DNA of 64,000 bases from a virus, in IMG/VR virus record IMGVR_UViG_3300022602_000029, positions 1 to 64,000 of that record. One strand, given 5' to 3'. Shown in pieces: positions 1 through 64,000 of the stretch. Each line of letters starts with the position of its first letter. Within the stretch, counting starts at the first letter, position 1. The notes under the pieces were generated by a model, which was not told where the DNA came from, ran no database searches, and was given only the letters and a program-made list of their open reading frames with translations. Both the position numbers and the translations under genes were made by a program.

Positions 1-702
1 TTAGCTTTGCGTAGATTGATCGAAGTAGCTATAGAAGGAATACACGAATTATGGACTGTTATAGGCCCTCCTATAAAGGAAGGTTTCCATGCTATTTGGA
101 AAGAAGTCAAACCAGCATTGCTAGAGATGTGGGAAAGCCTAATGAAGGCTCTAGAGCCTATATTCGTTTCTATGTTAAAGTCTGTAGGAAAAGCATTAGG
201 ATTAACTGTGTTTGAAACAGAAGATGATGTACAACGCAGGAAGTTACAGGACGCATTAAATCAGCAACAGGCTACAGCAGGAGAAAGACTTAAATCACTG
301 CCTTCATTTGCCATCGAAGGAATAGCAAAAACGATACCAGGTCTAGGTTGGTTAGGAAAACAAGCAGAAGCATCACGCATTGAAAGTGATTCTAAATATC
401 TGCAAGAACAAGGTAGATTTAATAAAGCTATGACTCGTTCCGAGATGGCTAAGGCTGCAGGTGCTAGTAATACAGAAGATGCAAAAACTGAATCTATCGA
501 AGAAAAGATACGCAGAACTGCGGCAGAAGATCCTAACAATTCCGATAATAAAAACCCAAGCTCAGATAAATTATCTGAGCACCTAGATCGATTAAATAAT
601 ACAAATGCTCAGATGTTACATCATATGAAAGAAATGACTAAGCATGCCAAAGATAATGTATCGGCTACTAAAGCATTAAACGGAAATTTACTACCACAAT
701 AA
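1..702 (+). CDS. C-terminal part of a virion structural protein (5' end outside window)
   Basis: The frame is open to the first base of the window, so this is the end of a longer gene. A TTG at position 7 has no ribosome binding site and is unlikely to be the start. The visible 233 residues begin with a hydrophobic/amphipathic stretch (about residues 10-65, rich in Trp, Ile, Leu), continue into a charged helical middle, and end in a helical tail containing NTNAQMLHHMKEMTKHAKDN. That tail style (paired Met/His/Lys heptads, then 'SATKALNGNL') resembles the ends of tape-measure-like or other tail structural proteins of T4-like phages, but I cannot name the family. It ends 4 bases before the portal gene, so the two are probably co-transcribed. 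In T4 the tail tube and sheath genes sit upstream of the portal gene; this product is neither on the residues visible. Confidence 0.75.
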   Translation, partial: LALRRLIEVAIEGIHELWTVIGPPIKEGFHAIWKEVKPALLEMWESLMKALEPIFVSMLKSVGKALGLTVFETEDDVQRRKLQDALNQQQATAGERLKSLPSFAIEGIAKTIPGLGWLGKQAEASRIESDSKYLQEQGRFNKAMTRSEMAKAAGASNTEDAKTESIEEKIRRTAAEDPNNSDNKNPSSDKLSEHLDRLNNTNAQMLHHMKEMTKHAKDNVSATKALNGNLLPQ

Positions 703-706
703 TATT

Positions 707-2449
707 ATGTCATGGAAACGTTACTTTACTCCTGTAAATAGATCAGGATCACTCAGCCCAATAAGCGGAGCTAACGGACTCGGATCTATCAGCTCCGGAG
801 TAGGAAGAACAAACTATAGCAGTTACCTTCCAGATGTCTACACGGGTCACCCTAATAGATTAGAGCGATACGGTCAGTATGATACCATGGACATGGACAG
901 CGAAGTAAATGCCGCTTTAGATATTTTAGCTGAGTTCTGTACACAGATGAGCGACGACAATGGAACTCCTTTCCAGATCAGTTTTAAAGAACAGGCCACT
1001 TCTACTGAGATCAAGATTATTAAAAAATATCTACAGCAGTGGACTAAACTGAATAAGTTTGAAAAACGTATTTTTAAGATAGTGCGTAACGCATTCAAAT
1101 ATGGAGACAGTTTTTTCATACGCGATCCAGAAACACAAAGCTGGTTCTATATAGATCCTAGCAAAGTTGATAAGATCATAGTGAATGAAAGCGATGGCAA
1201 AGAAGCCGAGCAGTATATCATACGTGACATAAACGTCAACTTCCAAAATCTAACAGTCACGCAGATCAATCCCACTAATCAAAGTACTACTCCTGGAAAC
1301 ATAGCTTATGTAACAGGTGGTGCTCAACAGCGAGGAATGGCTGCGGGAGGTAATGGCGGTGCCGCGGGAAATAGATTTACTGTAAATCAAAATCAATGGG
1401 CTATTGATGCCAAGAATGTGATACATATCAGCCTGAGCGAAGGTCTTGATAATAACTTTCCGTTTGGAAACAGTCTACTAGAAAGTATCTTTAAGGTTTA
1501 CAAACAGAAAGAATTATTAGAAGATGCTATTATTATCTATCGTGTGATGCGTGCTCCTGAGCGTAGGGTGTTTTATATCGATGTAGGAAACATGCCGCCC
1601 CACTTGGCCATGGGTTTTGTTGAGCGTGTTAAAAACGAAGTAAATCAGCGTCGTTTGCCATCAGTTGCTGGAGGTAGCAGTAGCGTGGTAGACAGCAGTT
1701 ATAATCCTTTAAGCATAACCGAAGACTACTATTTTCCGCAGACAGCTGAGGGTAGGGGCAGCAAGATTGATACACTAGCTGGTGGCACTAACCTGGGAGA
1801 GATTGATGATCTTAGATTCTTTACTAACAAGTTATTTAGAGCTTTACGTATACCATCAAGCTACTTACCAACAGGACCGGATGACGGCGGAAGCAGTTTC
1901 AACGACGGACGAGTCGGAACAGCCTACATACAAGAGCTACGTTTTAACAAATATTGTGAAAGATTACAGTCGTTGATGAACGAGATATTCGATACACAGT
2001 TTAAGTTATACATGAACAAGAAAGGTATCAACATCGATCCTAACCTGTTTGATCTTAAGTTTAATCCTCCACAAAACTTTGCAGCCTACAGACAAGCAGA
2101 AATGGACGGTGTTCGCGTTAACGCATTTACTACCATGGCAGGTGTTCCACATATCAGTAAGCGTTTTGCTCTCAAGCGTTTCTTAGGATTGACACAAGAA
2201 GAGATGGCAGAAAACGAAAAAATGTGGAAAGAAGAAAATGTCGACACTAAAACTAATCTTTCTGCCCAAGCAGAACTACGATCTGCTGGTGTCACTGCTA
2301 GCGGAATCAGCGGCGATATAAACGATCTCGGACAAAGCGCAGAACCTCCTGAAGGAATGGAAGGAGAAGATGTTCCGGGAGCACCTAATCCCCTAGATTC
2401 AGCCGGCGGAGGAGCAACTCCGCAAGGTAGCCCTGCTGCCGGACAGTAA
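707..2449 (+). CDS. 20: Portal vertex protein of head (gp20-like)
   Basis: This 580-residue protein would form the dodecameric portal ring at one head vertex, the site of prohead initiation, DNA packaging and neck attachment. Family signs are the N-terminal RLERYGQYDTMDMDSEVNAA block (about residues 50-70), the SEGLDNNFPFGNSLLESIFK block (about 245-264) with the following helix ending in 'MRAPERRVFYIDVG', and the 'ALRIPSSYLPTG..DGGSSFNDGR' block (about 380-405). T4 gp20 is about 524 residues. The excess here is partly a Gly/Ala/Asn-rich insertion around residues 187-224 and a Gly/Pro-rich C-terminal tail. The ATG lies 4 bases after the preceding stop with little Shine-Dalgarno signal, so translation is probably coupled. 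A late-promoter element overlaps its stop codon. The identification is strong because it heads the canonical 20-21-22-23 order. Confidence 0.95.
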   Translation: MSWKRYFTPVNRSGSLSPISGANGLGSISSGVGRTNYSSYLPDVYTGHPNRLERYGQYDTMDMDSEVNAALDILAEFCTQMSDDNGTPFQISFKEQATSTEIKIIKKYLQQWTKLNKFEKRIFKIVRNAFKYGDSFFIRDPETQSWFYIDPSKVDKIIVNESDGKEAEQYIIRDINVNFQNLTVTQINPTNQSTTPGNIAYVTGGAQQRGMAAGGNGGAAGNRFTVNQNQWAIDAKNVIHISLSEGLDNNFPFGNSLLESIFKVYKQKELLEDAIIIYRVMRAPERRVFYIDVGNMPPHLAMGFVERVKNEVNQRRLPSVAGGSSSVVDSSYNPLSITEDYYFPQTAEGRGSKIDTLAGGTNLGEIDDLRFFTNKLFRALRIPSSYLPTGPDDGGSSFNDGRVGTAYIQELRFNKYCERLQSLMNEIFDTQFKLYMNKKGINIDPNLFDLKFNPPQNFAAYRQAEMDGVRVNAFTTMAGVPHISKRFALKRFLGLTQEEMAENEKMWKEENVDTKTNLSAQAELRSAGVTASGISGDINDLGQSAEPPEGMEGEDVPGAPNPLDSAGGGATPQGSPAAGQ

Positions 2450-2455
2450 TAAATA
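2448..2455 (+). promoter_or_regulatory. T4-type late promoter element (AATAAATA)
   Basis: AATAAATA differs from the T4 late consensus TATAAATA at one base and overlaps the portal stop codon. Only 5 bases separate it from the ATG at 2461. If the start point lies about 6 bases past the element, as in T4, transcription would begin at the A of that ATG, giving a leaderless mRNA. No Shine-Dalgarno sequence is visible. Confidence 0.6.
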
Positions 2456-2460
2456 CTGAC

Positions 2461-2727
2461 ATGCTACTAAACGAATTCATTTATTTTGATCAAGATCGTG
2501 CCGATCCTACGGACAATGATCGCTACGATATCTCTAAAGATACCAGCGTGATCAAGAGCAAGGATCTGCGTAAAAGCCGTTTAACGCTGGGCATGTTGAG
2601 CGATTTGCGAAAAGCAGGTGATGCCCGAGAAAAAGAAACTAGAGAAGATCTAGCTCTAGTACGAGTCATGTATGCTACTCCTACTGAAGAGCAAGGTGGG
2701 GGCGCTCCTGGCGGCCTAGGCATGTAA
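2461..2727 (+). CDS. Small conserved-type protein in the gp67 position of the head block
   Basis: The product is an 88-residue, charged, soluble protein with no membrane segment. It reads 'FDQDRADPTDNDRYDISKD' near the N-terminus, then a basic helical centre (residues 35-65) and a Gly/Pro-rich end. In T4 the small prohead core proteins gp67 and gp68 lie between the portal and protease genes, and this gene occupies that slot. I do not see enough sequence signal to call it gp67. Its late-promoter element overlaps the portal stop codon, and no ribosome binding site precedes the ATG. A role in prohead core or head assembly is inferred from position only. Confidence 0.7.
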   Translation: MLLNEFIYFDQDRADPTDNDRYDISKDTSVIKSKDLRKSRLTLGMLSDLRKAGDAREKETREDLALVRVMYATPTEEQGGGAPGGLGM

Positions 2728-2794
2728 TAAACTGTTAATATAATATTTAGAACTCAAAACTAAATATTTTAGACAGTTTTACAGCATTCGAAGT

Positions 2795-2812
2795 CAAAAA
2801 CGGCCGTTTTTG
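2795..2812. promoter_or_regulatory. Perfect 18-bp palindrome between head genes
   Basis: The sequence CAAAAACGGCCGTTTTTG is exactly self-complementary and sits in the 164-base gap between the small protein and the acidic core protein. A hairpin would have a weak stem, because the GC core must supply the loop. It may be a poor terminator, or a dimeric-protein operator. It lies about 30 bases upstream of a late-promoter element. Confidence 0.4.
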
Positions 2813-2842
2813 GCCTATTTCACGCATCTAATATCAATCGGC

Positions 2843-2850
2843 TGTAAATA
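2843..2850 (+). promoter_or_regulatory. T4-type late promoter element (TGTAAATA)
   Basis: TGTAAATA is one base from TATAAATA and is followed by C as in several other elements here. The predicted start near 2856 leaves a leader of about 36 bases containing a good Shine-Dalgarno sequence (CAGGAG), so the mRNA for the acidic core protein and the downstream protease-scaffold-capsid genes would have an ordinary leader. Confidence 0.6.
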
Positions 2851-2891
2851 CTCCTGATAGCCTTGCCGATCTAACACAGGAGATAAACGCA

Positions 2892-3962
2892 ATGTCAAAA
2901 AAGATGCAACAGCTCTTAGACCTAATTGTTAACGAAGAAACTGAAAAAGCCAACGAACTTTTTCACGAAATCGTTGTAGAGAGATCTAGAGAAATATATG
3001 AAAACCTAATAGCAGAAGAAGAAGAACAAGAGATGGAAGAAGCATCAGAAGATGATGCTGATGATCAAGATCTCGAAGAAGAATCAGAAGACGACCTAGA
3101 AGAAATGTTTGGACAGGGCGCTGACATGGACGACGATCACGGTGATGAAGCCGACACGATCGGCGGAGATCCTGCTGATTCTATGGTTGGAGACACAGAA
3201 GTAGGTCACGATGATAGCGAAGAAAGCGGTGACGCTCCAGCTACTAAAGATGACGTACAAGATCTAGAAGACGCATTAGCAGAACTAAAAGCTGAATTTG
3301 AAGCTTTAATGGGCGGCGAAGGCGATGATGATATGGATATGGATGAGCCAGAAGATGATGACGGCGAAGAAAATCCTTTCGATGATCAAGATGATGACGA
3401 TGACGATAATGACGATGACGATAATGACGATGACGATAATGACGATGACGATTATGATCAAGAAGATGCTGACGAAAGCATGGGTCTACGTGAATATCGC
3501 GAAACTGTTAATCACAACTACGGTGGAAATACACAGAAACAACAAGGTGTAAATATCGGCGGACACACTGGTGAAGATTATCCTGCTCCAAGAGATGTAG
3601 GCAGCAACATCAATAAGAACGCTAAAAACACTATGCCTAACAGCAAAGCTAACGCCAGCAACATCGCCCAAGGTGACGTAGGTGAAGGCGCTATGGACGG
3701 CACAACCACAAACATGCACAAAGGCAAGACAGGACTAGTAGGTAACATCAAAGGTGAATTCACTAAAGGTGTAGAAAAAAATCTAGCTAATAGTGCCAAA
3801 GCTAAAATGAAAGATGGAGCATCTTTAGAAGCTGTTAAGAAAGGTCACGGAGCAGAACGTAAAGGTACTACTCCAGGTCCAGTAGGTTCAGGAACAGGTG
3901 AAAAAGCTGGTCAAACATCTGTAACAAATAGCAAGCAGTTCTTACAACCTTACAAAAAATAA
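2892..3962 (+). CDS. Acidic prohead core/scaffold protein (gp68-like by position)
   Basis: This 356-residue protein has an N-terminal helical segment (residues 1-40, 'LLDLIVNEETEKANELFHEI') resembling the start of T4-type gp68 prohead core proteins. It is followed by a very acidic Asp/Glu region (about 41-200) and a basic, Gly/Lys/Asn-rich C-terminal third ending in 'SKQFLQPYKK'. The densest acidic run (about residues 165-190) is encoded by four tandem 15-base repeats. T4 gp68 is only about 140 residues, so this is much enlarged. It has a good Shine-Dalgarno site and lies directly upstream of the protease gene. A role as internal core protein, removed or processed by the gp21 protease during head maturation, is inferred from position and composition. 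Confidence 0.7.
   Translation: MSKKMQQLLDLIVNEETEKANELFHEIVVERSREIYENLIAEEEEQEMEEASEDDADDQDLEEESEDDLEEMFGQGADMDDDHGDEADTIGGDPADSMVGDTEVGHDDSEESGDAPATKDDVQDLEDALAELKAEFEALMGGEGDDDMDMDEPEDDDGEENPFDDQDDDDDDNDDDDNDDDDNDDDDYDQEDADESMGLREYRETVNHNYGGNTQKQQGVNIGGHTGEDYPAPRDVGSNINKNAKNTMPNSKANASNIAQGDVGEGAMDGTTTNMHKGKTGLVGNIKGEFTKGVEKNLANSAKAKMKDGASLEAVKKGHGAERKGTTPGPVGSGTGEKAGQTSVTNSKQFLQPYKK
3396..3455 (+). repeat. Four tandem 15-bp repeats encoding Asp/Asn
   Basis: The unit GACGATGACGATAAT is present three times exactly, with a fourth copy differing at one base (ATTAT end). It encodes (DDDDN)n inside the acidic prohead core protein, keeps frame, and is a likely site of length variation by slippage. 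Confidence 0.9.
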
Positions 3963-3966
3963 TTAG

Positions 3967-4602
3967 ATGAAACTAACTTCATATCTAAGAGAAAACCTAA
4001 GTTTTGATCAGGCTCGTGTTGAACTACACGAGGCTGACGAACATGGAAAGAAAAATCTTTATCTAAAAGGTATTGCTATCCAAGGTGGAATCAAGAACGC
4101 TAATCAACGTGTGTATCCAGTAAGTGAGATTACTAACGCAGTAAAAACACTTAATGATCAGATACAGAACGGGTATAGCGTGCTAGGTGAAGTTGATCAT
4201 CCTGATGATTTAAAAGTAAATTTAGACCGTGTATCACACATGATAACAGATATGTGGATGGACGGCCCAAATGGTTACAGTAAGATGAAAATCTTACCTA
4301 CACCGATGGGTAACTTGATTCGTACTATGCTCGAAAGCGGCGTAAAACTTGGTGTTAGTTCTAGAGGCAGCGGCAACGTTGATGATAGGACAGGCGAAGT
4401 AGCAGAGTTTGAGATAATCACAGTTGATATAGTTGCTCAGCCCAGCGCACCTGGCGCTTATCCTACACCAGTTTATGAACATCTCATGAACACACGTGGT
4501 GGAAATAGAATATTAGGTGTTGCTAAAGAAGTAAAAGAAGATCCAAAGGCCCAGAAATATCTTAAGGAATCACTCCTTAATATAATAAAAGGTCTAAAAT
4601 AA
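3967..4602 (+). CDS. 21: Prohead core protein protease (gp21-like)
   Basis: This 211-residue serine protease would cleave the head scaffold and the capsid precursor inside the prohead. The diagnostic blocks are 'GEVDHPDD' (catalytic His about residue 78) and 'GVKLGVSSRGSG' (nucleophile Ser 131 or 132), with 'FEIITVDIVAQPSAPGAYP' after it. The spacing agrees with T4 gp21, whose catalytic His and Ser sit in equivalent blocks. It starts 4 bases after the acidic core protein gene and is followed 18 bases later by the scaffold gene. T4-type gp21 cleaves after (Leu/Ile)-x-Glu, and a matching site is present in the capsid protein here (see that entry). Confidence 0.95.
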   Translation: MKLTSYLRENLSFDQARVELHEADEHGKKNLYLKGIAIQGGIKNANQRVYPVSEITNAVKTLNDQIQNGYSVLGEVDHPDDLKVNLDRVSHMITDMWMDGPNGYSKMKILPTPMGNLIRTMLESGVKLGVSSRGSGNVDDRTGEVAEFEIITVDIVAQPSAPGAYPTPVYEHLMNTRGGNRILGVAKEVKEDPKAQKYLKESLLNIIKGLK

Positions 4603-4620
4603 GCCCGAGGAGAAAGATAG

Positions 4621-5712
4621 ATGTTGGACGCATTCAAACAGTTAGTAGAATCAGGAGCTCTGTCAGAGGAACACACCACTGCACTAGAGTCTGCTTTTGC
4701 TCAAAAAATCCAAGAGAATCGCGACCAAGTCACTGCTGAACTACGTGAAGAATTTGCAGGCAAGTATGAGCACGATAAAGGGCTCATGGTTGAGGCAGTC
4801 GACAAGTTGTTGAGCGAAAGATTGGCCGCAGAAATGGCTGAACTTGCTGAAGATAAAAAGGCCCTAGCGGAAGCTAAAGTCGCTTATCAACGCAAGATGG
4901 CAAATGATGCTAAAGTAATGGAATCATTTGTTATTAAACAGCTGACAAAAGAGTTAGGCGAGTTCCAAAGCGATCGTAGAAAAGTCGCAGAAAACTTCGC
5001 TAAGTTAGAGGGATTCATAGTCCATGCTCTAGCTAAAGAGATCAGAGAATTTGCTATCGATAAGAAGAGCGTAGTTGAAACGAAAGTTAAACTAGTTCGC
5101 GAAGCAAAAGAAAGATTTGAAGTAATCAAGAAACAGTTTATACAACGTAGTTCTAAGGTAGTTGAAGCCGCAGTAACAGCTAAGTTAACATCTGAAATCA
5201 AGCAGTTGAAAGAAGATATTGATTCAGCACGCACAAACAACTTTGGTCGTCGTATATTCGAAGCATTCGTACAGGAATACAATGGTTCTTTTCTAAATGA
5301 AAAATCTGAAACAGCTAAACTGTTGAAGGTTATCGCTAAGAAAGATCAAGCCCTGGCCGAAGCACAAGATGCACTATCACAAAAAGAAACTATCGTTGAA
5401 TCTAAAAACCGCGAACTCCGCGTAGCTAAAGATTTAATGGAGCGTAAGGCAGTGATGGGTGAGTTGTTAGCTCCTTTGGGCGCTGACAAAAGAGAACTCA
5501 TGAAAGATTTGTTAGAATCAGTACCCACTAAGAAATTGAATGAGAGTTTTGAGAAATACCTACCAGCAGTAATGGAAGGCGAGACAAAGCGTGTAGTACA
5601 AAAAACTACACTAACTGAAGGTACCGCTGTCACAGGAGATCGTGGAGCACCGACTCCCGGGGTAGGCTTAGATAACATTTTAGATATCCGCAAACTCGCG
5701 GGACTAAAATAA
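4621..5712 (+). CDS. 22: Prohead core scaffolding protein (gp22-like)
   Basis: This 363-residue protein is almost entirely Glu/Lys/Ala-rich and predicted helical, with long coiled-coil stretches (about residues 20-330). The end is a short Gly/Pro-rich linker followed by 'LDNILDIRKLAGLK', which resembles the C-terminal docking tail of scaffold proteins. It lies between protease and major capsid protein exactly as gene 22 does in T4, and is longer than T4 gp22 (about 270 residues). The Shine-Dalgarno sequence CGAGGAG is clear. It would form the internal core around which the capsid shell assembles and would be degraded by gp21. Several (Leu/Ile)-x-Glu tripeptides are present as possible protease sites. 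Confidence 0.9.
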   Translation: MLDAFKQLVESGALSEEHTTALESAFAQKIQENRDQVTAELREEFAGKYEHDKGLMVEAVDKLLSERLAAEMAELAEDKKALAEAKVAYQRKMANDAKVMESFVIKQLTKELGEFQSDRRKVAENFAKLEGFIVHALAKEIREFAIDKKSVVETKVKLVREAKERFEVIKKQFIQRSSKVVEAAVTAKLTSEIKQLKEDIDSARTNNFGRRIFEAFVQEYNGSFLNEKSETAKLLKVIAKKDQALAEAQDALSQKETIVESKNRELRVAKDLMERKAVMGELLAPLGADKRELMKDLLESVPTKKLNESFEKYLPAVMEGETKRVVQKTTLTEGTAVTGDRGAPTPGVGLDNILDIRKLAGLK

Positions 5713-5736
5713 TTTAGAAAATTCAAGGAGACATAA

Positions 5737-6918
5737 ATGTCACAACTATTAAATGAAAGATGGTCCGAGACCAGGGAAGCTCTGCTTGAAGGCCTACAAG
5801 GTAACCGTCGTGCTTCTATGGGCGTATGCTTAGAGAACACACGTAAGTACCTAGCAGAAGCCGCAACAAGTGGTGCTACAAGCTCTGGAAATATCGCAAC
5901 TTTAAATCGCGTTATTCTTCCAGTTATCCGTCGTGTTATGCCAACAGTTATTGCTAACGAAATCATCGGTGTACAACCAATGACAGGTCCAGTAGCTCAG
6001 ATCCATACACTACGTGTCCGTTATGCTGATACATCATCAGGCGATGGTATCGTAGCAGGTGAAGAGGCATTATCACCATTCAAGATCGCCGCTGCCTATT
6101 CTGGTAACAACCAGGACGCAACTCCAGCTGCCGCTTCAACATCGGCTCTTGAGGGTGCACCAGGTAAGCGTATGAGCATCCAAATCTTGAAAGCACCTGT
6201 AGAAGCTAAGTCACGCAAGCTATCAGCTCGCTGGACCTTCGAGGCTGCACAAGATGCACAAGCTCAACAAGGTATTGATATCGAAGCAGAAATCATGGCT
6301 GCTCTAGCTCAAGAAATTACAGCTGAGATCGACCAAGAGATCTTAACTTCACTACGTACTTTAGCGTCAGTTGAATTAACATACGACCAATCGTTAGTAT
6401 CTGGTACAGCAACATTCGTTGGTGATGAGCATGCCGCATTGGCAATCATGATCAACCGTGCTGCCAACTTGATCGCTCAACGTACACGTCGTGGTGCTGC
6501 AAACTGGGCAGTTGTTTCTAACCAGGCTCTAACGATCCTACAAAGCGCAACTACATCAGCATTTGCTCGTACTACAGAAGGCACATTCGAAGCTCCAACA
6601 AATACAAAATTCGTTGGTACATTGAACGGTGCTATGCGTGTTTATGTTGACGCATACAAGTCTGATACAGACAACAACAACCAAGTATTACTAGGTTATA
6701 AAGGTGCTAGTGAGGCAGATGCTGCCGCGTTCTATTGCCCATATATTCCTTTAATGTCTTCTGGTGTTGTTCTTGATCCAGCAACATTCGAACCAGTAGT
6801 TGGCTTCTTGACACGCTACGGCTATGTCCAGTTGTCTAACACTGCTTCTTCACTAGGTAACGCCGCAGATTACCTAGCTAAAGTTGCTATCAACAGCTCA
6901 ACAGTTAGCTTCCAGTAA
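5737..6918 (+). CDS. 23: Major capsid protein precursor (gp23-like)
   Basis: The product is a 393-residue HK97-fold capsid protein. Family blocks are 'LPVIRRVMPTVIANEIIGVQ' followed by 'PMTGP' (about residues 62-86) and the C-terminal 'FYCPYIPLMSSGVVLDPATF' with 'EPVVGFLTRYGYV' (about 328-362), matching T4 'VRRAIPNLIAFDICGVQPM' and 'FYCPYVPL...GFKTRYG'. The N-terminal 41 residues end in 'KYLAE|AATSG', which fits the gp21 cleavage rule (Leu-x-Glu) and lies where T4 gp23 is processed, so the mature form probably begins at Ala42. T4 gp23 is 521 residues, so this one is notably compact and probably has a reduced insertion domain. It has a strong Shine-Dalgarno sequence (AAGGAG) and is followed by a terminator. 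Confidence 0.96.
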   Translation: MSQLLNERWSETREALLEGLQGNRRASMGVCLENTRKYLAEAATSGATSSGNIATLNRVILPVIRRVMPTVIANEIIGVQPMTGPVAQIHTLRVRYADTSSGDGIVAGEEALSPFKIAAAYSGNNQDATPAAASTSALEGAPGKRMSIQILKAPVEAKSRKLSARWTFEAAQDAQAQQGIDIEAEIMAALAQEITAEIDQEILTSLRTLASVELTYDQSLVSGTATFVGDEHAALAIMINRAANLIAQRTRRGAANWAVVSNQALTILQSATTSAFARTTEGTFEAPTNTKFVGTLNGAMRVYVDAYKSDTDNNNQVLLGYKGASEADAAAFYCPYIPLMSSGVVLDPATFEPVVGFLTRYGYVQLSNTASSLGNAADYLAKVAINSSTVSFQ

Positions 6919-6937
6919 TCCTGGAATATCGGTAAGC

Positions 6938-6963
6938 AAAAAGCGCTCTACGGAGCGCTTTTT
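6938..6963 (+). terminator. Intrinsic terminator after the capsid gene
   Basis: A perfect 11-bp stem (AAAAAGCGCTC / GAGCGCTTTTT) is closed by a TACG tetraloop on a C-G pair, the very stable UNCG type, and the T-run extends past the stem. It lies 20 bases after the capsid stop codon and should end the head-gene transcript. Confidence 0.9.
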
Positions 6964-6973
6964 CTTTGCCCCC

Positions 6974-6981
6974 AATAAATA
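6974..6981 (+). promoter_or_regulatory. T4-type late promoter element (AATAAATA)
   Basis: The element lies just after the capsid terminator, so transcription restarts here. The predicted start near 6987 leaves a leader of about 70 bases before the ATG at 7058. The leader contains alternative GTGG/CCAC pairings and an AAGGAG ribosome binding site. Confidence 0.65.
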
Positions 6982-7057
6982 TCATGTACGCTCAAAAGAG
7001 TTTGTTGCGGCACCACCGCGCAGTGGCTAGAACCCACACAACACAAGGAGAAATTAA

Positions 7058-7759
7058 ATGGCAAGAGGTTTAAAAACATCGGGTAATAATACTACTCAAT
7101 ATACCGGAGCAAACATACAGATCGATTCAGCAATAGGCCCAGAAATCGTAACTTATGTAGCAAACGTCAATACAACAACATATGCCACTACGGTATCTAC
7201 ATATGTATCAGTCTATCTAGGAGGAACAGTAGGAAACCCAACCGGTGTTACACCATTCGTGATCCAAACAGCGTTCCAAACAGCGGCCAGCGTGGCTTAT
7301 AGTGATGGATATATTAAACGTCAACTAGGTCGTAGACAATTCCTGGTACAGAGCTTATCAGGTGGTTCAGCTACTCAAACAGTCTGTACACTAACTAACG
7401 TAGCACCAGGTAGCTTAACTGCACAACAGATGAGCATACAGGCAGTGACTACAACAGGAAGCGTAGTATATGTTGGACGTATCAGTGACAGATTTATCTG
7501 GACAGGCGCCAATGGAACAGGCACACGATACCTATATGTATTAGGTACAGGTGGTACAGTTCCTGGATCAACTAGCACTCTTGCTTATGTTAGCACAGCA
7601 TCAGGCACTAGTTTCTATGTAACTACAAATGCTCCAGCATCAGCTCGAGTTCCAGCAGTAGGAACTTCTAATACCGTAACAGTTGTAACTAACTTAACAC
7701 CAACTCCTATATCTTATGCTATAGTTGCTGGACTAGCTACACCTACTAGAAATTATTAA
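7058..7759 (+). CDS. Unrecognised virion-type protein, Thr/Ser/Val-rich
   Basis: This 233-residue protein has strong beta-strand character (alternating Thr, Val, Ser, Tyr, Gly), no signal peptide, no membrane segment and no cysteine cluster. A central basic segment 'GYIKRQLGRRQFLVQSLSGG' (about residues 88-107) stands out. The gene has its own late promoter and a good Shine-Dalgarno (AAGGAG), and hairpins bracket it (6938-6963 and 7781-7804), so it is an independent late unit directly after the capsid gene. High-level independent expression next to the capsid gene would fit a head decoration or other abundant virion protein, but the sequence gives no family match. Confidence 0.85.
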   Translation: MARGLKTSGNNTTQYTGANIQIDSAIGPEIVTYVANVNTTTYATTVSTYVSVYLGGTVGNPTGVTPFVIQTAFQTAASVAYSDGYIKRQLGRRQFLVQSLSGGSATQTVCTLTNVAPGSLTAQQMSIQAVTTTGSVVYVGRISDRFIWTGANGTGTRYLYVLGTGGTVPGSTSTLAYVSTASGTSFYVTTNAPASARVPAVGTSNTVTVVTNLTPTPISYAIVAGLATPTRNY

Positions 7760-7780
7760 TCTAGATATAGATTGATATCA

Positions 7781-7804
7781 ATAAGGGCTCTTTTGAGCCC
7801 TTAT
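7781..7804. terminator. Terminator-like hairpin
   Basis: A perfect 10-bp stem (ATAAGGGCTC / GAGCCCTTAT) with a TTTT loop lies 22 bases after the preceding stop. It is not followed by a long T-run, so it may terminate weakly or protect the 3' end of the mRNA. Confidence 0.7.
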
Positions 7805-7813
7805 CTGTCTGCA

Positions 7814-7821
7814 GGTAAATA
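7814..7821 (+). promoter_or_regulatory. T4-type late promoter element (GGTAAATA)
   Basis: GGTAAATA is two bases from TATAAATA. It lies between a terminator-like hairpin and an ATG only 5 bases further on, so the transcript would start at or next to that ATG. Confidence 0.5.
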
Positions 7822-7826
7822 TAATC

Positions 7827-8342
7827 ATGCCCACTCCTTGGTTCTATCCCACCGTCGTTTCTCAATATCCTGAATCAGATTACCATATTCCTTGGTTAGG
7901 AACTGGTAATGATTTTACATCAATAGTACAAGTGAGGACTAAATCTGATCTTACTTCTGTAGCTAACGATCTACAGCTAAGTAATCTAAGGACTAAATCT
8001 TACTATCTAACTCTCACGGGTTTTGGAATAGATCCTTCTTATATACCATCTCCATTAAATGGAATAGAACTGTATGTCAATGTAAGAAGAGGTGGAAGGG
8101 TGATAGATGATACGGTATCGCTTTATTATAGTAATCAAACTATCAGCACTAATCGAGCACAGGGAGCCATAACTGATTTAACGACCTATGGAGGGGAGAC
8201 AGATCTATGGGATGCAGTACCTATGATATCTACACTGCTAACTGATCCAAGTTTTGGAGTTTTATTGAGATATCAAAGCAACGTTTTCTGGCCTCACAGG
8301 ACTACTCCTAATATGCAACATGTGCAGTTACGCCTCTGGTAA
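7827..8342 (+). CDS. Unrecognised structural-type protein
   Basis: This 171-residue, mostly beta, aromatic-rich protein starts 'MPTPWFYPTVVSQYPESDYH' and has a middle block 'NGIELYVNVRRGGRVIDDTV' (about residues 72-91) and a C-terminal 'SFGVLLRYQSNVFWPHRTTP'. The overall pattern suggests a jelly-roll-like beta sandwich, but I do not recognise a family. It has its own late-promoter element with almost no leader and lies at the head of the fibre region. A virion accessory or fibre-attachment role is inferred from position only. Confidence 0.8.
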   Translation: MPTPWFYPTVVSQYPESDYHIPWLGTGNDFTSIVQVRTKSDLTSVANDLQLSNLRTKSYYLTLTGFGIDPSYIPSPLNGIELYVNVRRGGRVIDDTVSLYYSNQTISTNRAQGAITDLTTYGGETDLWDAVPMISTLLTDPSFGVLLRYQSNVFWPHRTTPNMQHVQLRLW

Positions 8343-8343
8343 C

Positions 8344-8351
8344 AATAAATA
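8344..8351 (+). promoter_or_regulatory. T4-type late promoter element (AATAAATA)
   Basis: The element lies 1 base after the preceding stop codon. The predicted start near 8357 leaves a short leader holding the AAGGA ribosome binding site for the ATG at 8369. Confidence 0.65.
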
Positions 8352-8368
8352 TATAAAAGGAAAAATCA

Positions 8369-9382
8369 ATGGTAACCGATGTCGTTAGAGTTAATGGTAA
8401 CTACAGTATACAAGCAAATAATGGTAGTATAACATTAGCCAGCCCCAACACGGTTATCAACGGAAATCTCACAGTATATGGAACCCAGACCAATGTAGAT
8501 AGCGTTGATGTAACGGTAACAGCTACTATATTAGTCTTAAATCAAGGAGAACCCGGTCCAGGAGTAACAAGGATCACTCCTGGATTTCCTGCCAATAGCG
8601 CAGGTATAATGGTTTCAAGGGGTAGCGGAGACAGTACTAGCCAAGGCGCATTCTTGTTGTATGACGACAGCGTAGTTAGCAGTGACGGCACACATACCTA
8701 TCCCGGAATGTGGAGATTTAACGGAACTACAGCCAATGGCAGTAACGAATTTGGCAGTGTTATACAGGTGCAGGCCATACGAACACCTAATGGTGCTACC
8801 TTAAATCTTTTAGGTGCAGACAATCCCAACGCTAAACTCACAGTCAAAGGTGCTAGCACAGTAACTACCTATGCGTCCAGGATGACTGATCCAGACGACA
8901 TACCTAACAAAGATTATGTAGATCAATTCTATGCTAGAGGTACTACAGTTACACAAAAACTACAGGTCGGTAATAGCTTTATTGAGATATTAGATAACAG
9001 CGTTAACACCAACAGTCAATACTACAGTCCAGTAAATCAGGTCATAGCCGCCCTAGGAACTTCTAGCAATATCGTGTTTACATTAGCCGCACAGTCGGCA
9101 CAGTTTCAAAATATTACCGTAGTCAATAGCACTATACAGGTTACTAATACCAGTACCAATACTAATCTAGCGCTGACTGCTGCCGGCAGTGGAAATATAG
9201 TACTCAACAACGCACTTCAACTAACATATACTACACCACCTAATGTAATCAGCGGTGCTATCAACATATATTCAACAAATACCGTAGGCGGAGGTGGCAC
9301 AGGTTTATTTTATGTAAATACAAATAACACAGATGAACTAGTCAGCCGTACCAAGGCCATAGTTTATGGTATAATATTTTAA
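8369..9382 (+). CDS. Tail-fibre-like protein
   Basis: This 337-residue protein shares a module with the larger fibres downstream: 'NGNLTVYGTQTNVDSVDVTV' (about residues 31-50), then 'ILVLNQGEPGPGVTRITPGF' and 'AGIMVSRGSGDSTSQGAFLL', followed by a 'GMWRFNG' block. Equivalents at 16710-20507 and 26551-35172 read 'STNT...DNIV/IxLH...YDDGKDIGL'. The second half is Asn/Thr-rich beta repeat ending in 'DELVSRTKAIVYGIIF'. The module is familiar from tail-fibre and virion proteins of T4-like aquatic phages. Late promoter and Shine-Dalgarno are both good. It probably forms a short fibre or adaptor at the base of the fibre assembly; which one cannot be said. Confidence 0.75.
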   Translation: MVTDVVRVNGNYSIQANNGSITLASPNTVINGNLTVYGTQTNVDSVDVTVTATILVLNQGEPGPGVTRITPGFPANSAGIMVSRGSGDSTSQGAFLLYDDSVVSSDGTHTYPGMWRFNGTTANGSNEFGSVIQVQAIRTPNGATLNLLGADNPNAKLTVKGASTVTTYASRMTDPDDIPNKDYVDQFYARGTTVTQKLQVGNSFIEILDNSVNTNSQYYSPVNQVIAALGTSSNIVFTLAAQSAQFQNITVVNSTIQVTNTSTNTNLALTAAGSGNIVLNNALQLTYTTPPNVISGAINIYSTNTVGGGGTGLFYVNTNNTDELVSRTKAIVYGIIF

Positions 9383-9392
9383 GGTAAAAAAC

Positions 9393-9701
9393 ATGGCTTT
9401 AACAAACGCAATCATAGCATCTACAACAACTACAGCTATATATGTTTCATCGGGGATCACAGCTATCACCACAATGATATTTTGTAACACAGGTGGTGCT
9501 GCCGGAACTCTTACTGTATATGCGGTAGCCAGCGGTAATGTGATAGGAACTAGTACTACGATACTGTCAGTACTACCTTTGCCAGCCACAGAAACTTTTA
9601 CACTTGATACAGAAAAACTTATATTAGGAAACGGAGACACTATCTATGCACAGGCCACCGTTGGAACGATCGGAGTAACTGTCAGTAGCGTACCACTATA
9701 A
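9393..9701 (+). CDS. Small beta-rich structural-type protein
   Basis: The 102-residue product is composed mostly of Thr, Ala, Ile, Val and Gly, with alternating strand-like segments and no membrane helix. Its fold style (an early 'AIYVSSGITAITTMIFCNTG' segment and a late 'GNGDTIYAQATVGTIGVTVS' segment) resembles the 127-residue protein at 16314-16697, and both sit directly next to large fibre genes. An AAGG ribosome binding site precedes it. Its stop overlaps the next start (TAATG), so the two are translationally coupled. It is possibly a small decoration or connector subunit of a fibre. Confidence 0.75.
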   Translation: MALTNAIIASTTTTAIYVSSGITAITTMIFCNTGGAAGTLTVYAVASGNVIGTSTTILSVLPLPATETFTLDTEKLILGNGDTIYAQATVGTIGVTVSSVPL

Positions 9702-10429
9702 TGAAATATACAAAACGTCTAACTCTATATCGCGTAAATCCTAGCGATAATACTTTTGCGGTGCAAGGCGGAAACGTTTTGACTACCCTAACAGGAGCGA
9801 TGCAGATACCTTCTGGACCTGAATCTGCACGTCCCAGTAGTCCTGTTAATGGCGAAGTAAGATATAACTCAACTACACAAGATACTGAACTTTACAATAT
9901 TTCTGGATCAGGAACAGGCTGGGAAAAAATCAAGACCAATAGACAGACTGTTATAACTCCTCAAAATCTCGGCACAGGTAATTACTCAAATACTTTATTT
10001 GGACCGTTAGCTTATAATGTTGCTACTAATGCTCCTCAAAATGTTTTGGTATTTGTAGATAACGTTTTCCAGGTACCTAACACTAACTATACTCTAGTAA
10101 CAGGTACTGGTACGAATTCTACAGCATCTATTGTGATATCAACTCCTCCAACGACTACTACAATAAAGATATCAACACTGACTAATATCTTAGTCGGTAT
10201 GACTATAGCAACACAAACTGGTATATCCAACGGAACTACCGTAACCAATGTTAATAGCCTTACTAATTTTATCACAATAAATCCTGCTACCTTCGCACCT
10301 ATAGGTGCTGGAACCGTGTTGACTTTTTCAGAAAGCGCAGGAGTCTACATCAACTTTACCAGCTCAGTCCCAGCCAAACCTGTTTTTGCCTTACTAGGTT
10401 TCGACGGTTATACAGGCTCCAATAACTAA
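9701..10429 (+). CDS. Tail-fibre-like protein
   Basis: The 242-residue product has an N-terminal segment with 'IPSGPESARPSSPVNGEVRY' then 'NSTTQDTELYN' (about residues 33-63). This is the typical 'xPxxPxxGxxRyNxTTxxxExYN' block found near the start of many phage tail-fibre proteins. A second half contains 'VLVFVDNVFQVPNTNYTLVT' (about 107-126), the 'NGxxQxxxxDYxxxG' type beta module also seen at the ends of the 2873- and 2529-residue fibres here. It starts by stop-start overlap with the preceding gene. A fibre or fibre-cap role is well supported; its exact place is not. Confidence 0.75.
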   Translation: MKYTKRLTLYRVNPSDNTFAVQGGNVLTTLTGAMQIPSGPESARPSSPVNGEVRYNSTTQDTELYNISGSGTGWEKIKTNRQTVITPQNLGTGNYSNTLFGPLAYNVATNAPQNVLVFVDNVFQVPNTNYTLVTGTGTNSTASIVISTPPTTTTIKISTLTNILVGMTIATQTGISNGTTVTNVNSLTNFITINPATFAPIGAGTVLTFSESAGVYINFTSSVPAKPVFALLGFDGYTGSNN

Positions 10430-10444
10430 TAAATCCTAACTATC

Positions 10445-10452
10445 GATAAATA
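10445..10452 (+). promoter_or_regulatory. T4-type late promoter element (GATAAATA) with long leader
   Basis: The element lies in the 120-base gap before the 1919-residue fibre gene. The predicted start near 10458 gives a leader of about 92 bases with several small potential hairpins (TGCCG/CGGCA around a T-run, ACATA/TATGT, TCCG/CGGA) and a CGGAGG about 20 bases before the ATG. Confidence 0.6.
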
Positions 10453-10549
10453 AGTTCGATGCCGTGTTTTTTTCGGCAGAACATACAGTGGTAAACCCGC
10501 TATGTAAGGTGGTTATCCGTGAAACTCGGAGGTTTGGGAGCTTGTTCGC

Positions 10550-13500
10550 ATGGCTGTAGGTCGCATATCCGGTCCGTTACTTCAACAGAATTTATTCCGT
10601 GATAATGTTCCACTGGCCTTCTATAATACTAGTAGCCAGACAGAAAACCCAACCCTTTATCTAGATGTCACTGACGGATTTGTTGGTATACAGACTTCAA
10701 GTCCGCAATATCAACTTGATGTTTCTGGTACTATAAACGCAACTAATCTGCGTGTTATTCCTGGCACTTCTCAGCTAGGGAATATGTTATTCAACAACAA
10801 TACCGTGGCAACATCAGTTGGCGGTATTACTATACAGCCTACTGGCGGAAATCAGATAATTTTAGGTAGCATAGTAACAGCTACTGGGCAAACGATATTC
10901 GGCGCTAATATTCAATCAAATACCACTACAAATGGTAGCGTGGTGGTACAAGGCGGACAAGGTATATCAGGAAACCTATATGTCGGCGGTCTAGGTTCTT
11001 TTAATACATTAACTGCAAAGACAGAAACAATTACAGGAAACATAAATTCTACAGGAACTACCACAGGAGCATTAGTAGTTAACGGAGGTGTAGGAGTCGG
11101 AGGAGATGTTTACGTAGGCGGTACTATCTACGGACATATCAGCACAGCTAGTATTTCTAACTTTTATTTTACTGCTACTACAGTTACTATAAGCAACACA
11201 ACTACAGTAGGCGTTTTCTATCCAATGCTTTCCAGCACAAGCAACGGATATGTATCTGTTAATGCTACAGGATCTTTATATTATAACGCAAACACTAACG
11301 TTCTAACTAGTCCTTTTATCTATGTAAGCACGAATACAGAAAGTACAACATCTACTAATGGGGCTCTAATAGTCGCAGGTGGAGCCGGTATACTTAGTAA
11401 TCTAAATGTAGGCGCTACATTATTTGCAAATACCGTTACCGTTAATAACAAACTATCGACTCCTAATTTATCTGCTACCAATGCCACGATAGGTAACCTA
11501 ACCGGCACCAATGCTTCTATTTCGTCATTGACTGCTACAAGTATATTGGTCAATGGAAATATTGATTCCACTAGCACCACTACAGGATCTCTCCTAGTAC
11601 AGGGCGGAGTCGGAATAACAAAAAGTCTAAACGTAGGCGGAAACATAGTAGCACAAGGCAATATTATCGCTAACGGTAATATAATCTTAGGAAGTAACAC
11701 CACTACTGATACTTTAACGATTGATGCAGAGATAGCCAGCGACCTAGTTCCTGCTAAAGATAATACCTATAGCATTGGAACAGCTTCAAATACTTGGGCT
11801 ACTGGCTACGTCAATACATTATATTCAAATATTATTTCTAATCAGTCTGGACAGATATCTATAAATCCGGCCGATAGTTTACTGAATATCAATGCCAGCA
11901 TACGTGTAAATGGTGACAAACCTATCGGTACCGCACCGGTAGTAACTAATCTATTATATGTTACTATGGACGGAGATGATACCAATGATGGTCGTGCACA
12001 AGATGCCAGCCGTGCTTGCCGTACAATAGGCGGTGCGTTGAATAGTCCTTATTATGGACCAGGAACTAGCATACGAGTAGCACCCGGGCATTATTTTGAA
12101 AACAATCCTCTCTTGTTACAGCCTTATACCAGTATCATTGGACAGGATCTAAGAACTACTAGCATAGAACCTATCAATAAAACTCAGGATCTATTCCATC
12201 TTCAGAGCGGTTGTTATCTAGCACAGATGCAGTTTTTAAATGGTCGTAGTGGTGTGTTGCCAGGGTCATATGCAAGTGGATACAACAGAGGTGCTTACGC
12301 TACAGCTTATCCTCCAGAAGTAGACGGATCGCTGATAGATGTTTACCATAGCCCATATATACAAAATTGTACTAACCAATCTGGTCCTTGGCTCTATGAT
12401 GGAACTCTTTTCGTTCCTAATCAAACCATACAAATTCCTCAGGTATTGGGAACTGGAACATGGGCTTCTAGTTCTACAAGTATTACTGTTGTTACCACCG
12501 GTACTATCGTAGTCGGTATGAGCATTAATGGAGGTCATCAAGATCCTGGGTATTTCAATGCTAGGACTTTGCTGTTGGCTAATCAGCAGTTTATACAAGA
12601 ACAGGTAGTGGCTTATGTGAATCAAACATATCCTACATTTGTTTACAATCAGGCATTGTGTTTTAGAGATGTTGGCATTATCGTTCAAAATATCGCATAT
12701 GATGCTACCTTTGGTGGCAATCAGAAAAGCGTAGAATCTGGCCTAGCTTATTGGAATGGAGTTACTAGCGTTGTCGCAGGAGAAATAACCCAAACTATCG
12801 CGGCTATTAACTATATCAATACTCTTTCTCAGCTGATAATCAATAACACGACGGCTACTAATAGATTAGGATCTAGCAGTACGTATTCTCAAGTTATTAA
12901 TACAGCACTAACAGGCGGAAGTATATCCGGTCCTAATCTATCTACTAATATAGGAACTATTACTACCATCATAGCGAATGGTCCTACTAGTGCTCCTACA
13001 GAATATGTCAGTGCCGCGGTCGATAGTAGCTATCTAAGCGCTGAAGTTTTATTACAGCTGAATAGAAACTTTATACAAAATGATACTCTAGCATGGATAG
13101 CTAACACGTATCCTTCGTTTGTTTATAATACAGCTACCTGTTTCCGTGATGTAGGATTGATCATAGATGCCATAAGCCAGGATATACTAATCGGCGGAAA
13201 TAGCAAAACTATAGAAGCCGCACTAAGTTATTGGAATAGCGGATATAGCCAAATAGTAGGACAGATAACTACTACTACGCAGGCCATAAGCCATGCCGCG
13301 AGTGTAGCATTGAATGTAATAACTAATACAGCCGTTACTCCACAGGTGGGAAATGCATCTACACAAACTATCAATACATATTTTAGTGGTGGTGGAGTAG
13401 CTACCCAATCAGTAAACAGAAACTTTAATATTATTAATAATATAATAATAAATGGACCAGGAGTAGCTCCTCCTACATTCCAGGGATATTCTGTATTTGC

Positions 13501-16309
13501 TCCTACAGGTATAACAGGAGATGATATAAAAGTGGCGCCTAAGGTAACAGCAGTATCTACTATATCATCTAATACCTATAACGTAACAATAAATGGGCCC
13601 ACAGTAACTAGTTCAACTAATGCGGCATTATATTTTGGTTACACCGCAGTTTATCCTGTACAAGATACCAGCGTTCCTGATATATGGGCTCAACGTAGAG
13701 TAGATCCTAATGGTTCTATGGGAGGAAGCCTAGTTGACGGTTCAGTGGTCAGCAAGCGCAGTCCAATACAATCATTTGTCTATGACGCTTATACACAGGT
13801 TAACCAAGGTGGCAGAGGTATACATATCATCAACAATGGATACGCACAGTTGGTATCTGTGTTTACTATTTTCTGTTCAACCGCCGTTGAAGTTGATACT
13901 GGAGGAATAGCCAGTATCACTAACTCTAACAGCAACTTTGGTACATATTGCCTAGTAGCCAAGAGTTATGGAAGTAGAGAGTTTAGCGGAACTGTTTATA
14001 ATCCTCCCTATCCAGGATTTGTACAGAACGGAGAATATTATCCTACCGGTTATTTCCCTAACAATGGAAGCGTATTGATATTTGTTCCTGATACATCTAA
14101 CAGGCCGCATATCGCACAGTTAATGGAGATAATTCCTCCTTTAGGTTATATCAATAATCAAGGACTTCCTGGATTTGTAGGAGGCCAAGTAAACACAGGT
14201 ACGCTGACTACTGGATCTATCACTATATCTGGAATCGATGTTTCTTCTGTAGGTATAGGACAGACAGTTTATGTAAGAGATCAATACGGAAATTCTTCAA
14301 AGAATGGCGTGCCATATGTGGCCACAGGTACGATAGTTTCTGATGTAGGATTCCAAACAATCACACTTAATCAAGCTATAGTGACAGGAGGTGGCGATAC
14401 TACTAATCCTAACTATTTTACTGTATACACCTGTGGCAATGCTTATTACACAGTATTAAGCAGTACAGCATATCCTAATCCTGTTCCTGTTGGCCAATCT
14501 ATGATACCACAGATACAGGGCAATGAAATAGTCGCATTAAACTTTATCAGTACTCTTACACAGGCCGTGGTATCAAATATCACAGGTACGAATTATTCGA
14601 CACAGACTCAAACTATAGTTCCTACAGTCACTGGCGGATCTGGATCAGAAAGTTTTATAGCAGGATTTTTTAATACCATCACTAACATAGTAGCTAATGG
14701 TGTTAATACTCCTATTCCTTTAGTGACTTCAGGTACCATACCAAGCGGAGCTGGTAGTGCCATCACATTGATACAAGATAACATAGAATATATCACTCAA
14801 GAGACAGTAGGATATATATCGACCCTATATCCTAATAATCCAAACTATAGCAGGACTACCTGTGCTAGAGATATAGGACTGATACTAAACGCCATCACAC
14901 AAGATTTATTATTTGGAGGAACTAGCCAAAGTACTTTCGCTGGTTTACAATATTGGAGTCAGAATACAAATACCAATGCGATCATTCCTGGAGAAGCTAC
15001 AACGACTACTGCGGCTATAAACTATCTAAGTAGTTTGTCTCAGCTTATAGTACAGAATATAACCACAGGCACACGTTATCAAAGCACGGTTTCGCAGGTA
15101 ACTAATGCCTATACTGGTACCATAGCAGAAGCAAACACACTCGCTGCCGATTTTTCTGTAATAACAAACATATTAACTAATGGAACCGCAGGAGTGACTG
15201 ATCAGATAGTGCCTAATGGACCAGTGGGTCTATTACAGTTGTTCACCGTACAATATGCATTCAATCTGCTAGAAGCAAACAAAACTTATCTGCAGGCAGA
15301 AGTTAATGCCTATATACGTGCTACTAACCCTGGATTCGTATATGATTCAGTGATCTGTGCCAGAGACGTTGGATACATCATAGATTGTGTAGGATTTGAT
15401 TTGCTGTATGGCGGAAACAGACAGGCGATACAGGCAGGCGTATATTATTATGGTTATAGTTCAACTGTTCCTTCTATATCTAATGAGACTACGGCTACGA
15501 TAGCTGCCTATAACTATCTCAGCCAGCTGATACCATATGTAGTAAAAGGAATAACTACAGCTACGGTACAGACATCAGTTCCTCAAGTTATACCTTATGC
15601 TACTGCTACTAATGCTCAGGTAACTGTATTACAGCAGGAAATCAATACTATTACTAATATAATATTAAATGGACCAAGCGTAGCAGGACCTAAAGTACCA
15701 ATAGGATTGACAGCTACTAACAACACTCTATTGTTAAATGCGGCCAATGCTATTATACAAAATACAGCTTTCCTCAAAGCAGAACTAGTAGCCTATATCG
15801 ATAGTTTCTTTGATCTAGGATCATATCAAGCCAAGTGTGCTAGAGATGTTAGACTAATATTACAACAGTTAATTTATGATCTTGAAAACGGTGGAAACTA
15901 TAATGCGGTTTATAGTGGTTTGAGCTATTGGTCAAGAGCAGGCACATACCATTTAGTTAATCTAGAAGAAAATGTAACCGATCCTACGCTATTCCCAGAT
16001 GGTTGTACAGCGAATTTCTATCAAAGGAGCTATATCAGCGCATCTGGATATACATTTGAATATGTAGGAGCAGGTACTAACTATGGATCTTTACCTCAAG
16101 TAGGAGTAGCAGATCCTCAACAAGACCAAGAAGTGGTCATGTTAGATGGAGGAAAGGTATTCTATACATCAACAGACCAAAACGGAGATTTCAGGATAGG
16201 ACCAGAATTGGTTATCAGCCAGGCGACTGGTGTACTAAGCGGACGAACATTTACAAAATCACTGTTCGCTAACCTGACACCATTTATATTAGCGATCGAA
16301 CAAGGATAA
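10550..16309 (+). CDS. Large tail-fibre/virion protein with beta repeats and helical CxRDxG repeats
   Basis: The 1919-residue product begins 'AVGRISGPLLQQNLFRDNVP', a start style seen in large fibre proteins of T4-like aquatic phages. Residues about 120-365 hold four 'TTTGxLVVxGGVGIxxxLNVGG' repeats. A parallel-beta-helix-like segment opens at about 467 ('YVTMDGDDTNDGRAQDASRA'). Five long helical repeats follow, each with a 'CxRDxGxIxxxIxxDxxxGG' core near residues 703, 863, 1437, 1602 and 1762. The C-terminal block 'KVFYTSTDQNGDFRIGPELV' (about 1865) is typical of such fibre ends. It could be a proximal fibre or whisker-like protein. Membrane and signal sequences are absent. The start is chosen because the following frame is continuous and the ATG follows a GGAG-bearing leader. 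Confidence 0.85.
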   Translation: MAVGRISGPLLQQNLFRDNVPLAFYNTSSQTENPTLYLDVTDGFVGIQTSSPQYQLDVSGTINATNLRVIPGTSQLGNMLFNNNTVATSVGGITIQPTGGNQIILGSIVTATGQTIFGANIQSNTTTNGSVVVQGGQGISGNLYVGGLGSFNTLTAKTETITGNINSTGTTTGALVVNGGVGVGGDVYVGGTIYGHISTASISNFYFTATTVTISNTTTVGVFYPMLSSTSNGYVSVNATGSLYYNANTNVLTSPFIYVSTNTESTTSTNGALIVAGGAGILSNLNVGATLFANTVTVNNKLSTPNLSATNATIGNLTGTNASISSLTATSILVNGNIDSTSTTTGSLLVQGGVGITKSLNVGGNIVAQGNIIANGNIILGSNTTTDTLTIDAEIASDLVPAKDNTYSIGTASNTWATGYVNTLYSNIISNQSGQISINPADSLLNINASIRVNGDKPIGTAPVVTNLLYVTMDGDDTNDGRAQDASRACRTIGGALNSPYYGPGTSIRVAPGHYFENNPLLLQPYTSIIGQDLRTTSIEPINKTQDLFHLQSGCYLAQMQFLNGRSGVLPGSYASGYNRGAYATAYPPEVDGSLIDVYHSPYIQNCTNQSGPWLYDGTLFVPNQTIQIPQVLGTGTWASSSTSITVVTTGTIVVGMSINGGHQDPGYFNARTLLLANQQFIQEQVVAYVNQTYPTFVYNQALCFRDVGIIVQNIAYDATFGGNQKSVESGLAYWNGVTSVVAGEITQTIAAINYINTLSQLIINNTTATNRLGSSSTYSQVINTALTGGSISGPNLSTNIGTITTIIANGPTSAPTEYVSAAVDSSYLSAEVLLQLNRNFIQNDTLAWIANTYPSFVYNTATCFRDVGLIIDAISQDILIGGNSKTIEAALSYWNSGYSQIVGQITTTTQAISHAASVALNVITNTAVTPQVGNASTQTINTYFSGGGVATQSVNRNFNIINNIIINGPGVAPPTFQGYSVFAPTGITGDDIKVAPKVTAVSTISSNTYNVTINGPTVTSSTNAALYFGYTAVYPVQDTSVPDIWAQRRVDPNGSMGGSLVDGSVVSKRSPIQSFVYDAYTQVNQGGRGIHIINNGYAQLVSVFTIFCSTAVEVDTGGIASITNSNSNFGTYCLVAKSYGSREFSGTVYNPPYPGFVQNGEYYPTGYFPNNGSVLIFVPDTSNRPHIAQLMEIIPPLGYINNQGLPGFVGGQVNTGTLTTGSITISGIDVSSVGIGQTVYVRDQYGNSSKNGVPYVATGTIVSDVGFQTITLNQAIVTGGGDTTNPNYFTVYTCGNAYYTVLSSTAYPNPVPVGQSMIPQIQGNEIVALNFISTLTQAVVSNITGTNYSTQTQTIVPTVTGGSGSESFIAGFFNTITNIVANGVNTPIPLVTSGTIPSGAGSAITLIQDNIEYITQETVGYISTLYPNNPNYSRTTCARDIGLILNAITQDLLFGGTSQSTFAGLQYWSQNTNTNAIIPGEATTTTAAINYLSSLSQLIVQNITTGTRYQSTVSQVTNAYTGTIAEANTLAADFSVITNILTNGTAGVTDQIVPNGPVGLLQLFTVQYAFNLLEANKTYLQAEVNAYIRATNPGFVYDSVICARDVGYIIDCVGFDLLYGGNRQAIQAGVYYYGYSSTVPSISNETTATIAAYNYLSQLIPYVVKGITTATVQTSVPQVIPYATATNAQVTVLQQEINTITNIILNGPSVAGPKVPIGLTATNNTLLLNAANAIIQNTAFLKAELVAYIDSFFDLGSYQAKCARDVRLILQQLIYDLENGGNYNAVYSGLSYWSRAGTYHLVNLEENVTDPTLFPDGCTANFYQRSYISASGYTFEYVGAGTNYGSLPQVGVADPQQDQEVVMLDGGKVFYTSTDQNGDFRIGPELVISQATGVLSGRTFTKSLFANLTPFILAIEQG

Positions 16310-16313
16310 AATC

Positions 16314-16697
16314 ATGGCAGCTTTACCATTAAACGTCTTTAAAACAAAAACATCTATACTAGGTAGCAATACGACCACCTTTGTTTACACAGCACCAGTC
16401 GGAGTTACATCTATTATATTGATGGCCAATGTGGCAAACATAACACAAAACGTCCAATATGTCACCATGTCGCACTATAGGAATCTTCCTGTCCTTCCGG
16501 ATAGCCAAGGAAACGGAGGACAACCGGGTAATGTTACTACCGAGATAGCAAAGAGTTTCGGTATCCCAGGGGATAACAGTGCCAATATGTTACAAGGAAA
16601 ACTGATTATCGAAAGTCTAGATAGTATTATAGCCTATGCCAATAATACATCAACTTGTAAATTAGTTTTAAGCGTGTTAGAAACAGCTAACGCATAA
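16314..16697 (+). CDS. Small conserved-type structural protein
   Basis: This 127-residue beta-rich protein is preceded by an AAGGATAA ribosome binding site, 4 bases after the 1919-residue fibre gene. It opens 'MAALPLNVFKTKTSILGSNT' and has a central 'NVQYVTMSHYRNLPVLPDSQ' segment. Small proteins of this style occur beside fibre genes in T4-like phages of aquatic bacteria, but I cannot attach a function. Similarity in size and style to the protein at 9393-9701 is noted. It is probably a virion accessory subunit partnering the neighbouring fibres. Confidence 0.75.
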   Translation: MAALPLNVFKTKTSILGSNTTTFVYTAPVGVTSIILMANVANITQNVQYVTMSHYRNLPVLPDSQGNGGQPGNVTTEIAKSFGIPGDNSANMLQGKLIIESLDSIIAYANNTSTCKLVLSVLETANA

Positions 16698-16709
16698 TAG
16701 AGAGATATA

Positions 16710-19700
16710 ATGCCAACGATACTCAGCGGAGCAGTAGTCCAAACAGGTAGCAGTAGTAGTTTTATTACTCTTGCTCAAGCCCAGCCTGCCCTGCAGATTA
16801 CTCCTAGTACTAATACAGGCTATACAATAATAGTTAATACGGCTAGTAATATTGAATATACTAACCTATTAGGAAGCCTGGTATTCGATAGCGGCACTAT
16901 AACCAACTATAACTCCGGCACTGACATAGGAATATATAATTTAGGCGGTGGATTCTTACAAGTATATACTTCTACCTTCCTTAATAATACTTCTGCTGTA
17001 ACTGACGGAACTGATAGCTATGGAACTACATCGGGTGCGTTTGTAGTTACAGGCGGAGTTGGCATAGGTAAAAACCTTAATATAGGGGGCATAACAACTA
17101 TTGCCGCCAATATAGCCAGTAACAGTACACAAACAGGTAGTTTGGTAGTAGGCGGTGGTTTCGGAGTAGGCGGTGATATCTATGTAGGCGGAAATCTAGT
17201 ATTCACGAATGCCAAACAAGGCACATTAACATCAGAAAAAGTAACAGTATTAGGAACTTATACTTCAGTATCGACTACTACAGGAGCCGTAGTAGTACAA
17301 GGTGGAGTTGGTATAGGAGGTAGTTTATATTCTGGTCCTGTCTATGATAACGGTAATCGAGTAGTAAGCGTAGTCAACGCCGGAAGAGGAATCGCAGTTT
17401 CTACCAGTTCAGGTCCAACAGTATTAGTAACAAATACTGGAGTGCTCACCCTTACAGCAGGAACAGGCACAGTAGTTAATACATCAACCGGTGATATTAC
17501 TGTATGGATTAATCCAACAAACGTGTTACTGACTTTACAACAAGTTACTAATGCGGGCAACACAACTAATCTTCCTGTATATTTCAATAATCAATCTAAT
17601 GCTATCAGTAGTATAACAGGTGCTGTAGTCGTAGCAGGTGGTGTTGGTATATCTCAAGATTTATATATTGGCGGAAACATAACTGCTAACGGTGTTAATC
17701 TAACTAGTTCTGCTAATAGTACCCTACAGGCCAATAATGGTATCTTTAAGACATTGTCTGTTACTGGAACTAACTTCAGTACTACTACATTTTCTAATAA
17801 CGCACTGTATGTAGCGGGTGGAGCAGGAGTAGGATCTAGTCTAGCTGTAGGAGGAGATGCTGTAATCTACGGAAATCTCTATGTTCAAGGAACCTACACT
17901 ACATTCGTTACGCAGAATATAGCTATAGGTAGGAATGTTATAGCATTATCTACAGCTTCTGGTCCAGCTATACTAGCTAATGGTAGTGGAATCACAGTTG
18001 GACCAGTGGCATCTCCTTTTGCTAGTTTCTTATATGATGGCATAACTTCTTGGCAAAGTCTTGGTAGCATCAATCCAACACTAGATCTCGCATATAATCT
18101 TGGATCTTCTGGATTAAGATGGAATACGGTATATGGCGGATCTGCCATATTTAATGATGGTGCTAACAGTATCAGCACACAAACTGGTGCTTTGGTAGTA
18201 CAAGGTGGCATAGGAGTCAGTGGAGATAGCTTATTTGCTGGTGAAATCAAGTTTACCAGTCCTCTACAGGCCACATCTACCTTGACAGGAGCACTGATAA
18301 TACAGGGCGGAGTTGGTATAGGTGGTAGTATCTATGCTGGCAACATCTACAGTAATGGAATATTATTGACTTCCGGAGGCGGAGGCGGCGGAGGCACTGG
18401 GACTATAAATCTAATAGCAGGTGCTGATATAGCTCTAACTACCACCACACAAGGCACGGTCATCTCCAATACCAGCACTCTACAGACAGTCACCAGTAGA
18501 GGCAATACTACTATAAATCCAATAGTTATCACTAATGGTCAGAACAGCTATAACGCTACATCCGGAGCTCTACAGGTAACAGGCGGTGGCTCTTTTGCAT
18601 CTAATTTATGGATAGGCGGTAATAGTTATTTTAATGGATATGCCACACAGTTATTTTCTACCAATACTTTTATCTACGATAACATAGTAGATCTGCATTT
18701 CAATGTCAATAACTGGACATATGATGATGGTAAAGATATAGGCCTTAAGTTTAACTACTACTATGGAGCATCGACCGCTACTGGTTTCTTAGGACGCAGT
18801 GACGCTTCGGGCCATCTAGTATGGTTCTCCACCGGTAATGAACTGGCCAATGGAAAGTTTACCGGCACCGGCGGAGTATTTGAAACAGGTAGCATACAGT
18901 TAAACTCAACTAGTACGGCCAGCATCACATCTCTAGGTGGTATAGCGGCCGCTGGTCCTTTATATATCAACAACTCTGCTACCATATCTGGTACTATCTA
19001 TGCAGGACCCATATTCTCAAACTATGCTCCTGTATTAACATCAGCCAATCTAAGTAGTTTTGGTGTCGCAGACATCATAGCAGGTACCGGAACTAGCGTT
19101 AGCTCTAGCACAGGTAATGTGATAATATGGAATACTCTCAACCTAAATCAAGTTAGTCAGAATGGTAACACGACTAGTTTTCCGATAGGTATACTAAACG
19201 GGACCAATACCTACAGCACAGCGACAGGTGCCTTGACAGTTTCCGGTGGCGTAGGTGTTAATGGTGGAGTATTTGTTGGCGGAACTGTAACAGCCACTAA
19301 TGCCACTTTCAATAATCTCGCTGTACAGATAGAAAATATATCAAACAGCCTGACTATCAATAGCACACAGCAGATTCCTTTACAGATAACTAATCCTCAG
19401 AACGGAACCAGCACTGTATTAATTAATGCTGTAGGTACAGATACCAATAGTCATGGTGGGCTAGTGATTCAAAATAACTTAGGAAATTATCTTGAGTTAG
19501 GTATCAATAGTTCGGGTAGGACCATATCTCAATATGGAGTAGGTTCTGCTTACCTTTACACTAATCCTTTCCTACCATCTCTTAATATTGGTAATAGTAG
19601 CACTATAAACTTCTGGTCACAGAACGTAGCTAGTGCGAATCCACCCGCAATGTCCATAGCTAGCACTACTACTACGATTATTAATAATCTATTGGTAGAA

Positions 19701-20507
19701 GATAATAGTTATAGTAGTACTCCTAGTGCAGGTATAATCATACAAAGTAACGCAACAACAAGCCACGGTAGCCTAACCTTTAGGAATGTTAATGCGAATG
19801 GGCAGAGTTATACATGGGATGTAGGCGGAAATAACAGGGCCGGTGGTAATGGGTCCGTGATAAGCGAAGGTAGCCTTACTCTTTTTGATGATATAGCAGG
19901 AGTTTATCGCCTGGCTGTACATAAAGGGTCTGGCGCTGTATTGATAAATCAGATCACAGACGACGGATTTAACAAGCTACAGGTAACAGGTGGCATCAAT
20001 ACAGACAATCTAAACGTAGCTAATTCGGCTACTATTGGACAGAGCCTTACGGTAGGCGTGACCACGTTTAACGGTTTCATAACAGTTAATACCAGTAGTA
20101 TTTTCAACGGTGTTGCCAAATTCTATAACACAGCGAGTTTTTATGGGCCTGTAGTGATAACAGGCACCGTAGTTATAGGAAGTAGCGCACTACAAACCTC
20201 TGTAACCTTGGTAAATACAACGAATCCAACATCTATTGATAGTTTTGATTCTACGTTGTATAGATCCGCTAAGAGTTTAGTACAGATAGAAGACTTAGAC
20301 AATGGAAGTTTTTATGTTGTAGAAGTCGTGTTGCTAGTCGATAATGCGAGTAATGTTTATATAAGCCAGTATGGTATTATAACAACCGCTTCTCCTCTAG
20401 GAGATTTTTCGACAGGGATAGTGGGTAATAATGTAGTATTGTATTTCACAGCATACGATACTACAAATAAAAAGATCAACGTGGTGCAAACAGCGATAAG
20501 TGTCTAA
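16710..20507 (+). CDS. Large tail-fibre protein with GGVGIGG repeats
   Basis: This 1265-residue protein contains about nine copies of 'TxTGALVVxGGVGIGGxLYxGG' (near residues 104, 134, 184, 297, 360, 487, 522, 613 and 835). They are separated by short domains, including two related 'NIAIGRNVIALSTASGPAIL' / 'DNIVDLHFNVNNWTYDDGKD' modules (about 410-450 and 655-720). The repeat is a short beta-turn unit typical of trimeric fibre shafts. The C-terminal about 100 residues ('RSAKSLVQIEDLDNGSFYVV', 'ISQYGIITTASPLGDFSTGI') form a domain shared with the next gene. It is probably a shaft fibre whose C-terminal domain caps or attaches the trimer. No catalytic motif is visible. Confidence 0.85.
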   Translation: MPTILSGAVVQTGSSSSFITLAQAQPALQITPSTNTGYTIIVNTASNIEYTNLLGSLVFDSGTITNYNSGTDIGIYNLGGGFLQVYTSTFLNNTSAVTDGTDSYGTTSGAFVVTGGVGIGKNLNIGGITTIAANIASNSTQTGSLVVGGGFGVGGDIYVGGNLVFTNAKQGTLTSEKVTVLGTYTSVSTTTGAVVVQGGVGIGGSLYSGPVYDNGNRVVSVVNAGRGIAVSTSSGPTVLVTNTGVLTLTAGTGTVVNTSTGDITVWINPTNVLLTLQQVTNAGNTTNLPVYFNNQSNAISSITGAVVVAGGVGISQDLYIGGNITANGVNLTSSANSTLQANNGIFKTLSVTGTNFSTTTFSNNALYVAGGAGVGSSLAVGGDAVIYGNLYVQGTYTTFVTQNIAIGRNVIALSTASGPAILANGSGITVGPVASPFASFLYDGITSWQSLGSINPTLDLAYNLGSSGLRWNTVYGGSAIFNDGANSISTQTGALVVQGGIGVSGDSLFAGEIKFTSPLQATSTLTGALIIQGGVGIGGSIYAGNIYSNGILLTSGGGGGGGTGTINLIAGADIALTTTTQGTVISNTSTLQTVTSRGNTTINPIVITNGQNSYNATSGALQVTGGGSFASNLWIGGNSYFNGYATQLFSTNTFIYDNIVDLHFNVNNWTYDDGKDIGLKFNYYYGASTATGFLGRSDASGHLVWFSTGNELANGKFTGTGGVFETGSIQLNSTSTASITSLGGIAAAGPLYINNSATISGTIYAGPIFSNYAPVLTSANLSSFGVADIIAGTGTSVSSSTGNVIIWNTLNLNQVSQNGNTTSFPIGILNGTNTYSTATGALTVSGGVGVNGGVFVGGTVTATNATFNNLAVQIENISNSLTINSTQQIPLQITNPQNGTSTVLINAVGTDTNSHGGLVIQNNLGNYLELGINSSGRTISQYGVGSAYLYTNPFLPSLNIGNSSTINFWSQNVASANPPAMSIASTTTTIINNLLVEDNSYSSTPSAGIIIQSNATTSHGSLTFRNVNANGQSYTWDVGGNNRAGGNGSVISEGSLTLFDDIAGVYRLAVHKGSGAVLINQITDDGFNKLQVTGGINTDNLNVANSATIGQSLTVGVTTFNGFITVNTSSIFNGVAKFYNTASFYGPVVITGTVVIGSSALQTSVTLVNTTNPTSIDSFDSTLYRSAKSLVQIEDLDNGSFYVVEVVLLVDNASNVYISQYGIITTASPLGDFSTGIVGNNVVLYFTAYDTTNKKINVVQTAISV

Positions 20508-20519
20508 GGATAAAAGATT

Positions 20520-23500
20520 ATGTCAATAACAAAAGATTTTGTAGTCAAACAAGGCGTAACGATACAGGGAACGGCAACTAGCCTTAGCACCAGTACGGGC
20601 GCTTTGTTGGTCGCTGGCGGCGCCGGTATAGCAGGTAGCGTTTTTGCTTCTGGTATAGGTAGTTTCGGAGCCAACACACCGGGTACAGCTACTACAAGTA
20701 CTACGACATCACAAACATTGCGTATAACTTCGGGCGGTGCTGGTGTAGTTGGAGACAGTTTATTCCAAGGACAAGTTGCTATCGCTGGCAGTACCTACAT
20801 ATTAGGAACCGCACCAGCCAGTACTACCAATACAGGAGCTCTACAGGTCCTAGGTGGAGTAGGCATCGGCGGTGCTGTATACATCGGCACTAGCAGTTAT
20901 ATCGCTGGCAGCCAGATATTAACACAGGCTACTCTAGGAGCTTTAGCAGTAACCAGTATCATCGGCGGTACAGACACCAACGTTAGTTCATCTACAGGTG
21001 CTGTAACGGTATGGAGCACAGCAACATTAGCGTCTGTCAGTGGAAGATCAGGACCAGGATATGCGGCAGGTGTCACACCTAATGCCATAACCATACAGAA
21101 TTATACAGGTAGTGTTAGCACGAACTCAGGCGCACTGATAGTTACAGGCGGCGTGGGTATATGGAATACATTAACTGTTGGCGGTGCTGCCAACATAACT
21201 GGAATCATAAATGGCAGTGCTAGTTTAAGCATCGCTACAACAGCCAGCTTCGGAGGAACAGCTAACGCTACTAATACTTTCACTGGCGCGGTAGTAATGG
21301 TCGGTGGATTAGCTGTAGCCCAAACTGTTTATTCTCAAGGACACGTAGTAGTTGGAACAAATGCTAGCGTGAGCACCACGGCATCTAATGCCCTAGTAGT
21401 AAGCCAGGGTGGATTAGGTGTACAAGGTACTGCTTTAATCGGCGGTAACACAGTATTACAATCTCCAACTAACGGCACCTCAACAGGCACAGGACAAGCA
21501 TTATTAGTAGCAGGCGGCGTCGGAGTCGCGGCTAATCTAGTAGCAGGTAAAGTTATCACTGCTGATCAGACAGCGGCTACCTCCGGCGGCGCAGGAAGTC
21601 TGCAGATAGCAGGCGGTGCTTATGTAGCCAACAACATCTATGTCGGTGGCGGAACACAGAGTACAGGAACACAAAACGGTAGTTTGGTAGTAAGCGGCGG
21701 CGTCGGTATAAGCCAAAACTTAAACGTAGGTGGTACAGCGTACATCACAGGTGATCTGTATGTTGACGGTACCAACTTTATCGTAAACAAAAATATAATA
21801 GCTACTGGAGATTCTACTCTAACCTTATCAACAGGATCTACCAGTAGCGTTCTAGCTACAGGTGCTGGTCTACAGATTGGAAACACAGCCACTCCTTATA
21901 TCTCTTGGTTGTATGATGGTATAGGAAACTGGAAATCTAGTGGCGGTATCATATCTAGTAGCACTATCTATGCCAGCAGTGGTTCATTAGCAACCAACAC
22001 TCTAACAGGTGCAATACAGGTATTAGGCGGAGTTGGCATCAATGGCAACATCTATGTAGCAGGTAATGGCGCATCAGCTAGCAGTTCATCAGTGGCCAGC
22101 CAGAGTATCGTTATCAACACCAATGGTATAGGCGTTACTGGTAACAGTTATTTTGCCAGCAACGTAGGAATCGGCGGTGCCTATGGACTAGGCGTAACAA
22201 ACAACATAGGCGTTGGCAATCAAGTAATCATATCAGGAACTAGCGCAGTAGGTAGCACTAGCTCTATCAGCTCACAGGCATTGGTAGTAACAGCCAATGG
22301 TATGGCTATCAACGGCGCAAGCAATATCAACGGTGCGCTATCCATTAGTGGTTTAACTCAGATAACTAATACCACTAACAGCACAGCGTTTGGTAACGGC
22401 GCATTGACCGTATTAGGTGGTGTAGGTATAGCACAAAACTTAACTGTCGGCGGTACTATATTTGGAAATCTTACAGGTGTCGCAACCACAGCTACTAATA
22501 TAGCAGGCGGTGCTACTGGTAGCATTCCTTATCAGACTACTGCTGGCAATACAGCGTTTATAGGTATCGGCCAAGCTGGATTCTTGTTAGTCAGCAATGG
22601 ATCATCAGCAACATGGTCAACAGCAACTAGCATTCCGGTCGGTATCGCGTTGGACGCTATCAACATAGCAGTAACTGGTACGAATGCTAGCACACCTTAT
22701 TACCTAGCTATGGTACAGGCGGTCAATCCGGCTAACTATTTTGAACCCGTATACAGCACATCTACAGTAACTATCACACCACAAACTGGAGTCGCTAGCT
22801 TCAGCGGTACTGTAGATTCAACTACCAGCACCAACGGTACTATCGTAACTACCGGCGGCGTGGGTATCGCCAAGAGCACAGTAGTAGGCGGAACCAGTAC
22901 ACACTATGGTCCCGTAGTAATCCTAAATAATCAATCTGCTACTACAGCGACTAGCACAGCCAGCTCGGCAGCTTTACAAATAGCAGGCGGAGCATCAGTA
23001 CAGGGTTCTATATACGCAGGTAACATCTATGACAACAATAATAGAGTTATAACCAGCGTAACACCAACTGCTTCGACAGGTATCGCTATAACTAGCTTAG
23101 TTTCATCAGGACCTGCAGTATCATTTACTATCAACAACTTTGGTGTTACCAGCCTAGCAGGTACTACCTATCTAGGAGTTAGCAGTAATACAGGAAGTGT
23201 AACTCTAACAAATCTAGGTGTACAGACACTGACAGCAGGTACAGATACAGCAGTATCGGCCAGCACAGGTACTATCACGATATGGAATACAGCTACTCTA
23301 CAGACTATAACCAACAGAGGTAACTCTACCACCAACGCTGTTTACATCACTAATGGTACACAGGCGGGTAGCACAGGAACCGGTGCGTTGACAGTACAGG
23401 GTGGCGCAGGTATTGGTGGAAATCTATATGTAGGCGCCACTTTAAATAGATCAGGTAACGTTTCTAGTTCAAGTTGGTTAGCTAGCGGTGTAGCTATAGT

Positions 23501-24200
23501 CAGTTCAACAGCTACATTTACTGATACAGTATTGACAGGTCCACAAGGTCCGGTAGCGATCAATGCCTTTGGTGTTCCGACTCTCGCGGCCACTAACACT
23601 CCGGTATACAGTGATGCGGCCACAGTTTACATAGCGGGTGCTCCTAGCACATCGACTGGTGTCAGTGTTACAAATCCATGGAGCTTGTTGATACCTAACG
23701 GTAACGTGAAGTTTGGAGCCACAGCTACCAGCGTCAGCACAGCAACGGGCGCACTAGTAGTAGGCGGCGGAATCGGAGCAGGTGGAGCAGGTTATTTTGG
23801 TGGATTGGTACAGGCAGGAGCTACAGTAACTGCTACGTCTGTGGTTGGATTCGTTTCAAATAACGCCACTATAGCTACCTATACCAGCGGTGTTATCAGC
23901 ACTACTACACAGCAGACTCTAGATGTATGGAGCTCTAGTACCTACAGGACTGCTAGATATACTATACAGGTAGTAGATACAGGATTTACTCCTAACTATG
24001 TCTACAATACTGAAATGATGATATTCCATGACGGTGCTGGAACTGTTTACAAGAGCGAATATGGAATGACCTTTAACGGTTCAATATTAGGCAACTTTGA
24101 TGTCAACATGATTGGACAGGGCGTGCAACTGGTGTTTACTCCGACTTATACTCCGGCTAACATGACCATCAAGGCACACAGGACCACGCTGTCTCTATAA
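20520..24200 (+). CDS. Large tail-fibre protein, paralogue of the preceding gene
   Basis: The product has 1226 residues with more than ten 'xxTGALxVxGGVGIxxxxYVGG' shaft repeats. It opens 'MSITKDFVVKQGVTIQGTAT', a start style echoed by the short protein at 24265-24504 ('MSVNNNFVVKNGLVVTTTAS'). The middle has the 'KNIIATGDSTLTLSTGSTSS...SWLYDGIGNWKS' module also present in the preceding fibre. The final about 100 residues ('YRTARYTIQVVDTGFTPNYV', 'EMMIFHDGAGTVYKSEYGMT', 'ILGNFDVNMIG') align with the end of the preceding protein, so the two genes arose by duplication or share a swappable end. It has an AAGGA ribosome binding site 12 bases after the upstream stop. A trimeric shaft is inferred. 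Confidence 0.85.
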   Translation: MSITKDFVVKQGVTIQGTATSLSTSTGALLVAGGAGIAGSVFASGIGSFGANTPGTATTSTTTSQTLRITSGGAGVVGDSLFQGQVAIAGSTYILGTAPASTTNTGALQVLGGVGIGGAVYIGTSSYIAGSQILTQATLGALAVTSIIGGTDTNVSSSTGAVTVWSTATLASVSGRSGPGYAAGVTPNAITIQNYTGSVSTNSGALIVTGGVGIWNTLTVGGAANITGIINGSASLSIATTASFGGTANATNTFTGAVVMVGGLAVAQTVYSQGHVVVGTNASVSTTASNALVVSQGGLGVQGTALIGGNTVLQSPTNGTSTGTGQALLVAGGVGVAANLVAGKVITADQTAATSGGAGSLQIAGGAYVANNIYVGGGTQSTGTQNGSLVVSGGVGISQNLNVGGTAYITGDLYVDGTNFIVNKNIIATGDSTLTLSTGSTSSVLATGAGLQIGNTATPYISWLYDGIGNWKSSGGIISSSTIYASSGSLATNTLTGAIQVLGGVGINGNIYVAGNGASASSSSVASQSIVINTNGIGVTGNSYFASNVGIGGAYGLGVTNNIGVGNQVIISGTSAVGSTSSISSQALVVTANGMAINGASNINGALSISGLTQITNTTNSTAFGNGALTVLGGVGIAQNLTVGGTIFGNLTGVATTATNIAGGATGSIPYQTTAGNTAFIGIGQAGFLLVSNGSSATWSTATSIPVGIALDAINIAVTGTNASTPYYLAMVQAVNPANYFEPVYSTSTVTITPQTGVASFSGTVDSTTSTNGTIVTTGGVGIAKSTVVGGTSTHYGPVVILNNQSATTATSTASSAALQIAGGASVQGSIYAGNIYDNNNRVITSVTPTASTGIAITSLVSSGPAVSFTINNFGVTSLAGTTYLGVSSNTGSVTLTNLGVQTLTAGTDTAVSASTGTITIWNTATLQTITNRGNSTTNAVYITNGTQAGSTGTGALTVQGGAGIGGNLYVGATLNRSGNVSSSSWLASGVAIVSSTATFTDTVLTGPQGPVAINAFGVPTLAATNTPVYSDAATVYIAGAPSTSTGVSVTNPWSLLIPNGNVKFGATATSVSTATGALVVGGGIGAGGAGYFGGLVQAGATVTATSVVGFVSNNATIATYTSGVISTTTQQTLDVWSSSTYRTARYTIQVVDTGFTPNYVYNTEMMIFHDGAGTVYKSEYGMTFNGSILGNFDVNMIGQGVQLVFTPTYTPANMTIKAHRTTLSL

Positions 24201-24206
24201 ACTCGT

Positions 24207-24245
24207 CACTTTCCGCTTTTAACTAAATACTCATAGTCGAAAGTG
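24207..24245 (+). promoter_or_regulatory. Weak late-promoter-like element within a 7-bp inverted repeat
   Basis: ACTAAATA (24222-24229) is two bases from TATAAATA. It lies between CACTTTC (24207-24213) and GAAAGTG (24239-24245), which are exact complements. The short gap between the fibre gene and the next unit thus holds a possible promoter inside a potential hairpin; either reading is tentative. Confidence 0.35.
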
Positions 24246-24264
24246 GAAAGGGAAGCTAGAGACC

Positions 24265-24504
24265 ATGTCTGTTAATAATAATTTCGTCGTCAAGAACGGC
24301 CTGGTTGTCACCACCACGGCTTCAATCCAAAGCTCATTAGCTTCAACCTCAACTACCACGGGCGCATTAACGATCGCAGGCGGAGTCGGCATAGGAGGTA
24401 ATGTATACATGGGCGGATCCACACATTATGTAAATTCAAATACTAGCGCGGTGTATCAGTTTTATAACGCAGGTACAGGTAGTTTAGATACGGTATTTGG
24501 ATAA
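24265..24504 (+). CDS. Short fibre-shaft protein, first half of a two-gene receptor-binding module
   Basis: This 79-residue protein has one 'TTTGALTIAGGVGIGGNVYM' shaft repeat (about residues 36-55) and ends 'AVYQFYNAGTGSLDTVFG'. Near-identical endings occur in the short genes at 35184-35543 ('AYQVYNSAVGSIDLYFG') and 38006-38569 ('AVYQIYNSITNSLDTVFG'), each directly followed by a LamG-containing gene. Its TAA overlaps the next ATG (TAATG), so the partner is probably translated by termination-reinitiation. It would supply a small trimerising or docking piece for the binding protein; this role is inferred from the conserved pairing. Confidence 0.8.
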   Translation: MSVNNNFVVKNGLVVTTTASIQSSLASTSTTTGALTIAGGVGIGGNVYMGGSTHYVNSNTSAVYQFYNAGTGSLDTVFG

Positions 24505-26516
24505 TGGCTACAGCACAGAGATTATATCCTGGAGGCCTATTACAGGTCTATAGTAACTTTGATGAAGTTACTTTCAATCCCACCAGTGGTCAGGTTACTA
24601 ATCTATTCCCCTACAGCCAAAACTTCTCACCAACTACACCTTGGGTAAAATATTCCACGACCGATACAGTATATCTTAACACAGCGTCAACACTGGCACC
24701 AGACGGTACTACAAGTTCTACGCTGATCATTCCAGGAACTAATTCTGGTTATCATATGTTTACACATATTGGACTGATATTTGGAACAGGTACTATCAGT
24801 ATATTTGCTAAACCAGCAGGCTATAACTACATAGGCCTTAGTAATGGTCCTTATAATACCACTAAGTTTAATCTCACAGCTACCAGTGTCGCTGTGCTAG
24901 GATCAGGATGGACCACAGCTAGTATCGCTTCTGTAGGAAATGGATGGTGTAGGGCACAGGTTAGTTCTACAGGATCAGTAGGATGGGGCACCATGTACTT
25001 AGAAGTTCCTAATAATCTAGATCAAGAGCAATACGCCGGAGATGGAGTTAACGGAGTATACATATGGGGAGCACAGGTAGAAACTAACCCCACAGCCAGT
25101 ATCTATGTTCCTACCACGGCAGGAGTCGTGTCGTCCAGTCCGGGATCTAAAACCGTAAACCCAGGTATCATATACACTACTGGACAGTTTGATGAAGTGA
25201 CCTACAACTCTACCAGTAGTTATATCGTTAACAACTTACAAAACAGCCAATATTTTACCAGCACTAATTGGGCCACAAGCAACAGCACTGTTTTCCTAAA
25301 TACCACTACTGTTACCGCGCCCGATGGCACATTGACCGCTACTAAACTTATGGATCTCTCTGGTTCGGGATATCACTACCTGTCTTATATTACACCGTTT
25401 AATCTAAACTCTGGAACGAGTTATACTTTTAGTCTTTATGCTAAAGCTGCCGAGATACCTAATATCGGTGTTTACATACCGAGTAGCGCCTCTGGAGCAA
25501 AATATAATCTAACAAATGGTTCTTTGATATCTAATGACGCTAATATCACTAGCAGTATAGTTTCATATCCTAATGGGTGGTGGCGGATCAACGCTACCTA
25601 TAGTGCTCCATCTTCCACAGTTAATAACCTTCAAATATACCTAATGAATCCAGGGACTAGCTATTCAGCTACTGGAGGTCAGGGGCTTTATATCTGGGGC
25701 GCCCAGTTTGAACCAAATGCCACTACATCGTCGATCTATGTAGCTACGACCTCAACGACTTCTCCTAGTTTTGCTAGTAGGGTAAGTAGCCAAGGAAACT
25801 TATATGTTCCTGGCTATTTTGATGAAGTTACATTGGCCAATCCAGTTCCTACTATAGTGACTAATGGACTACTATTCAACATAGACATGCAGAATTGGAC
25901 ACCATCTAATCCTTTGAACTTACTAGACAGTAGCGGTAATGGCAATAACTTTACCTTCTATGCGACTCCTAATATAACCACATACGGATATGTGGCCAAC
26001 ACTGGGACCAGTCAGGCCTATTGGTATGGGCCAGGAAACAACGGCGCAGTAGCATCAACGGCTTTCTTTCCGGGAAATATCAACTACAGTAAGTCTGCTG
26101 TGGTATGGACTCCAAATGGTAGCTTGTCTAATATCATAGGATCAACAAGCCAAGAAACCATGTGGGGAGCAGGAACTAGCTATCTATATGCTGGAAATAG
26201 CAGTGCTAACTATCAAGAAGGTACTTCTAGTCCTACTACATTCTCTGTAGGCCAATGGATGTATGTAGGAGTGAGCTACAATACATCTACTGGATGGCAT
26301 ATGTATATTAACGGATCGTTGGTAGGAACAAATGCTTCATCTGTTTCTAGGACCTCTAGCTCTACTCCACAACTATTCAGCTATTCAGGAAATGCTAATA
26401 ATAGCATAGGTAAAATCGCTGCCGCATTGTTATACAATAGAGAATTAACTACTGCGGAACATCTACAGAATTACAACTATTATATCACGAGATATAATGG
26501 TTCAAGTCCAACTTAA
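24504..26516 (+). CDS. Receptor-binding-type fibre protein with carbohydrate-binding-like and LamG-like domains
   Basis: This 670-residue protein has three segments, each introduced by 'FDEVT' (near residues 19, 229 and 439). The first two are beta-sandwich modules of carbohydrate-binding type, with 'NLFPYSQNF', 'APDGTTSSTLI' and 'GAQVE' blocks (about 30-210 and 240-425). The third is a LamG/concanavalin-like domain (about 450-670) with 'LLDSSGNGNNFTF', 'WMYVGVSYNTSTGWHMYING' and 'AAALLYNRELTTAEHLQNYN'. Such domains bind glycans, so it is likely to contact the host surface. It is translated by TAATG coupling from the short shaft gene. No hydrolase motif is seen. Confidence 0.8.
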   Translation: MATAQRLYPGGLLQVYSNFDEVTFNPTSGQVTNLFPYSQNFSPTTPWVKYSTTDTVYLNTASTLAPDGTTSSTLIIPGTNSGYHMFTHIGLIFGTGTISIFAKPAGYNYIGLSNGPYNTTKFNLTATSVAVLGSGWTTASIASVGNGWCRAQVSSTGSVGWGTMYLEVPNNLDQEQYAGDGVNGVYIWGAQVETNPTASIYVPTTAGVVSSSPGSKTVNPGIIYTTGQFDEVTYNSTSSYIVNNLQNSQYFTSTNWATSNSTVFLNTTTVTAPDGTLTATKLMDLSGSGYHYLSYITPFNLNSGTSYTFSLYAKAAEIPNIGVYIPSSASGAKYNLTNGSLISNDANITSSIVSYPNGWWRINATYSAPSSTVNNLQIYLMNPGTSYSATGGQGLYIWGAQFEPNATTSSIYVATTSTTSPSFASRVSSQGNLYVPGYFDEVTLANPVPTIVTNGLLFNIDMQNWTPSNPLNLLDSSGNGNNFTFYATPNITTYGYVANTGTSQAYWYGPGNNGAVASTAFFPGNINYSKSAVVWTPNGSLSNIIGSTSQETMWGAGTSYLYAGNSSANYQEGTSSPTTFSVGQWMYVGVSYNTSTGWHMYINGSLVGTNASSVSRTSSSTPQLFSYSGNANNSIGKIAAALLYNRELTTAEHLQNYNYYITRYNGSSPT

Positions 26517-26535
26517 CCGGTGACAGAAAATATAA

Positions 26536-26543
26536 AATAAATA
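26536..26543 (+). promoter_or_regulatory. T4-type late promoter element (AATAAATA), leaderless arrangement
   Basis: The element is 7 bases before the ATG at 26551 and no Shine-Dalgarno sequence is present. With a T4-like start about 6 bases downstream the leader would be about 2 bases. The same element, spacing and following coding sequence recur at 37991 and 40826. Confidence 0.7.
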
Positions 26544-26550
26544 CACGAAT

Positions 26551-29500
26551 ATGGCAAAACTACTCGGCGGCACGATAATATACGGTACAGGAACTATCCA
26601 ATCTACACTATATGTAGGAGGGATACTCAATACGGGCACGGCAGTATCGAACTCGACTATCACAGGAGCCCTACAGGTAGTTGGTGGTGTCGGGGTAGGC
26701 GGTAACATCAACGCAGGCGGCTATATCACTGCCCAAAGCGGATTCTATGCTGTCAATACCTACACCGGAGGTTATAGTGACGGCATAGTAGTCGACTATG
26801 TCAATGGAACTATAGGTAATGGACGTATCAGTGTTGGCCCTCAAGATAATATCACATTCTACAATGGTGGTCCTGCGACTACAGCTACCATGCAGATTTC
26901 TTCAAGCGGTACTGTTTATGTTCCAACAGGCATCACATCAAACTCTACGCTCACAGGCAGTCTTGTAGTAGCAGGCGGAGTTGGCATCGGCGGTAACCTG
27001 TACGTAGGTGGTATCATCGCCGGTTCCATAAGCAGTTCAACCAATATATCTGGAGGACAAGCTGGTTATATTCCTATACAGAGTGCTCCTAACGCTACTA
27101 GTTTTATAGGTACAGGTAGTGTAGGTTATGTGCTACAGATGCAGATCAACAACACAGCTACTTGGGTAAGTACTGGTTCTTTGGGTATTAGCGGAGGCGG
27201 AGGCGGCAGCTTAAACGCCTATTGTAGCTACTATGTAACTAGCCCAACTGTGTCTACTAGCGGTGTCAATAACATAGCTATCGGATGTTGTGCTTTAAGT
27301 AATAATACTACTGGGTGTAACAATCTAGCACTAGGTTATGGATCTCTTAGATTAAACACCACTGGGACCAGTAACTTCGCCGTGGGCTATAGGACGTTGG
27401 CAGGTAACACAGGTGGATTTAATAATATCGCCATAGGATGCTGTGCGCTGTTAGGCAACACATTTGGATCTAGCAACTTTGCGGTTGGTTCGCAGACACT
27501 GGGAAAGAATACCTATGGCTGCAATAATACAGCGATAGGATCAGGAGCACTAGCTAACAATACTACAGGAAGTCAAAATTTCGCCGCAGGTCCTAATGCA
27601 CTTGGAAACAATACGTTTGGTAACAACAATACAGCTATTGGGCAGGGTGCGTTGCTTGCCAATACCACAGGAAGCAATAACTTTGCTGTGGGTTATGCCG
27701 CACTCCGAGCCAACACAGGGGGAGGAAATAATCTAGCCCTGGGTACATGGGCTATGACCAATAGCATAACTGGACAGAATAACATAGCATTAGGTTATCA
27801 ATCCATGAGCTTCTATGTGGCAGGATGTAACAATATTGCCTTAGGTGTAAACTCTTTATATGGATTAGCTGGCACTTATGGATCTAATAATGTAGCTATA
27901 GGTGGTAACACCATGCGTGCCAATACCACTGGTTCTAATAATACAGCTATTGGGTATGGATCCTTGAAATCCAACGTCACTGGCTGCAACAACGTGGCTA
28001 TCGGCTATTATGGAATGCATAATAACATCTCCGGTCAGGCTAACACGGCTATAGGATATCAAACATTATATAATAACACCGGAGGTAACTTTAACACAGC
28101 GATCGGTTGTTATGCTTTATTCTGCAATACCACAGGTTGCTATAACACGGCTATAGGTCCTAGCGCATTGTATTTCAACACAGGTAGCGGTAATACTGCT
28201 ATAGGATGTCTAGCACTAAATCTAAACACCTATGGCTGCATGAACATAGCTATCGGTAATAGCGCTATGAGGTGCAACCTTACTGGCTGTAATAATATAG
28301 CATTTGGCAATAATTCCATGTGTGGAAACCTAAATGGTAGCCATAACTTTGCCGCAGGCTGTCAGTCGCTTAACAATAACACCGCAGGTAACTATAACAC
28401 AGCGATAGGCGTCAACGCATTATTTTGTAACACTACTGGATCTAATAATACCGCGTTAGGAAATAGTGCTTTATACCTTAACTGCACGGGATCAAACAAC
28501 ATAGCTATAGGATCTAGTGCTCTTGTTAAAAATACCTACGGTAATTCTAATATAGCATTGGGTTATCAGTCTTTATGTGCCAATACTACAGGACAGAATA
28601 ATATCGCCATGGGCACCTGTGCTTTGGTAGCTAACAATACAGGCAGTTTTAACGTAGCCATAGGTTGTAATGCGTTATATGGCAATACTAGCGGTAACTA
28701 CAACAATGCTGTAGGTGTTTTTTCTCTAAGGAACAGTACTACTGGTATAGCCAACTTCGCAGGAGGTTACGCAGCCTTATCAAGTAATTCATCAGGTAGT
28801 TACAATACAGCAATAGGTCATTGTTCGATGGCTTATAATAATACCGGTAACTGTAATATAGCATTAGGTCCTTATTCCTTATATGGTATAGTCACAGGAT
28901 GTAATAACTTTGCCGCAGGTGCTTATGCTCTTTTCAGCAATACAGGAGGCTGTGCTAACGTGGCCATCGGCCTTAGCGCTCTTAACAAAAACACCACTGG
29001 TTATGGAAACGTAGGCATTGGTGCTAATTCTGGATACAACAATACTTCAGGATGTGATAACATATCCGTGGGAATCTGTGGATTATACTGTAATATAAGC
29101 GGCAGCCATAACATAGCTATCGGAGCCTGTGCATTATATGCCAATACCGGCACCAACAACGTGGCTCTTGGATTTACTGCTTTAAGAAATAACAGCTGGG
29201 GCTATGGCAACATAGCAGTGTCTAGAGGAGCTCTGTGCCATAACACATATGGACAGAATAATATCGGTCTTGGTAGTCTTTCTCTATATTGCAACACCGT
29301 AGGCTGTAGCAACTTTGCGGCAGGTGTATGCGCTTTATATTCTAACACCGCTGGTAATAGCAATATAGCTATAGGCGCCAGCGCCTTGCTTTACAATACG
29401 ACCGGCTATAATAACATAGCGATGGGCTGTTTATCATTGTTTTCTAACACTAGTGGTTACAACAACATCGCCATGGGCTATCAGGCCCTGTATCTCAATA

Positions 29501-32500
29501 CCTATGGAGTCCATAATATAGCGTTTGGACAGGCAGCAGGCTATTCTTTAACGACCGGTAGTAGCAACTTCGCCGCGGGATATACTGCTCTTAACAACTT
29601 AACTACTGGTTGTTCAAACATAGCCATAGGTATGCGAGCCTTATTCTGCAGTACCTATGGTGGCGGAAACTTTGGAGCCGGTGGCTACACTCTGTTTAAT
29701 AACACCACTGGCTGTAACAACACAGCTATAGGTTGCTATGCTGGCTGCGGATATACCGTTAATGGAGGTAATAACAACGTAGCGATAGGTTATCAAGCAT
29801 TGTATTGCAATACCGTGTCTAATAACATAGCTATAGGCTATAGGAGCATGTTCGCCAACACCTACGGAGCGCAAAACATAGCCCTAGGAAGCCAGACATT
29901 GGCTAGTAATATCAGCGGAACTACAAACATAGCCATAGGCTGTAACTCACTACAATTCAATACCGGCGGTAGTTGTAACGTGGCACTAGGTTATGGATCT
30001 CTACGATTTAATACCACAGGTTCCGGAAACTTCGCAGTGGGCTGTAATGCTTTATATTCTAACACCGGCGGTAGCGGTAACACGGCCATCGGAACTGGCG
30101 CTTTAGGCTCCAATGTTATAGGAGGAAGTAATTTCGCTGCTGGTCAGGGCTCATTAGGCAGCAATATCAGTGGCTGTAATAACGTGGCCATCGGCCAGAA
30201 CGCATTAGGCAAGAACTATTGTAATCATAATTTCGCCGCTGGCTATCAGGCCATGTATAATAACACCGGAGGTAGTGGTAATACCGCTATCGGTTGTTTC
30301 GCATTAAATGCCAATACTTATGGCGTCATGAACATAGGTATCGGTAATAGCGCACTGGTGAAAAACACCACAGGTAACTGGAACATAGCCTTAGGTAATA
30401 ACAGTTTATACTATAACACAGGTGGATGTAACAACTTTGCCGCAGGATGCCTAGCATTGTTCTGTAACACTACAGGTAACAACAATATAGCTGTAGGTAA
30501 TAATGCGCTTTATGGCAATAGCGGAGGTATGATGAACGTGGCCCTAGGGTGTTTTGCCTTGCAGGCCAATACTACAGGTAGCAATAACTTCGCTGTTGGT
30601 TATGCTACATTATACCGCAACACTATAGGTAATAATAATGTCGCCATAGGTTCGGCCTCGCTATATGGTAATCAGACGGGCTGTAGCAATATCGCTATTG
30701 GTCCCAATGCTCTAAGATGTAACACGTCGGGCAGTCATAATATAGCATTAGGCTGTGCGGCCATGCTGTGTAATACCTGTGGCTACAACAACGTAGCTAT
30801 AGGACAGAACGCATTAATATGTAATACTACAGGAAACCAAAACGTTGCGCTGGGGCAGAATACCTTATATTTTAATACCGGTGGTAGCTACAATATGGCC
30901 ATAGGTAGCTGTGCCCTTTTCAGAAATATATGTGGTAGTAATAATATGGCCATGGGTATATATACCTTAGCCAGCAATACCTATGGAAGTTACAACGTTG
31001 GTATCGGTGACTGTGTGTTAACTAAAAATACAGCAGGTGTTTATAACTTCGCATTTGGCCACGGTGCCATGTATGGTAATACCTACGGTAGTTATAATGT
31101 TTCGTTGGGAGGAAGAGGATTATGCTGTAACCTAAGCGGTTGTTATAACATAGCATTGGGATATAATTCTTTAGCACAGAATACTGCTGGTAACTGTAAC
31201 ATAGCATTCGGAGTGTGTAGTTTATTCGCTAATACTACCGGTGTTAACAACTTTGCCGCAGGTGCCGGCGCACTAACTAGCAATACCACAGGTTGCGGAA
31301 ATACAGCTATAGGCTGTGCCGCACTTTGCAATCACACAACCGGTATAAACAACTTCGCTGTAGGCGGAGGAGCCATGAAGAATGTTACCTATGGTGCCAA
31401 CAACACAGCATTTGGATTCTTTTCGTTATATTGTAGCCTAATCGGTTCCAACAATACTGCTATCGGTTGCGCATCAATGCAGTATAACACAGGTAGCCAA
31501 AATATTGCGGTCGGGGCTTATACACTAAGAGGAGCCAATGGCGCCTGCAACTGCGGAGGTTGCAACATCGCGATGGGCTATAGTTCGATGTCTTGTAATA
31601 CATACGGAAGCACTAACGTGGCATTAGGTTTTCAGACATTGAATTGTAATATCAGCGGTAGCAATAACGTAGCTATCGGCTCCAATGCCATGACCTGTAA
31701 TATAGCCGGTTACAATAACATCGCTATAGGTAACCTGCCGTTGGTTTCTAACACAGGCGGTACCTACAACGTGGCGCTAGGTGCGAGGAGCATGTACGGT
31801 AATACTACTGGTAGTGGAAATATAGCTATTGGCTGCCAGTCACTGTGCGCCAATACGGTAGGTGGTTCTAACATCGCGCTAGGTGGTCAGGCCATGTTCT
31901 GTAACATCAGCGGCGTAAACAATGTGGCCATTGGCCAGAGTGCTCTTTACAGCAACACCATAGGCTGTAACAATCTAGCTATCGGACTATTTTCTCTTTG
32001 TGGCAATACCAATGGTGTGCATAATGTTGCGTTAGGACGAGAAACTCTATACTACAACACAGCTGGTAACTTTAATACTGCTATCGGTTATTGCTCACTT
32101 TATAACAATACAGTAGGCACTAGTAACATAGCTATCGGCTGCCAGACGCTTGTTAGCAATACCGCCGGAAATTATAATCTAGCGATGGGAGTCAACGCAC
32201 TATGCTCTAATACATATGGTTTAAATAACATAGCTTTAGGTTACACTGCGTTATCAAAAAATACCACTGGCGGTCAAAATATTGCTATTGGATGCCAGAA
32301 TTTGTTTGCCAACACTGTCGGCGGGCAGAATATCGCTATGGGTAGTAACGCTATGTTCTTCAATACATCGGGCTGTTGCAATATTGCTATAGGTAGCGCC
32401 GCATTATATGGCAACACAGGAGGTAGTGATAATACTGCTATCGGCCAAGGCGCACTACAGAAAAATGCCACAGGTTGCCATAACGTAGCGATTGGCTATG

Positions 32501-35172
32501 CAACATTAAACGTTTCTACTGGTACTGTATGTAATATAGCTATTGGCTTCCAAGCCATGCGCTACAACACATATGGTAATTGTAACATCGCTGTTGGTAT
32601 AAATGCCTTATTACGTAATACATGCGGTTGTTTAAACATAGCACTTGGTACGAAAGCCTTATATGGTAATGTGTGCGGCTGTAATAACTTTGCTGTAGGG
32701 TACGGAACATTACGTAACAACACAGGTGGTAGTTACAATATCGCTATGGGCTTTGTATCCATGTGTGCGAACACCACCGGTGTCAACAATATCGCCTTAG
32801 GAGCATGCACTTTATATAACAACACCTACGGTTGCAATAATATAGCGATAGGATTGTCGGCTTTATGCTACAACACTACTGGTATCAATAACTTCGCCGC
32901 TGGTTACCAAGCTCTAACAGCCAACACGAGCGGTAACAATAACATAGCTATAGGCTTGTGCGCACTATCAGCCAACACAACAGGTAATGCCAACGTAGCA
33001 CTGGGATGGTTATCTCTATGTAAAAACACTACTGGACAGAATAACGTGGCTATAGGCTGCAATACCTTGCTATACAATACCTATGGATACAACAACTTTG
33101 CTTCCGGTATCAATGCCATGCGTTGTAATACTACAGGTTGTAATAACGTGGCCATAGGTCCTGGTTCGATGCAGTTAAACTGCTGCGGATCTTTTAATAT
33201 AGCAATAGGTCCATCTACCTTGTATTGTAATACCGCAGGTAACTACAATGTAGCATTAGGTGGCAACGCACTCTATGGAAATATTACTGGGTCATTTAAT
33301 ACTGCTATAGGACTAAATGCGTCTTACTGTAATCAATTTGGCAGTGGTAACTTTGCCGCAGGTTTCTGTGCTCTTTACAATAATACAGCCAGCGGCAACC
33401 TAGCTATAGGCTGTACGGCTATGGTCTTTAACACCACTGGACAGAATAACATAGCACTAGGTACGAATTCTCTCTGTGCTAATACCAGCGGTTGCACTAA
33501 CGTAGCGGTAGGATATGGAGCTTTAAGGCAAAATACCACAGGCAACGCTAACGTAGCGATAGGTGTATATACACTGGCATGCAATACCACTGGCTTTTGT
33601 AATATCGCTATAGGAGCCTCCGCCCTAGTCAATAATACGGCTGGCTGTATCAACATCGCAATCGGTGGTGGCGCTATGGGCGCTAATACTACCGGTTATG
33701 GCAATAATGCCATAGGAGTTACAGCACTAGGCTGTAATCAAGGAGGAAACTTTAACGTAGCGATAGGCCAACGTGCCGCTTGGGCCAACACCGCAGGTAG
33801 CCAGAACGTAGCTATAGGACAATGTAGTCTACGCTGTAATAGTCTAGGAAGCAATAACCTAGCTATCGGTGGACAGGCTACGATGTGTCTCAGCACAGGC
33901 TCTTGTAATATAGGTATAGGTTCATTCGCTGGATGTGCTATCACTAGCGGTAACGGCAATGTGGTAATAGGCGGCTATGGCGGAACTAACATGGCTACCA
34001 ATAATAACACAGTGGTCATAGCCGATGGTTCTGGTAATGTCAAGATGGGATTCACCAATACCGGAGCTATGTTTGTAGGTTCGAATATAACCAACTTTGG
34101 TGCCAATGGACAGGTACTGCAGTCATTTGGTCCTGGAGGAGCTCCTAACTGGGTCAATCCTGCCAGCATCACAGTAGGTACTGGAACCAACGCACTCAAC
34201 AGCTATGTTACTGATGATAGTTCAACAGGCAATCCAGAATATGTAACATTCGTCAATGCTACCAATACCTATACGGGTATAAGGTCTAACAGCGCCAGTT
34301 TTACTTACCAACCTAATATAGGACTGTTGACTACCCCGTCGCACTACATATCTAGCACAGCGGCCAACACAGCTACTACATCTAGCAACGCACTTTATGT
34401 AGCAGGTGGTTCATATCTAAACAGCCTGTTTGTATTGAATCAGGCCACATTTGCTGGACCAGTGGTATTCAACGGAACTGCTACCTATGTCTACAGTACT
34501 AATACAGTATATACAGATAACATCATAGAACTACATGCTCCTCCCGGAGGAGTCAACGGTCAATGGGCCTATGATGATGGCAAGGACATCGGACTCCGCT
34601 TCCATTATTTCAATAGATCTGTTAGCACTGACAGCAATGCCGCACTGGTATTGGCCGACGATAGCCAATATCTAGAATTCTACAATCTAGGTGCTGAATC
34701 TAATACAGGAACGTTCAGCGCAGGAACACCTACCTACGGAACATTCAAGACCGGTGCTATCAAGCTGGTAGGAGGCACTACCGCCACTTCTATCACTAGT
34801 GGTGATATGACAGTAACGGGAGGCGTAGGCATAGGAAAGAGTCTCTATGTCAATGGTAGCATCGTATTAAATGGATCTCCATTAACTACCCAGCAGGCCA
34901 TGACCACCTATGAGTTTACGTCAGGCATCAATTCATCTACATTCACTATCAGCGGTGGATATACCGTAGGACAGATAGAAGTTTACAGTAATGGTGTTTT
35001 AATGAACTCGGGAGATTATGTAGCCACTAACGGCAGCACGGTGGTGTTTAATGCTCCGAGAAATCAAGGAGATCTAATATCAGTAAGAACTTTCGTATCG
35101 TTTGGAGTAGCAGGTAGCACCATGGCCAGCAAGTCCTACGCAACAGCCATAGCCACCGCTATGGGCATGTAA
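26551..35172 (+). CDS. Giant fibre protein (2873 aa) with about 130 17-residue beta-roll-like repeats
   Basis: The N-terminus 'MAKLLGGTIIYGTGTI' is shared with two other genes here. It is followed by two GGVGIGG shaft repeats and 'LNAYCSYYVTSPTVSTSGV' (about residues 220-240). From residue 238 to about 2470 the protein is a tandem array of 'GxNNIAIGxxALxxNTT', period exactly 17 in most units. The core resembles the NxAxG repeats of YadA-type trimeric heads and of bacterial fibre proteins carrying S74 domains, so a trimeric left-handed beta-roll is inferred. Cysteine is frequent at fixed repeat positions. The C-terminal 400 residues hold a 'YDDGKDIGLRFHYF' module, one GGVGIGK repeat and a final 'TISGGYTVGQIEVYSNGVLM' beta module. 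There is no S74 domain, signal peptide or anchor. Confidence 0.9.
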   Translation: MAKLLGGTIIYGTGTIQSTLYVGGILNTGTAVSNSTITGALQVVGGVGVGGNINAGGYITAQSGFYAVNTYTGGYSDGIVVDYVNGTIGNGRISVGPQDNITFYNGGPATTATMQISSSGTVYVPTGITSNSTLTGSLVVAGGVGIGGNLYVGGIIAGSISSSTNISGGQAGYIPIQSAPNATSFIGTGSVGYVLQMQINNTATWVSTGSLGISGGGGGSLNAYCSYYVTSPTVSTSGVNNIAIGCCALSNNTTGCNNLALGYGSLRLNTTGTSNFAVGYRTLAGNTGGFNNIAIGCCALLGNTFGSSNFAVGSQTLGKNTYGCNNTAIGSGALANNTTGSQNFAAGPNALGNNTFGNNNTAIGQGALLANTTGSNNFAVGYAALRANTGGGNNLALGTWAMTNSITGQNNIALGYQSMSFYVAGCNNIALGVNSLYGLAGTYGSNNVAIGGNTMRANTTGSNNTAIGYGSLKSNVTGCNNVAIGYYGMHNNISGQANTAIGYQTLYNNTGGNFNTAIGCYALFCNTTGCYNTAIGPSALYFNTGSGNTAIGCLALNLNTYGCMNIAIGNSAMRCNLTGCNNIAFGNNSMCGNLNGSHNFAAGCQSLNNNTAGNYNTAIGVNALFCNTTGSNNTALGNSALYLNCTGSNNIAIGSSALVKNTYGNSNIALGYQSLCANTTGQNNIAMGTCALVANNTGSFNVAIGCNALYGNTSGNYNNAVGVFSLRNSTTGIANFAGGYAALSSNSSGSYNTAIGHCSMAYNNTGNCNIALGPYSLYGIVTGCNNFAAGAYALFSNTGGCANVAIGLSALNKNTTGYGNVGIGANSGYNNTSGCDNISVGICGLYCNISGSHNIAIGACALYANTGTNNVALGFTALRNNSWGYGNIAVSRGALCHNTYGQNNIGLGSLSLYCNTVGCSNFAAGVCALYSNTAGNSNIAIGASALLYNTTGYNNIAMGCLSLFSNTSGYNNIAMGYQALYLNTYGVHNIAFGQAAGYSLTTGSSNFAAGYTALNNLTTGCSNIAIGMRALFCSTYGGGNFGAGGYTLFNNTTGCNNTAIGCYAGCGYTVNGGNNNVAIGYQALYCNTVSNNIAIGYRSMFANTYGAQNIALGSQTLASNISGTTNIAIGCNSLQFNTGGSCNVALGYGSLRFNTTGSGNFAVGCNALYSNTGGSGNTAIGTGALGSNVIGGSNFAAGQGSLGSNISGCNNVAIGQNALGKNYCNHNFAAGYQAMYNNTGGSGNTAIGCFALNANTYGVMNIGIGNSALVKNTTGNWNIALGNNSLYYNTGGCNNFAAGCLALFCNTTGNNNIAVGNNALYGNSGGMMNVALGCFALQANTTGSNNFAVGYATLYRNTIGNNNVAIGSASLYGNQTGCSNIAIGPNALRCNTSGSHNIALGCAAMLCNTCGYNNVAIGQNALICNTTGNQNVALGQNTLYFNTGGSYNMAIGSCALFRNICGSNNMAMGIYTLASNTYGSYNVGIGDCVLTKNTAGVYNFAFGHGAMYGNTYGSYNVSLGGRGLCCNLSGCYNIALGYNSLAQNTAGNCNIAFGVCSLFANTTGVNNFAAGAGALTSNTTGCGNTAIGCAALCNHTTGINNFAVGGGAMKNVTYGANNTAFGFFSLYCSLIGSNNTAIGCASMQYNTGSQNIAVGAYTLRGANGACNCGGCNIAMGYSSMSCNTYGSTNVALGFQTLNCNISGSNNVAIGSNAMTCNIAGYNNIAIGNLPLVSNTGGTYNVALGARSMYGNTTGSGNIAIGCQSLCANTVGGSNIALGGQAMFCNISGVNNVAIGQSALYSNTIGCNNLAIGLFSLCGNTNGVHNVALGRETLYYNTAGNFNTAIGYCSLYNNTVGTSNIAIGCQTLVSNTAGNYNLAMGVNALCSNTYGLNNIALGYTALSKNTTGGQNIAIGCQNLFANTVGGQNIAMGSNAMFFNTSGCCNIAIGSAALYGNTGGSDNTAIGQGALQKNATGCHNVAIGYATLNVSTGTVCNIAIGFQAMRYNTYGNCNIAVGINALLRNTCGCLNIALGTKALYGNVCGCNNFAVGYGTLRNNTGGSYNIAMGFVSMCANTTGVNNIALGACTLYNNTYGCNNIAIGLSALCYNTTGINNFAAGYQALTANTSGNNNIAIGLCALSANTTGNANVALGWLSLCKNTTGQNNVAIGCNTLLYNTYGYNNFASGINAMRCNTTGCNNVAIGPGSMQLNCCGSFNIAIGPSTLYCNTAGNYNVALGGNALYGNITGSFNTAIGLNASYCNQFGSGNFAAGFCALYNNTASGNLAIGCTAMVFNTTGQNNIALGTNSLCANTSGCTNVAVGYGALRQNTTGNANVAIGVYTLACNTTGFCNIAIGASALVNNTAGCINIAIGGGAMGANTTGYGNNAIGVTALGCNQGGNFNVAIGQRAAWANTAGSQNVAIGQCSLRCNSLGSNNLAIGGQATMCLSTGSCNIGIGSFAGCAITSGNGNVVIGGYGGTNMATNNNTVVIADGSGNVKMGFTNTGAMFVGSNITNFGANGQVLQSFGPGGAPNWVNPASITVGTGTNALNSYVTDDSSTGNPEYVTFVNATNTYTGIRSNSASFTYQPNIGLLTTPSHYISSTAANTATTSSNALYVAGGSYLNSLFVLNQATFAGPVVFNGTATYVYSTNTVYTDNIIELHAPPGGVNGQWAYDDGKDIGLRFHYFNRSVSTDSNAALVLADDSQYLEFYNLGAESNTGTFSAGTPTYGTFKTGAIKLVGGTTATSITSGDMTVTGGVGIGKSLYVNGSIVLNGSPLTTQQAMTTYEFTSGINSSTFTISGGYTVGQIEVYSNGVLMNSGDYVATNGSTVVFNAPRNQGDLISVRTFVSFGVAGSTMASKSYATAIATAMGM
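27262..33960 (+). repeat. 51-bp tandem repeat array (about 130 units)
   Basis: Each 51-base unit encodes one 17-residue 'GxNNIAIGxxALxxNTT' repeat. Units are diverged at the DNA level, with synonymous codons well mixed, so this array looks older than the one at 49350-51760. A few units are one to several residues longer or shorter (for example near 27860-27890 and 31530-31560), but the reading frame is kept throughout. Confidence 0.9.
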
Positions 35173-35183
35173 AGGAAAAACAA

Positions 35184-35543
35184 ATGACCACACCATCAAA
35201 TCCATTATCGCTACTGTTTAACAACAGTGGACAGGCTACATTCAATAATACTGTTACGGTCACTAGTATAGCTATCAGCAACAGCACCAATACAGGTGCT
35301 TTGATAGTAGCAGGTGGACACGCTGTTGGAGGAAATCTCTATGTGGGCAATACAGCCGCGATATTATCTCCTGCATTATCGCTTTCTACAGCATCAGGAG
35401 CGTTGACAGTACAAGGTGGTGTAGGAGTAGCTGACAGTATATACGCAGGTAATCGAGTAGGTTGGGGATCAACGACCGGCACTTCTGTAGCATATCAAGT
35501 ATATAATTCTGCAGTTGGCAGTATAGATTTATATTTTGGATAA
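35184..35543 (+). CDS. Short fibre-shaft protein, first half of the second two-gene module
   Basis: This 119-residue protein has two shaft repeats ('NTGALIVAGGHAVGGNLYVG' and 'ASGALTVQGGVGVADSIYAG', about residues 38-57 and 76-95) and ends 'AYQVYNSAVGSIDLYFG', paralogous to the short proteins at 24265 and 38006. An AAAGGA ribosome binding site lies in the 11-base gap after the giant fibre. The junction TTTGGATAATGGC with the next gene is identical in both TAATG pairs. It probably associates with, and sets the stoichiometry of, the LamG protein that follows; this is inferred. Confidence 0.8.
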   Translation: MTTPSNPLSLLFNNSGQATFNNTVTVTSIAISNSTNTGALIVAGGHAVGGNLYVGNTAAILSPALSLSTASGALTVQGGVGVADSIYAGNRVGWGSTTGTSVAYQVYNSAVGSIDLYFG

Positions 35544-37984
35544 TGGCAACACTAGCATCAAGAATAACATCTACAGGAACATATCAAGTCAGCGGTAGCT
35601 TTGATGAAGTTTCCTACAATCCTAATTCCACGGTTAAAGTAAACGTCCTGCCCTATAGCCAGTCATTGAAGCAGGGAAACTGGAGTTTTGGTAATTGCCA
35701 GGTATTTACCACAACCACAACGGTAGCACCGGATGGTACACTAACCGCCTACAAGGTAGTGGCTAATACAGGAACAGCAACGACTAACTACTATGGAAAT
35801 ACAAGTTTTATAGCCCCCTCGACTGGAACCTATCAGACTGTAATCAGCATTTATGCCAAACCGGCAGAACGCAATTCTTTGGCATTTTCATTCAGCACAG
35901 CGGGTTGGATCGTGTTCAATCTTGGTACTCAGCAGGTCACAAGTATCAGCACAGGTGCTATAGGCAGTGGTGCAGGACACGGAGGATTTGTATCAGGTAG
36001 CGTGACATCGGCTGCCAACGGATGGTACAGGGTCAGTGCTCTCACCACAGCAGAATATGTCAATCCATGGCAACCTGCCATGGCATCGGGGACAAACCTA
36101 TCTTTTATAGGAGACGGAGTTAGTGGTATATACCTATGGGGAGGTCAAGTAGAGCTTTCTTCAGCCGGTTTTCCTAGCGACTATGTTGCCACTACGGCAT
36201 CTGCGGCCTTGTTGAATCCGCCTATCACTAAAACTAATTCTTCTGGCATCGTTTACGCTGGTGGCGGATTCGATGAAGTTACTTATAATCCTACTAGCGG
36301 AGTTACTAAAAACCTATTGTTGTACAGCCAAGATTTTACGCAAACTTCTGCTTGGTCTGCACAGATTGCGGTTACACTAACTAAGACCAATGCCGTTACC
36401 GCTCCAGATGGTAGCAATACTGCTATACAATATTATCTTAGTGCTCCAAGTGGCAGGGGAGTAGATCAACATATAAACTTTGTTACTGGTATTACTTATA
36501 CGTTTAGTATATACCTAAATGCTATACAAAACACTACGTATTATCTATCGCATGTCGACAATTCGACGACCGTTATAACAGGTCAATCAGGAGCAATAAC
36601 CACTGGCACCGGTTGGAATAGAGTTAGTTTTACATTTACAGCTACCACAGCAACTTCTTTTATCCAGTTTGGGGATTTTTCAGGGAATACCGGTAATATG
36701 TTTTACTGTTGGGGATCACAACTAGAAATAGGAACTACTGCTACGAGTTATGTCGCTACCTCCTCCACTACAATACCTGTAAAATCTTTCGTGCAGAGAA
36801 CAGATAATCAAGGCAATGTCTATGTAGCTGACAAGTTTGACGAAGTCACAGGAAATCTTTTTACATGGACATTTACAGCGACTACAGCATTTCTTCCTAC
36901 TCTAACCGGATGGGGTGGTATACAGAGTTCTCTCAAAGGGGGGCTAGCGGATGGCAATTTATTTGATGGGTATAGTATGTGGGGATCTATTTACACTTCT
37001 AATCCCTATATTACAGCGATCTTTCCTACTACCTATAACGTTACAAATATATATGTAGGAGCCGCTTATCCAAATAGTCCCGGTTATTGGGGTGTATCTT
37101 ACACTAACAACGGAACACTACAAAGTAGCATGGATGGTATTAACTGGACCACATTAACGAATATTTCAGGAGTGACTCTTGGGAAGGTATCAGTGTTTCC
37201 AGTCAACACCACAGCTAACTATATTAGGGCAGTAGCATTAAGCGGTGGCGCATATCTTGCTGTTTCTGAATTTTACTTTGATGCTTCTTGGTACTTTAAT
37301 ACAGGAGTAAAACCAGTTAATACCAATGGCTTGGTCGGATATTGGAGCGCAAACTCGTCAAACAGTTATCCGGGAACTGGTACGATATGGTATGATATCT
37401 CGGGACAGAGCAATAATGCCACACTGGTTGGAACTTATAGTTATAATACCGGTACCAGTTTTAATATGTTAGGCACAGGATATGCTACTATATCTAGTAA
37501 AGTAGTTAATGGACTAGCGTCTAGTGCTACAGAATTTTCAGTGGCGGTATGGTTTAACTATACCAGCACAGCAACTTATACGTCTATGTTTGAAAAACAA
37601 AATGGACCTGGCGGAGGGATACCTCGTATGGATTTAGGATATATTGGGGGAGGAACAAACACACTGTACTGGACTACCTGGAATCAACCGACTGGAGTAA
37701 CTAATGATATGACCTATAGCACCGGTATCAATTCGGGAACATGGTATCACACGGTACTAACCTGTAGCAGTTCTACTTTTAAAATTGGTTACTTGAACGG
37801 ACAAAAGGTTGCGTCTGTAGCAGTTACAGCCAACTGGCCGGATGCTACTCAACCGTTTGGAATTGGTGGATACTCTAGAATAATGAACGGGCAAATAGGA
37901 GAAACTGAAATATATAATCGATCTTTATCGGCGGCAGAAGTTCTAGATCTCTTTAACTCTACTCGCTCTAAATACGGGTTATAA
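35543..37984 (+). CDS. Receptor-binding-type protein: carbohydrate-binding-like, discoidin-like and LamG-like domains
   Basis: This 813-residue protein has 'FDEV' linkers near residues 20, 243 and 432. Two carbohydrate-binding-like beta sandwiches (about 30-225 and 250-420) carry the 'NVLPYSQSL' / 'NLLLYSQDF', 'APDGTLTA' and 'LWGGQVE' / 'CWGSQLE' blocks. A discoidin (F5/8 type C)-like segment (about 437-585) has 'SSMDGINWTTLTNISG' and 'NYIRAVALSGGAYLAVSEFY'. The LamG-like domain (about 590-813) has 'GTIWYDISGQSNNATLVGTY' and ends 'EIYNRSLSAAEVLDLFNSTR'. All are binding folds, and no catalytic site is seen. It is coupled by TAATG to the short shaft gene. It is probably a host-surface adhesin, distinct in specificity from its two paralogues. 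Confidence 0.8.
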   Translation: MATLASRITSTGTYQVSGSFDEVSYNPNSTVKVNVLPYSQSLKQGNWSFGNCQVFTTTTTVAPDGTLTAYKVVANTGTATTNYYGNTSFIAPSTGTYQTVISIYAKPAERNSLAFSFSTAGWIVFNLGTQQVTSISTGAIGSGAGHGGFVSGSVTSAANGWYRVSALTTAEYVNPWQPAMASGTNLSFIGDGVSGIYLWGGQVELSSAGFPSDYVATTASAALLNPPITKTNSSGIVYAGGGFDEVTYNPTSGVTKNLLLYSQDFTQTSAWSAQIAVTLTKTNAVTAPDGSNTAIQYYLSAPSGRGVDQHINFVTGITYTFSIYLNAIQNTTYYLSHVDNSTTVITGQSGAITTGTGWNRVSFTFTATTATSFIQFGDFSGNTGNMFYCWGSQLEIGTTATSYVATSSTTIPVKSFVQRTDNQGNVYVADKFDEVTGNLFTWTFTATTAFLPTLTGWGGIQSSLKGGLADGNLFDGYSMWGSIYTSNPYITAIFPTTYNVTNIYVGAAYPNSPGYWGVSYTNNGTLQSSMDGINWTTLTNISGVTLGKVSVFPVNTTANYIRAVALSGGAYLAVSEFYFDASWYFNTGVKPVNTNGLVGYWSANSSNSYPGTGTIWYDISGQSNNATLVGTYSYNTGTSFNMLGTGYATISSKVVNGLASSATEFSVAVWFNYTSTATYTSMFEKQNGPGGGIPRMDLGYIGGGTNTLYWTTWNQPTGVTNDMTYSTGINSGTWYHTVLTCSSSTFKIGYLNGQKVASVAVTANWPDATQPFGIGGYSRIMNGQIGETEIYNRSLSAAEVLDLFNSTRSKYGL

Positions 37985-37990
37985 TCTTAG

Positions 37991-37998
37991 AATAAATA
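37991..37998 (+). promoter_or_regulatory. T4-type late promoter element (AATAAATA), leaderless arrangement
   Basis: The element is 7 bases before the ATG at 38006, with no Shine-Dalgarno sequence. The block from the element through the first coding bases (ATGGCAAAACTACTC) closely matches 26536-26565, indicating a duplicated promoter-plus-start cassette. Confidence 0.7.
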
Positions 37999-38005
37999 CA
38001 ACACT

Positions 38006-38569
38006 ATGGCAAAACTACTCCCCGGCACACGAATTTATGGTACAGGTACCGTCGACAGCACCTTTTTTATCAATGGTACTGCTGTATCTACTTCAACTAA
38101 CACTGGGGCATTGATAGTAGCAGGCGGCGCCGCAGTTGGCTATAACTTATTTGTCGGTAGCCAAGCACTGATTGGGCAGTCTACCGTAACAATTACGGGT
38201 GTTGCAAGTGGATTTATAGCTAGTCCTGCGTTTATTCTCGGCGGGCAGACTACCGACAGTATGTATTTTAGACGTAACAGTAATGGTAACTATGCTCTAC
38301 AAACAAACAACGGGAACAACGCAGGTAATATAGCATTACAACCATATGGTGGACAGGTAGCTATTGGAACTAACGGAGTCTTACAAGCAAGTTCACCGAG
38401 TACAACTTCGACACAAACCGGTGCTCTAGTTGTCCAAGGCGGTATAGGAGTAGGAGATAGTGTTTATGTTGGTAACCGTGTAGGATTTGTTTCCACAGTT
38501 ACCAATGCCAGCGCGGTATATCAGATATATAATTCAATAACAAATAGTTTAGATACCGTGTTTGGATGA
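38006..38569 (+). CDS. Fibre-shaft protein, first half of the third two-gene module
   Basis: This 187-residue protein starts 'MAKLLPGTRIYGTGTVDSTF', the same cassette as the giant fibre at 26551. It carries two shaft repeats ('NTGALIVAGGAAVGYNLFVG' and 'QTGALVVQGGIGVGDSVYVG') separated by a short beta segment with 'SMYFRRNSNGNYALQTNNGN'. It ends 'AVYQIYNSITNSLDTVFG', the conserved end of the short partner genes. The downstream ATG lies 3 bases after its TGA rather than overlapping it. This copy joins the leaderless 5' cassette to the short-partner ending, showing how modules have been recombined. Confidence 0.8.
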   Translation: MAKLLPGTRIYGTGTVDSTFFINGTAVSTSTNTGALIVAGGAAVGYNLFVGSQALIGQSTVTITGVASGFIASPAFILGGQTTDSMYFRRNSNGNYALQTNNGNNAGNIALQPYGGQVAIGTNGVLQASSPSTTSTQTGALVVQGGIGVGDSVYVGNRVGFVSTVTNASAVYQIYNSITNSLDTVFG

Positions 38570-38572
38570 TCG

Positions 38573-40819
38573 ATGACCAATACTATAGCAAGACTGACTA
38601 CCTCGGGGACATATTATACCAGCGCAAAATTTGATGAAGTGACTGGTATACCTATCATCGATTCTAGTCTACAGATATTATTTGATGCTGGAAATCTTCG
38701 AAGTTATCCAGGATCAGGAACCATATGGTATGACATCAGCGGGAATGGATACATAGCCACCTTGACCAATACACCTTTATATTCATCGGCTAATGGTGGT
38801 TATATTTCATTCAACGGTGTCAATCAATACGCAAATACCAACTATATACAACCTGCTTATCAATCTACTAGTTCATTTACGTGGAATGTTTGGATATCAT
38901 CCGGCAATACATCTACCCAAGGACAAAATGCTACTATAGGTAATAGGAGTTATTCAGGCAGTTATTTTGATTTTACCAAGATTGACAATAACTTGACATT
39001 TGAATATTATCATACTGGTACTGTTTCTAACTATATAGTGCCTGGAAGCGTATCTAGCAATACTTGGTACAATCTTGCTATAGTGAAAAATACCAGCAGT
39101 TTTTCCTATTATGTCAATGGAGTGCTTAAAAATACACTAGTTTCGACTAATACAACAGGAACCGCTCCGCAGGCATTTTGGATTGGCGGAGACCTTAATG
39201 CTGGAGAATACGGCAACGCTAACATATCTTTAGTCAGTATATACAATCGCCCATTGTCTAGTACAGAAGTCGTGACTAACTATAATGCCTTGGCACCTAG
39301 ATTTAATCTATCGCAGATAACTGTAGGAACCGGTGCTCCTTCTAGTGTCACTACTACGGCTGTATATCTTAACTATATGGATGAAGTAACCGGCATAATC
39401 AATACCAATGGACTAGTGGGATTACTAAATGCTTCAGCCTATGGTGGGAGCGGTCCATGGAACGACTTAGTCAATACATATAACAGCAAATTTAGCGGCA
39501 CAGCCACTAACATCACTTATATCACTACAGTAAGCAACACTGCTCTTTATTTTCCTAATACATCAACTAGCGTAGTACAGTTGTATAGTATACCTGCTTC
39601 ATTTTTTACATCTACTTATACAGTATCATTCTGGGTTTTCATGAATCAGACTAACAAGGCCACTGACAATGCTTTCCTAGGTAATGGCCAATCAGGCACT
39701 AATCAAGGGCTCCATATGGGAGAAAGAGGTAGTTATACATATTATGGATTTTTTAGCGATGATCTAAGCGGAACCATTAACTTATTTCCCAGCAGGTGGT
39801 ATAATATAGTCTATCAGTATAACGCCAGTAATCTGACAAAAAATATATATCTCAACGGTGTATTAGATGCCACAGGAACGGCCACAGGAGCTTACTTACC
39901 TACGTTCAATAATACAGAAGTAGGGAGATATTCCTGGAACACCACCTATAATATGTTTGGATATATTTCTCAGGTAGCATTTTACAGTAGATTTTTAAGT
40001 CCTGCTGAGATCTTAGATAACTATCAGGCACTGGCCAAATCATATGGTCTGGCTGTAACGACTATTCCTCCTGTGTTGAGAGAAACTACTAGTTCGGTAC
40101 GTGTTTCTCAGATATTTGACGAAGTAACTCCTATGATAGTTACTACCGGAACTGTGCTGAATCTAGATGCGAAACAGTACGGAGGAGCGGGAACAGTATG
40201 GGCCGATCTTAGCCCTACAAATGATCTAGTATCTCTATACAATACTACCTTTAGTTCATCTACCAGCAGTTACTTTACTTTTAATGGATCAAACTCTGTA
40301 GTTGGTACTAACTATTATTATTCCGGGACAGGCCCGCAAAACTTTAGCCTCTGTGCTTGGTTCCAAACTTCCGTAGCTAACGGAAAGATAATAGGATTTG
40401 AAAGCGTTAATGGCCTTGGCTCATCAGGAAGCTATGATAGACATATCTATGTGGGAACAGATGGTAGGCTCTATTTCGGTGTATATCCCGGATTCATAGC
40501 CATAGATGATACTACTAGCACTTCTTATGCTAATAATATATGGCATTATGTAGTGGCTACATTTACTACAGCTACATATACCAATAATATGTTGTTGTAT
40601 GTAGATGGAAGTCTCACCGGAGTGGCATCTTCTACAGGTCCTCCTCAGGCATATTCAGGTTGGTGGAAAATCGGCGGTAATAGTATAGGAGGCTGGAACA
40701 CAGTTACTAATGCCACGTTCCAGGGTAATATTTCTATGGTACAGGTTTATAATCGTCCTATAACGGCAGCAGAAGTCTCGGAAAACTTTAATCAAACCAG
40801 AGGCAGGTTCGGGGTTTAA
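38573..40819 (+). CDS. Receptor-binding-type protein with three LamG-like domains
   Basis: The 748-residue product contains three successive LamG/concanavalin-like domains (about residues 25-245, 275-495 and 520-748), introduced by 'FDEVTG' (about 20), 'MDEVTG' (about 269) and 'FDEVT' (about 516). Each has the typical 'WYDISGNGYIATL' or similar strand, a 'YYVNGVLKNT' / 'IYLNGVLDATG' / 'LYVDGSLTGV' hairpin, and an end such as 'VSIYNRPLSSTEVVTNYNAL'. LamG domains bind glycans or proteins at the surface; no enzyme motif is visible. It lacks its own ribosome binding site and is probably reinitiated from the preceding stop. Confidence 0.8.
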   Translation: MTNTIARLTTSGTYYTSAKFDEVTGIPIIDSSLQILFDAGNLRSYPGSGTIWYDISGNGYIATLTNTPLYSSANGGYISFNGVNQYANTNYIQPAYQSTSSFTWNVWISSGNTSTQGQNATIGNRSYSGSYFDFTKIDNNLTFEYYHTGTVSNYIVPGSVSSNTWYNLAIVKNTSSFSYYVNGVLKNTLVSTNTTGTAPQAFWIGGDLNAGEYGNANISLVSIYNRPLSSTEVVTNYNALAPRFNLSQITVGTGAPSSVTTTAVYLNYMDEVTGIINTNGLVGLLNASAYGGSGPWNDLVNTYNSKFSGTATNITYITTVSNTALYFPNTSTSVVQLYSIPASFFTSTYTVSFWVFMNQTNKATDNAFLGNGQSGTNQGLHMGERGSYTYYGFFSDDLSGTINLFPSRWYNIVYQYNASNLTKNIYLNGVLDATGTATGAYLPTFNNTEVGRYSWNTTYNMFGYISQVAFYSRFLSPAEILDNYQALAKSYGLAVTTIPPVLRETTSSVRVSQIFDEVTPMIVTTGTVLNLDAKQYGGAGTVWADLSPTNDLVSLYNTTFSSSTSSYFTFNGSNSVVGTNYYYSGTGPQNFSLCAWFQTSVANGKIIGFESVNGLGSSGSYDRHIYVGTDGRLYFGVYPGFIAIDDTTSTSYANNIWHYVVATFTTATYTNNMLLYVDGSLTGVASSTGPPQAYSGWWKIGGNSIGGWNTVTNATFQGNISMVQVYNRPITAAEVSENFNQTRGRFGV

Positions 40820-40825
40820 AAATAC

Positions 40826-40833
40826 AATAAATA
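40826..40833 (+). promoter_or_regulatory. T4-type late promoter element (AATAAATA), leaderless arrangement
   Basis: Again the element is exactly 7 bases before the ATG (40841) and no Shine-Dalgarno sequence is visible. This is the third copy of the promoter-start cassette. Confidence 0.7.
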
Positions 40834-40840
40834 TCATACT

Positions 40841-41509
40841 ATGGCAAGACTTCAAAGCGGAACAAGGATATACGGCACAGCAACAGTTGACACGATTTTA
40901 TTCGTCAACAGTACCGCCACTGCTGTTTCAACTAGCACGGGCGCACTAGTAGTAGCAGGCGGTGCGGGATTCAATGGAAATATATATTTCAATGGAAATC
41001 TATACCAGAATGGAGCTCTTTTTACCAGCGGTGTTAGTACAGGAACCACATCTACTTTTTTTATAAACAACAACACACAGAGTACCAGCACTAATACAGG
41101 TGCACTGGTAGTAGCAGGCGGTGTAGGCGTAGGTGGCAATATCTACGCAGGTGGCGCTTTATTTGCTGTTACCAAGTCATTCCTGATCGAACATCCTACC
41201 AAACCAGGTATGAAACTGCGTTACGGAAGCCTAGAAGGTCCTGAAAATGGCGTCTATGTGAGAGGAAGATTGAAAGGAACTACTACTATTGAACTACCGG
41301 ACTATTGGTCAAAACTAGTTGACCCTGAAAGTGTCACAGTTCAAATCACACCAATAGGTCGTCACCAGAAGTTATTCGTGCAAGAGATCACAAACAATCA
41401 AGTAATCATAGAAAATGATGCACTGTTTGGCGGTAGCATCGACTGCTATTATGTCATATTCGCCGAGCGTGCTGATACTGATAAACTAGCAGTCGAGATA
41501 CCAGGATGA
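40841..41509 (+). CDS. Fibre protein with shaft repeats and a C-terminal 'KSFLIEHP' domain
   Basis: The 222-residue product starts 'MARLQSGTRIYGTATVDTIL', like the proteins at 26551 and 38006. It has two shaft repeats ('STGALVVAGGAGFNGNIYFN' and 'NTGALVVAGGVGVGGNIYAG'). Residues about 110-222 form a separate domain: 'KSFLIEHPTKPGMKLRYGSL', 'EGPENGVYVRGRLKG', 'IELPDYWSKLVDPESVTVQI', 'DCYYVIFAERADTDKL'. This domain type recurs at the C-termini of phage fibres and bacterial proteins related to S74-bearing fibres. I know it as a recurring sequence block, not as a module of known function. It is followed by three LamG-type genes joined by ATGA overlaps, so this unit probably encodes one multi-subunit adhesin. 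Confidence 0.8.
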   Translation: MARLQSGTRIYGTATVDTILFVNSTATAVSTSTGALVVAGGAGFNGNIYFNGNLYQNGALFTSGVSTGTTSTFFINNNTQSTSTNTGALVVAGGVGVGGNIYAGGALFAVTKSFLIEHPTKPGMKLRYGSLEGPENGVYVRGRLKGTTTIELPDYWSKLVDPESVTVQITPIGRHQKLFVQEITNNQVIIENDALFGGSIDCYYVIFAERADTDKLAVEIPG

Positions 41510-42861
41510 GCATAAGTTATAATCCCAGTATAGTCACACAAAATCTCGCTCTCTTGGTAGATACAGTAAATCCCAAGAGCTATACTAATAGCGAGAATCT
41601 ATTTTACTATAGTGAAAATTTAAACTATAGCGGGTATACTAATTTATCAGCATATACCGTAACCTATGCTACCAGCGTTATCAGTCCCGCAGGTACTACA
41701 TCAACTAATACTGTGATAGGTGCTAGTACATCAGCTAACTACTCATATATCAGCCAGCAGTATATCACCGGACAGGGTGGATATTATACCTTCAGTATGT
41801 ACGCAAAACCGGGAACTACTGGCACGATCACACTGATACATGGTACTAATGGATTCTATACTCCTAATGGAACCAGCACAGTATATGCCACGGTGATAGT
41901 TGACCTGCCTACCAGTACTATGACTCTACGTGGATTGTCACAGGGCACAGGGAATAATAATACCATAGCTGATTTTTCTTGGGGGAAGACTCCGGCAGCT
42001 AACGGTTGGACCAGATATTATATCATTGCAAACTTAACTACATCTACCAATCTCTGGCCCATGACCAGTGTTAATGCGGGATTTTATGTAGGAATCCCCG
42101 GTAATACTTCTGCAGCTAATGGGTTGAATATGTATGCCTGGGGATTACAGTTAGAAAACAGCACGCAGATGAATAGCTACACGCCTACTGCTGGATCTAA
42201 TGCTTTCCGTAGTTTAATATGGAATGATATCAGCGGTAATAATAATAACCTAACCATAGGCGGCGGTATATATAATCCAGGGCAAAGCATGAGTAGTGGA
42301 GTATTTTTCACCAACTCTGCTACAGTATGTTCAGCTTCTGCTAGCCAGAATTTCTTAAAAACTACCAGTGCCACTAATGTATCATATAGTTTTACTATCA
42401 ATGCCAACTGGTATGCTGACCAGTATTATCAAACATTATTTGGTATGCAAAGCAGTGGTTTTACTTATGTGGCCACTTTAATTTTAGACAACGCAGTTAG
42501 CCCTATAGGAGACCTATGTGTAGATATGAGATCACCGCTAGGAAATGATAGAGATATCATCCAATATAATATGTTGCCCTATAGTAATCAGTGGATATTG
42601 TTAACCTATACATTTAATACCGGAACACATAGTCTCTATGTAAACAATAATCTAGTAGCGCAAGCCTCGGGTAATAATAAAATCTTTCCAGGCTGGCCTA
42701 GCGGGGTTAGCAATAGCGGATTTGCCATAGGAACCAATCTCGATTCGGCTAGACCTATAGGCAACGCTAACATAGGATGGGTCGCAGTATATAATTCAAC
42801 CTTAACTCTTGATCAGATAACACAGAATTTCTCAGCACTACGCGGGAGGTATGGTATATGA
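41506..42861 (+). CDS. Carbohydrate-binding-like plus LamG-like adhesin subunit
   Basis: The product has 451 residues. The N-terminal part 'LALLVDTVNPKSYTNSENLF' leads into a carbohydrate-binding-like beta sandwich (about residues 20-220, ending 'GLQLENSTQMNSYTPTAG'). A LamG-like domain (about 228-451) follows, with 'WNDISGNNNNLTIGGGIYNP', 'YTFNTGTHSLYVNNNLVAQA' and the end 'AVYNSTLTLDQITQNFSALR'. Its start overlaps the preceding stop (ATGA), and it overlaps the next gene the same way. It is paralogous to the next two genes. It is probably a surface-binding fibre subunit; the ligand is unknown. Confidence 0.8.
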   Translation: MSISYNPSIVTQNLALLVDTVNPKSYTNSENLFYYSENLNYSGYTNLSAYTVTYATSVISPAGTTSTNTVIGASTSANYSYISQQYITGQGGYYTFSMYAKPGTTGTITLIHGTNGFYTPNGTSTVYATVIVDLPTSTMTLRGLSQGTGNNNTIADFSWGKTPAANGWTRYYIIANLTTSTNLWPMTSVNAGFYVGIPGNTSAANGLNMYAWGLQLENSTQMNSYTPTAGSNAFRSLIWNDISGNNNNLTIGGGIYNPGQSMSSGVFFTNSATVCSASASQNFLKTTSATNVSYSFTINANWYADQYYQTLFGMQSSGFTYVATLILDNAVSPIGDLCVDMRSPLGNDRDIIQYNMLPYSNQWILLTYTFNTGTHSLYVNNNLVAQASGNNKIFPGWPSGVSNSGFAIGTNLDSARPIGNANIGWVAVYNSTLTLDQITQNFSALRGRYGI

Positions 42862-44213
42862 CTATCATAGCAGGCCCAGTTATATCATCGGGACTAATCT
42901 ATTTCTCAGATCCAGGTAACAAAAAAAGCTATAATCCGTCTGAGAATCTATATCCCCAAAGCGAAACGTTAAATGCGGGAGGATATAGTTTTATAAACGA
43001 TGCACCTAGCCCTTATTATCAAGTAAACTCCGGTGGACCTTATGGTGGAGTGTACTTTGTTACTACTGTCACTACCTATTCAGGAAATTATTGGTTTGAA
43101 TGGGGGAATACAGTCAGCCTTAATGCAGGAGATACTGTGACACAGACATGGCATGTTAGGCCTTATGTTACTGCTACCAACACGATGACACAGATCCAAC
43201 TACAGTTATGGACAGGAGCAGGTAGGGCATGGACCACTACCCGACTAGTTACTTTTAATCTAGGTAGTAATCCTAGCGTATCTGGTTATAGTTATAGCAC
43301 TAGTCAAACTGGGGCCATATCAGTATTAGATAATGGATGGTATAGGATCAGTCAAACAGCAACTGCTGATCAATCAGGTTATAGTGGTATGAGTCTTTTT
43401 GTAGGGAGCCTATCTACTACAGGTACGACCTATCATTTTGCGGCAGCGCAGATAGAAAAAAATCCTCAGTTCACTGGCTACACTCCTACCTATGGTACAG
43501 CTATTACGAGAGCCACAGGGTTATCTGATCTCAGTCTGACCAGTAGTACACTCAGCACATTCGTAAACGGCAATGCTGTCTATTATCCTGCCAACGGAGG
43601 ATATCTTAATCTAGGTCCTGCGAACTACATATCAAATAATATCACTAACTACGCCTATATCAACACACCATTATCTGGAATCAGATTCAGCGCTACAAGT
43701 GATTTTACGATTTCTACTTGGTTTAACTTTGGCAATAACTTCTCCACATTGACTAATATCATGGGAACATTAGCAGGTTCGTTATATTTCAATGGTTGGG
43801 GATTGCAGTGGTTTGGTAATACTACTACCTATCAAATCAGCACTTGGGTTCGTACTAGTGTAGGTATAGTGGGATGTTATGGCGTCTATGATTCGGCTGG
43901 TCCGGGAAATGGTTATAACTGCAACACCAGCACATGGTATAATGCTACCATGGTATACAGTACTATCAATGCTTACCATGCTATCTATGTCAATGGACAG
44001 CTGGCTAACATAGCTAATCCTCCATTAACTACTGGAACATTCGTAGTAACTAACCCTAATTTTAATTTAGGTAGCAGTAACGGAGCGGGAGGAGGTGCTA
44101 CACAGGTACCATTTCCTGGATCATTTGGCCCTACCCAGGTCTACAATCGTATGCTATCGTCGGATGAGATACAGCAGAACTTCAACGCATATAGAGGAAG
44201 ATACGGATTATGA
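42858..44213 (+). CDS. Carbohydrate-binding-like plus LamG-like adhesin subunit, paralogue
   Basis: The product has 451 residues, the same length as its upstream neighbour. 'GLIYFSDPGNKKSYNPSENL' opens a carbohydrate-binding-like domain (to about residue 215, 'AAAQIEKNPQFTGYTPTYGT'). A LamG-like domain follows (about 225-451), with 'NATMVYSTINAYHAIYVNGQ' and the end 'QVYNRMLSSDEIQQNFNAYR'. It is joined to both neighbours by ATGA overlaps, so the three are made from one message in fixed order. The two 451-residue proteins share domain order but little identical sequence, consistent with old duplication and diversification of binding surfaces. Confidence 0.8.
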   Translation: MTIIAGPVISSGLIYFSDPGNKKSYNPSENLYPQSETLNAGGYSFINDAPSPYYQVNSGGPYGGVYFVTTVTTYSGNYWFEWGNTVSLNAGDTVTQTWHVRPYVTATNTMTQIQLQLWTGAGRAWTTTRLVTFNLGSNPSVSGYSYSTSQTGAISVLDNGWYRISQTATADQSGYSGMSLFVGSLSTTGTTYHFAAAQIEKNPQFTGYTPTYGTAITRATGLSDLSLTSSTLSTFVNGNAVYYPANGGYLNLGPANYISNNITNYAYINTPLSGIRFSATSDFTISTWFNFGNNFSTLTNIMGTLAGSLYFNGWGLQWFGNTTTYQISTWVRTSVGIVGCYGVYDSAGPGNGYNCNTSTWYNATMVYSTINAYHAIYVNGQLANIANPPLTTGTFVVTNPNFNLGSSNGAGGGATQVPFPGSFGPTQVYNRMLSSDEIQQNFNAYRGRYGL

Positions 44214-44971
44214 GTCTAACACACAGTCCCCAAATAGTGACCAACGGACTAGTATACATGGTCGATTCGGCTAGTCCCAAGTGTTGGAACGGCACAGCTA
44301 CAAATATCAACGCCTTGATCAACTCAGGATCAAGCACATTGAGCGGTAGCGGAGCAGTGCCCACCGCTTGGTGGGGAGATACCAGCTACTATAAAACACG
44401 TACATTGGCCATAAACAGCAATACTACCAGCACCAGCCAGCTACAGCTCAATAATATAGACCTAAACGCACTGGCATTAACCGGTAATTTGACCATAATG
44501 TACGCGGCACAGAAAATATATTATGGTCTAGGACCCAGCTCTGGCCCGGGAAACAGCGCATTTTTCAACGCCAGTTATAGCGGATATACAGAAGGATGGC
44601 GCATAACCGAAGGCAATCAAGGAACACCCGGAAGTCCTTTTACTGGACAACATTCCTGGAGCTTAGGATTTCCAGATGTGCAGGCTGGACTCACGGTAAA
44701 CGATATTAATAGTAACGTCAATAGGATGAACATAGTGGCATTTACTGTCAATCCCACAACTATAGCAGGATGGTGCAATGGTACCTATATAACCAGGACC
44801 AACCCACAGAACTATATCAGTGGTAGTAATAACTGTATATTTGCGGGGAGAGAAGGGGGAGAAGGAAGTTTTAATGGCCTATTGGGATTCATGATGTTTT
44901 ACAATCGTGCCCTGACACTTACTGAAATACAGCAGAATTTCAATGCCATGCGCGGCCGCTATAACTTATAA
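44210..44971 (+). CDS. LamG-like adhesin subunit (single domain)
   Basis: This 253-residue protein is the shortest of the three overlapping adhesin genes. It starts 'LTHSPQIVTNGLVYMVDSAS', followed directly by one LamG-like domain ending 'MMFYNRALTLTEIQQNFNAM'. The carbohydrate-binding-like domain of its neighbours is absent. It starts in an ATGA overlap with the preceding gene. Its stop codon TAA lies inside the perfect late promoter TATAAATA that drives the next giant fibre. Surface binding is inferred from the fold type. Confidence 0.8.
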   Translation: MSLTHSPQIVTNGLVYMVDSASPKCWNGTATNINALINSGSSTLSGSGAVPTAWWGDTSYYKTRTLAINSNTTSTSQLQLNNIDLNALALTGNLTIMYAAQKIYYGLGPSSGPGNSAFFNASYSGYTEGWRITEGNQGTPGSPFTGQHSWSLGFPDVQAGLTVNDINSNVNRMNIVAFTVNPTTIAGWCNGTYITRTNPQNYISGSNNCIFAGREGGEGSFNGLLGFMMFYNRALTLTEIQQNFNAMRGRYNL

Positions 44972-44974
44972 ATA
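44967..44974 (+). promoter_or_regulatory. Perfect T4 late promoter element (TATAAATA)
   Basis: This exact consensus match overlaps the stop codon of the upstream adhesin gene. The predicted start near 44980 leaves a leader of about 16 bases with no clear Shine-Dalgarno sequence before the ATG at 44996. Confidence 0.8.
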
Positions 44975-44995
44975 CTGGATAAACGGTAAAACTAC

Positions 44996-47900
44996 ATGGC
45001 CTATAGCAATCAGAATTTGACAATAATACCAAATATTGGTAATCCAAATGATGTCCCACAGATAGTATTCACAGCCAGCAATACTTCTACCACCTCTACT
45101 ATAGTATTGCGAGCCTATGCTATCAACGGCGGACAGCTGAGTTTTGAAGGTAGCGCCGGACAGTTATTCAGTATCAACAACAGCCTAGTTGGTACTATAT
45201 TTTCAGTAAACGACATATCCGGTATCCCTAGTATATCAGTGACAGATACAGGTACTGTAGCACTGGCTCCCTTCAACGGTTATGTCACTTTAGGCAGCAA
45301 CGTTCCTAGTTTTAGTACCAATACCGGAGCATTAGTGGTATCGGGCGGTGTTGGAATAAGCGGAAATCTAAACGTAGGCGGACAGATCACAGGTGGCGGT
45401 GGATCTTTTGGTACAGGTACAGCAGCCACTCCTACGCTAGCAGGTGTCGTATATGCTATCACTACGGCTAGCACACAGTGTTATAACGTAGCTTTAGGAT
45501 GGCAAGGCCTTGTCTCTAACACCCTGGGATTCTGTAACGTAGCCATAGGTTACCAGTCTCTTAGATCTAATACAGCCGGTTGTTACAATACCGCAGTTGG
45601 TACCTGCGCTCTTTACTGCAACACCACTGGTAATCTTAACGTAGGTGTCGGTATCAACGCACTACAGTGCAATAGTTCGGGATATGACAATACCGCTGTT
45701 GGCGCGGACGCACTACAGGGCAACACTTATGGTAACTGTAACGTAGCTATTGGTACGTTCGCTATGCAGTGTAGTAAATCGGGTATAGGCAACGTAGCTA
45801 TAGGCTATGGATCCATGAATCTCAGCGTCAGCGCTAGTAATAATGTAGTTGTTGGTATCTCCGCTATGTTCTGTAACGCTGGGGGAAGTTTCAATACCGC
45901 TCTAGGTAGCGGTGCGCTACAACGAAATACTAATAGTGTAGCTAATACTGTTATAGGATATAATTCTATGGCGCTTGCTACGGCCGGTGCCAGCTATAAC
46001 ACGGCGATAGGTAATCAAGCTCTTTTCAATAACAGTGCTAGTTATCAGGTAGCTGTAGGTTATCAGGCGATGTGTTGCAACACTACAGGAGCGAGAAATA
46101 CAGCTATAGGAACTTTGGCTCTATCGAAAAATACCTATGGCTGCATGAACACGGCACTGGGTTACGGTGTTATGCAGAATAATGCTACTGGTAACTTTAA
46201 TATAGGCATAGGTTATACAGCATTATATGGTAACACCACAGGCAATGCGAATGTAGCCATAGGCATACAGAGTTTGTGCACTAACACCAGCGGTAACAAA
46301 AACATCGCTATCGGTTGGGACTCTATGAAACAGAACACCATTGGTTACATGAACGTGGCCATAGGTGGATATGGAGCTCTATGTGGAAATACCTACGGTA
46401 ACTGTAACATAGCGATAGGTGCCTGTAGTCTGAATAATAACAAATCCGGATGTAATAACATAGCATTAGGTAGTAATGCGCTTTATTCAAATTGCGGTGG
46501 TAAAGATAACTTCGCCGCTGGGGCATCTGCTCTATTTGCCAATACAGCAGGTTGTGGTAATATAGCCGTGGGAACCCTGGCTCTTACCTGCAACACCACT
46601 GGCAGCAATAACATAGCATTAGGATGCTGTTCTCTACTCAATAATACTACGGGAACCAACAACTTCGCCGCAGGCTACAGCGCGATGAAATTTAATACCT
46701 ATGGGTATAGCAACATCGCTATAGGAAACCAGGCATTGGTCAATAATATCGGAGGTTATTATAACACGGCCCTGGGAATCAGCGCATTAGGTTGTAATAC
46801 TTTTGGTAACAATAACTTCGCGGCAGGCGAATGTGCTATGGCCTCGAATACTGGCGGTAATATTAACATAGGTATTGGATTCCAATCTCTATATTTTAAT
46901 ACAACAGGTTGTAATAATATCGCCTTAGGTAACCAAGCTCTTCTCTGTAATACTACCGGTATTAATAACTTTGCCGCTAGCTCTAATGCCTTGAAGGCTA
47001 ATACTGTTGGATCTGATAACGTAGCTATTGGATATTTCTCTCTATGTAACAATACCACAGGTAATCATAATATAGCCCTAGGGTGTCAGTCATTATTCAG
47101 TAATACCACAGGTTTTAACAACGTGGCCCTTGGCAATCAGGTCATGTTCTGCAATACCACAGGAAACAATAACTTTGCTTCCGGATGTAATGCTCTATAC
47201 TACAATACTGGCGGAGGCAGCAATAACCTAGTGATAGGCCAGTATGGCATGTTCTGTAACATAAGTGGTAACTACAACATAGCATTTGGACTTCAAGCTA
47301 TGCGTTGTAACAGCTACGGTAGTTGTAATATCGCTATAGGTGCTTGTTCACTTTTCTCTAATACGACAGGTATTAATAACATTGCATTTGGTCCTAACGC
47401 TATGCAGAAAAACACCTACGGTAGTAATAACTTTGCCGCAGGTTGTACAGCACTACAAGCCAACATAAGTGGTAATAATAATTTTGCGGTAGGATGCCTA
47501 GCACTATATGGTAATACCGTCGGATGCAACAACGTTAGTATCGGAGTTAGCACGTTAAAATGTAATACTGCAGGTTTAAATAATACTGCTATCGGCTGTC
47601 AGGCTCTTTACTGCAACACCACTGGTAGTAATAACTTCGCCGCAGGTTCAACAGCTCTTAAAAATAACACTTCGGGACTATATAATACCGCTATCGGCGC
47701 TGCCGCACTTTTTGGTAATACCTATGGGCAAAATAATATAGGTATCGGTTGTTATGCCTTGTTATGCAGTACCACTGGATGTAACAACCTAGCATTAGGT
47801 GGAAATTCACTATATAGCAATGCCAGCGGTTCTAACAATATCGCTATTGGCTGTAATAGCATGTATGCCAGTGTGGGTGGTTTCAACAATATAGCTTTGG

Positions 47901-50900
47901 GATATTATGGATTAAAGGCTAATACTACAGGTAATAGTAATATAGCGCTAGGTTACAAATCATTATATGGTAACACTTCTGGCACCAACAACACCGCAAT
48001 AGGTTACGGCAGCCTCAAGTGCAACACCACTGGCTGTCAAAACATCGGCATAGGTATTGCCGCAGGATGCCTAATCACAGTTGGAAATAATAACGTAATC
48101 ATAGGCGGTTATGGAGCAGTAAACTTCGCCAACAGCAACAGCAACATCATATTGGCTACTGGTGCAGGCACAGTACAACATCTATTCAACGCCAATGGCG
48201 CTGTTAGTTTTGGATCTACCAGCTCATTTGGTACCAGCGGGCAAGCACTGATTTCTCGAGGTCCTAGTAGCACACCATGTTGGGGTACGGTCAGTGGCAG
48301 TTCTCCTTCTCTAAACACCTATTGCTCTTTCTACGTAACTAGTCCTACTATCAGCACTAGCGGTATCAATAACTTTGCCGTAGGTTGTTGCTCATTCACT
48401 AATAATGCCAACGGTGCCAACAACTTTGCCGTTGGATACGGTGCGCTTTACGCTAATACAGTTGGATCTAACAATATAGCCATAGGCTGTAATTCTCTGC
48501 GTTCAAATCTAGTAGGTACACTGAATATAGCGATGGGGCAGGGGGCCTTGTATAATAATACCGCAGGTAACTACAACGTAGCTATGGGACTTAACGCCAT
48601 GTGCGGCAATCTATGTGGTGCTAACAACTTTGCCGCGGGCTTTGGCGCCCTACAAGGTACTAACCATATCGGTTGTTATAATATCGCTATCGGTTCAGCG
48701 GCTTTACAAAGCAACTGTGCGGGATCTTTCAATACTGCGTTGGGTGATCAGGCCCTAGCCAACAACTCTATAGGTTGTTACAACTTTGCTGTTGGATTAT
48801 TTCCACTACTAGCTAATACAGCAGGTAACAACAACACAGCCATTGGTTACGGTACTTTAAAATGTAATACCACAGGTGCTAATAATATTGCTATGGGCTA
48901 TGGCGCTTTAAAGTGTAATACCATTGGAGGCAATAATACAGCGATCGGATGCTGTTCACTTTACTCCAATACTGCTTCTAATAACATAGCATTAGGAGCC
49001 TTTTCACTTGCACTTAACACCACAGGTACTGGTAATGTAGCTATTGGAATAAGCGCACTTCAGTGTAATACTCGTGGCGGTTGTAATATAGCATTAGGAA
49101 CCAACAGCCTATACTGTAATACCACCGGTGTTGCCAACATCGCAGTAGGAACCTGTAGCCTTGCTGGCAATACCTCTGGCTACTATAATACAGCATTAGG
49201 AGGTACGAGCCTACGCAACAACTCCTATGGAAACTCTAACATTGCGGTGGGATATGGTAGCCTCTGTACTAATACTGTTGGTAATTGTAACACCGCAGTG
49301 GGTAACTACAGCCTCCGTTGCAATACCTGTGGCAGCTACAATACTGCATTAGGTTATGGATCGCTTACAAATAACACCACCAGCAACTTTAACGTCGCTG
49401 TCGGATTCAACAGTCTCTGCTCCAACACCACAGGAAACTGCAATACCGCAGTAGGCGCCAGCAGTCTATTCCAAAATACCTCGGGCTCAAGCAACGTCGC
49501 ACTAGGTTTTAGTAGCCTCCGGTATAACACTACCGGCTGCAATAATGTGGCAGTGGGTTCTTCCAGTCTCTATGGTAATACCGTTGGTCAAAATAATGTG
49601 GCAGTGGGAAATAACGCTTTATGTGCTAACACCACTGGCAACAACATGACTGCTATAGGTTATGGGACTCTCCGGAATAACACTACTGGAGTAGGTAACA
49701 CCGCAGTAGGTACCCTCAGTCTCTCTGCGAATACGACTGGTGCCTGTAACACTGCTATAGGTAATCAAGGCCTCTTCAATAATACTTCTGGCAGCTGCAA
49801 CACCGCGTTAGGAGGTCTAGCCCTCTATGCTAACACCGGTGGCAACTACAACGTCGCATTAGGTTACAATAGTCTCTATAGAAATACTACCGGCAACTGT
49901 AATGTCGCTGTAGGAGCATGTAGCCTCTACGGTAATACCGTAGGCAACTACAACGTCGCAATAGGCCATCTCAGCCTCCGATGCAACACCGCTGGCAACT
50001 GCAACGTCGCAATAGGATTAAGAGCTCTTTATTATAATACTACCGGAGGCAACAATATAGCAGTGGGCTACGGTAGTCTTTATGGTAACACCAGTGGTTG
50101 TAATAATGTCGCACTAGGTACTAATAGCCTCTTTTCCAACACCACTGGCATACAAAACTCCTCTGTAGGCGCCTACAGCCTACGTAATAACACATATGGC
50201 GTCTGCAATGTAGCATTCGGCGCCTGTACCCTCTACTGCAACTCTAGCGGCAGCTATAACTCTGCTGTAGGGATGCAGGCACTTTATAATAATACCACTG
50301 GCAGCTACAACACGGCCTTAGGTATCTATGCACTATACGGCAATACCGCAGGTGTCGGTAATACAGCAGTGGGCGCATGTGCATTAAAATGTAATATCAG
50401 TGGCAATAATAATATAGCTATTGGCCTATCGGCATTATACAATAATACCACCGGCACCCTCAACACCGCAATAGGCGCTTGTAGCCTCTTCTGCAACACC
50501 ACCGGCGGCTACAATACCGCATTAGGTTACCAAAGCCTCCGTAGTAACACTTCTGGCACCAGCAACGTCGCGATAGGTAACAACAGCCTCTACAACAACA
50601 CCAAAGGCCTCTGCAACACTGCTGTAGGTAACAACAGCCTCTACTGTAATACAACTGGCGTCGGTAACATCGCAGTAGGCACTTACGGCCTCTATGCCAA
50701 CACTACTGGCTCTCGTAACACCGCAATAGGAGTCTTCGGCCTCTACTGCAATATCACTGGCATCAATAACACCGCAGTGGGTGCTTACAGCCTCTATAAG
50801 AACTCTACTGGCGGCTACAACACCGCATTAGGTGTCTGCAGCCTCTACAACAACTATGGTGGTAGTTGTAACACCGCACTAGGTTACAACAGCCTCCTCA

Positions 50901-52585
50901 ACAACACCACTGGCTTCAACAACACCGCATTAGGCTTATTAAGTCTCCAAGCTAATACCGTCGGCAACAACAACACCGCAGTGGGCAACCAAAGCCTCCG
51001 CTCCAACACCACCGGCGGCTATAACACCGCATTAGGTCTCAACAGCCTCTACTTCAACACCGGTGGCTGCTTCAACACCGCAGTAGGTACCAGCAGCCTC
51101 TCCTCAAACACCACGGGTGCCTGCAACACCGCAGTAGGTTACGGTAGCCTCTACAGCAACACGTATGGCTACAACAACACCGCATTGGGTCTCAACAGCC
51201 TCTACTACAACACCACTGGTTGCTCGAACACAGCAATAGGTCTCAACAGCCTCTACAGCAACACGTATGGCTACAACAACACCGCATTGGGTCTCAACAG
51301 CCTCTACTACAACACCACTGGTTGCTCGAACACAGCAATAGGCAACAGCACCCTCTACTGTAACACCACCGGCAACAACAATATCGCGATAGGTGCCGGT
51401 AGCCTCTACGGAAATATCACTGGCGGCAACAACACGGCAGTAGGTAACAATAGTCTTTATAGTAACACCTTCGGCATGTGTAACACCGCACTAGGTTACG
51501 GCAGCCTCCGGTTTAATACCACTGGCAGCTGTAACACCGCAGTAGGTCTCAACAGCCTCCGCTCCAACACCACCGGCGGCTATAACACCGCATTAGGTGT
51601 TTCTAGCCTTTTCTGCAACACCACAGGTGCCCGCAACACCGCAGTAGGTTATGGTAGCCTCTACAGCAACACCACTGGCTGCGCCAATATCGCAATGGGC
51701 CACTATAGCCTCTACGCAAACACCACTGGCTGTCAAAACATCGGCATAGGTATTGCCGCAGGATGCCTAATCACAGTTGGAAATAATAACGTAATCATAG
51801 GCGGTTATGGAGCAGTAAACTTCGCTAGTAGCAACAGCAACGTCATATTGGCTACTGGCAATGGAACTGTTAGAGAACTATATAACGCCAATGGCGCTGT
51901 TAGTTTTGGTTCTACCAGCTCATTTGGTACTAGTGGACAGGTATTGACATCACAGGGGCCAGGCAGCGCACCTATATGGGCCACAGGTGGTGGTGGTAGT
52001 TTAACCACAGGTACCTTAAACATCAGCGAACAGACGGTGGTATCTAGCACCAACACGTTCTCTGTATCGGGAGGTTATGTACCGGGAAATCTACAGGTAT
52101 TTGGAAATGGTATCTTACTGGGGTCAGCAGACTATACAGCTACTACCAGTCCAACAGTCATAGTCAACAGAGCACGTAATCCAGGCGACGTCATGCGTTT
52201 CCAAGCTCTGACCACTAACTTCTATACCACTAACACCTACGCCTATTCAGTACAGGAAATAACAGCCACGACTGGACAGACTATCTTTACCATTCCCGGT
52301 GGTTACAAAGTGGGTGCCACTGAAGTATTCCTTAACGGTATACTGTTAGATAGCCCCGACTATACGGCAACTAATGGTACTACAGTCGTACTGACCACAG
52401 GAACTGGTGTCGTCACTGGTGCTATATTAAGGACCCACAGTTTCAATACAGTCAACATATCGGGCGCTTTACCATTAAGTGGTGGAGTTATCAGCGGATC
52501 TATAAATGTCAATGGTACGATCAAACAAAACAACGTCAGTATTATAGCGTTAAATGCTGCCATGAGTCTAGCATTGGGCGCATAA
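44996..52585 (+). CDS. Giant fibre protein (2529 aa) with two arrays of 17-residue repeats
   Basis: An N-terminal beta region (residues 1-100) and one 'NTGALVVSGGVGISGNLNVG' shaft repeat precede two arrays of 'GxNNxAxGxxALxxNTT' repeats: about 51 units (residues about 160-1035) and about 67 units (about 1120-2270). Each array ends in the same linker, 'GCQNIGIGIAAGCLITVGNN' then 'NVIIGGYGAVNFA' and 'GAVSFGSTSSFGTSGQ', so the body is an internal duplication. The second array opens with 'SLNTYCSFYVTSPTISTSGI', as in two other fibres here. The end has two 'VSGGYVPGNLQVFGNGILLG'-type beta modules and 'INVNGTIKQNNVSIIALNAA'. It has no S74 domain, signal peptide or membrane anchor. It is probably a very long trimeric beta-roll fibre, paralogous to that at 26551. 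Confidence 0.9.
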   Translation: MAYSNQNLTIIPNIGNPNDVPQIVFTASNTSTTSTIVLRAYAINGGQLSFEGSAGQLFSINNSLVGTIFSVNDISGIPSISVTDTGTVALAPFNGYVTLGSNVPSFSTNTGALVVSGGVGISGNLNVGGQITGGGGSFGTGTAATPTLAGVVYAITTASTQCYNVALGWQGLVSNTLGFCNVAIGYQSLRSNTAGCYNTAVGTCALYCNTTGNLNVGVGINALQCNSSGYDNTAVGADALQGNTYGNCNVAIGTFAMQCSKSGIGNVAIGYGSMNLSVSASNNVVVGISAMFCNAGGSFNTALGSGALQRNTNSVANTVIGYNSMALATAGASYNTAIGNQALFNNSASYQVAVGYQAMCCNTTGARNTAIGTLALSKNTYGCMNTALGYGVMQNNATGNFNIGIGYTALYGNTTGNANVAIGIQSLCTNTSGNKNIAIGWDSMKQNTIGYMNVAIGGYGALCGNTYGNCNIAIGACSLNNNKSGCNNIALGSNALYSNCGGKDNFAAGASALFANTAGCGNIAVGTLALTCNTTGSNNIALGCCSLLNNTTGTNNFAAGYSAMKFNTYGYSNIAIGNQALVNNIGGYYNTALGISALGCNTFGNNNFAAGECAMASNTGGNINIGIGFQSLYFNTTGCNNIALGNQALLCNTTGINNFAASSNALKANTVGSDNVAIGYFSLCNNTTGNHNIALGCQSLFSNTTGFNNVALGNQVMFCNTTGNNNFASGCNALYYNTGGGSNNLVIGQYGMFCNISGNYNIAFGLQAMRCNSYGSCNIAIGACSLFSNTTGINNIAFGPNAMQKNTYGSNNFAAGCTALQANISGNNNFAVGCLALYGNTVGCNNVSIGVSTLKCNTAGLNNTAIGCQALYCNTTGSNNFAAGSTALKNNTSGLYNTAIGAAALFGNTYGQNNIGIGCYALLCSTTGCNNLALGGNSLYSNASGSNNIAIGCNSMYASVGGFNNIALGYYGLKANTTGNSNIALGYKSLYGNTSGTNNTAIGYGSLKCNTTGCQNIGIGIAAGCLITVGNNNVIIGGYGAVNFANSNSNIILATGAGTVQHLFNANGAVSFGSTSSFGTSGQALISRGPSSTPCWGTVSGSSPSLNTYCSFYVTSPTISTSGINNFAVGCCSFTNNANGANNFAVGYGALYANTVGSNNIAIGCNSLRSNLVGTLNIAMGQGALYNNTAGNYNVAMGLNAMCGNLCGANNFAAGFGALQGTNHIGCYNIAIGSAALQSNCAGSFNTALGDQALANNSIGCYNFAVGLFPLLANTAGNNNTAIGYGTLKCNTTGANNIAMGYGALKCNTIGGNNTAIGCCSLYSNTASNNIALGAFSLALNTTGTGNVAIGISALQCNTRGGCNIALGTNSLYCNTTGVANIAVGTCSLAGNTSGYYNTALGGTSLRNNSYGNSNIAVGYGSLCTNTVGNCNTAVGNYSLRCNTCGSYNTALGYGSLTNNTTSNFNVAVGFNSLCSNTTGNCNTAVGASSLFQNTSGSSNVALGFSSLRYNTTGCNNVAVGSSSLYGNTVGQNNVAVGNNALCANTTGNNMTAIGYGTLRNNTTGVGNTAVGTLSLSANTTGACNTAIGNQGLFNNTSGSCNTALGGLALYANTGGNYNVALGYNSLYRNTTGNCNVAVGACSLYGNTVGNYNVAIGHLSLRCNTAGNCNVAIGLRALYYNTTGGNNIAVGYGSLYGNTSGCNNVALGTNSLFSNTTGIQNSSVGAYSLRNNTYGVCNVAFGACTLYCNSSGSYNSAVGMQALYNNTTGSYNTALGIYALYGNTAGVGNTAVGACALKCNISGNNNIAIGLSALYNNTTGTLNTAIGACSLFCNTTGGYNTALGYQSLRSNTSGTSNVAIGNNSLYNNTKGLCNTAVGNNSLYCNTTGVGNIAVGTYGLYANTTGSRNTAIGVFGLYCNITGINNTAVGAYSLYKNSTGGYNTALGVCSLYNNYGGSCNTALGYNSLLNNTTGFNNTALGLLSLQANTVGNNNTAVGNQSLRSNTTGGYNTALGLNSLYFNTGGCFNTAVGTSSLSSNTTGACNTAVGYGSLYSNTYGYNNTALGLNSLYYNTTGCSNTAIGLNSLYSNTYGYNNTALGLNSLYYNTTGCSNTAIGNSTLYCNTTGNNNIAIGAGSLYGNITGGNNTAVGNNSLYSNTFGMCNTALGYGSLRFNTTGSCNTAVGLNSLRSNTTGGYNTALGVSSLFCNTTGARNTAVGYGSLYSNTTGCANIAMGHYSLYANTTGCQNIGIGIAAGCLITVGNNNVIIGGYGAVNFASSNSNVILATGNGTVRELYNANGAVSFGSTSSFGTSGQVLTSQGPGSAPIWATGGGGSLTTGTLNISEQTVVSSTNTFSVSGGYVPGNLQVFGNGILLGSADYTATTSPTVIVNRARNPGDVMRFQALTTNFYTTNTYAYSVQEITATTGQTIFTIPGGYKVGATEVFLNGILLDSPDYTATNGTTVVLTTGTGVVTGAILRTHSFNTVNISGALPLSGGVISGSINVNGTIKQNNVSIIALNAAMSLALGA
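45477..48110 (+). repeat. 51-bp tandem repeat array, first block of the 2529-aa fibre
   Basis: About 51 units of 51 bases encode 'GxNNIAIGxxALxxNTT'. Units are diverged in codon use. One irregular unit near 45985-46080 changes the spacing without breaking the frame. Confidence 0.9.
48023..48129 (+). repeat. 107-bp direct repeat, identical to 51719-51825
   Basis: Base-by-base comparison gives 107 identical bases, including synonymous positions, in the linker that closes each repeat block of the 2529-residue fibre. The distance between copies is 3696 bases. This marks a recent duplication or gene conversion. Confidence 0.95.
48358..51810 (+). repeat. 51-bp tandem repeat array, second block of the 2529-aa fibre
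   Basis: The block holds about 67 units. From about 49350 onwards the units become far more uniform at the DNA level ('AGCCTCTAC..CAACACC', 'AACACCGCA.TAGG') and richer in GC-ending codons than units upstream, which points to recent expansion of this part. Confidence 0.9.
51146..51342 (+). repeat. Recent 102-bp (two-unit) tandem duplication
   Basis: Bases 51146-51240 are identical to 51248-51342 (95 of 95), offset 102, exactly two 51-base units. This is the clearest single repeat-expansion event in the window. Confidence 0.95.
51719..51825 (+). repeat. 107-bp direct repeat, identical to 48023-48129
   Basis: This is the second copy of the linker at the end of a repeat block. Identity ends at GTAAACTTCGC, after which the copies differ by scattered substitutions. 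Confidence 0.95.
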
Positions 52586-52589
52586 ACGA

Positions 52590-52597
52590 GATAAATA
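52590..52597 (+). promoter_or_regulatory. T4-type late promoter element (GATAAATA)
   Basis: The element is one base from TATAAATA and lies 4 bases after the upstream stop codon. The predicted start near 52603 leaves a leader of about 20 bases with CGGAG before the ATG at 52623. Confidence 0.65.
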
Positions 52598-52622
52598 GAA
52601 AACATCGGAGATATAAAGAAAA

Positions 52623-55600
52623 ATGGCCAAACAACTACAAAGAATTTACAGCTTCACTCCTGGCACAGCCGGGAATGGATACGTGCTGATACCTGGTAAG
52701 ATCGATCAAAACCAGCTATTACTGATCACGAACGCTACTACCAACAGCTTCTTATATAACTTCGCTGATCCAACCTACGCAGGTACTACGGTAACCTTCA
52801 ATAGAGGCAATAACTCAGTCTTCCCCACAGCGGTCATGAACAGCGACGGATGGACGCAGGTTACATTTGCCATCGACACCAGCGCCATGAGCGCATCACA
52901 CAACATACAGATCTTCACAGAGCGTCCAGAGATCATCACACGCCCCTGGCCCATGGGCACTGATGCTTTCGAACGCCAACGTGTAGCGGCTCCCCAGGCC
53001 ATGATCGACGCTGACTTTGAATATGGACTACAGCCTACTAAATGGCAGGTCTTAGAGAAGATACGTGAAAACGTTGGTTTCTATGAAGTTCCGGGTACTG
53101 ATGGAGCCATCGTCAATATCACTACTGATCAAAGCGGTGGAACACTACTACCATCAGTGTCTAGCCTTATCACAGTTAACACAGTTAACCCACACGGATT
53201 GACGGTAGGCTCAGGTATCAGCATACACGGTATCAACAGCCTAGTCAGTAGCTATAACAAAGCAGAAGGTACTTTCTTCGTTAACTCTGTTCCTACGCTG
53301 AACCAGTTTACCTATTACGCAGTAGGACAAGTGGGCTACAGTCTCCTTGGTGGTACTATCAATGCTGGTACTGATATCAGCACGCCTTATACAGTATTGC
53401 GTACAGCTAAACTATACTACAACAGCGCGATCAGTACAGGCACATTCTCAGTAAACGGCGGTAGCGCATCCACTACTGCTAGCATATCAGTCACCTATGC
53501 TAATCCTCATGGATATGTTGTAGGCGACACGATCAACGTACAGATCACTAGCGATCCTAGCAATGCCAGTGGACACCAACTTGCCGCAGGTACGTTTGTT
53601 ATCACAGGAACATCAGCGCTCAATGTGTTGACCTATAGTGCTAGAAGCAATGGTACTATCACAGGAACACCCGTAGGCGGTGTCTATGCTGGTCCAAGGA
53701 ACTTCTTTGTGCATCGTCCTCCAGATGGCGGCGTCATGTTGTCAACGGACAGCCCCGCCCACGGAGCTGCCGCGATACGACAGACTAAAAAATACATGCG
53801 TTACCAATCTGGTAAGGCCATGAACTTTAATACTGGTATCTTGTTCGCTCCTAACTATTATCTCCGCAGTGCTACAGCTACCAACGTGACTATAGGATCT
53901 ACTATTACCGTAGTCACAGACGAAATCGATCACGGTCTACAACCAGCTGCCACTATCAGCTTAACAGGCGTCGGCAATAACTACGCAGGTACCTACACAG
54001 TGGCCACCATCATAGATAATCGCACATTCACAGTCACAGCCACACAGGTATTGACTAGCGTAACAGCCAGTATACAACCGCCAGCATTGGTCAACCACGT
54101 CAACTGGCACGGATCAACGGTCCGCGTAGGAACTTTTGACGATCAGAACGGCCCGTACTATCAGTTCGATGGTATACAGATGGCCATAGGATTGCGCAAC
54201 AGCGTGGCCCACGTGACCGGAGTCGTTAACGTGACTCCACAAAGCAACAGCATCACTGGTACCAACACGCTTTTCCAAAGCCAACTGATAGCAGGAGACC
54301 GTGTGGTCATCCGCGGAATGACCCATATCGTTACACAGGTAGTCAATAATACGCAGATATACGTTTCTCCTCAATATAGAGGTATAACAGCCACTAGCGG
54401 TATCTACATGACCAAGACTAGGGATCAGATAGTGCCACAAAGCCAATGGAACCTAGATCGTTGCGATGGAAGCAACGGGCCTTTCAACCCTAGTGGTTAT
54501 AATCTAGTAACTAACCGTATGCAGATGGTTGGACTACAATGGACATGGTATGGTGCTGGATTTATCGATTGGATGCTACGTGGTCCAGACGGTAACTATA
54601 TGACAGTACACCGCATCAGGAACAGCAACGTCAACTACGAAGCATGGATGCGTTCTGGTAATATGCCACTACGCTATGAGGTAGTCAATGAAGGCGCACG
54701 TTCCACTTTAACCAACAGCATACTATCGAGTGATACATCTCTACAGATAGCAGATACCACGTTCTTCCCCGTAAGTGGTACAGTGTATGTAGATAACGAA
54801 CTGATAAACTATACAGGAAAGACTTCAACATCGGGACAGGGTACGCTAACAAACCTTACCCGTGCTTATACACTTGGTCCTTACTACAATAACATACAGC
54901 AGAATTTTTCAGCAGGGGCCGCTGCCTCACACAGTAGCAGTACCGGGGTCATATTGGTCAGCTGTACTGCTAGCCCATCAGTGACACACTGGGGTGCGGC
55001 ATACCTAGCAGATGGCGGATTCGACTATGATAGGGGCTACATCTTTAACTATCCTAGCACAAACATAACTGTTAATACCGTCAAAAACACGGTATTTGGT
55101 ATCCGCCTAGCACCTAGCGTTTCAAACGCTGTCACAGGCAACTTAGGAATACGAGATCTTATCAATCGTGCGCAGTTGCTACTACAGGGTATCGAGATTA
55201 CCTGTAACGCATTGACCAGTAACAACCAAGCTATTATTATTGAAGGTGTCCTAAATCCTCAAAACTATCCTAATAATCCTGCTAATATGGTATGGAGACC
55301 ATTGATCGGAACCGGTGCTGGTACTAACACTGGCCAACCTAGCTTCTCGCAGATAGTTCCCCAGGCAGGTATACAGTTTGACGGTACTGCTACCTATGCG
55401 ACTACACTAGCCGCTACAGCAAACACAGGTACTAACGTCATAACGGTAGCGAGCACAGCCAGTATGGCAGTAGGTGACGCACTACAGTTCGCTGGCTGCG
55501 CAGGTAACAGTTTAATAACCAGCATAGGAGTCGGTACAGTGACCCTGAGCCAGAATACCTACACTACTACTACTAACGGATCGCAGGTACTGGGCTATAG

Positions 55601-55829
55601 GAACACATGGGCGGTAGCAGGAGAGACGATCTTTACCTTTATTTCTAACCCATCTGAACGTGACGTGCTAGATCTAACGCCATTGAAAGAGCTAACAAAC
55701 ACTCCATTGGGTGGTCAAGGATGTTATCCAAACGGCCCAGATGCTTTGTTTATTAACATCTATCTGACCCAACAGCCTGTTAACCTAACAGCTAACGTTA
55801 ATCTGCGTTGGTCAGAGACACAGAGTTAA
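52623..55829 (+). CDS. Conserved-type virion structural protein (DFEYGLQPTKWQ family)
   Basis: The 1068-residue product has the block 'DADFEYGLQPTKWQVLEKIR' (about residues 129-148), preceded by 'ITRPWPMGTDAFERQRVAAP'. Similar blocks occur in large virion proteins of marine T4-like phages. Further blocks are 'NFFVHRPPDGGVMLSTDSPA' (about 360-379), 'GPYYQFDGIQMAIGLRNSVA', 'VDNELINYTGKTSTSGQGTL' and 'VTHWGAAYLADGGFDYDRGY' (about 787-806). It lacks the fibre repeats of its neighbours, and its base composition is less repetitive. It is probably a non-fibre tail or baseplate-associated component, perhaps where the fibres attach. That placement is an inference from family distribution and position. 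Confidence 0.8.
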   Translation: MAKQLQRIYSFTPGTAGNGYVLIPGKIDQNQLLLITNATTNSFLYNFADPTYAGTTVTFNRGNNSVFPTAVMNSDGWTQVTFAIDTSAMSASHNIQIFTERPEIITRPWPMGTDAFERQRVAAPQAMIDADFEYGLQPTKWQVLEKIRENVGFYEVPGTDGAIVNITTDQSGGTLLPSVSSLITVNTVNPHGLTVGSGISIHGINSLVSSYNKAEGTFFVNSVPTLNQFTYYAVGQVGYSLLGGTINAGTDISTPYTVLRTAKLYYNSAISTGTFSVNGGSASTTASISVTYANPHGYVVGDTINVQITSDPSNASGHQLAAGTFVITGTSALNVLTYSARSNGTITGTPVGGVYAGPRNFFVHRPPDGGVMLSTDSPAHGAAAIRQTKKYMRYQSGKAMNFNTGILFAPNYYLRSATATNVTIGSTITVVTDEIDHGLQPAATISLTGVGNNYAGTYTVATIIDNRTFTVTATQVLTSVTASIQPPALVNHVNWHGSTVRVGTFDDQNGPYYQFDGIQMAIGLRNSVAHVTGVVNVTPQSNSITGTNTLFQSQLIAGDRVVIRGMTHIVTQVVNNTQIYVSPQYRGITATSGIYMTKTRDQIVPQSQWNLDRCDGSNGPFNPSGYNLVTNRMQMVGLQWTWYGAGFIDWMLRGPDGNYMTVHRIRNSNVNYEAWMRSGNMPLRYEVVNEGARSTLTNSILSSDTSLQIADTTFFPVSGTVYVDNELINYTGKTSTSGQGTLTNLTRAYTLGPYYNNIQQNFSAGAAASHSSSTGVILVSCTASPSVTHWGAAYLADGGFDYDRGYIFNYPSTNITVNTVKNTVFGIRLAPSVSNAVTGNLGIRDLINRAQLLLQGIEITCNALTSNNQAIIIEGVLNPQNYPNNPANMVWRPLIGTGAGTNTGQPSFSQIVPQAGIQFDGTATYATTLAATANTGTNVITVASTASMAVGDALQFAGCAGNSLITSIGVGTVTLSQNTYTTTTNGSQVLGYRNTWAVAGETIFTFISNPSERDVLDLTPLKELTNTPLGGQGCYPNGPDALFINIYLTQQPVNLTANVNLRWSETQS

Positions 55830-55861
55830 TCTGTGCTCTATAACGCTGTCAGAGGAAACTT

Positions 55862-56845
55862 ATGACCATAGCAGAAAATCTGAGTTTTTTCCTATCGACC
55901 GGTACTACTACTACCAGCGTACCTAGCAACCTGGTAGTAAGTAGCCTGACTATAGGAACTGCTACTTTCACTAACAGCAACATAGCTCCTCAAACATATC
56001 AGACTACCGGGAATGGATTATCTACTAGTTTCTCTTTACCATTCACTCCTTCCGCACTGACTGGTTTAATCGCGACTATAGATGGAATAACTGAATACGA
56101 CTACTCACTCAATGGGAACACGGTCACCTTCAACTTCGTTCCCGCTAATAATACCATAATAAGATTCTTTAGCACAGGCATACCTGGACTAGTCAGCACA
56201 GCCACACTAGGTCCGGGCACAGTTACCAGCAGTAGCTTTGCCGCTGGCGCTATCCTAGCCAGTTTAGGTTATACACCAGCTAACAAAAACGGAGATACAT
56301 TCTCAGGAACATTTGTTCTATCGGGATCTAGCACGATCAACGGTTGGCCTATCAACACAGGTACTATTGTTGTTACTAGCACTGCTACACTGATGGCACA
56401 GGCAGTAACCGCTACCTATGCGGCGACGGCATATTCTCTAGCTTCAACAGCTACGGCATATCAATATACATCAGGAACCAACGTTACTTCTGCATTGACT
56501 CCTGCGGTGGTATGGGCGGCAGCGGCTCCCGTGACTCTAACTGATGCGTCTAGTATCACTATAGATATGAGCACGGGATTTAACTTTAGCCTATTGACTA
56601 CATCTGGAGTAGGAGCCACTAGGACACTGGCCAATCCAGCTAACATAAAACCAGGGCAAACAGGATGGATCTCAGTCACACAGAGTAGCAGTGGTAATAA
56701 TGCTGTGGCATTTGGTAATAACTGGCATTTTTCTACAGGCACAGTGACAACAGTCTCTAACTCTGCCAACGCCGTAGATCTTATCTACTATACAGCAGTA
56801 ACCAACAGTTATCTGCTAACCACCATCGCAAAATATTGGTTCTAA
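55862..56845 (+). CDS. Short tail-fibre-like protein
   Basis: The 327-residue product has an N-terminal shaft-like part followed by 'TTGNGLSTSFSLPFTPSALT' and 'IDGITEYDYSLNGNTVTFNF' (about residues 45-100), a beta module common near the ends of phage fibres. The second half is an Ala/Thr-rich beta region with 'ANIKPGQTGWISVTQSSSGN' (about 258-277) ending 'IAKYWF'; this last block is frequent in tail-fibre C-termini. It has an AGAGGA ribosome binding site. The next gene starts 1 base after the stop, so this fibre and the glycine-rich protein are probably made together, as a shaft and its tip. Confidence 0.8.
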   Translation: MTIAENLSFFLSTGTTTTSVPSNLVVSSLTIGTATFTNSNIAPQTYQTTGNGLSTSFSLPFTPSALTGLIATIDGITEYDYSLNGNTVTFNFVPANNTIIRFFSTGIPGLVSTATLGPGTVTSSSFAAGAILASLGYTPANKNGDTFSGTFVLSGSSTINGWPINTGTIVVTSTATLMAQAVTATYAATAYSLASTATAYQYTSGTNVTSALTPAVVWAAAAPVTLTDASSITIDMSTGFNFSLLTTSGVGATRTLANPANIKPGQTGWISVTQSSSGNNAVAFGNNWHFSTGTVTTVSNSANAVDLIYYTAVTNSYLLTTIAKYWF

Positions 56846-56846
56846 T

Positions 56847-57875
56847 ATGCTGCCGGGAATAATAGGAAATCAAGGAATACGGATACCTACAGTAAAAGCT
56901 GGAGGTGGAGGCGGAAGTGCCAGTGGCAGCATAATCTATGCCACAGCCGGAAGTTACAGTTGGACAGTCCCTACAGGAGTAACGTCAGTTAGTGTGGTAG
57001 TGATCGGAGGTGGCGCCGGAGGGTCAACAGGAGGTACATTCAATCCCTGTGCCGCTGGAGGTGCTAGTAGTTTTGCTAGTTGTACTATAACTGCCAATGG
57101 TGGATCAAGTGGCGCAGGTGGTGGTCCTGCAGGTTCTTATACTGCAGGATTTAATGGTGGCAGCTCAGTTGGGTGTAGTGGTGCGGGGGGAGCGGGAGGA
57201 TACGCCGGCGCAGGTGGTGCGGGCGGTGCAGGTAGCACAGGCGCTCCTGCCGCCGGAACAGGAGGAGCAGGTGGAGGCGGCGCCGATGGTAATGGCGGCT
57301 CTAGTGGCGGTGGTGGCGGAGTTGGCGTATTTGGCCAGGGATGCAATGGAGCCGCTGGTGTGAGTCCCGGAAACTTTGGAGGAGGTGGCGGCTCTGGTGG
57401 CGGCAACGGAGGACAGGGTGGCGGCAATGGTAGCGGTAATACAAGAGCCCAGACCTGGGGACTAGCCGGGGGTGGCGGAACAGCAACCGGCGGTGCGGCC
57501 AGTGGCACAGACGGAAGTAATGCAACGGCCAACGGTGGTGCGCTAACTACCACAGGTGGAGGGAATGGAGGGAGTTTCAACGGAGCAATCTGTGCTTCTA
57601 CACGACCGGGCGGTGGCGGAGGCGGAGGCGCATTTGGCGGAGGCGGCGGTTCGGGCGGATATTATTATCCGTCAGGCGGAGGTGGAGCACTTGCCTATCT
57701 GAACAACTATGCTGTAACTCCTGGACAACAGTATACTCTTGTCGTTGGTCGCGGCGGTGCCGGTAATGCAGGTGCTAGCTATGGCGGATCAGGATCTGGA
57801 GGTGCTGGTGCTGTGCGCATAGTGTGGCCAGGGACCACTAGACTATTCCCATCAACAAATGTAAATACGGTGTAA
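56847..57875 (+). CDS. Glycine-rich fibre-tip/adhesin-like protein
   Basis: This 342-residue protein is dominated by glycine runs (residues about 55-285). It has a front domain 'ATAGSYSWTVPTGVTSVSVV' (about 31-50), typical of glycine-rich domain proteins of phage tails. The end is 'YTLVVGRGGAGNAG' then 'GAGAVRIVWPGTTRLFPSTN'. The pattern of alternating Gly-rich and conserved strands resembles the polyglycine-helix receptor-binding tips of T-even relatives (gp38-type adhesins), although the length and order differ. It follows a fibre gene by 1 base and precedes a fibre-assembly-like gene by 2 bases, which supports a tip role. The host receptor cannot be inferred. Confidence 0.75.
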   Translation: MLPGIIGNQGIRIPTVKAGGGGGSASGSIIYATAGSYSWTVPTGVTSVSVVVIGGGAGGSTGGTFNPCAAGGASSFASCTITANGGSSGAGGGPAGSYTAGFNGGSSVGCSGAGGAGGYAGAGGAGGAGSTGAPAAGTGGAGGGGADGNGGSSGGGGGVGVFGQGCNGAAGVSPGNFGGGGGSGGGNGGQGGGNGSGNTRAQTWGLAGGGGTATGGAASGTDGSNATANGGALTTTGGGNGGSFNGAICASTRPGGGGGGGAFGGGGGSGGYYYPSGGGGALAYLNNYAVTPGQQYTLVVGRGGAGNAGASYGGSGSGGAGAVRIVWPGTTRLFPSTNVNTV

Positions 57876-57877
57876 AA

Positions 57878-58375
57878 ATGGATTCGCAGTTAGAAAAAAT
57901 GGGATTATTTCCTTCGACCTTGTTCATCAAGGTCATAGATGGGCAACCAGTTGATCACCCCATGCTCGATATTAATCTAAAACACATCTATGGATCATTA
58001 GAAGATATTCCTCCAGAATATAAACTGTTTTTGCGTGTTCCTCAAAATGTCACCCCGGGACATTTCCAAAAAGCCGTAGCTACATATCAAGAAGTCGACG
58101 GTGTATGGCAAGATGTTTGGGTCATAGAAGATATGAATGAAGAAGAAACAGCGGCTAGGGAAAAAGAAATCCATGCTTGGGCCACGCAGGCAGAAACAAG
58201 TTTAAGACGCAAAACTGAAATGATCTTAAACGAATCAAAAAATCCCGATGAAATAGCCGCATTGACTCAATACCTGTCGCTGTTAGATGCTTGGGAGCTT
58301 GACATCACTAATCCGGTATTTCCTAATCCACCAGTTTTTAATCCGACCACTAACAGTTGGGAAATTCCATCATAA
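57878..58375 (+). CDS. Tail-fibre assembly/chaperone-like protein
   Basis: This 165-residue acidic protein includes 'VTPGHFQKAVATYQEVDGVW' followed by 'QDVWVIEDMNEEETAAREKE' (about residues 59-98). The 'W.V.DMTxEExxxxE' pattern, followed by a helical segment (about 100-145), is characteristic of phage tail-fibre assembly proteins and related chaperones, which help trimerise a fibre or load its tip. It also has 'HPMLDINLKHIYGSLEDIPP' near the N-terminus. It lies directly after the glycine-rich protein, as chaperone genes commonly follow their fibre. It is unlikely to be a virion component itself. Confidence 0.65.
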   Translation: MDSQLEKMGLFPSTLFIKVIDGQPVDHPMLDINLKHIYGSLEDIPPEYKLFLRVPQNVTPGHFQKAVATYQEVDGVWQDVWVIEDMNEEETAAREKEIHAWATQAETSLRRKTEMILNESKNPDEIAALTQYLSLLDAWELDITNPVFPNPPVFNPTTNSWEIPS

Positions 58376-58379
58376 AAAT

Positions 58380-58409
58380 TTGACATTGGTTCCTTTTGAC
58401 ATATATACT
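58380..58409 (+). promoter_or_regulatory. Sigma70-like promoter before the oxygenase gene
   Basis: A perfect -35 box TTGACA (58380-58385) is separated by 18 bases from TATACT (58404-58409), one base from TATAAT. No late-promoter element precedes this gene. It suggests that the oxygenase and the small gene after it can be expressed by unmodified host polymerase, apart from the late fibre programme. Confidence 0.6.
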
Positions 58410-58427
58410 AGAAGTATAGGAACAGCT

Positions 58428-59111
58428 ATGACAAAGAAAAAACAAAAAGTAAAAATACAAGAATCTGAAAATCTAGAAAACTGGTTATTTTTTCCAACAT
58501 TGGTTTATAAAATTACCAAAACTAATTTCCTAGAATCTGTCAAGACTGTAGCCTATGAACAGATTGATAAAATAGAAAAAAAATCAACAGGTAAACCTTC
58601 TGTACACCAAAGTGAAAATATATATCTTGATCCAAGGCTTGATGAATTTTCTAAATATGTAGCAGATACTGCGTGGAACATATTGTCCAGCCAAGGGCAT
58701 AGAATGGAAGGTAAGTTCACTTCCTATACAGAAATGTGGGCACAGGAAATCGAACAATATGCTTTCATGCCATATCATGTCCATGGCTCAGGTAATCAGA
58801 TCAGCGGATTTTATTTTTTAGATTGCCCCGAAGAAGCTTCGAAAGTCATCATCTATGACCCCCGTCCTGGAAAAGTGCAGATAAATCTAGAAGAAACTGA
58901 CGTTAGTAAAGCTACCTATGCCAGTGGTATGTGCAACTTTACGCCAGAACCGGGCATGTTGATATTTTTCAACAGCTGGTTACCCCATGCTTTTGGAGAA
59001 AACTTATCTGCAGACCCTTTGAGATTTATACATTTTAATCTTTCAATAGTGGAAAACAGCACATTCCTACCTATGAGCCAAGTTGATTCCGCGGCACCTA
59101 TAGTGGTATGA
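58428..59111 (+). CDS. Putative 2-oxoglutarate/Fe(II)-dependent oxygenase
   Basis: Predicted dioxygenase of 227 residues that would hydroxylate a substrate using 2-oxoglutarate, O2 and Fe(II). The core fits the phage/bacterial 'putative 2OG-Fe(II) oxygenase' family: 'YHVHGSGNQISGFYFLDCPE' (about residues 116-135; metal-binding His117/His119), 'FTPEPGMLIFFNSWLPHAFG' (distal His187) and 'LRFIHFNLSI' (Arg199 for 2-oxoglutarate). The frame is open further upstream, inside the previous gene, but the ATG at 58428 is chosen because it follows AGGA and a promoter and yields the family's N-terminus. Relatives are common beside fibre genes in T4-like aquatic phages. The substrate is unknown; fibre residues are a possibility. 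Confidence 0.85.
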   Translation: MTKKKQKVKIQESENLENWLFFPTLVYKITKTNFLESVKTVAYEQIDKIEKKSTGKPSVHQSENIYLDPRLDEFSKYVADTAWNILSSQGHRMEGKFTSYTEMWAQEIEQYAFMPYHVHGSGNQISGFYFLDCPEEASKVIIYDPRPGKVQINLEETDVSKATYASGMCNFTPEPGMLIFFNSWLPHAFGENLSADPLRFIHFNLSIVENSTFLPMSQVDSAAPIVV

Positions 59112-59359
59112 ACAAATATCTTATCAGATTCAATAAAAGCAAAGGTCAACCTGGTAGAGGTTCTATCGACCATGCTTGGCGTATATTTGAAAATGATCAA
59201 GAATACCTAGTTAAACATGTAAAAATACTAGTTCCTTGTCATGATGAAGTATCAAAAGATGGACTAGGTAATGACGATTGGAATATCTGCTGTTACGGGC
59301 GAATGACCTTAGACAAAAAAACATCAACAGCGACTATATCTCCTGCAGAAAAAGTCTAA
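59108..59359 (+). CDS. Small unrecognised protein coupled to the oxygenase
   Basis: This 83-residue soluble protein overlaps the oxygenase gene by 4 bases (ATGA) and is therefore translationally coupled to it. It contains 'RFNKSKGQPGRGSIDHAWRI' followed by 'FENDQEYLVKHVKILVPCHD' and 'DDWNICCYGRMTLDKKTSTA', a compact alpha/beta-looking pattern with three cysteines. I recall similar small proteins in marine phage genomes, without a function. The tight coupling suggests a joint role with the oxygenase, or simply co-expression. Confidence 0.7.
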   Translation: MNKYLIRFNKSKGQPGRGSIDHAWRIFENDQEYLVKHVKILVPCHDEVSKDGLGNDDWNICCYGRMTLDKKTSTATISPAEKV

Positions 59360-59392
59360 AGTTCTAGTAAAACTCATCGCCGGTGTTATATG

Positions 59393-59400
59393 TATAAATA
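59393..59400 (+). promoter_or_regulatory. Perfect T4 late promoter element (TATAAATA), leaderless arrangement
   Basis: This exact consensus match ends 6 bases before the ATG at 59407, with no Shine-Dalgarno sequence between or just upstream. The predicted start falls at about the base before the ATG. Confidence 0.8.
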
Positions 59401-59406
59401 TAACAA

Positions 59407-61782
59407 ATGGCAAAACAACAGATATTTACTAGCGATGTAACGCCCGGATCAGCGGGCACGGTCCTTTACAGCAACGGAACCAGCGTTTCGTGGGTATCCA
59501 CAGGCAGTTTGGGGATAGCCGGTGGGGGTGTCACGCAGATAGTAGCAGGCAACAACGTCACTATCAGTCCTTCAGGGGGTCAAGGAGCTGTAACTATATG
59601 CGCTGGCAGCGCCACCAGCGGCAGCCTAGGAACCTGCGGTCAGTTTCTAGTTATCAGTCCCACAAATAGCAGTAGCACCGGGGTTAATAATATAGCTATC
59701 GGCTGCTGTTCATTCAGCGCTAATACCACTGGTTGCAACAATCTAGCACTAGGTTACGGATCTCTAAGATCTAATACCATAGGCTCTTGCAACGTCGCAC
59801 TAGGTTTCTGCAGCCTCTACGCTAACACTACCGGTGGTTACAACACAGCAGTGGGCGCTAGGAGCCTATACTGCAACACTACTGGGGCCGCGAACACCGC
59901 AGTAGGTTACGCCAACCTCTTCAACAATACTAGCGGAGTTAATAATACGGCTATAGGTCAAGGCAGCCTCTACTCTAACACTACCGGCAGCTACAACACC
60001 GCAGTAGGTAGTGGCAGTCTCTGCGTTAACACATCTGGCACCAACAACACCGCAGTAGGAGTCAACAGTCTCTTCTCTAATATTATCGGTTCCAGTAACA
60101 CCGCAGTAGGTTTCGATAGTCTCACCAACAATACCCTTGGCAACGGTAACACCGCAGTAGGAACCTACGGCCTCTATGCCAACACTATTGGCTCTCGTAA
60201 CACCGCACTAGGCCCCTACAGCCTCTATTGCAATACCACTGGCATCAATAACACCGCACTAGGCTATAACAGCCTCTTAAACAATACCTATGGTAGCACC
60301 AACATAGCAGTAGGGTATGGTGCAGGCTCTAGTATTACAACAGGTATCGGTAATGTAATTTTAGGAAATTATGCTGGATCAGCCGCATTGGCATGTATAT
60401 TCGTGGTACAGGCAGGCAACTGCGTGAGACTATGCGTCAATAACAGCGGACTTTTTGTGAATGGATCTGCCATAAGTGGTGGGGGCGGTGCTAGCCTAGG
60501 TACCTGCTGCCAGTTCCTAGTTATCAGTCCAACAAATAGCAGTAGTACTGGCGCAAATAATATTGCTATTGGTTGCTGTTCATTAAGTGTGAATACCACC
60601 GGCTCTAATAACATAGCATTAGGTTATGGCTCATTGAAATCCAATACCACTGGCGGATGTAATACAGCAATAGGTTTTAACAGCCTCAAGTGCAACACCA
60701 CTGGCGGCTATAACACCGCAGTAGGCTATGGCAGTCTCGTCTGCAACACCACTGGCAACAGTAACGTCGCAGTAGGCCTTAAGGCTCTCTATGGAAACAC
60801 TATTGGCCTCTGTAACGTCGCAGTGGGTGTTAACAGTCTTCTATGCAACACCACCGGCTCTAATAACATAGCATTAGGATACGGAGCTTTAAAAGTTAAC
60901 ACTTCGGGTTGTAATAACTACGCAATAGGAATTTTAAGTATGTGCTCCAACACTACTGGATATAATAACGTAGCTATAGGACAAAACATATTGAGCTGTG
61001 CTACAGTTCCTTGTCTAACCGTAGCCATAGGAAACGGAGCTATTGGTTATAGTACTGCGCCTGCGAATAATGTCGCTATAGGCTCAAGTGCCGGCAGAGG
61101 CTATCCATTCCAGCCTGGTGGATATGGCAATATCAGTATAGGCGCAGGCGTCATGCAGAATATCTACAATGGTGGCTATAATATTGGCGTAGGTTTATAT
61201 AGCCTATATAGCAACACTACCGGTGCTTTTAATACTGCTATTGGAGGTTGTGCTTTATTTAATAATACCACCGGATGTGGTAATACGGCCCTTGGATTGG
61301 CTGCAGGTTGTTCACTAATCGGCGGATGCAACAATACCATGATAGGCTGTAATGCGCAGGCTGCATCAACTACCAGCTGTAACAGTATCACGCTAGGTGA
61401 TGGCAATATCACAAGCCTACGCAGTAATGTGCAGACTATCAGCACCTTATCTGATTGCCGTGATAAGACCTGTATCGCACCCATAGCTGTAGGATTGGAA
61501 TTCGTCCGTGCCCTACGTCCAGTGACTTTTACCTGGAACCGCAGAGACGGCAGCATGGTCGACAAGACTAGCAGTGGATTTATTGCGCAAGAACTAGATG
61601 AAGTACAGAATCGATTCACCGCCACTGACTATTTAAATCTGGTATTGAATGATAATCCTGATCGCTTAGAAGCCAACGCAGGAAATCTACTACCAGTGCT
61701 AGTACGAGCTATACAGGAGTTGTCTATAGAAAACGAAGATTTGAGATCCAGGATAGAGATCTTAGAAGGAAAGATAGTATAA
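59407..61782 (+). CDS. Fibre protein with 17-residue repeats and a C-terminal S74 self-cleaving chaperone domain
   Basis: The 791-residue product starts 'MAKQQIFTSDVTPGSAGTVL', then has two blocks of 'GxNNTAVGxxSLxxNTT' repeats (about residues 93-313 and 380-645). They are separated by 'ITTGIGNVILGNYAGSAALA' and 'CVRLCVNNSGLFVNG'. Residues 682-791 form an intramolecular chaperone (peptidase S74, endosialidase-type): 'LSDCRDKTCIAPI', 'ALRPVTFTWNRRDGSMVDKT', 'GFIAQELDEVQNRF' and 'LLPVLVRAIQELS'. Ser682 and Lys687 have the spacing of the known Ser/Lys catalytic pair, so self-cleavage is expected between Leu681 and Ser682 after trimerisation. The coiled-coil end (about 765-791) fits. This is the only complete 17-residue-repeat fibre here with an S74 domain. 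Confidence 0.92.
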   Translation: MAKQQIFTSDVTPGSAGTVLYSNGTSVSWVSTGSLGIAGGGVTQIVAGNNVTISPSGGQGAVTICAGSATSGSLGTCGQFLVISPTNSSSTGVNNIAIGCCSFSANTTGCNNLALGYGSLRSNTIGSCNVALGFCSLYANTTGGYNTAVGARSLYCNTTGAANTAVGYANLFNNTSGVNNTAIGQGSLYSNTTGSYNTAVGSGSLCVNTSGTNNTAVGVNSLFSNIIGSSNTAVGFDSLTNNTLGNGNTAVGTYGLYANTIGSRNTALGPYSLYCNTTGINNTALGYNSLLNNTYGSTNIAVGYGAGSSITTGIGNVILGNYAGSAALACIFVVQAGNCVRLCVNNSGLFVNGSAISGGGGASLGTCCQFLVISPTNSSSTGANNIAIGCCSLSVNTTGSNNIALGYGSLKSNTTGGCNTAIGFNSLKCNTTGGYNTAVGYGSLVCNTTGNSNVAVGLKALYGNTIGLCNVAVGVNSLLCNTTGSNNIALGYGALKVNTSGCNNYAIGILSMCSNTTGYNNVAIGQNILSCATVPCLTVAIGNGAIGYSTAPANNVAIGSSAGRGYPFQPGGYGNISIGAGVMQNIYNGGYNIGVGLYSLYSNTTGAFNTAIGGCALFNNTTGCGNTALGLAAGCSLIGGCNNTMIGCNAQAASTTSCNSITLGDGNITSLRSNVQTISTLSDCRDKTCIAPIAVGLEFVRALRPVTFTWNRRDGSMVDKTSSGFIAQELDEVQNRFTATDYLNLVLNDNPDRLEANAGNLLPVLVRAIQELSIENEDLRSRIEILEGKIV
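59683..60345 (+). repeat. 51-bp tandem repeat block (about 13 units)
   Basis: Units encode 'GxNNTAVGxxSLxxNTT' and are fairly uniform at the DNA level, close to the expanded units at 49350-51760. One unit (59827-59878) is identical over 52 bases to 63653-63704 in the next gene. Confidence 0.85.
60337..60454 (+). repeat. 118-bp direct repeat, identical to 63098-63215
   Basis: This block links repeat blocks in two neighbouring fibre genes and is identical over 118 bases at an offset of 2761. It encodes 'TTGIGNVILGNYAGSAALAC' and the following 'IFVVQAGNCVRLCVNNSGL'. Confidence 0.95.
60545..61330 (+). repeat. 51-bp tandem repeat block, second block of the S74 fibre
   Basis: About 13-15 units follow a copy of the 'QFLVISPTNSSSTGANNIAI' opening. 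The last units (61010-61330) are irregular in length and lead into the S74 domain. Confidence 0.85.
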
Positions 61783-61783
61783 C

Positions 61784-64000
61784 ATGACCATAGCATTTAA
61801 TCTAGCCACGCTGTTAACATCAACCACTAGCCTTTCAGTAGGAACGAGCACACTAGCACAGTGCGCGATTAATCTAGCAGGCGGCATGGCCTATGGACTA
61901 CACTATCAAATAGCACCAAATACCAGCGGATTCCTTTCGCCCCCAGCACAGGGTGCTTATTTGTATTCAAACGGCGGACAGCTCGGTTGGGTTCAAGGAA
62001 CATCTAGTACCATAGTAGGAGGCACTACTGGAGCCTTATTATATCAGGCCGCACCAGGCACGACCAGTTTTATAGGAATAGGATCTGCAGGCACAGTGCT
62101 ACAAAGCAATGGCACCACAGCTACATGGGTAACTACCGCATCATTGGGAATAAGCGGCGGTGGTGGAGGTGGTAGTGTCAGCCTAAACGCCTACTGTAGT
62201 TATTATATTACCAGCCCTACTATTAGTAGTAGCGGCGTCAACAACATAGCTATCGGTTGTTGTACCTTAAGCGCAAACTCCTGTGGGTCGGATAACTTCG
62301 CCATGGGGTATGGCGCACTTAGATCAAATACCTGTGGTTCAAATAATATAGCTATAGGACATAGCACCTTATTCAGTAATACCACTGGATGTGGTAACTT
62401 CGCCGCTGGTCGTGTAGCTTTATACAGGAACCTAACTGGAAACTATAACACTGCTTTTGGCTACGGCGCAATGTGTTCAAACACAGGCGGTATCAATAAC
62501 CTTGCCATCGGACAGTTTGCTATGGCTAGCAACACGATAGGTAGTAACAACCTTGCCATAGGACAGAGCGCACTAGCTTGTAATACTACCGGATGTTATA
62601 ACTTTGCCGTTGGTTGCCAAGCACTTCAAGCAAATACAACAGGTAATAGTAACTTTGCCGTTGGCGGATTCGGACCGTTAGTTAATAATACATCTGGTAG
62701 CAATAACATTGCTGTAGGTTACGGAGTATTGAGGTCCAATACCACCGGTAGCAATAACATCGCTCTAGGTTATAAATCATTATATGGTAACATCTTTGGC
62801 TGTAACAACATCGCTCTAGGTTACCAAAGCCTTAAGTGCAACACCTGTGGCTACTCGAACATCGCGGTAGGATATGGCAGTCTCTTCTGCAATACCACTG
62901 GCAGCTTGAACACCGCAGTAGGAACCTTCAGCCTCTGCGCCAACACCACCGGAATCAACAACACCGCAGTGGGCGCTAAGAGCCTATACTACAACACCAC
63001 CGGAGTTTACAACACCGCAATAGGCTATGGCAGTCTCTTCTGCAACACCACGGGTGCCTGCAACACCGTAGTAGGGTATGGTGCAGGATGCTGTATCACA
63101 ACAGGTATCGGTAATGTAATTTTAGGAAATTATGCTGGATCAGCCGCATTGGCATGTATATTCGTGGTACAGGCAGGCAACTGCGTGAGACTATGCGTCA
63201 ATAACAGCGGACTTTATGTAAACGGATCTGTTGTTGGTGGTGCTAGTCTAGGCACCTGCTGCCAGTTTCTAGTTATCAGTCCAACAAATAGCAGTAGTAC
63301 TGGCGCAAATAATATTGCTATTGGTTGCTGTTCTTTAAGTAATAATACTACCGGGTGTAACAATATAGCATTAGGTTATGGATCTCTTAAATGTAATACT
63401 ATCGGCATACTCAACACAGCTATAGGCTATAATACTCTCGCACTGAACACCACCGGCTGCAATAACACCGCGATAGGTGCCGGTAGCCTCTGCGCCAACA
63501 CCTCTGGCGTCAGCAACACCGCAGTAGGAGTCAACACTCTCATCTGTAACACTATCGGCATGTGTAACACCGCAGTAGGCTATGGCAGTCTCGCCTACAA
63601 TACCTCTGGCGGCTGTAACGTCGCATTAGGCTTCAGCAGCCTATACAATAATACTACCGGTGGTTACAACACAGCAGTGGGCGCTAGGAGCCTATACTGC
63701 AACATCTTCGGTCTGTATAACGTTGCAATAGGTTATAACAGCCTCTCCAACAACACTTGTGGTAATACAAACGTCGCCATAGGAATGTCTGCCCTCTACA
63801 ACAACACCACCGGCGTCTGTAACACCGCGATAGGCTATGGTAGCCTTTGTTTAAATAAGACCGGCTCTGCTAACGTCGCAGTGGGATATGGATCATTAGC
63901 TTATAACAGCAGTGGTACCTATAATACCGCAGTGGGTGTTATAGCCCTCAATAAAAATATCACCGGTTGCCTCAACGTCGCAATAGGTTATGGCAGCCTC
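61784..64000 (+). CDS. Fibre protein with 17-residue repeats (3' end outside window)
   Basis: The frame opens with ATG 1 base after the preceding stop and stays open for 739 codons to the window edge. There is no clear Shine-Dalgarno sequence, so coupling is likely. The N-terminus 'MTIAFNLATLLTSTTSLSVG' is followed by 'GWVQGTSSTIVGGTTGALLY' and 'LNAYCSYYITSPTISSSGVN' (to about residue 152), then 'GxNNIAIGxxxLxxNTT' repeats from residue 151. The repeats are interrupted at 63098-63300 by the same linker as in the preceding gene. It is clearly a paralogue of the preceding fibre, longer in its N-terminal domain. Whether it ends in an S74 domain lies outside the window. Confidence 0.9.
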   Translation, partial: MTIAFNLATLLTSTTSLSVGTSTLAQCAINLAGGMAYGLHYQIAPNTSGFLSPPAQGAYLYSNGGQLGWVQGTSSTIVGGTTGALLYQAAPGTTSFIGIGSAGTVLQSNGTTATWVTTASLGISGGGGGGSVSLNAYCSYYITSPTISSSGVNNIAIGCCTLSANSCGSDNFAMGYGALRSNTCGSNNIAIGHSTLFSNTTGCGNFAAGRVALYRNLTGNYNTAFGYGAMCSNTGGINNLAIGQFAMASNTIGSNNLAIGQSALACNTTGCYNFAVGCQALQANTTGNSNFAVGGFGPLVNNTSGSNNIAVGYGVLRSNTTGSNNIALGYKSLYGNIFGCNNIALGYQSLKCNTCGYSNIAVGYGSLFCNTTGSLNTAVGTFSLCANTTGINNTAVGAKSLYYNTTGVYNTAIGYGSLFCNTTGACNTVVGYGAGCCITTGIGNVILGNYAGSAALACIFVVQAGNCVRLCVNNSGLYVNGSVVGGASLGTCCQFLVISPTNSSSTGANNIAIGCCSLSNNTTGCNNIALGYGSLKCNTIGILNTAIGYNTLALNTTGCNNTAIGAGSLCANTSGVSNTAVGVNTLICNTIGMCNTAVGYGSLAYNTSGGCNVALGFSSLYNNTTGGYNTAVGARSLYCNIFGLYNVAIGYNSLSNNTCGNTNVAIGMSALYNNTTGVCNTAIGYGSLCLNKTGSANVAVGYGSLAYNSSGTYNTAVGVIALNKNITGCLNVAIGYGSL
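62234..64000 (+). repeat. 51-bp tandem repeat blocks in the last fibre gene (truncated)
   Basis: Units run from 62234 to about 63100 and again from about 63310 to the window end, separated by the 118-bp shared linker region. The downstream units are DNA-uniform like those of the neighbouring gene. Confidence 0.85.
63098..63215 (+). repeat. 118-bp direct repeat, identical to 60337-60454
   Basis: This is the second copy of the inter-block linker. Identity is perfect across all codon positions, and sequence on both sides resumes similarity after small differences. Confidence 0.95.

Follow-up and report, generated by a model that had tools for sequence, protein, structure and literature searches.

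Surface cysteines of 17-residue repeat fibres and a linked GT9-like gene in aquatic phages: a candidate case of S-linked glycosylation

Arrays of a 17-residue repeat found in phage fibres fall into two sharp classes of cysteine content, with inverted placement of cysteine between the core and the surface of the unit, and the arrays rich in surface cysteine are associated with a phage gene of the GT9 (heptosyltransferase-like) type. The two-class rule, this association and the heptose-type enzyme families recognised nearby lead us to propose that the exposed cysteines of the putative beta-roll fibres may be acceptors of S-linked glycans added by the GT9-like enzyme. We regard this reading as evenly balanced between right and wrong. 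The locus examined lies in the window, that is the whole stretch of 64,000 nucleotides analysed, which is part of a 193,746-base IMG/VR record.

The array fibre and its fold

Features of the locus are collected in Table 1. The gp20, gp21-type and gp23 genes place it in a large T4-superfamily phage, and the best matches of the capsid protein are from jumbo phages, at 68-70% identity. The gene of interest, which sits within a phage structural cluster, had been described beforehand, from the letters alone, as a 2873-residue fibre made of about 130 tandem 17-residue repeats with strict 51-base periodicity and a frame always kept. The reading frame is indeed real and intact. Parsing of its translation by a position-weight and dynamic-programming procedure gave 132 contiguous units between residues 238 and 2483 (array 1), and all 131 spacings between them are in frame. 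As 122 spacings are exactly 17 residues and nine are not (16 residues in six cases, 19 in two and 21 in one), the word “strict” was slightly overstated. Amino-acid self-identity of the protein reaches 0.354, 0.335 and 0.324 at lags 17, 34 and 51 respectively, a signal well beyond chance; of the remaining lags from 5 to 59, just lag 28 exceeds 0.12, with a value of 0.121. The consensus unit is G-x-N-N-[IVFT]-A-[ILV]-G-x-x-[AST]-[LM]-x-x-N-T-x, with G1, N4, A6 and G8 near-invariant (G8 and N4 in 132 of the 133 parsed units each, A6 in 123, and N15 in 115). At the DNA level self-identity at lag 51 is 0.453, and Tandem Repeats Finder did not report array 1, the copies being too diverged. Such divergence points to an old repeat maintained at the protein level, rather than to a recent DNA expansion.

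Table 1. Features of the fibre locus and of related loci. Positions are those of the window unless another record is named.
Feature	Position	Strand	Basis or remark
T4-type head genes (gp20 portal, gp21-type protease, gp23 capsid)	707..6918	+	
2873-aa fibre protein	26551..35172	+	ORF exact, uninterrupted; PHROGs 23837/6002 (virion structural), 4636 (tail spike)
N-terminal part, 237 aa, TGALQVVGGVGVGGN-type motif	26551..27261	+	translation; phage tblastn
Array 1: 132 contiguous 17-aa predicted beta-roll units, 120 Cys	27262..33999	+	unit parse
Array cap and C-terminal modules	34000..35169	+	translation
Sister fibre, 2529 aa	44996..52585	+	119 units in two blocks, similar cap module closing each; 4.1% Cys
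Sister fibre, 791 aa	59407..61782	+	29 units; 4.3% Cys; C-terminal Peptidase_S74 chaperone (PF13884, E 2e-9)
Sister fibre (array 4), 1130 aa	61784..64000, ends at record position 65176	+	46 units; 5.1% Cys
GT9-like glycosyltransferase gene	record 65190-66176, beyond the window		starts 14 bp after array 4; PF01075
8-12%-Cys proteins (S-CAM3, S-CAM1, S-SSM7, Sf-FS3, P-SSM2)	L256 8300-11118, L257 8329-11129, L258 7929-10322, L259 7964-10377, L016 20199-23065		

The repeat had also been likened to the trimeric rolls of YadA-type heads. AlphaFold modelling of eight units with a 66-row alignment of relatives predicted with confidence a beta-solenoid (pLDDT 91.6), each unit of the modelled monomer contributing a single short strand (positions 5-7). 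The best PDB match of this model in Foldseek was the YadA-like head of BoaA (3s6l; probability 0.98, E=0.05, TM 0.46), with CbpF, the AtaA C-head and EibD lower in the list; a single-sequence AlphaFold model (pLDDT 68) gave no significant match in the PDB search. The YadA layer is written GxNSVAIGAxSxAx, and known heads take insertions at the 14/1 junction (PMC9543794). The 17-residue unit aligns with this layer, with three extra residues at that same junction. The model and its Foldseek match partly support assignment of the protein to a YadA/BoaA-type beta-roll, which would probably be trimeric. The part of the earlier reading that was overstated is the “extremely long” fibre: since 20 layers of BpaC span 89.5 Å (PMC9543794), 132 layers would measure about 59 nm, and one array among the sampled IMG/VR contigs (in L076) is longer, with 164 contiguous units. 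Extreme length was thus rejected as a novelty.

The fibre as such belongs, judging by its sequence, to a known type, and its repeat is common in phages and bacteria. Profile matches to PHROGs 23837, 6002 and 4636 had E values from 0 to 6e-284 over 17-31 stretches. By tblastn, the repeat was found in 94 phage records, including P-SSM2, HTVC111P, CRP-1/7 and SPO1 gp2.52, and in the bacterial and archaeal genome set mostly in Bacteroidetes; YadA-like domains have already been described in pelagiphage fibres (PMC3909814). The phage fibres of these PHROGs, among them the P-SSM2 tail spike, the HTVC111P tail fibre and SPO1 gp2.52, have a repeat identical in type to that of array 1, which is far longer than the named examples parsed (6-31 units) and, unlike most of them, carries surface cysteines. 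With the YadA-like heads (YadA, BoaA, BpaC, UspA1, CbpF) array 1 shares the GxNxVAIGxxS-type layer and the invariant G at position 8, and the solvent-facing variable positions 2 and 10 of these heads are counted as a further likeness. Their layers have 14 residues (15 in UspA1) against 17 in array 1, where an extra NTT stands at the 14/1 junction, and BpaC has 42 layers against 132. Array 1 differs from them as well in lacking a Pfam match, in being part of a phage gene, and in its roughly one surface cysteine per layer. No membrane beta-barrel anchor, a feature of trimeric autotransporter adhesins, was found by Pfam in 26551-35172. Outside the array, tblastn found no relative of the N-terminal 237 residues among phages, and no homologues of the C-terminal region were found in IMG/VR; cyanophage tail fibres share one C-terminal module of the protein (query residues 292-382).

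Array 1 is not alone in the window. Three sister arrays (Table 1) form parts of one system with it, which the preliminary description had overlooked. At 35543-44971, proteins of LamG/concanavalin fold stand in succession with related ones, all with common phrog_8510 C-termini; they are likely to be alternative receptor-binding tips. The window also encodes, at 56847-57875, a 342-residue protein of 43% Gly+Asn, whose GC content (58%) is well above that of its neighbours.

Two classes of arrays by cysteine placement

The cysteine pattern is a further feature that had been overlooked, as was the glycosyltransferase cassette, described below, that lies just past the window. All but one of the 121 cysteines of the 2873-residue protein are inside array 1, about one per unit, and the three complete arrays of the window contain 4.1-4.3% cysteine, against at most 1.5% in every other window protein. 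Within the arrays of this record, cysteines occupy almost only the exposed, variable columns 2, 3, 9, 10, 13 and 14, with a few at 1, 16 and 17, and are absent from the core columns 4-8, 11, 12 and 15.

A first, larger sample of IMG/VR records, from which the structure rows and most of the surface-cysteine records were drawn, had been collected with a [CQ] DNA pattern that favours cysteine. The class test was instead made on a sample gathered with a cysteine-neutral pattern; in both cases, the records are mostly fragments and mutually non-independent. Among the matches listed in the neutral sample, 88 arrays were low in surface cysteine, 22 were rich and 3 were intermediate. The 88 low arrays contained 8 surface and 86 core cysteines in 2355 units, whereas the 22 rich arrays contained 435 surface cysteines (about 0.65 per unit) and 2 core cysteines in 665 units. 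Core cysteines were therefore some tenfold rarer in the rich class, at 3.0 against 36.5 per 1000 units of the listed arrays. Arrays on one contig shared their class, and the bacterial arrays all belonged to the low class (30 of 30), again among the matches listed. At exposed columns, cysteine alone discriminates strongly between the two classes (log2 odds +7.8); every other residue stays within ±0.94. A depletion of acidic residues in cysteine-rich arrays, seen in the first sample (rho -0.62), fell to only -0.10 in the cysteine-neutral sample and was rejected.

This distribution bears on the simplest alternative, namely that array 1 is an ordinary YadA-like shaft and that cysteine accumulated in some lineages by neutral compositional drift. 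The occurrence of the unit in phages and bacteria alike would suit drift, as would a weak correlation of GC3 and NNC codon use with cysteine content. A two-class distribution with a near-empty middle and an inverted placement, among the matches listed, argues against it, as do the equal mean GC3 of both classes (0.20 vs 0.21) and the lack of a comparable shift for any other residue. We find drift very improbable.

The sites themselves are not fixed. Comparison with G007, a relative of this phage (G000), gives 95% identity for the GT9-like protein, but alignment of the neighbouring arrays reaches only 40-48%, which indicates a much faster turnover of the arrays than of the enzyme. Individual cysteine sites were no more conserved between the two phages than other exposed residues. 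All five G007 arrays nevertheless keep a cysteine content of 3.2-5.2% despite site turnover, as expected of many redundant acceptors.

Linkage to a GT9-like gene

Just downstream of array 4 begins a cassette (record positions 65190-71639) which encodes, in order, the GT9-like protein, a NodU-like carbamoyltransferase, a sulfotransferase, an unknown gene product, a GmhB-like phosphatase, a GT1 enzyme and an APS-kinase-like protein. The first gene matched PF01075 (GT9) at E 1.8e-7, above the family cut-off, and the NCBIfam heptosyltransferase III model at E 2e-8, with a score far below the NCBIfam cut-off; the GmhB-like heptose-bisphosphate phosphatase was recognised at E 1.8e-25 (NCBIfam). When a profile of the GT9-like family was compared with the PDB, the only glycosyltransferases matched were LPS heptosyltransferases (E 0.0016); the family's resemblance to these enzymes is remote.

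Genes following surface-cysteine arrays were enriched for sulfotransferases and GT1/GT9 enzymes. The GT9-like family was present in 34 of 48 surface-cysteine contigs and in 1 of 48 cysteine-free contigs (Fisher p=2.5e-13, the contigs being not fully independent); it was also found in this record, HTVC111P and HTVC112P, and in 1 of 9 other named phages. At matched contig sizes, in bins tallied by hand from record lengths, the counts were 12/19 vs 0/14 for 30-60 kb and 7/10 vs 0/17 for 17-30 kb (p 1.6e-4 and 1.4e-4). Over whole records, sulfotransferases were found in 28/48 vs 1/48 contigs, and GT1 enzymes in 22/48, of which 21 exceeded the family cut-off, vs 3/48. In this record and in HTVC111P/112P, L077, L169 and L172, the GT9-like gene is immediately adjacent to an array gene or overlaps with it. 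It occurs both in jumbo T4-type phages and in pelagiphages of 32 kb, in the latter overlapping with the array gene, and clustering of the family at 50% identity leaves four singletons and four clusters of several members. Fourteen of the 48 surface-cysteine contigs lack the gene, many of them being short fragments and one reaching 86 kb; as a counterexample, L215 has a GT9-like fragment beside a cysteine-free array.

As a prediction test, phages were chosen only by the presence of a GT9-like gene, and its neighbours were checked for cysteine-rich fibre proteins. Such fibre-type proteins were mostly found nearby, often with other folds. The array of P-SSM2 is cysteine-free, yet two Gly-rich proteins, each with 36 cysteines (10.1%), precede the GT9-like gene of this phage. 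Within about 5 kb of the GT9-like gene, three proteins of 8-12% cysteine are encoded in each of S-CAM1, S-CAM3, S-SSM7 and Sf-FS3, and in the whole S-CAM3 genome the three beside that gene are the only ORFs of at least 150 residues with at least 8% cysteine. Proteins of 9-11% cysteine lie near the gene in AG-345-O18 and AG-345-P14, and AG-345-L05 has a surface-cysteine array (36 surface, 0 core cysteines) about 15 kb away. In Aeromonas HJ05 the adjoining gene product contains 4.1% cysteine, and in Vibrio D505 the neighbour has only 2.3%.

Cyanophage cassettes include genes annotated as heptose kinase/adenylyltransferase, phosphoheptose isomerase and epimerase. As side observations, the two or three proteins of 8-12% cysteine just upstream of the cyanophage GT9-like gene are “hypothetical” and partly Gly-rich; the heptose cassettes contain a cupin-sized gene annotated “cysteine dioxygenase” (L256 16240-16596, L257 16226-16579, L258 21027-21428), and some also hold 2OG oxygenases. 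Elsewhere in record G000, beyond the window (127827-137318, or L012 9827-19318), a 262-residue protein with 12.6% cysteine, CTCNCNY repeats and a terminal Peptidase_S74 chaperone lies amid five radical-SAM proteins, one with SPASM. It represents a second fibre-type protein hyper-rich in cysteine, which radical-SAM enzymes may modify.

A candidate S-linked glycan coat and its alternatives

In the mechanism we propose, the likeliest of those considered, the GT9-like enzyme would transfer a sugar, probably heptose from a heptose nucleotide, onto exposed cysteines of the fibre, and the adjacent carbamoyl- and sulfotransferases would further decorate it. The outcome would be a densely glycosylated fibre surface on the virion, which may tune adsorption or protect the fibre. 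Cysteines of the core would be modified or mispaired, and would for this reason be kept out of the core in the rich class. Acceptor function would thus explain why surface cysteines are dense and interchangeable between sites, and why core cysteines are excluded in that class only.

Literature searches returned nothing relevant on S-glycosylation or on cysteine-rich phage fibres. The nearest parallel is that of TibC and AAH, which hyperheptosylate TibA and AIDA-I on serine (PMC4358343): there too, a heptosyltransferase-like enzyme acts on a repetitive beta adhesin, but the acceptor is serine and the substrates are secreted bacterial proteins, instead of cysteine and a phage protein as proposed here. 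TibC and AAH also have a four-cysteine iron finger, whereas the alignment of the phage GT9-like family contains no invariant cysteine. Mycobacteriophage virion proteins are glycosylated at the C-termini of capsid and tail tube proteins (Freeman 2023, cited in PMC12619734); these are likewise phage virion proteins, but in the account given there the modification has no link to cysteine.

Surface cysteines might instead form disulfides or thiol cross-links, within the roll, between trimer chains or between fibres, and so stiffen the released fibre, the glycosyltransferases being unrelated neighbours. With about 0.9 exposed cysteine per unit in stacked layers, many thiols would be within mutual reach, and core cysteines could be excluded to avoid mispairing. 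A disulfide ladder was nevertheless rejected, as strong enrichment was seen for none of the exposed column pairs or layer offsets. The clearest signal is a depletion of adjacent pairs, with 36 observed against 73 expected for columns 13-14 of one unit and 24 against 52 for 9-9 pairs of adjoining layers; its degree is not matched by Ser, Asn or Tyr, and the cysteine sites are not specially conserved. Cross-linking would moreover leave unexplained the link of the GT9-like gene to the arrays and to cysteine-rich proteins of other folds, and we think it unlikely. We are similarly doubtful of a reading in which the cassette alters the LPS or capsule of the host, as in superinfection exclusion, with cassette and cysteine-rich fibres each marking certain aquatic phages independently. 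For pelagimyophages, the glycosyltransferases encoded in the host-recognition region have been interpreted in print as modifying the host O-chain (PMC7029224), and genes for sugar nucleotides, carbamoyltransferases and sulfotransferases would suit a role in polysaccharide modification too. Also in favour, gp23 is present in 22/48 surface-cysteine vs 1/48 cysteine-free contigs, a comparison confounded by fragment size. Against this stand the persistence of the GT9-like association at matched contig sizes, the overlap of the GT9-like gene with the fibre gene in 32-kb pelagiphages with surface-cysteine arrays, and the large T4-like cyanophage S-H9-1, whose repeat has little cysteine and which lacks the GT9-like gene. 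Independent marks would also not account for cysteine-rich neighbours being predicted when phages are picked by this gene alone.

Returning to S-linked glycosylation, we tentatively extend it, with slightly more doubt than confidence, to pelagiphages, cyanophages and large aquatic phages in common: GT9-like enzymes would S-glycosylate many exposed cysteines of virion adhesins with several mutually unrelated folds (17-residue beta-rolls, Gly-rich proteins), with optional carbamoylation and sulfation. Even if the modification reading is wrong, the two-class rule and its inverted core/surface placement still demand explanation. If it is right, the widespread “LPS biosynthesis” genes that marine and aquatic phages carry would be re-assigned to the decoration of their own adhesins, the 10%-cysteine hypothetical proteins of cyanophages would be accounted for, and the density of exposed cysteines would become a simple sequence signature of glycosylated fibres. 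S-linked glycosylation would then join virion biology, as a new class of protein glycosylation.
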